IMG/VR virus record: IMGVR_UViG_3300032360_000056
Coordinates: 1 to 21,606 of that record
Direction: 5' to 3' (one strand)
Origin: a virus
Length of the DNA: 21,606 bases
Within the stretch, counting starts at the first letter, position 1; every line of letters starts with the position of its first letter. Shown here one piece after another: positions 1-21,606 of the stretch. The position numbers and the translations under genes were made by a program. The notes below the pieces were generated by a model. It was not told the origin of the DNA. It made no database searches and was given only the letters and a program-made list of their open reading frames with translations.

Positions 1-1668
1 ATAAGGCTCAAATTCTGTCACAAGGAATCCGGATAAATTTTTAGCAACAAGACTGCCCGTTACGCCGCTAACCAAAGATGCATAATAAGGGGCATATCCC
101 GCATATCCCGCTGAAGACTGATTCGAAGAAGCGTTTCCTCCTGTCGCAGCATCAGCGTAAGTGCCCGAATAAAGAGACCCAGAGACAAGACCACCATCAG
201 GATAAAACACAAAATCACCATGATCTCCTCCTAATTGAGGATCACCTGACCATTGTACTCCAAAATAAATTTGATTTGATTCGGTAAATCCAGAAGCAAT
301 GGCTACTTCATGTATAGCCCGTTGCCCTGTTGCTTCGCCGGGTGGCAATGATCTGGTATTGTCTAAAAGGAGAGTGTGGTCCAACCATTTGATACCATCG
401 CCTGTCGAAGGATCGCTCCCCGGATCTATTTCTGTATAAGGCTCAAAAATAGGAGTCGCCGATAAACCACTATAAGCCACATCATTTAAAGTCGGATTTA
501 ACTGCAAAAACTGCCTATCAAGCCTTCCACTACCGGTCCCATGGATAAAACGATTAACACCCTTTACAAAAGGAGTGGTAGTATAATAAGAGTTAACACT
601 ATCAACAAATTTGCCGCTTTCCTCTAACCGTATCTCATACTCCAATTTTCCCGGCCAATTTTCTCTATGACACTTAACGATAGCTTCTGTGCGAACATAA
701 TCATTGAATAGATCTTGACTTGCAAAGACTTTTCCGCTAATACCAGAAGGTTGAAGTTTGAAAAATAAAGGCTCAAGTGGTAACGGCTTAATGGAGCTAG
801 GATATAGGTAGGACTCACCTGTGCCAAACTGATCCTCTGCTACTATCTGACAAAAATAACCCGAATCCATCGGGAAAGCCATATTAAGCGTTCCTTGAGA
901 AAGAGGGTCAAAGTTTTCTCCAAAATTAAATCTTTGACTATAGTTATAAGCCGGAACGCCGGACCCTGTTAAATCCAAATTAAAAGTATCAATATTCGTA
1001 GACAAATAAACCGTAGCTGCCCTAATTCCAGAAGCTTTTGTATATGAGGGAGAAAGCTGAACGCTTCTGCCCGCATAAGAAACAGTCATGCCCGTGACAT
1101 CAGGACTAGGGGCAGTTAACAAGTACTCCCCTGTAGCCGTACGCCCATAATAATCAATAGATTCCGTTCGCAGCCTAAAAGCCCGAGGATCCATACCCAC
1201 TTTTCCTACTGGATTTCCGGGTTGATTGTGGGCGTCAGTAAAAGCTGTATCTCCTACAGCTTCATCAAAATAGTTTTTGATGTCAGAAACAGGAAGCGTT
1301 AAAGAGTTCGAACGATACCCTGTTGTCAATTCCCGTATAAGAAACCCAGTTTCATCCAACAAATAAAGATTGACGCCCTTAAAAGCTCGATTCGCCCCTA
1401 ATTCTGTAGTACCAATAGCAACTTCGGTAGAAGGATTAAGAATATTCCACGCAATCAAGGGAGACGACGTAAAAAATTCACCGCTTGCCGCCGTTGCGTA
1501 TTGAGAAATTCCAGACTCTCCCGAAAAAGGAACGAGGCTCGTATCGTACGGAAAAGGCTCTAGGTTAGGGTAACCTTTTTTCTCGTTAGCAACCTGAAAT
1601 CCTGAAATAGGAAATGCAGCTCCATAGTTTTCAGGTATAAAAATATGTTTTTTAGAAAAAACAGGCAT
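1..1668 (-). CDS. Phage structural protein downstream of J, 3' part missing
   Basis: I translated the minus strand from the ATG at 1668-1666 and found 556 codons open to base 1 with no stop, so the gene starts here and runs out of the window. It begins MPVFSKKHIFIPENYGAAFP. The visible part is rich in Ser, Gly, Thr and Tyr, has no signal peptide or membrane segment, and looks like successive beta-sandwich domains. Around residues 75-215 it has strings such as VNLYLLDETGFLIRELTTGY and DYYGRTATGEYLL, and the last residues seen are Gly/Ser/Ala/Tyr-rich. I recognise no family. The start lies 2 bases after the J stop (TAATTATG), so it is probably coupled to J; only a distant GGGAGA sits upstream. 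Its position directly after J suggests a tail-tip or receptor-binding accessory protein (inference). The real length is unknown. Confidence 0.85.
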   Translation of the reverse strand, partial: MPVFSKKHIFIPENYGAAFPISGFQVANEKKGYPNLEPFPYDTSLVPFSGESGISQYATAASGEFFTSSPLIAWNILNPSTEVAIGTTELGANRAFKGVNLYLLDETGFLIRELTTGYRSNSLTLPVSDIKNYFDEAVGDTAFTDAHNQPGNPVGKVGMDPRAFRLRTESIDYYGRTATGEYLLTAPSPDVTGMTVSYAGRSVQLSPSYTKASGIRAATVYLSTNIDTFNLDLTGSGVPAYNYSQRFNFGENFDPLSQGTLNMAFPMDSGYFCQIVAEDQFGTGESYLYPSSIKPLPLEPLFFKLQPSGISGKVFASQDLFNDYVRTEAIVKCHRENWPGKLEYEIRLEESGKFVDSVNSYYTTTPFVKGVNRFIHGTGSGRLDRQFLQLNPTLNDVAYSGLSATPIFEPYTEIDPGSDPSTGDGIKWLDHTLLLDNTRSLPPGEATGQRAIHEVAIASGFTESNQIYFGVQWSGDPQLGGDHGDFVFYPDGGLVSGSLYSGTYADAATGGNASSNQSSAGYAGYAPYYASLVSGVTGSLVAKNLSGFLVTEFEPY

Positions 1669-1670
1669 AA

Positions 1671-4600
1671 TTATTCGCTAGGATCTCCCGTGGCTTGTAA
1701 AACATAATCAGTATCAAATCTATATATAAAATACTCCACTTGTGTTTGCTCGTTTTCGTTACCTAAAAATACATAAAAATTTGTGTTATTATGCCCGTTC
1801 AATACAATTGTTCTCTTTGCTCCTCCGGCATAAATATCCACCAAATATCCCCCTGTATTCTGAGCACTAATAGCAGGCTTCGCTTCAGATTTAAGATTCT
1901 CAAAATTAACAAATACTGCTAAATCTGTGCTGCTTGTTCTTTCGGCAAAAGAAGCATTATAAACTAGCGATACTGTCGCTTCGCCTCTTATATCTTCTGT
2001 AGTAATTGTACCGCTTAATGGTTGCGGCCTGTCTGCGTCCGTAATTAGTGTAATCTCTGGTTTAGACGCCTGCGTATCAGTTAGGTTGTCGCTTGAATCC
2101 ACTGCACCAAACTTAGACCTATTATAAATCAAAGCACTGACTTGAAAGTCTCCCGGCGATTCTTCAACTACTGATAAAACCCGATACTCTATCTCTTCTA
2201 TCTGAAAGCTTACATTAGTATTTTGTAGAGACCAAACAGTTCCCTTATTAACACGCGCGAAATCTTCGTCAGTTTTTTCTACTATAGTAATGTTATTTGA
2301 AGGCCCTCCTTCTGCCCCCTCGTTCACACTAACCGACTCAACTGTGAATTGTTTGATTTGAGTAGCCCTTGTGGAGTCGATGTCATCTTGTGTAATTCCA
2401 GAAAAACTGTTTTTGTTTGGGTCAGCGGCGGCCTTTTTGCTTTCTTGTCGTGCAAATTGGTCTAATGCTGCCGTCTTTTTAGCGGCACGAGGAACTAAAA
2501 GAGTAATCTTTTGACCCACCACATCTTCAGCTACTCCTTGGTCCAACGTTACAACGCTACTAGCGTGATCCACGTCAATCAACCTTCCGCCATAACGTTT
2601 TACATTTTTTAGTTTATCTTGAACCTTTATAACATCTCCCGGCCTCAAATAGGAAGCTTCGGTACCCGTATTGAATTGAATTAGATCGCTTTCCGTTTGA
2701 TTGGTGAATAAAAACCATTTCCCAAGCCGGTGAGCCTGTGATCGAGAAGTACACCCTAAGGCTATAAGCTTTTTCTCCAAATGACCAAACTTCCGCAGTC
2801 CCGCCGCATCTTCGACGTACTCTACCTTCGGTTTGAAGCTATCCCGTTCATCGTTATACCTAACCAACACCGAGGTGAAACGTGTGGTTTTAGCTGTACC
2901 CGCATAATTAAAAACACCCTCCCTCACATTAGCGTTAGTAAACAGTAAAATTGCCTGCCTAAGCTGATCATTAGATATAAAAACAAAACCACTATTCCAG
3001 TAAAGCATCCCTCTAAAAACAGAAGCTAAATCATTTAAAACATTATAAGCGTCTTGCTCGCGATCCAGATAAACATTGGTAGTAAACCTCGGCTCTAGCA
3101 ATGGTCGTGTCTTATTGGACTCAATGCCCACTTTGCCCTGAGTAATTCCCCTATAAACAGGAAATCCCACCGTATAGTCATTGATAAAATCGCGCCCCTC
3201 AAAAGCAACCCCGTCCACTGCCGTATCTTTAATATCATAATTTTGAATAATGTAATTATGCAACCATTCGGGGGGAGAAAGGTTGGCCTCATTCTCTGCC
3301 TTGAACTTCTCTCTTAACCATTCAGTTGTCACCCCACCGGTGGTTTTTTTATATTTTCTAAAGACATATTCCGGAGAAAGTTCTCGAAGCAGATCAAAAG
3401 TAAGCTGTTGCGCTCCACTGGTGTCGTCATACCTCGGATTTGCCACCCGTCGCCTAAATGCATAACTCACGTTATTTCCGTTACTTTGCTTGGGCTTCAA
3501 AAAGCTAGCAGTAGCACCAGTTAGAAAACCTGCTTTTTGAAAAAAAGCGGCCCCTCTTTGAGCGACGCTATCATCAATAGTAACTGTATATCCGTTAGGA
3601 GCTATTGTAAAATCAGAGAGTGGGATCTCTGGCCTATATCCTGTCTCAACTAATTCATCACAATATTTACCTATTGAATATAAATTCCATTTGTCCAATA
3701 TACCTTCTCCAAACCCATATTTTCCCAAACCATACCGTGGATTGGTCACCAAATCATAAAAAATCCATGCAGGATTATTAGACCAGTATTTGTCTATCGA
3801 AAATTCTCCGGTCCAATTACCTGTATATTCACGTGTTTCAGGGTTGTAATTAGTAGGTAACTTAATCCTACCTAACTTAAGATCGAATGTTCTTTTTGGT
3901 ATATTAGAAAAAGCTCGCGCATCTACAATAGTCCCTATAATTGCGGAATGGGGATAAGATAAATTTCTTGTCACCGCCTCGCTTACATAGCTGACTCCCC
4001 CCGCACGCCCCTGAAAATATTGATATGGCGCGCCTTTTTTGTCAAGAGGCAAAAGGTTCATATTAACTATAGTTATCTGTCTATCCCTACCTTTCTCAGA
4101 TAAAGGCAATCTAAAAATATAAGAGCGCACATACTGATCACTAGACTCTCCATAGATAGGCGCAAAAATATGCACCTGAGAGCCCCCGTCAGCTACCATT
4201 GTACTATCATCTGCATATCCTACTTTGATACCAAAATTAATGCTTGTGGGTTCTGAGTCGCCTGAGCCATTGCGAAAAGCGGCCACAGCCATTAGACCCA
4301 CCTCTATATCGGTGACATTATCATTGGTGATTGTATGCTGATATTTGACAGGAGCCACCTCAAAAGCTCTAGTCATAATGTCATACCATTCACCCTTACT
4401 ACCTAAATAATAAGAAGGAGAATTGCTCTCAATGCGCCTCCCTCCTCTACCGTAATCATCATATGGAGCGTCATCATGCCAATCTGAATCATACCATCCC
4501 TTCACCTTTACCCCCGCAGGAGAAGGGTCGCCAGCTTGCCTAAAAGGAACGTGCGCATATGTATGTGACTGAGCTCCCCAAGTTGCCGATATCACAAACG

Positions 4601-5522
4601 TATGGGCGGTCGCTGCCCCCCATATCGTTTCATAATTTTTTTTGTTAAGAGGAGGTAGAGTAAGACCCACATTGAAAGTTTGAGAAGAGGCTCGAAGAGA
4701 AAGCGCTGGGTTGGCGCTATGAGCCAACATGCCTTGGTCCGCTGTTCCATATTTAATCTCCGCAAAGGCGCGTGCATAATTTAATGTATTGCTATTCGTA
4801 TTTTTAACAGGAACATCGTTGAAATAAATTCCCCGAAACCCATTCTCATTTTTTTCCAAAGATCCTGCGTCCGTACTGTCTGTCAGCTGAATTAAATTAC
4901 CCCTCGCATCGCATAATCCGGCTATTTCCCCCTCGCTTATCAAATCAATGCATTTATAAACACTTACTGACTCTAAAGTGGTATTGGTGGGGTCCACATT
5001 AGGCATTACATTTGCATTGGTGAAATTTGTTTCATACCATGTTTTTATTTCAGAGGAAGTGGCCGTAGGGACATCTTCACCCTTTTTTCCTATTACCTGC
5101 GTTGGTTCTGCGCTGTCGGTCAAGACTACAGGGGTGTCAACCACCTCTTCCTCCGGTAACTCTGGAACATATCTAGGTGTAGTGTCAGTTATGGTTTCAG
5201 AAACCGTTTCTTCTTTTGTGTCATTAAAATCTGGATCAATTTCTAGCTCAGGACTAGATATCTCCACTGGTATTTGGGGATTCGATCCGTCAGCGGGTGG
5301 ATTCTTCGGTAGCTCCGCTGCCGGTGGAGTCTTAGGGGGCTGTACCACTATTACCTCCGAACCACCAGCAATACCAGCAGTACCACCCGTACCCACATCG
5401 AAACCACCATCATGCAAAGTTGGCATACGTCCAGCTAATAGTGGCACCACAGACAACTCACCATTAACTACCACATGCCAATGGCTGCCTACACGCACAG
5501 GAGTTGTATTATAATGAATCAT
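1671..5522 (-). CDS. J: Lambda gpJ-like central tail tip / host-specificity protein
   Basis: This 1283-residue protein is a J-family tip protein, which forms the central tip of the tail and contacts the host receptor. Family landmarks, in order: CIDLISEGEIAGL with FNDVPVKN at about 191-241 (start of the J core); NPAWIFYDLVTNPRYGLG at 583-600; WNLYSIGKYCDELV at 612-625; EPRFTTNVYLDREQDAYNVL then NDLASVFRGMLYWNSGFV at 810-847; FGHLEKKLIALGCTSRSQA at 912-930; and LRPGDVIKVQDK at 959-970. The last ~130 residues look like an Ig/FN3-type beta domain. Residues 1-183 are atypical: a short hydrophobic start, a Gly stretch, then a Pro/Glu/Asp/Thr-rich segment before the core. The ATG lies 1 base after the stop of the second I-like gene (TAAAATG), with no clear Shine-Dalgarno, which suggests translational coupling. 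The family call is firm; the function of the N-terminal extension is unknown. Confidence 0.95.
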   Translation of the reverse strand: MIHYNTTPVRVGSHWHVVVNGELSVVPLLAGRMPTLHDGGFDVGTGGTAGIAGGSEVIVVQPPKTPPAAELPKNPPADGSNPQIPVEISSPELEIDPDFNDTKEETVSETITDTTPRYVPELPEEEVVDTPVVLTDSAEPTQVIGKKGEDVPTATSSEIKTWYETNFTNANVMPNVDPTNTTLESVSVYKCIDLISEGEIAGLCDARGNLIQLTDSTDAGSLEKNENGFRGIYFNDVPVKNTNSNTLNYARAFAEIKYGTADQGMLAHSANPALSLRASSQTFNVGLTLPPLNKKNYETIWGAATAHTFVISATWGAQSHTYAHVPFRQAGDPSPAGVKVKGWYDSDWHDDAPYDDYGRGGRRIESNSPSYYLGSKGEWYDIMTRAFEVAPVKYQHTITNDNVTDIEVGLMAVAAFRNGSGDSEPTSINFGIKVGYADDSTMVADGGSQVHIFAPIYGESSDQYVRSYIFRLPLSEKGRDRQITIVNMNLLPLDKKGAPYQYFQGRAGGVSYVSEAVTRNLSYPHSAIIGTIVDARAFSNIPKRTFDLKLGRIKLPTNYNPETREYTGNWTGEFSIDKYWSNNPAWIFYDLVTNPRYGLGKYGFGEGILDKWNLYSIGKYCDELVETGYRPEIPLSDFTIAPNGYTVTIDDSVAQRGAAFFQKAGFLTGATASFLKPKQSNGNNVSYAFRRRVANPRYDDTSGAQQLTFDLLRELSPEYVFRKYKKTTGGVTTEWLREKFKAENEANLSPPEWLHNYIIQNYDIKDTAVDGVAFEGRDFINDYTVGFPVYRGITQGKVGIESNKTRPLLEPRFTTNVYLDREQDAYNVLNDLASVFRGMLYWNSGFVFISNDQLRQAILLFTNANVREGVFNYAGTAKTTRFTSVLVRYNDERDSFKPKVEYVEDAAGLRKFGHLEKKLIALGCTSRSQAHRLGKWFLFTNQTESDLIQFNTGTEASYLRPGDVIKVQDKLKNVKRYGGRLIDVDHASSVVTLDQGVAEDVVGQKITLLVPRAAKKTAALDQFARQESKKAAADPNKNSFSGITQDDIDSTRATQIKQFTVESVSVNEGAEGGPSNNITIVEKTDEDFARVNKGTVWSLQNTNVSFQIEEIEYRVLSVVEESPGDFQVSALIYNRSKFGAVDSSDNLTDTQASKPEITLITDADRPQPLSGTITTEDIRGEATVSLVYNASFAERTSSTDLAVFVNFENLKSEAKPAISAQNTGGYLVDIYAGGAKRTIVLNGHNNTNFYVFLGNENEQTQVEYFIYRFDTDYVLQATGDPSE

Positions 5523-5523
5523 T

Positions 5524-6180
5524 TTAACGTAAGGTACTCATACGTGCACCGTAGGGCGACAACGCATTAAGGTTTCCCATCCCATATACCGTAGCCGTAG
5601 AAACCTCCTTTTCTTCATCAGCAAATTTTTTCTTATCCATGGTACTCATGGACGTTGAAATCACCTTGCTACCAGTCCTCATTCTACCATAACCAACAGG
5701 AACCACTTGTCCCTGACTTGACACATTTTCAGCTGACCCAAAAATAAAAGAAGTGGTATTTACAGCCTGAGGATCATCAGGGGCCATTAGTTTTGCAATT
5801 AAAACGCTAATACCCATCGTAATAACAGCAGTGATAAGCGTATCCAACACAAATACCGCGGCCTCGAAAGCAAACCCCTTGGCGGTACCCAAAACAGCTT
5901 TTGCAATCGACTGTGCGATAGCTGTGGTTGCTCCCGCCAAAACAGGCAGAATATCTACTTTTTTACCATCAACGTTAGTGAAAAGAAAATTTTTATTGTC
6001 AACCAGCTCTCCATCAACAAACATAGCAAATGAATTTCCACGATTTTTAAGAAGAAAAGACCTGAGTTTATGAGTATTATTTTCAATGGCATTAAAAAGC
6101 TCTACAAAATTTTTAACCTTTAAATTCCATTTTTTTCCCAACAAGTCACCCAGCCAGCCTTCTATTCTTATTGTAGTCAT
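5524..6180 (-). CDS. I: Second gpI-like tail assembly protein, ubiquitin-like N-terminus
   Basis: This is a 218-residue protein of the lambda gpI / TAPI tail-assembly family. Residues 1-83 form a ubiquitin-like beta-grasp domain that starts MTTIRIEGWLGDLLGKKW, has FAMFVDGELVDNKN at 51-64 and ends VDILPVLAGA at 75-84. A hydrophobic alanine- and isoleucine-rich stretch at about 84-131 may be membrane-active or amphipathic. The family C-terminal signature follows: TTSFIFGSAENVSSQGQVVP, VGYGRMRTGSKVIS at 142-175. A charged tail (about 183-193) comes before the end. It is a diverged copy of its upstream neighbour, with the same architecture throughout. Its ATG overlaps the neighbour's stop as ATGA. 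An AAGGAGG lies 24 bases upstream but is better spaced for another ATG inside the neighbour. It probably acts with J and L in tip initiation (family knowledge). Confidence 0.9.
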   Translation of the reverse strand: MTTIRIEGWLGDLLGKKWNLKVKNFVELFNAIENNTHKLRSFLLKNRGNSFAMFVDGELVDNKNFLFTNVDGKKVDILPVLAGATTAIAQSIAKAVLGTAKGFAFEAAVFVLDTLITAVITMGISVLIAKLMAPDDPQAVNTTSFIFGSAENVSSQGQVVPVGYGRMRTGSKVISTSMSTMDKKKFADEEKEVSTATVYGMGNLNALSPYGARMSTLR

Positions 6181-6839
6181 AATAGTGGCCGCGTTACCAT
6201 TGCGCCTCCTTCTTTTAAATTACTGTGTGTTGTACCAAACTTAAGATTTTCTCTAATAAAACTATCATTAGACTTGTCTGCGCTACTAAGAGATGTTGAA
6301 ATTACCTTGCTGCCCGCCATTAACCTTCCATAAGCTATAGGGACAGGATTTCCTTGATCGGTTACATTTTGAGGTCCCCGGAAAACATAGCTGGTTGTTG
6401 ACACGAGGTCAGGATCATCTTTGCCCATTATAGATTCCACAAGCAAATGTATTCCATAAGAGATCAAAGCATATCCCCCGATTACAATAACCGCTGCAAC
6501 TAACAACTGTACCCCCTCTCCCCACGCCGCATATGCGGCCCAATGCTTGGCCAACCATGCCATAGCAGCTTTGATTGCTGGCCAATAAACAATAGCCCCT
6601 GCTATGACTGGAATAATACAAATGCTTTTTTTAACCTTTTTGTATAAAGACGCGGTATTTTCCAAGGGCTTACCATCCACCATAACTACATAATGATTTT
6701 TATGCTTTATAACGCTTCCCAAAAAATTCCCTGTATTAGCGTGAATAGCCCGCAAAGCGTCTGCCGCCGTGCGTATATTAAGACGCCACCGCCTCTCTAG
6801 CCCAGCTGCTATTTGACCTTCTAGAAATACAGTAACCAC
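6177..6839 (-). CDS. I: First gpI-like tail assembly protein, ubiquitin-like N-terminus
   Basis: This 220-residue member of the lambda gpI / TAPI family starts at a GTG (6839-6837); the next in-frame upstream stop is only three codons away, which supports this start. Residues 1-82 are the ubiquitin-like domain, from MVTVFLEGQIAAGLERRWRL through VVMVDGKPLENTASLYKK to ICIIPVIAGA. A long hydrophobic region rich in Trp, Ala and Ile follows at about 83-136. The conserved end comes next: TTSYVFRGPQNVTDQGNPVP then IAYGRLMAGSKVIS at 148-181, and a short polar tail. It lies 16 bases after the JAB gene and overlaps the second I-like gene by 4 bases. No Shine-Dalgarno is visible before the GTG. In lambda, I is a tip assembly factor needed with J, L and K. 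In the JAB-ubiquitin-like pairing proposed for phage tails, this domain would be the protease partner (inference). Confidence 0.9.
   Translation of the reverse strand: MVTVFLEGQIAAGLERRWRLNIRTAADALRAIHANTGNFLGSVIKHKNHYVVMVDGKPLENTASLYKKVKKSICIIPVIAGAIVYWPAIKAAMAWLAKHWAAYAAWGEGVQLLVAAVIVIGGYALISYGIHLLVESIMGKDDPDLVSTTSYVFRGPQNVTDQGNPVPIAYGRLMAGSKVISTSLSSADKSNDSFIRENLKFGTTHSNLKEGGAMVTRPLL
6205..6211 (-). promoter_or_regulatory. Perfect Shine-Dalgarno inside the first I-like gene
   Basis: The minus strand reads AAGGAGG followed by CGCA and ATG (6200-6198). That ATG is in the frame of the first I-like gene and would give a 7-residue peptide ending at the TGA that overlaps the ATG of the second I-like gene. 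It may load ribosomes for the second gene by reinitiation, or be chance from a Glu-Gly-Gly codon run. Confidence 0.5.
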
Positions 6840-6855
6840 ACTACATTATACACTT

Positions 6856-7260
6856 TTAAATTGAAAAATAAATCGTTTCTTCACTCACAGGGCTATAGAG
6901 CGAAAACTTTTTGTCTCGCACAGAAAAAACCAAAAAATCAATAAGAGCATTACGCGACATCTCCACGTCCATTGAACTTGGCTCACAGGAACCCTCTGGA
7001 TGGGAATGGAAGCAAAAACCGAGCTTAGACCCGTCAAAAAGATGAAAATAATCTAAAGGATCTATCAAAAAACCAGTTTTTCTATCAGGTGCTACGTTTT
7101 TTAAAAAAAATAGACTGTTTTTTGTGCCTAATCCACATATTTCGGTGTCATTCAACAAAGAAAGTCGTGCTATAAATTTTAAAAAATTTAATTTAATTGG
7201 TGTATCGATAAGCTTCAATTGATGGAAAACCCCCAAAAGGCAAACCTTTTTCCGCGGCAA
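6856..7260 (-). CDS. JAB/JAMM metalloprotease-like tail protein (gpK N-terminal domain type)
   Basis: This 134-residue protein carries a complete JAMM zinc-protease motif: Glu40 in NDTEICGLG, then His85-Ser-His87, seven residues, Ser95, two residues and Asp98 (HSHPEGSCEPSSMD). JAMM enzymes are zinc isopeptidases or peptidases, and in lambda gpK such a domain precedes an NlpC/P60 hydrolase domain. Here the NlpC/P60 half is absent: the protein ends about 36 residues after Asp98. The gene sits between the L-like and I-like genes, the position of K. The ATG at 7260 makes it overlap the L-like gene by 68 bases in another frame, with AAGG about 10 bases upstream. The first ~20 residues look unlike a JAB start, so a later start (TTG at 7215 or ATT at 7197, the latter overlapping the L stop) is possible. 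G+C is low, about 34% counted over 6841-7200. Confidence 0.85.
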   Translation of the reverse strand: MPRKKVCLLGVFHQLKLIDTPIKLNFLKFIARLSLLNDTEICGLGTKNSLFFLKNVAPDRKTGFLIDPLDYFHLFDGSKLGFCFHSHPEGSCEPSSMDVEMSRNALIDFLVFSVRDKKFSLYSPVSEETIYFSI

Positions 7261-8764
7261 ACTCTTTGTACCTTAGTCTGCAAGAAAACAAAGTTTTGCC
7301 GCATTGATCTTCTCTCCAATATTCGCTCTTATAACGAGGATCTTGCGCTGTATAATGATCCTTGATGCACACAAAAAACCTATCTAAAGAAATCCCGGGA
7401 CTCACCGTCTCATTTTTCGGCTTCGTAAAAGCTGTGGGCATTTCCGGCTTCACGCGCACCATGTCCCCCATCACATAACCTAGGGTACCAACTTCACCCG
7501 CAGCTAATGTACCCCCTGTGGTAGGTGTTCTTAAGCCTCCATATTTTATCTCCCCTATGGCGCCTGCATAATCAACAGTCGCACTAGCTAAAGAAGTTGC
7601 GTTTTTTGAGGCCGTTGCACTTAACGCTATCAAAGAACCGTCGCTAAATTTAATTGTTCTACCTCGTGAGATTTTGGCTGTGATCCCAACACTACCAACT
7701 TCATTATCTGCCACAGCCCCCACTGACAGGGTACCAAAAATAGAAGTAGCGCCACTACTAGCCGTCGCAGATACCTTCAATTCTCCTCCCCCTGTAAATG
7801 TAATGGTTTGCCCTGCGTAAATTATCCTAGAAGTTGTATCAACGGTCAGTGCGCTCAGAGTATAATCTCCTTTAGCGTAACCACCCACCTTATCAATTTT
7901 GACAGTAGTCCCAACATCAATTGAGGTGGCCTCATCGTTAGCTGAGCTGCCTGTAATTACAGTGGTAAAACCGTTATGATCATAATCATAAGCCCAATTG
8001 AGCCTCCCTAAATCATAACCACCACTGCCTGTAAACCCTTTATCATTCTCGTCAGCCACAGCCACTCCTAGATTCGCCACCAGATTGTCCTCGTCCGATT
8101 GCCCAGCCGCCGCAGTCTCTTCCAAAAAATAGGCAGCACCTTGTTTGGACAACACTACAGGTCCCTTCATATCCCCTCTTTGTCCATACCTGCACCCTAG
8201 TCCCCTATAGTGCCAAGGACAATAATTAGCGATCATGATACGAGCAGGAAGCTTGGCATTCTCCATTTCCAAAGGCGAAACAAGCTCAAACTCAATAAGA
8301 TATTTATTTTCAGTGACCTTTCTATTGAATACATATATATCATCATCAAAGCGCGAGGCGGGATCGGAAGTGGCAAAAGGATTGATACCTTCTGGAAAAT
8401 TTGATTCATCTATATACTTAAGAAAAATCCGTATTCTCTTAAATAAGCTTCCTACCAAATCATCTCGACGCTTAATTAAATCTGTAATAACACCCTTAGG
8501 ATTGGCTACCGTGAGTTTTGGCCTAGGTAGCTGTCCATCCCCTCTGGATTCAAAACCATCAACCTCAAAAGGTATAGCAAAATATGTATGGGGAATCTTA
8601 ACCCCGTCATCAGTCACTTCCGACAAGACAATATCTTTTTCAACTATCTTGCCCGCATGAAACCTTTTGATACCATCCGATCCTCCTAGTTCTACCTCAT
8701 ACAACTCTATAATTGTATCTGGCAGAAGATCGCTTATTGCTTGATTATGTGCTTGTGTTGACAT
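7193..8764 (-). CDS. L: gpL-like tail tip protein, four-Cys Fe-S site split by a large insertion
   Basis: This 523-residue protein is a lambda gpL-type tail tip protein. The N-terminal ~180 residues are the typical beta domain (TIIELYEVEL at 18-27; PRPKLTVANPKGVITDLI at 80-97). The metal-site signature CPWHYRGLGC (Cys182, Cys191) follows, and the C-terminal end carries CGKTLFSCRLRY (Cys488, Cys495) with the family ending GLPFGGFPSIEAYRY. Known gpL proteins bind an iron-sulphur cluster through four cysteines; the 9- and 7-residue spacings here fit two such pairs. Lambda gpL is about 232 residues, so this protein is more than twice that length. The excess, about residues 200-450, lies between the two cysteine pairs and holds two diverged repeats (317-360 and 367-410). 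The start is 2 bases after the preceding stop, with no visible Shine-Dalgarno. It probably links the M-type protein to the J hub. Confidence 0.92.
   Translation of the reverse strand: MSTQAHNQAISDLLPDTIIELYEVELGGSDGIKRFHAGKIVEKDIVLSEVTDDGVKIPHTYFAIPFEVDGFESRGDGQLPRPKLTVANPKGVITDLIKRRDDLVGSLFKRIRIFLKYIDESNFPEGINPFATSDPASRFDDDIYVFNRKVTENKYLIEFELVSPLEMENAKLPARIMIANYCPWHYRGLGCRYGQRGDMKGPVVLSKQGAAYFLEETAAAGQSDEDNLVANLGVAVADENDKGFTGSGGYDLGRLNWAYDYDHNGFTTVITGSSANDEATSIDVGTTVKIDKVGGYAKGDYTLSALTVDTTSRIIYAGQTITFTGGGELKVSATASSGATSIFGTLSVGAVADNEVGSVGITAKISRGRTIKFSDGSLIALSATASKNATSLASATVDYAGAIGEIKYGGLRTPTTGGTLAAGEVGTLGYVMGDMVRVKPEMPTAFTKPKNETVSPGISLDRFFVCIKDHYTAQDPRYKSEYWREDQCGKTLFSCRLRYKEFAAEKGLPFGGFPSIEAYRYTN
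7535..7666 (-). repeat. Copy 2 of ATAS-type beta repeat in the L-like protein
   Basis: Residues 367-410 of the L-like protein, with GRTIKFSDGSLIALSATASK, NATSL and a final Gly-rich turn. It aligns with copy 1 without large gaps. Confidence 0.7.
7685..7816 (-). repeat. Copy 1 of ATAS-type beta repeat in the L-like protein
   Basis: Residues 317-360 of the L-like protein. The pattern is G-x-T-I-x-F, a Gly-rich turn, L-x-V-S-A-T-A-S, then A-T-S, ending in a V-G-S-V-G stretch. It matches copy 2 (7535-7666) and a unit in the giant M-fusion protein (11305-11523). Seen at protein level only. Confidence 0.7.
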
Positions 8765-8766
8765 TT

Positions 8767-11700
8767 TTATTTAAAATAAATTGGGCCAGCGAATCCATTC
8801 TTATCCGTTCCATAAATGTTTATCTTTGAGCGAATTAGATCTTCTCGCGTTCCCAGCTCGGTTGTTTTGATGTGTAAATATTTATTCATTAGATACCCGG
8901 TTACACAAGCCCTTTCGGCCTCAGTCAAAGTGCGATTATATATCAAAATTTCTGCTATAGCCCCATGAAAACCAACTTGTTGGTTGGCGTCGATTTGACT
9001 TGCCCCTATAATCGGGGTAGACATAAAATTAAAAGTGTTGCCTGCAAAACTCTCCTGACCCAGCGGGCTTCCCTCGTTTCTAGCGCGATAGATAAGGGAC
9101 TTCTGCGTGCGCGTAGCTCTCAAGTTATAAGACCATGCTCTATATACCGGCAATTTATCCGTATTTTCCAACATGGCCCAATCTCTAAACTGAAACATAT
9201 CAGTTCCCTTTAAACCCATAGTTTCCTGAACCAAATCTTTATTGCGCCCATAATATTGAGACATATGCCGACTATCAAGATCCGAAAAGCGCGTAAAACC
9301 AGTTTTATATGTAGGAGTTAAATGTCCCTTACCTCCCGCAAAAACAATCCCAGAACCACCTGTTTCTTCAACTTTCTCCCACTTGTCCGCATAAAGCATA
9401 TAAAAAACTTCAAAACCATTCATCAAAGAAGAAAGCTTTGTCCACCCCTTGGTACCCTTGGTGATTGTGGTTGTTGCCTCTGCTCCTGAAGTATAAAGTT
9501 TGCCTGTTAAAGTAACCTGTGAGACAGAGGCGGCAGCAGAGCTGCTCAAAACAAATTTGCTTGACGTTGGGGTCTCGCTGCCCTTCTCAAAATGAATAAC
9601 CGTCCCGCTGGCCAACCCAACTCCCAAGGAAGCAACCTTCAGAGAAGTTGTACCTGTTATGGCATTTTCGTCTACAGTAATGTCGTTTCCTGTAGCGCCC
9701 TTTAACTCAAAATAATCTGCCGCATTAGCCGCAGTAGGATAAAAGTAAACATAATTTTTAGAATTAAAATATGTATCATTTAAAGGCGAAGGATTGCTCG
9801 CTGTTGCCGAAGGCTGGTTGGAGCCTTCAACTTTATAGCCCTCAGCAACACCCACCGCCTGAGATACAGTCACCGTCATCTGAGTAACACTAGTAAACGC
9901 TGTTATTAACCCGGCGCTAGCAGATCCTCCGGTAAAATTAAACGTCATGCCAACCATCCACGCTCCCCATGTTGTCCCTACCCCCGTAACGGTATTACCG
10001 CTTTGTGTCGCGGTTCCGGTGGCATAGGTGCCCCCAAAGAATGTAGGTGTTGAGCCAGCACTGGTTTGCTGGAGGTAAACATTAGCATCATTTTTAGATG
10101 TCCATTTTCCAACACCAGTGTTATCCTCAATAGCCCCAGCACTAACGTTTAAAATATTAGAAGTATCTTGGGCATCAAACTGCGCCACCAACCCCTCTAT
10201 ATTCGAGGGATTAAAGAACCTAGGTCCAATAAACAACATCTTATTTCGAAAATTTGTTGGCGTATAATGAGCCGTACCGCTATAATCGAGAATACGAATA
10301 GCCTTCCCCGGTACCCCTCCCAATCTCCCTCCTGAATTACCCTTGTCAAGGGAGAAAGGGTCGTCTGCCCCTGCGTCATCTTTTTCCCCTGTTCCCCCCG
10401 TGCTTCCGAAGATAGCGCCATCCCCTCCTTGGGTTTCCTTTAAAGGGGCACTAACACCTTGACCGGTTCCGGGCCCTTTTAATGTTCCATTTTGACTTAG
10501 AAAGGGTTCAATTGTAATACTGATATTTTCCCCGTCATTCCCTTGTATTCGTACTCTTTTTCCACCCTTAGAAAGAATTAACGGCATTTTATAGTAGACC
10601 CCGCCGCGCTTTATGGTTTGAATAATGCTGCTGCTGAATCCTTGTCCACCTCCCCCAGCACCTCCCGAATGTGTCCCTACAATATCACCTGCTGCTGTTA
10701 CCTTCAACTGCCCATATTTTACGGTGCTTCCATCAAATACATTGGGTATAAGCTTACCAGCAGCTAATTCTGTCATTGCAGTGAAGTCCATATCGGGTAT
10801 AGCTCGGCCATATTGACTCTTAATATCATTCATCCAATCTTTTGACTCTTCACCGCTCCTTGAAGTACTTGTAGTTATGCTTCCCGAGCGCCCTACCACA
10901 GCGAGCCTAAATAACTGTTCTGAATTAAGGCGATCACCAGCGCCCCCTCCCCCTCCTCCTGCTAAAATCTGCGCGGAATAATCTTTTTGTATTTCAAATT
11001 TAGCAATGTCTCTGTGAGTAATCCGAACAGCATCACCGCCTTTTTTACCTTCTGACGGATCCAGAGAGTTACCTACCTTATACATCCGATCAGGCTTATC
11101 CGCATTTTTAGCGTCTGCTGGTGTTGTCTGAACATAAGTAAAGCCTGCATCACCCCCATCTCCTCCTTTACCCACAATAGCAGAGCCTTGTTTCATAATT
11201 AAAAGAGTAGGAGTTTCTGCGATAGGTTTTGTACTATGGGTAGGACTAATCCCTGTTAACAATTGATAACCATTTTCAATAGCACCTAAATTAGTATTAC
11301 AGGTGCCCACCGTTCCGGCTGCCAGTGTAGAGGCTACCACGGCGGTCCCGGCGACAGATGTATCTCCCGCACTAGCATCAGCGCTTAACGTGAAAGTGTC
11401 ATCCCCAAAATAAACAATATCCCCATTTTCAAGAAGGGTGGTCACCGGATTAACAGACATAGTGCTCGCTGCATCTGCTAAGGTACTGCTTAAGGTCACG
11501 CTGATATCTTGGGTTGTTGCATCGGCCCCAACAAGATGACTTTCTCGCAAGACATATTGGACGCCTGTAAAATTATCTGCATATATCCCTGTAGCAGGGG
11601 AAGTCGTGTCTTCTCCTCCAACCTGTTCAACCATATTTCTATTTACTAGCGCCTCATCAAATTTACCGCTCAAATTGATGTTTGTTTCTCCATCGTCCAG

Positions 11701-13944
11701 ATATATCACCAACGGCTGTTTAGGTCCTGTAGGAATCTTAATACGATCCTGCGTATAAGTAGTAGATCCCGCGGTCAACCCTGTTTCGACGTCTTCCGAC
11801 ACTATTTGGTTAAGATCATTAGTTCCGCTAGCGTATACCCACATGGAATTATGTCCCGCGCCTCCCGCAACCCCTTGAAGCTCTGCCCGCATTCTATAAT
11901 AGTAATCTTTATTAAACCCGAGGAAACCAGTGTGCATATAAGAGCTAGGTTGGCGTACTCCCGTATTTAGCGGGTCCCTTAAATTTGCTCCATCTCCTGC
12001 TTCGGTGATAAGACTAGGAGGTACCATTGCTCCAGTATACAGATTGGTCTCTACAGTGCCCCCTGCGTAAGAATCAGTAATGTAACGATAATTTACATTA
12101 TCATAATCAACGCCAGTCCAGTTGCTATTGTCTTCTGAGTTTTGTATGCTGTATCGGGTTGTATAGTAGCCGCTTTCAGGCACGCGCCATGTTAAAAAAT
12201 TTCTTGGGTAACCTGAGCTTGTGTCATAAATCCCTGTTTTTATTAAAAATTTCTCGGGGTTCCCCGGGTTGTCATCCACGATTCCCCTAAAAGGATTACC
12301 AACTCCAAGCCCTGTCACATATCCCGTTATGCCTAGTGTGATAGGGCCACTGATATCTGCCACCCCATCTGCCTCACTAATACTAGTAATAGATAGGGAG
12401 GTGGTATAAATCCCGTGATTAAACGGTCCGGTACCAGCGCTTGGTCCGGAGAGATTATCTAACATCCCATTAAAATAAAACGGAATAAAAGCATTGTTGC
12501 CGGGAGGAATGGGTATGGGTTCATTTATTCCGCTAGGAAACTCAAAAGCCTTAAAAGCATCATTACGCTCTATACGGGTTTCAAGAGAATGGCGCCCACT
12601 ATTAGTCAAATAAAATCCTGTCCGCAGGGAAAACCCAGTTACAACATAGGTAGATAAACCTGTGTTCGATACAAACGCAGTGTTCTCTGGCCTTTGTTGA
12701 GTAGAAATCGCCCCCTTACTTCCTAACACCGGACGATTAACCACCGTAATTAAAGTGTTAAACTCGTCTTCTGCCGTGAGGTAATTTATAGGAAACTCCA
12801 AAAATTCTACTGTTATATCGTTATTGTCTTTGAATTTTAATGAATGGTTCCATCTCTGACAAATAAAAACCTCGTCTGAAAAATTATAAGGAGCTGGCAA
12901 TGTAAACCTAATCAAATCGGTGCCTCTATGATGTTCTAAAAAATGAATGATAGCCTTGGCTTCTTTATCTGTGCGTCCAGTCAACTGAAGAGAAAAGGTC
13001 AACAGATTTTTGTTTAACCCATCTTTCATTCTAACATAAAACTCATTTTGAAGTTGAGGTTTTGTAAAGCGCGGGTTCTGTTTGATATTTAACCCGGCTT
13101 CTACATCAAAATAAAAACGATCCTTGGTCCAAAGTGTTCCGGCCCCACTGGGGCTGTTATAACTATCAGAACTTATTCCCGTTGTAGGGGCTTCTCCTGT
13201 AAAATAATACCACCCAGACTGCAAGGGCGTCATATTAGCGGAGTCCCCAGCATTTGTCGATTCAAAAAAGACCGCATCATGCTTATAGTACGCTTCCCCG
13301 GTAGGAGTATAATGTTGGCGGGTACCACTCCACGGAATTGCAAAGCTTTGCCAATCGGTTAAACTTTTGGTTTCGTTGAAAAAGGAAGTGGATACCGTGT
13401 TAACATCTGGAGAGTCATAGTGGTGGTCAAAACCCTCTACAAAAAACCTTGCTTCCAAATCATAAGGGCTAAACGGCGTCCAGTTGATGCCGGTGTACCC
13501 CCCACTTGGACGCTCCCCTTTATTAAATGAGTCGTCTAAAAGATGGAGTAACGCCTTGGTTTCTTTATCGGTACGCTTCTCAAACGAAACGTTAAATGTT
13601 GCCTTTAAGGCGTTTTCGCTACGGTTAAGAAAGTTAAAGTAGCCATCGCCATATTTAATTCCATAGTAGCTCGTCTCGTAATTCACTGATGCCCCATAAG
13701 AGGGCTCAAAGTAAAAGTCCTGCGTCCAGTTGGAAGTAGTAGCAACGGGGGTATTGGAGGCCGCGGCGACTTGACTTATTGTGCCGGTATAATAATAATG
13801 GCCTGATTGAGCTTCTGTACAAGTGGTTTGTGTCGCACCAACATTATAGCCACTGAAATAAACAATATCATTTTTCTCGTAAGTGCTCCCAATAGCAAAG
13901 GGCTCTACACCTTGAATGTTAGTTGCTCCAGAATTTAAAATCAT
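8767..13944 (-). CDS. Giant gpM-like / adhesin fusion protein with lectin-like C-terminus
   Basis: This 1725-residue protein occupies the lambda M position, before L. Residues 18-190 and 215-387 are two copies of one composite unit: a Tyr/Trp-rich beta segment (SGHYYYTG / SGWYYFTG, then W-T-x-D-x-F-Y-F) followed by a gpM-like domain (RTDKETKALLHLLDD / RTDKEAKAIIHFLEHH; copy 2 also has FICQRW at 360-365 and ITVEFLEFP). Residues about 400-800 look like further beta domains. An ATAS-type repeat lies at 808-880 and glycine-rich blocks at about 920-1215. From about 1247 (IEGLVAQFDAQDTSNIL) to 1690 a LamG/concanavalin-like domain ends GFHGAIAEILIYNRTLTEAE, with two beta-modules inserted. It overlaps the previous gene as ATGA. 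It probably joins the tail tip and presents a glycan-binding surface (inference). No signal peptide, membrane segment or catalytic motif was recognised. Confidence 0.88.
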   Translation of the reverse strand: MILNSGATNIQGVEPFAIGSTYEKNDIVYFSGYNVGATQTTCTEAQSGHYYYTGTISQVAAASNTPVATTSNWTQDFYFEPSYGASVNYETSYYGIKYGDGYFNFLNRSENALKATFNVSFEKRTDKETKALLHLLDDSFNKGERPSGGYTGINWTPFSPYDLEARFFVEGFDHHYDSPDVNTVSTSFFNETKSLTDWQSFAIPWSGTRQHYTPTGEAYYKHDAVFFESTNAGDSANMTPLQSGWYYFTGEAPTTGISSDSYNSPSGAGTLWTKDRFYFDVEAGLNIKQNPRFTKPQLQNEFYVRMKDGLNKNLLTFSLQLTGRTDKEAKAIIHFLEHHRGTDLIRFTLPAPYNFSDEVFICQRWNHSLKFKDNNDITVEFLEFPINYLTAEDEFNTLITVVNRPVLGSKGAISTQQRPENTAFVSNTGLSTYVVTGFSLRTGFYLTNSGRHSLETRIERNDAFKAFEFPSGINEPIPIPPGNNAFIPFYFNGMLDNLSGPSAGTGPFNHGIYTTSLSITSISEADGVADISGPITLGITGYVTGLGVGNPFRGIVDDNPGNPEKFLIKTGIYDTSSGYPRNFLTWRVPESGYYTTRYSIQNSEDNSNWTGVDYDNVNYRYITDSYAGGTVETNLYTGAMVPPSLITEAGDGANLRDPLNTGVRQPSSYMHTGFLGFNKDYYYRMRAELQGVAGGAGHNSMWVYASGTNDLNQIVSEDVETGLTAGSTTYTQDRIKIPTGPKQPLVIYLDDGETNINLSGKFDEALVNRNMVEQVGGEDTTSPATGIYADNFTGVQYVLRESHLVGADATTQDISVTLSSTLADAASTMSVNPVTTLLENGDIVYFGDDTFTLSADASAGDTSVAGTAVVASTLAAGTVGTCNTNLGAIENGYQLLTGISPTHSTKPIAETPTLLIMKQGSAIVGKGGDGGDAGFTYVQTTPADAKNADKPDRMYKVGNSLDPSEGKKGGDAVRITHRDIAKFEIQKDYSAQILAGGGGGGAGDRLNSEQLFRLAVVGRSGSITTSTSRSGEESKDWMNDIKSQYGRAIPDMDFTAMTELAAGKLIPNVFDGSTVKYGQLKVTAAGDIVGTHSGGAGGGGQGFSSSIIQTIKRGGVYYKMPLILSKGGKRVRIQGNDGENISITIEPFLSQNGTLKGPGTGQGVSAPLKETQGGDGAIFGSTGGTGEKDDAGADDPFSLDKGNSGGRLGGVPGKAIRILDYSGTAHYTPTNFRNKMLFIGPRFFNPSNIEGLVAQFDAQDTSNILNVSAGAIEDNTGVGKWTSKNDANVYLQQTSAGSTPTFFGGTYATGTATQSGNTVTGVGTTWGAWMVGMTFNFTGGSASAGLITAFTSVTQMTVTVSQAVGVAEGYKVEGSNQPSATASNPSPLNDTYFNSKNYVYFYPTAANAADYFELKGATGNDITVDENAITGTTSLKVASLGVGLASGTVIHFEKGSETPTSSKFVLSSSAAASVSQVTLTGKLYTSGAEATTTITKGTKGWTKLSSLMNGFEVFYMLYADKWEKVEETGGSGIVFAGGKGHLTPTYKTGFTRFSDLDSRHMSQYYGRNKDLVQETMGLKGTDMFQFRDWAMLENTDKLPVYRAWSYNLRATRTQKSLIYRARNEGSPLGQESFAGNTFNFMSTPIIGASQIDANQQVGFHGAIAEILIYNRTLTEAERACVTGYLMNKYLHIKTTELGTREDLIRSKINIYGTDKNGFAGPIYFK
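8875..10206 (-). other. LamG/concanavalin-like domain with two inserted modules
   Basis: Residues about 1247-1690 of the giant protein. The beginning (LVAQFDAQDTSNIL, then GVGKWTSKNDA) and the end (GAIAEILIYNRTLTEAERAC, then VTGYLMNKYL) are typical of LamG-type jelly rolls. Two other beta modules interrupt it: residues about 1303-1375 (QSGNTVTGVGTTWGAWMVGM) at 9820-10038, and about 1420-1500 (GTTSLKVASLGVGLASGTVI) at 9445-9687. Confidence 0.65.
10300..11187 (-). other. Glycine-rich adhesin-like region of the giant protein
   Basis: Residues about 920-1215 contain separated glycine-rich blocks: GKGGDGGDAG at 925-934, GKKGGDA, LAGGGGGGAG at 994-1003, HSGGAGGGGQG at 1092-1102, GPGTGQG, QGGDGAIFGSTGGTG and GNSGGRLGGVPG. 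Such spaced poly-Gly blocks resemble phage adhesin tips that pack as polyglycine helices; the comparison is by composition only. Confidence 0.6.
11305..11523 (-). repeat. ATAS-type beta repeat in the giant protein
   Basis: Residues 808-880, with ENGDIVYFGDDTFTLSADAS followed by AGDTSVAGTAVVASTLAAGT and a VGT end. It shares the order of elements with the two repeats in the L-like protein at 7535-7816. Confidence 0.65.
12784..13302 (-). repeat. Composite unit copy 2 in the giant protein
   Basis: Residues 215-387. Landmarks are YYKHDAVFF, SGWYYFTG, LWTKDRFYFD and LTGRTDKEAKAIIHFLEHH, then FICQRWNH and ITVEFLEF, which match the end of lambda gpM-family domains (F-x-C-x-x-W, then a beta strand ending in F-x-E). 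Confidence 0.8.
13375..13893 (-). repeat. Composite unit copy 1 (Tyr/Trp beta segment + gpM-like) in the giant protein
   Basis: Residues 18-190 of the 1725-residue protein. Landmarks are YEKNDIVYF, SGHYYYTG, NWTQDFYFEP and FEKRTDKETKALLHLLDD. This copy lacks the Cys-x-x-Trp segment seen in copy 2. Confidence 0.8.
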
Positions 13945-14753
13945 ACTGTTCTTTTGCCTGTTAAATATGCTTGAGATATACTAATTGAACCCCTCATATA
14001 ACCATTGGTTCCTACTGAAATACTTTGAGAAAAGGCTTGTCCTGTGCACCCAAAACGACCAATAGCTGTAGCGCCTGCATCTGCATATACGTCGTGAATA
14101 TAAATGTCCAAGGTAGCCTCATAACCTGTGGTGGTCAACACGTTCCCCAAATCTTCCCCTTCAACATTCATGTTGATTCTTACATTTTCTTTTGTTACCC
14201 TTATTGGAAGGCCGCTTCCAATTGGAACCACAGGGTTGCGCTCAGTTGTAACAGAATAACTAAACCCTAATTGATTGTTCACCCCAATGTCGGTGCCTGC
14301 AGCATATGTACGGGCACCATGCCCAATTGTTCTAGGCTCCTCCTGTGTACCTCTCATTGCGCTATCGCTTTTACCGGATACCGCTACGCTTAGTTCTCCA
14401 TAAATATCTAAGGAAGATTGTACCTCAATGGGCTGAAAAGGCCTTACCGAAAAAGAAAGGTCCCTGATATATCCGCTACTAAATTCAATTCCACCCAAAC
14501 TACCCCCTAATGGTTCACCTGTCCATTCTACAGCAGTTAAAGGATTAAGAAAAGGGTGAAGTGCCCCCGTCAAATAATGACTAAACTCTAATGTCCCCTT
14601 CAAGGGGGCGGTAGGAGCATATCTGATAACACTGCCTGTAATATTTTCGACAGGGGTAACAGACGCTTCAACGCCTAAAGTAGCACTCTCGGCAAAAATG
14701 CTTTTGCCTTCAATTTCCAATAATGCTTTTTCATATTTTATGAATTTAGCCAT
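13941..14753 (-). CDS. Tail-tube-like protein 2
   Basis: This 270-residue all-beta protein is similar in layout to the 322-residue protein at 16476-17444. Matching blocks are a first strand pair ending in G-x-L-x-F at about 51-57; WTGEPLGG at 77-84; SGYIRDLSFSVRPFQPIEVQ at 93-112; TERNPVVPIGSGLPIRVTKE at 170-189; and a final TGQAFSQSISVGTNGYMRGS at 237-256. The ending is like that of tail tube proteins (last strands alternating with a Gly turn). I infer it adopts the tube/Dit-type beta-barrel fold and forms a ring at the tail tip; the true major tube gene would be expected upstream of the tape measure. The ATG is 2 bases after the fibre gene stop, with no strong Shine-Dalgarno, and the stop overlaps the giant gene as ATGA. 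The family is not certain. Confidence 0.8.
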   Translation of the reverse strand: MAKFIKYEKALLEIEGKSIFAESATLGVEASVTPVENITGSVIRYAPTAPLKGTLEFSHYLTGALHPFLNPLTAVEWTGEPLGGSLGGIEFSSGYIRDLSFSVRPFQPIEVQSSLDIYGELSVAVSGKSDSAMRGTQEEPRTIGHGARTYAAGTDIGVNNQLGFSYSVTTERNPVVPIGSGLPIRVTKENVRINMNVEGEDLGNVLTTTGYEATLDIYIHDVYADAGATAIGRFGCTGQAFSQSISVGTNGYMRGSISISQAYLTGKRTV

Positions 14754-14755
14754 TC

Positions 14756-16474
14756 TTAAGCTTTATGCTTTGCACCGTATACTGCCCAAGTCCATTTGAC
14801 ATTAGTTGCCTTTAGGTCGGGAGTACCGCTTGCTGTTTGAAAAGTCAGGACAAAACTCCCTGTTGCCTTAGAACTTGCTTCGCCCCACATGACTTGACTA
14901 TTACCGCCATCAAATCCACTGGCCATCACTGTATAAGTACTCCCATCGCCCGTAGCAGCCAAATCATTTGCAAAAGCCACAGTAACTATATTTGTGCTCC
15001 CACCCATCGTCAGACTCGCAACATTATATTGGCCAGATCCGTCGATAGCGTTAGTAGGACCTGCACCCCCATTACCTACCGCAGTACCGAATGCAGCCGG
15101 AGTGTTGCTGGCATTGACACCGCCTTTGGCATTTCCTGATGTAGCCCCATTTATATAAACAGTGTTGGTTTCTAAAGTACTATAAAAAACAGTATTATCA
15201 GGGCTCGTGACGGCCGTACCTCCGAGTGTTGTAATACCAAAATATTCTACAGAAGTATCTTCAAAAGAGCCAGCAAGCCAATTAAATTGATTAGCAGCAG
15301 CATAGCCAATCGCCGCAGTATCATCATTAGCAGCGTTAGCCACCAATGCCAGCCGTACGCCAGTACTACTGCTCGAAGCTATATAAGCGGCGGTTGTCTT
15401 CGCGGTTCGTGAGTCGCTGCTCTTATCATGCAAATTACCAATAGCCAAAGGATAAAGAAAATCCGGAGTAGTAGAGTCTTGCCAACTAGACCCTATATTT
15501 ATATATCCAGTACCTTTGCTAATAACAATGCCTTTGGCTTGATTTGGAGTATTGTTAGTACCCTTAATTTGCAAGTATGTACCGGCTGCCGCCTCATTAA
15601 TAAAGAAACAATCTGATAACTGAAAACTTGAATTGCCACTCGTAGCGTTAATCTTAACCATTGTGCCCGTACCTTCTACATGAAGATTAGTATCCGGACT
15701 CTCAATTCCTATTCCTACTCGTCGAGTAGCTCCATTTGCCAGTACCACCAAAGGGGACTTATAAGTACCTCCGTTATCATAATAAAAATAAGTCTTTCGG
15801 CTAGAGCTTGAGACATTTCTCATTATGTGCAGAGCACTAGAAGATTGTATTCCGGGACCATTAGTACCATCAGAATAAAGATAGACACTATAAGGACCTA
15901 TGACAGGGCCTGAACTATGCGTACCCCCCATAAGACGAAAACTAGGTGTGCTCCCATCGGTCGCATCACCCACGGTCAATAGAGAGGATGGAGTAGTATT
16001 GGATATCCCTGTTTTACCGTCAGTTAAAATAGTTAAACGATGCCCGGGAGCTGTCTTATCGTATATTGTAAAAGCATTGTTGAGCGAACCATGAGTACCA
16101 TAAATCTGAAACCGTTGAACATCGTTCCGAAACTCCATATAAGGATAACTATCAGTAGCAGTAGCGTATAGCCTTAAGAGGGACTGTGATGCTTCGGTAG
16201 GGGAAACGGTTGTCTTAATATCCAATTTAGAAGCAGGACTTGTATTGCCTATACCTACATTACCACCGTCCTCAAGTGTAATACCTATATCTCCATCACC
16301 ATCACCTAAAGATAAATCTCCTCCTGCAGCACCCCCCATAAATACGGGGGCCTTATGAAGAGTACTGGTTTTAATCTTCATGATCTGATTGCTGTTGCTT
16401 GCGTCTGCTATAAAAAGCAAATCATCCACCGCAGGTGCGGCGCTCATCTCAGTATAACTGCCAATTTGTCCCAT
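14756..16474 (-). CDS. Tail-fibre-like protein with VGIG repeats
   Basis: This 572-residue protein begins like many fibre proteins (DDLLFIADASNSNQIMKIKT at 17-36) and then repeats a beta-helix signature: GNVGIGNTSPASKLDIK at 71-87, GKTGISNTTPSSLLTV at 153-168 and RRVGIGIESPDTNLHVEG at 251-268. The middle is Ser/Thr/Gly-rich with no large hydrophobic segment. The last ~80 residues (NIVTVAFANDLAATGDGSTY, then WTWAVYGA) look like a compact C-terminal beta head. There is no visible S74-type autoproteolytic chaperone at the end. It probably forms trimeric fibres that bind cell-surface glycans (inference). The start is 1 base after the previous stop and is preceded by AAGGAA at 16482-16487, 7 bases from the ATG. 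Its position between the two tube-like genes suggests attachment at the tail tip. Confidence 0.85.
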   Translation of the reverse strand: MGQIGSYTEMSAAPAVDDLLFIADASNSNQIMKIKTSTLHKAPVFMGGAAGGDLSLGDGDGDIGITLEDGGNVGIGNTSPASKLDIKTTVSPTEASQSLLRLYATATDSYPYMEFRNDVQRFQIYGTHGSLNNAFTIYDKTAPGHRLTILTDGKTGISNTTPSSLLTVGDATDGSTPSFRLMGGTHSSGPVIGPYSVYLYSDGTNGPGIQSSSALHIMRNVSSSSRKTYFYYDNGGTYKSPLVVLANGATRRVGIGIESPDTNLHVEGTGTMVKINATSGNSSFQLSDCFFINEAAAGTYLQIKGTNNTPNQAKGIVISKGTGYINIGSSWQDSTTPDFLYPLAIGNLHDKSSDSRTAKTTAAYIASSSSTGVRLALVANAANDDTAAIGYAAANQFNWLAGSFEDTSVEYFGITTLGGTAVTSPDNTVFYSTLETNTVYINGATSGNAKGGVNASNTPAAFGTAVGNGGAGPTNAIDGSGQYNVASLTMGGSTNIVTVAFANDLAATGDGSTYTVMASGFDGGNSQVMWGEASSKATGSFVLTFQTASGTPDLKATNVKWTWAVYGAKHKA

Positions 16475-16475
16475 A

Positions 16476-17444
16476 TTAAAGTTCCTTATTTAAAAAATCT
16501 ACGAATTCTAAATTTACACTCAACACACCATCAATGGATGTGCTGATATTTTCTGATGTTAGTTGCCCGGTTACGCTTCTAAAATTATATAACGTGCGCC
16601 TCCCGTTATCGAGCAGGTCTGCTGGCACACTGTCTTGTAATGCGTCTCTTGTATTATCTGTAAGACTCTCTATGCCATCCGAACTTTTATTAATTTTTAG
16701 TTGTATTGTTTCATAATGACCGCTTCGTATCGTATCCATAATATTGGCCGTTTCGAAATCGTCAACTTCTACTGTAAAATTTGTTCTTACCTCTATAGGG
16801 TAATTTGTCAGCACCTCAGCAGGCGTAAAGCCAGCGCCTCCCGTTAAGTCAGACGCAGTCTTCTGAGAAAGGTCATAAATAGGATCTCTTTGAATTGTGT
16901 AGCTTTGTGCAGCCTGCACAACCCTGTTTGTTCCAGACTGATTTAAACCGCATTCGATAGACCCCTGATTAGCAAATGCAAAATATTCTTTTTGAAAATT
17001 AACAGCAGCATAAGGGGCTTGTCCAGAACAATCCAAATCTCCTCCCCTAATACCGCTTCCAAACCGCCCAAAACTAACAAAAGAACAATCCACAGTAGGT
17101 ACATCCCCGATAGCACAATTCACACTATAATCTGTCAAATAACCCGTATTAAAGCCCAGCACCTTCTCCCCGCCTCCATCTAATTCAGTATCATATATTA
17201 AAGTACCTGAAAGGGGGGACTCTCCGGTAAATCTTAAAATAGGGTCATCATACAAAATATCTCTAGCAAAAGACAGGCTCCCTTGTAGAGGTCCAGCATA
17301 AATATTTCGCACAAATCCAGCCCCTAAAGTGTCTATCCTTTCTTCAGGTACAGTATAGCCTGCATTGATATCACGAATACCAGATAAACCCGTACCGTTT
17401 ACGAAAAATTGTTGTTCATAGCTTGGTACTGCGTTTTTTGCCAT
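16476..17444 (-). CDS. Tail-tube-like protein 1
   Basis: This 322-residue all-beta protein directly follows the tape measure gene, overlapping it as TAATG. It shares the plan of the 270-residue protein at 13941-14753: APL/GPL-x-G-x-L-x-F at about 51-59, FTGESPLSGTL at 72-82, TGYLTDYSVNCAIGDVPTVD at 100-119, a SYTIQRDPIYDLS strand at 181-193 and a tube-like final block VTGQLTSENISTSIDGVLSV at 291-310. It has extra loops, including a cysteine-containing one (Cys110, Cys120, Cys139, Cys165). I infer a tube or distal-tail-type fold that sits at the end of the tail tube; lambda has no gene at this place, but distal tail proteins follow the tape measure in many siphoviruses. It has the best Shine-Dalgarno in the window (AGGAGAAGG), so it is probably made in quantity. 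Confidence 0.82.
   Translation of the reverse strand: MAKNAVPSYEQQFFVNGTGLSGIRDINAGYTVPEERIDTLGAGFVRNIYAGPLQGSLSFARDILYDDPILRFTGESPLSGTLIYDTELDGGGEKVLGFNTGYLTDYSVNCAIGDVPTVDCSFVSFGRFGSGIRGGDLDCSGQAPYAAVNFQKEYFAFANQGSIECGLNQSGTNRVVQAAQSYTIQRDPIYDLSQKTASDLTGGAGFTPAEVLTNYPIEVRTNFTVEVDDFETANIMDTIRSGHYETIQLKINKSSDGIESLTDNTRDALQDSVPADLLDNGRRTLYNFRSVTGQLTSENISTSIDGVLSVNLEFVDFLNKEL
16482..16487 (-). promoter_or_regulatory. Shine-Dalgarno of the fibre-like gene
   Basis: The minus strand reads AAGGAA, 7 bases before the ATG at 16474, within the end of the preceding gene. Confidence 0.6.
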
Positions 17445-20400
17445 TACCTTCTCCTAGCTCCGGGGCTCAAACTTCCACCGGTTCGCTGCTCCTCAACAAT
17501 AACCCGTTTGACTGCATCTGATATTCTTTTTGCGAATTCTTTATTGCTGCTCCCATTGTCGGAATTTATATCTTGTCCACCTTGTTGAGGTGTGCTGTTT
17601 TCCTCTGTTGCATTATTTGCGCCAGTGGAGATATTAATACTAATATTGTTTGTATTAGAGGATGGTGCCGAGAGGCCTCGCACAGACCCTCCCGCTTGGT
17701 AGCCGCTTCCTAGGCCATAACGCCTCATTGCGCCTCCCCTTTGCTGCTTAGGCCACTCGCCCGTATCCGCGCGCAGTGTGGACGGGATAGGTGGCCCTGC
17801 GGCTGATCCCGGACCCCCGGGGCCATAGATATGTTCGCTCGCCCGGCGCGCCTTCCAGTTACCATACTTTTCTTTTCCTACATCCATTCCTTTAAACACA
17901 GCTGCGCTGGCCATCATGGTAGCAAAGCTTGTCCAAAGCGCTCTTTTTTCTGCTTTTTTAGCTTTGCGCTTTTCCTCTTTGGCTCTCATGCTTTCCAATA
18001 ACTCGTCCAACTCTGGACTACCAGTGGCATAATAAAGGCCACTCATTCTACTACTCAAGGGATCTTCATTTAAAGCCATGCGGCCCCCAAAGCGAGGGGC
18101 TGCCCCAAAATTAATTTTATCTAAAGCGGCCGGTCCTCCCATGGCTGCTACTGCGTTTCTATTCAACACATATTCGTGAGGTTCGGCCATGATAGGAATC
18201 TTGTCTCCGCTCCCTGAACCGGGAACAGATAAACCTCCTTGAGCATGAATAAAGCCTCCTTTTTGTTTTTTTCCACCCGGCATGGTTCCCACAATATTAG
18301 TAGCAATCTTCTGTAAAAATGCGCCACGAATCATCTTCAAAACATCAACCGCCATAGCTCTCATAGCATCACCAATACTCTGTGCTCCATCTAACCCGGC
18401 CTCCATTGCATTAACTAACCCATTTCTGAGTTGAACTGGCAGCTGTTCGCCCAACAAATTAAATATTGTTTCTCCCTCTTCGCGTACTTTACCCATTCCT
18501 GTGGCCCAACCTGCGCTAAACTTTGTATCCAAAATCGCCTGTTGTTTTCTCAGGAGGTCTGTGGTTTTTGCTATTAGTTCTTGCCTTCTCTCTTCTTCTT
18601 TATTTATATCCTTAGTCGAATCTAATTGTATTAACAAACCTTTGGCAGCTCGCCTAATAGAATCGTTGTCGCTCTCTGATAAAGCTACTAGTGCCTTTCG
18701 TGCGTCCTCAACTTCCTTAAGTACAATCGTTGGACTTTCAGCTTTGCCGCCCTTTTGGCCGCCACCCGTTCCCATAGGAAGCCCCATGAACGAGGTAAGC
18801 CCCCTTCCTGTTCCGGGTATTACCTTGGTTGTTGCTCCACCAGTGGTGGTAGTAGTCATCGGATCCAACGGCATGTCAACGTCTTTCGCCCACTCATATG
18901 CTTTTTTACCTAGCGAGTTTAGCCCTGACTTGATTTTCTCCTTAAAGGCCTGCATTTTAGCGGCGTTTTCTCTCATTTTCTCGGGATCTTTGCCTTGGGA
19001 CCTTAATCCTTCGTCTATTAATGCTTGAGTATTAGTTTTTAATGCTTCGACCAGCTTTTGCTGCTGGGTGATCATTTGCTCGGTTATACTCGTTTCTATT
19101 TTTATTGCGCTTATTAATTCAATTTTTCTCTCTACATCCTTTTTCGTCTCATTCAATAAATCTTCTCGCATCTTTAAATCTAGAGCATCGGATTTAGCTT
19201 TTTCCTCGATCTGTTGACGCGCAACACCTTGATTAATGGCCCTAATGGCCCCCTCTAGCTGTGACTGCCTGTCGATTTTCTCTACGCCCGTCATTCCTTG
19301 AAAGGTACGTGAGTTAGCAAGTTGAAACTGCAAGCCAGCAGTAGCCACATCAGCGCCTGTACGCAACTGAGCCATCCGAAGATCAGAGCCGCTTTGAATT
19401 TTTTTCTGCTGAAGGAGGGCATCTCTCTCTCTTTCAAGGTTACGTGCTTTTATTTCTTCAATCTTAAATTTGATTCTATTCAGGCGCTCTTCTTTATCTA
19501 CAACAGCCGACGCCTTATCCCATGTTATTCTTAATTCGCTAGCAACCTTTTGAATTTGCGCATATTCCACCTTACCGCCGACCCTTTGGCCTGCTTTGCC
19601 CTCTAGCATATCAAGTCCCGCGTTGATATCTCCAGACATAAAAGTATTTAAAACTTCGGCAAGCTCAGCAAAACCTTCCGCCCCTTTACCAACGCGCGTC
19701 TCCATGGCCCCTCTGATTTTACTCAAATTAGTTTGATTAAACTTAGCAGCCGTTGTGCTCCTTTTTTGCTCAATAACGGTTTCTCCCGCACTACGACGCA
19801 TACCAGCCGCTTCAGTGGGAGACAGGGCTCCCGACAACAAAGAAAGGCGCCCTTGTAAAATAGCAGCTCTCTCTGCGATATTGATATCAATTTCCGTAGT
19901 AAGCGAAGAAATATCTTCAATCATCTTCAAGTAGGGGTTCATAAATCCGCTCATAGTTTGAAGAAATTCTGTTTGGATTTTTTTAGCATTATCAATGATG
20001 CTGCGGCCCCCGCCTTTCTTACCGGCAGCTAGAGATTTCTGCATATCTTCAAATCCCTTTAAGAATTCAAACGCGGTCATCGAATACATTCCATCCAAAG
20101 CGGTTATAAACTTTTTAAACTCCGCTAACTGTGTAGAGGTCATTTCTTTCACCCCTTTGGACCCCAACTCTTGAAATGTTTCTAGCAATGTAGTTTCGAA
20201 CGATTCGCCAGCTAACTGACGCCCCAACTTTTTCCTTAACGCGTCGATTTGCTCCGCGGTCATTCCGCCCACTAACATTTCTGTAAATTCTGGATTGGCT
20301 CGCGTAAACTTATCAGCGTCAAACAGGGTTTTTTCTATTTCCTGATGTAGCCCGGCAGTTGTCTTAGGATCATATCCGTGTTCCTTTATAAAATCTTCTC

Positions 20401-21606
20401 GATTCAGAGCCCTTATAGAATGTTCCGGCGCGTATTGCATTTCTTTAGTCCCAAATTTTTGCTCTTTCCCAAACTGCGTTATACCGAGTGTACCCACTTT
20501 GATTTTTCTTTCCTCCAGCAACACGTCAGTATAAGAAGTTAATGCTGATGTCATTGAACCCACATTAACTCCTGCCTCTAGAAATTTTTTCTCAAGGTCT
20601 GTTCCAGCAAGTTGTTTCATGGCTTGCTCAGCTTGCTTGGTGGCACTAGCCAAATCTTTTTCGTTGGAAGCCGTGCCTATATCTTTCATTGCCTGAATAT
20701 AAGCTTCTCCCGCGGATCCGGTTTTTTGCATCGTCGAGTCAAACTCGCTTAATTCCTTAGATAAACCATCTAAAGACTGAGCGCTCATAAGCGCCGCAGT
20801 ACCTAACCCGCCTATACCTCCGACCGCCGCACCAATTGCTGTCCCTATTCCCGGGGCAATCATTGAGCCTATACCTGCACCAGTCCCTAAGCCAGTCAAA
20901 GCTCCGCCAGTTATGCTTCCTGCTCGCCCTCCTATTGCTTGCTCCGCCATGCCTCCGATCATAGGAGCGCCCATCATAAGAGCCATACCCCCGAAGCCGC
21001 CGCCCGGTCCTTTGGCTAAATGCTTCTTGTAGTCAGCAACACCTGCTTTGGTGCGAGGGAATCCAAGATCCGCCATAGCCTTGGTGCTGACGCCTTTAAA
21101 AGGGGAGGTAGCAAAGTTTGGCACATCCTTCAATCCTCTTGGTTCATCTATTTTATTAGTAACAGCTAGCCCTGCTGGGTTCCGTGGGCTTTGAAATCGT
21201 GGAGAGGTATTAATACGAATAGCCGCCGAAGGGACTCCTGCCGCTTTTTCTCTACCAATAGCCGCTCCAAGCCCCCCTCCTGCAAAATTAGGAATATAAC
21301 CACTAGCAAACCCGGGCAATCCGCCTTTAGCGGTTTCCCCCATTGGAGTCTTCAGGCTTATACCGTGTAAAGCGCGCTTACCACTTCTTATGTTGCCCAT
21401 TATCTGCGTCACTGACCTAACTGCGGGAAGACCGAATTTCGCTACTGCCCCCGGTATCGCCGCCCCCGCAGGAAATCCCTGTGCTGCCCCCGTCACAAAG
21501 TGTCGGCTCAACCAATTCAGCGCTTGCGCAATTTTACTTTGACCCGCTTTGGCTAATATGGTGTAACGCGCTTGCTGCAATTTATCGATCATGCTTTTGC
21601 CAACCT
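17444..21606 (-). CDS. Tape measure protein, 5' end at or beyond the window edge
   Basis: A long protein setting tail length and filling the tube lumen. Residues are counted from the first Met in the window (21592). The frame stays open to 21606 (V-G-K-S before the Met), so the start may lie outside; I extend the feature to the edge. Order seen: FASGYIPNFA and VPNFATSP motifs at 95-165, with a GREKAAGVPSAAIRI segment between them; a Gly/Ala hydrophobic stretch at about 197-271; a long charged helical region at about 310-900, with strong coiled-coil character at 690-880; a Gly/Thr linker at 910-950; more helix at 950-1100; and the common C-terminal motif GSGSGDKIPIMAEPHEYVLN at 1125-1144. The charged end is EFAKRISDAVKRVIVEEQRT, GGSLSP, followed by a basic tail. 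It is followed by the tube-like gene with a 1-base overlap. Confidence 0.92.
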   Translation of the reverse strand, partial: VGKSMIDKLQQARYTILAKAGQSKIAQALNWLSRHFVTGAAQGFPAGAAIPGAVAKFGLPAVRSVTQIMGNIRSGKRALHGISLKTPMGETAKGGLPGFASGYIPNFAGGGLGAAIGREKAAGVPSAAIRINTSPRFQSPRNPAGLAVTNKIDEPRGLKDVPNFATSPFKGVSTKAMADLGFPRTKAGVADYKKHLAKGPGGGFGGMALMMGAPMIGGMAEQAIGGRAGSITGGALTGLGTGAGIGSMIAPGIGTAIGAAVGGIGGLGTAALMSAQSLDGLSKELSEFDSTMQKTGSAGEAYIQAMKDIGTASNEKDLASATKQAEQAMKQLAGTDLEKKFLEAGVNVGSMTSALTSYTDVLLEERKIKVGTLGITQFGKEQKFGTKEMQYAPEHSIRALNREDFIKEHGYDPKTTAGLHQEIEKTLFDADKFTRANPEFTEMLVGGMTAEQIDALRKKLGRQLAGESFETTLLETFQELGSKGVKEMTSTQLAEFKKFITALDGMYSMTAFEFLKGFEDMQKSLAAGKKGGGRSIIDNAKKIQTEFLQTMSGFMNPYLKMIEDISSLTTEIDINIAERAAILQGRLSLLSGALSPTEAAGMRRSAGETVIEQKRSTTAAKFNQTNLSKIRGAMETRVGKGAEGFAELAEVLNTFMSGDINAGLDMLEGKAGQRVGGKVEYAQIQKVASELRITWDKASAVVDKEERLNRIKFKIEEIKARNLERERDALLQQKKIQSGSDLRMAQLRTGADVATAGLQFQLANSRTFQGMTGVEKIDRQSQLEGAIRAINQGVARQQIEEKAKSDALDLKMREDLLNETKKDVERKIELISAIKIETSITEQMITQQQKLVEALKTNTQALIDEGLRSQGKDPEKMRENAAKMQAFKEKIKSGLNSLGKKAYEWAKDVDMPLDPMTTTTTGGATTKVIPGTGRGLTSFMGLPMGTGGGQKGGKAESPTIVLKEVEDARKALVALSESDNDSIRRAAKGLLIQLDSTKDINKEEERRQELIAKTTDLLRKQQAILDTKFSAGWATGMGKVREEGETIFNLLGEQLPVQLRNGLVNAMEAGLDGAQSIGDAMRAMAVDVLKMIRGAFLQKIATNIVGTMPGGKKQKGGFIHAQGGLSVPGSGSGDKIPIMAEPHEYVLNRNAVAAMGGPAALDKINFGAAPRFGGRMALNEDPLSSRMSGLYYATGSPELDELLESMRAKEEKRKAKKAEKRALWTSFATMMASAAVFKGMDVGKEKYGNWKARRASEHIYGPGGPGSAAGPPIPSTLRADTGEWPKQQRGGAMRRYGLGSGYQAGGSVRGLSAPSSNTNNISINISTGANNATEENSTPQQGGQDINSDNGSSNKEFAKRISDAVKRVIVEEQRTGGSLSPGARRR
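17447..17455 (-). promoter_or_regulatory. Strong Shine-Dalgarno for tail-tube-like protein 1
   Basis: The minus strand reads AGGAGAAGG, then TA, then ATG at 17444. It lies inside the last codons of the tape measure gene and is the clearest ribosome-binding site in the window; it fits a product needed in more copies than the tape measure. Confidence 0.8.
18143..18247 (-). other. Tape-measure C-terminal SGSGDKIP...EYVLNR motif
   Basis: Residues 1116-1150 of the tape measure protein: a Gly-rich lead, then VPGSGSGDKIPIMAEPHEYV and LNRNAV. This pattern recurs near the end of many tape measure proteins and helps fix the family call. Confidence 0.7.
21098..21316 (-). repeat. PNFA-type motif pair in the tape measure protein
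   Basis: Residues 93-165 contain GFASGYIPNFAGG and DVPNFATSP, separated by about 50 residues that include NPAGLAVTNKIDEPRGL. Similar short PNFA motifs occur repeatedly in some environmental phage structural proteins (from memory). More copies may lie upstream, outside the window. Confidence 0.6.

Follow-up and report, generated by a model that had tools for sequence, protein, structure and literature searches.

The window analysed here is a 21.6 kb virus fragment (21,606 nucleotides) from IMG/VR that carries a phage tail module on its minus strand. In order of transcription the module encodes a large protein in the position usually occupied by the tape measure (17444-21592, minus strand), several structural proteins, gpL, a JAB/JAMM protein (JAMM), two gpI-type proteins (I1 and I2) and gpJ. 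The neighbours examined in this fragment are tail genes, and a 1725-aa protein is encoded within the module upstream of gpL (8767-13944, minus strand). The initial annotation described JAMM and the two gpI-type genes as adjacent, and all three do lie side by side on the minus strand where it had placed them. The order L-JAMM-I1-I2-J is kept in every close relative found and is consequently not a product of chance. Nucleotide relatives were not found among known phages, and a search for a cultured host or prophage by means of JAMM found no relative in genome contigs, where a gpI search gave distant relatives only. The protease and its flanking genes comprise the following features:

7193-8764, minus strand: gpL, tail tip hub, upstream neighbour of JAMM (PF05100, E 4e-36; TIGR01600, E 6e-41)
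7230-7234, minus strand: GGGGG, Shine-Dalgarno-like stretch of JAMM, within gene L (all 16 loci have GGGGG or GGAGG here)
6856-7218, minus strand: JAMM, JAB-only gpK homologue, 120 aa, most likely with a TTG start (phrog_30, E 4e-10)
7141-7143, minus strand: catalytic Glu codon of JAMM
6967-7008, minus strand: JAMM zinc motif H-S-H-P-x6-S-x2-D
1671-5522, minus strand: gpJ hub and central fibre, expected partner of the C-terminal parts of the I proteins (phrog_31, E 1e-116; NCBIfam lambda_TipJ, E 8e-66)

The zinc motif first attributed to JAMM is complete, with Glu40, His85, His87, Ser95 and Asp98 (numbered from a TTG at 7260) all present and invariant in 16 distinct close homologues. Among 176 related JAB domains the Glu, both His and the Asp are found in 176 of 176 and the Ser in 174, with Thr in the other 2; these and the gpI counts given below describe this sequence neighbourhood and not phages generally, because the loci were collected with profiles of the window's own proteins. 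The gene itself was correctly recognized, but its start probably was not. The TTG at 7260 is an upstream in-frame codon, and the most likely start is the TTG at 7218, since all 16 homologues have this codon, with the G-rich stretch 11 bases before it. Read from there, JAMM overlaps the 3' end of gene L by 26 bases. The phrog_30 match corresponds to the JAB part (residues 40-127), and the Pfam Prok-JAB score, 21.6 bits, is under the 25-bit cut-off of that family. A profile of the 16 homologues matches the solved JAB proteins PfJAMM1 (5LDA/5LD9), 2KKS and 2KCQ, the archaeal PfJAMM1 being among the best solved-structure matches.

JAMM had also been described as stripped of the NlpC/P60 half of gpK. 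No such domain was found in the gene, and the window and 14 related records, which are fragments, gave no match to PF00877. The oddity that this wording implied is not borne out, because a JAB-only gpK is paired with a single gpI in 47 distinct loci, which rules out that a JAB-only protease is unusual in itself. The lack of NlpC/P60 in these other loci is also the reason for classing JAMM as a JAB-only gpK, and not as the two-domain form. A JAB-only gpK is thus ordinary, and reading more into it was an over-reading that is corrected here.

The two genes that follow JAMM, and the element that precedes them, were resolved into these parts:

6842-6855, minus strand: AAGTGTATAATGTA, an element separating JAMM from I1 and possibly a -10 promoter (conserved in related loci)
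6177-6839, minus strand: I1, first gpI paralogue, 220 aa, GTG start (phrog_32, E 8e-25)
6606-6839, minus strand: predicted ubiquitin-like (beta-grasp) domain of I1, residues 1-78
6594-6611, minus strand: I1 junction P-V-I-A-G-A, residues 77-82, predicted cleavage region (74 of 74 gpI sequences keep P and G)
6270-6398, minus strand: C-terminal docking core of I1, about residues 148-190, aligning with the tip-visible part of lambda gpI
5524-6180, minus strand: I2, second gpI paralogue, 218 aa, its ATG overlapping the I1 stop as ATGA (phrog_32, E 9e-32)
5941-6180, minus strand: predicted ubiquitin-like (beta-grasp) domain of I2, residues 1-80
5929-5946, minus strand: I2 junction P-V-L-A-G-A, residues 79-84, predicted cleavage region (P and G conserved)
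5632-5760, minus strand: C-terminal docking core of I2, about residues 141-183, from alignment to lambda gpI

I1 and I2 are homologous (35% identity over 192 aa, E 8e-36), and both match lambda gpI throughout their own length (PDB 8IYK, E 1e-13). An N-terminal ubiquitin-like domain had been proposed for each, and structure prediction gives a beta-grasp fold in both cases. The AlphaFold2 model of I1, built on 74 sequences, has pLDDT values of 75-93 by block in this domain and is of higher confidence than that of I2 (about 61-78). The best Foldseek matches are TA0895, MoaD, CysO, SAMP1 and Urm1 for the I1 domain, and MoaD, Urm1, SAMP1 and ThiS for that of I2. In I1 the pLDDT drops under 50 over the A-G-A junction (residues 80-84), which hydrophobic helices follow; in I2 a low-confidence stretch starts at residue 82. 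The C-terminal halves of both models are of low confidence.

The ubiquitin-like domains end as first described, in I-P-V-I-A-G-A in I1 (Gly81) and L-P-V-L-A-G-A in I2 (Gly83). In a set of 243 gpI sequences, 242 have the junction proline and 241 the glycine; gaps and one V account for the others. The JAMM residues and the gpI glycine are both nearly invariant, even in loci without a detected gpK, and both I proteins retain every substrate sequence feature. SAMP, Urm1 and MoaD, the best solved fold matches for these domains, are free proteins that end in glycine, whereas in gpI the domain forms the N terminus of a longer chain. In both I proteins the glycine lies inside the chain (residue 81 of 220 in I1, 83 of 218 in I2), with no free C-terminal glycine, and no conjugation gene is known in this fragment; for these reasons a deconjugation system, one of the two functions first suggested for the cassette, finds no support.

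The other suggested function, proteolytic processing, has a precedent in lambda, where a JAB domain likewise lies directly upstream of gpI in the order L-K-I-J, and gpI has a ubiquitin-like domain, an A-G-A junction, hydrophobic stretches and a gpJ-docking end. Lambda differs in that its gpK carries NlpC/P60 and its gpI is single, whereas the window has no NlpC/P60 on gpK and two gpI. As a separate observation, the N-terminal JAB half of K in NC_001416 (L149:1643-1941) lies in another frame than the annotated K, and consequently the annotated protein is without the catalytic Glu region. The idea of a cleavage of gpI by gpK is reportedly due to Iyer, Burroughs and Aravind. The 2006 proposal was that gpI is cut by the gpK JAB domain where the ubiquitin-like domain ends (PMC1779556). 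According to a 2026 meeting report (PMC12908700) on a talk held in 2025, Davidson's group demonstrated in lambda that gpK removes the ubiquitin-like domain of gpI by cleavage, and that this happens only after gpI has joined the tip, enforcing stepwise assembly. Furthermore, the lambda tip contains a gpI trimer below the tape measure, gpK was not detected in virions (PMC10721106), and in the closed tip gpI is resolved from residue 101 (PMC11101478); the A-G-A glycine is residue 96, just before the resolved part. JAB processing of the gpI ubiquitin-like end at A-G-A, as first suggested, agrees with the 2006 prediction and with the lambda report; the interpretation in the initial annotation is partly supported overall, and its principal idea is sound.

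The doubling of gpI is where the window departs from what is known. The principle of gpK as protease and gpI as substrate and the JAB-only form of gpK are known already; what appears to be new, judging from the sequences compared, is a durable and recurrent doubling of gpI that has arisen more than once. Two tandem gpI genes, as first noted, are present, and they are conserved across a group in which L-JAMM-I1-I2-J is kept in about 26 distinct loci; the relatives from the first search all have this order as far as each contig extends. In the survey of distinct loci, a JAB plus NlpC gpK with one gpI was found in 97, a JAB-only gpK with one gpI in 47, a JAB-only gpK with two gpI in 32, and a JAB plus NlpC gpK with two gpI in 5, so that a stand-alone JAB is common and gpI doubling is the rarer trait. 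A coupling of the doubling to the loss of NlpC/P60 was considered and found no support, as tandem pairs are also found with JAB plus NlpC (L190, L197, L205, L212, L265). The single-gpI JAB-only phages (e.g. L080-L101) share with the window the stand-alone JAB and the TATAAT element before gpI, and theirs are the nearest relatives of I2, but they have no I1. More than one gpI gene is also present in the system of Pseudomonas phage phiAH14a and its satellite phiAH14b (PMC4936722), which differs in that the second gpI is encoded outside the tail module and shares 79% identity with the first, and in that K is JAB plus NlpC/P60.

In a quick tree of 90 proteins, all 17 I1 sequences from the window's group fall into a single clade (support 81), and the sister to it is a clade (98) that joins I2 with the lone gpI of related phages. 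This topology suggests one old duplication followed by loss of I1 in the single-gpI group, unless rate effects misplace I1. In the same tree the gpI pairs of L190/L205 (97), L197 (99) and L265 (98) are within-genome sisters, which indicates separate duplications, and those of L300 and L230 are likely to be separate as well; the pairs of L115/L153 and L203/L224 lie on long branches. L230, with a JAB-only, two-gpI tail module, is a contig labelled as a Candidatus Lokiarchaeota MAG and is probably a mis-binned phage contig; its I proteins have very long C-terminal extensions that are shared in part.

Both copies are maintained by purifying selection, as shown by dN/dS values of about 0.1 when the window is compared with six close relatives (I1, 0.10-0.15; I2, 0.08-0.11; JAMM, 0.09-0.15). 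The two ends of the proteins differ in how alike they are. In the window I1 and I2 are 56% identical in the docking core and 30% in the ubiquitin-like half, and the within-genome averages are 65% for the docking core, 24% for the middle part and 32% for the ubiquitin-like part. The similarity score of the C-terminal tails is 93 within a genome versus 25 between genomes, and in most sister phages the two tails are near-identical proteins within a genome while the ubiquitin-like halves are distinct. The docking-plus-tail DNA of I1 and I2 has an identity of 62-92%, with 84-92% for the most similar pairs, and all pairs have synonymous differences there, which together indicate that homogenisation recurs and is not all recent. 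In five loci (L022, L023, L025, L054, L067) the 3' ends of I1 and I2 encode near-identical C-terminal tails in each genome, a pattern suggesting that gene conversion has repeatedly affected the gpJ-docking end. The window's own subclade shows no homogenisation over the last 30-40 residues, so that the docking ends of I1 and I2 may differ. The greater likeness of the docking core and the homogenised tails fit a docking of both proteins on the same partner, and point to a surface that needs to match gpJ.

The space between JAMM and I1 may add a level of control. The element AAGTGTATAATGTA holds a perfect TATAAT, and GTGTATAAT stands directly before the first I gene, a few bases from its start codon, in 40 of 41 loci; it occurs 46 times in 341 kb, 40 of these before the first I gene. 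No obvious Shine-Dalgarno sequence precedes the first gpI gene. A TATAAT so near the start, together with the lack of an obvious Shine-Dalgarno, makes a nearly leaderless promoter plausible, one that would raise I1-I2-J over JAMM. A repeated late promoter was rejected, since the window holds a single exact copy of the element.

The explanation that we favour, and that we consider fairly probable as a whole, is that of a marine-type phage with a lambda-type tail tip and a K-I module with duplicated gpI, in which one JAMM trims two capped structural plug subunits. JAMM would be a zinc protease acting during tail assembly, and I1 and I2 would each be made with an N-terminal ubiquitin-like cap and dock through their C-terminal part on gpJ and related tip proteins. 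After docking, JAMM would cut the P-x3-G junction and release the cap, leaving the hydrophobic helices and the docking and plug segment in the tip. That I1 and I2 would be cut, where and when this would happen, and that they would act as plugs are all modelled on lambda, as is the placing of their C-terminal parts, with their conserved docking core, in a putative trimeric plug of the tail tip; from the doubling we infer that both would be cleaved and both incorporated. If both copies are structural, the plug below the tape measure would consist of two related subunits instead of one. In lambda there is one protease and one substrate, and their processing has only recently been reported as shown; a group with one protease and two capped substrates would provide a natural test of the purpose of the cap, of a heteromeric plug and of the order of cleavage.

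I2 could instead be the only structural plug, with I1 a non-structural helper such as a chaperone, or a competitive substrate holding JAMM back until I2 is docked. This we consider unlikely. The single-gpI phages keep the I2 type, I1 evolves somewhat faster, and it is more divergent between phages (50% in the ubiquitin-like domain versus 58% for I2), all of which would suit a helper; however, I1 retains the hydrophobic helices and the whole docking core, and its tail is homogenised with that of I2 in most sister phages, which a free helper would not need. The shared docking core and homogenised tails would also allow both proteins to fit the same site, as interchangeable plugs of which a given tip holds one or the other, but the fixed order, the start-stop overlap and the long-kept distinct ubiquitin-like halves suggest joint use, and we give this arrangement a small chance. 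That JAMM is a counter-defence enzyme removing host ubiquitin-like proteins conjugated to tail proteins is highly improbable: antiphage ubiquitin-like conjugation systems do exist, JAB is a deconjugating fold and PfJAMM1 is among the closest solved matches, but in all relatives JAMM occupies the gpK position beside gpI, and related versions carry the NlpC/P60 fusion just as gpK does.

The favoured scheme of one JAMM and two capped plug subunits might extend to gpJ, where one further feature was found:

5415-5486, minus strand: J residues 13-36, similar to the final part of the gpI ubiquitin-like domain and having a P-x3-G of their own (hhalign E 3.8e-5, probability 71%)

The score of this match is 26.7, versus a maximum of 10.6 in 300 column shuffles, and the P and G are invariant in 8 sequences of the window's subclade. 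The fragment could be what is left of a third copy, or it could serve as a third site of cleavage. A single JAMM might then make three ordered cuts, in I1, in I2 and at the N-terminus of J, with a hetero-oligomeric plug and the hub maturing in a set sequence; we regard this as a long shot, and if it were true, repeated duplication of gpI would offer a general way of building asymmetric or two-layer tail plugs. Separately, gpI at L123:3998-4540 apparently continues in frame into gpJ, making a natural I-J fusion.
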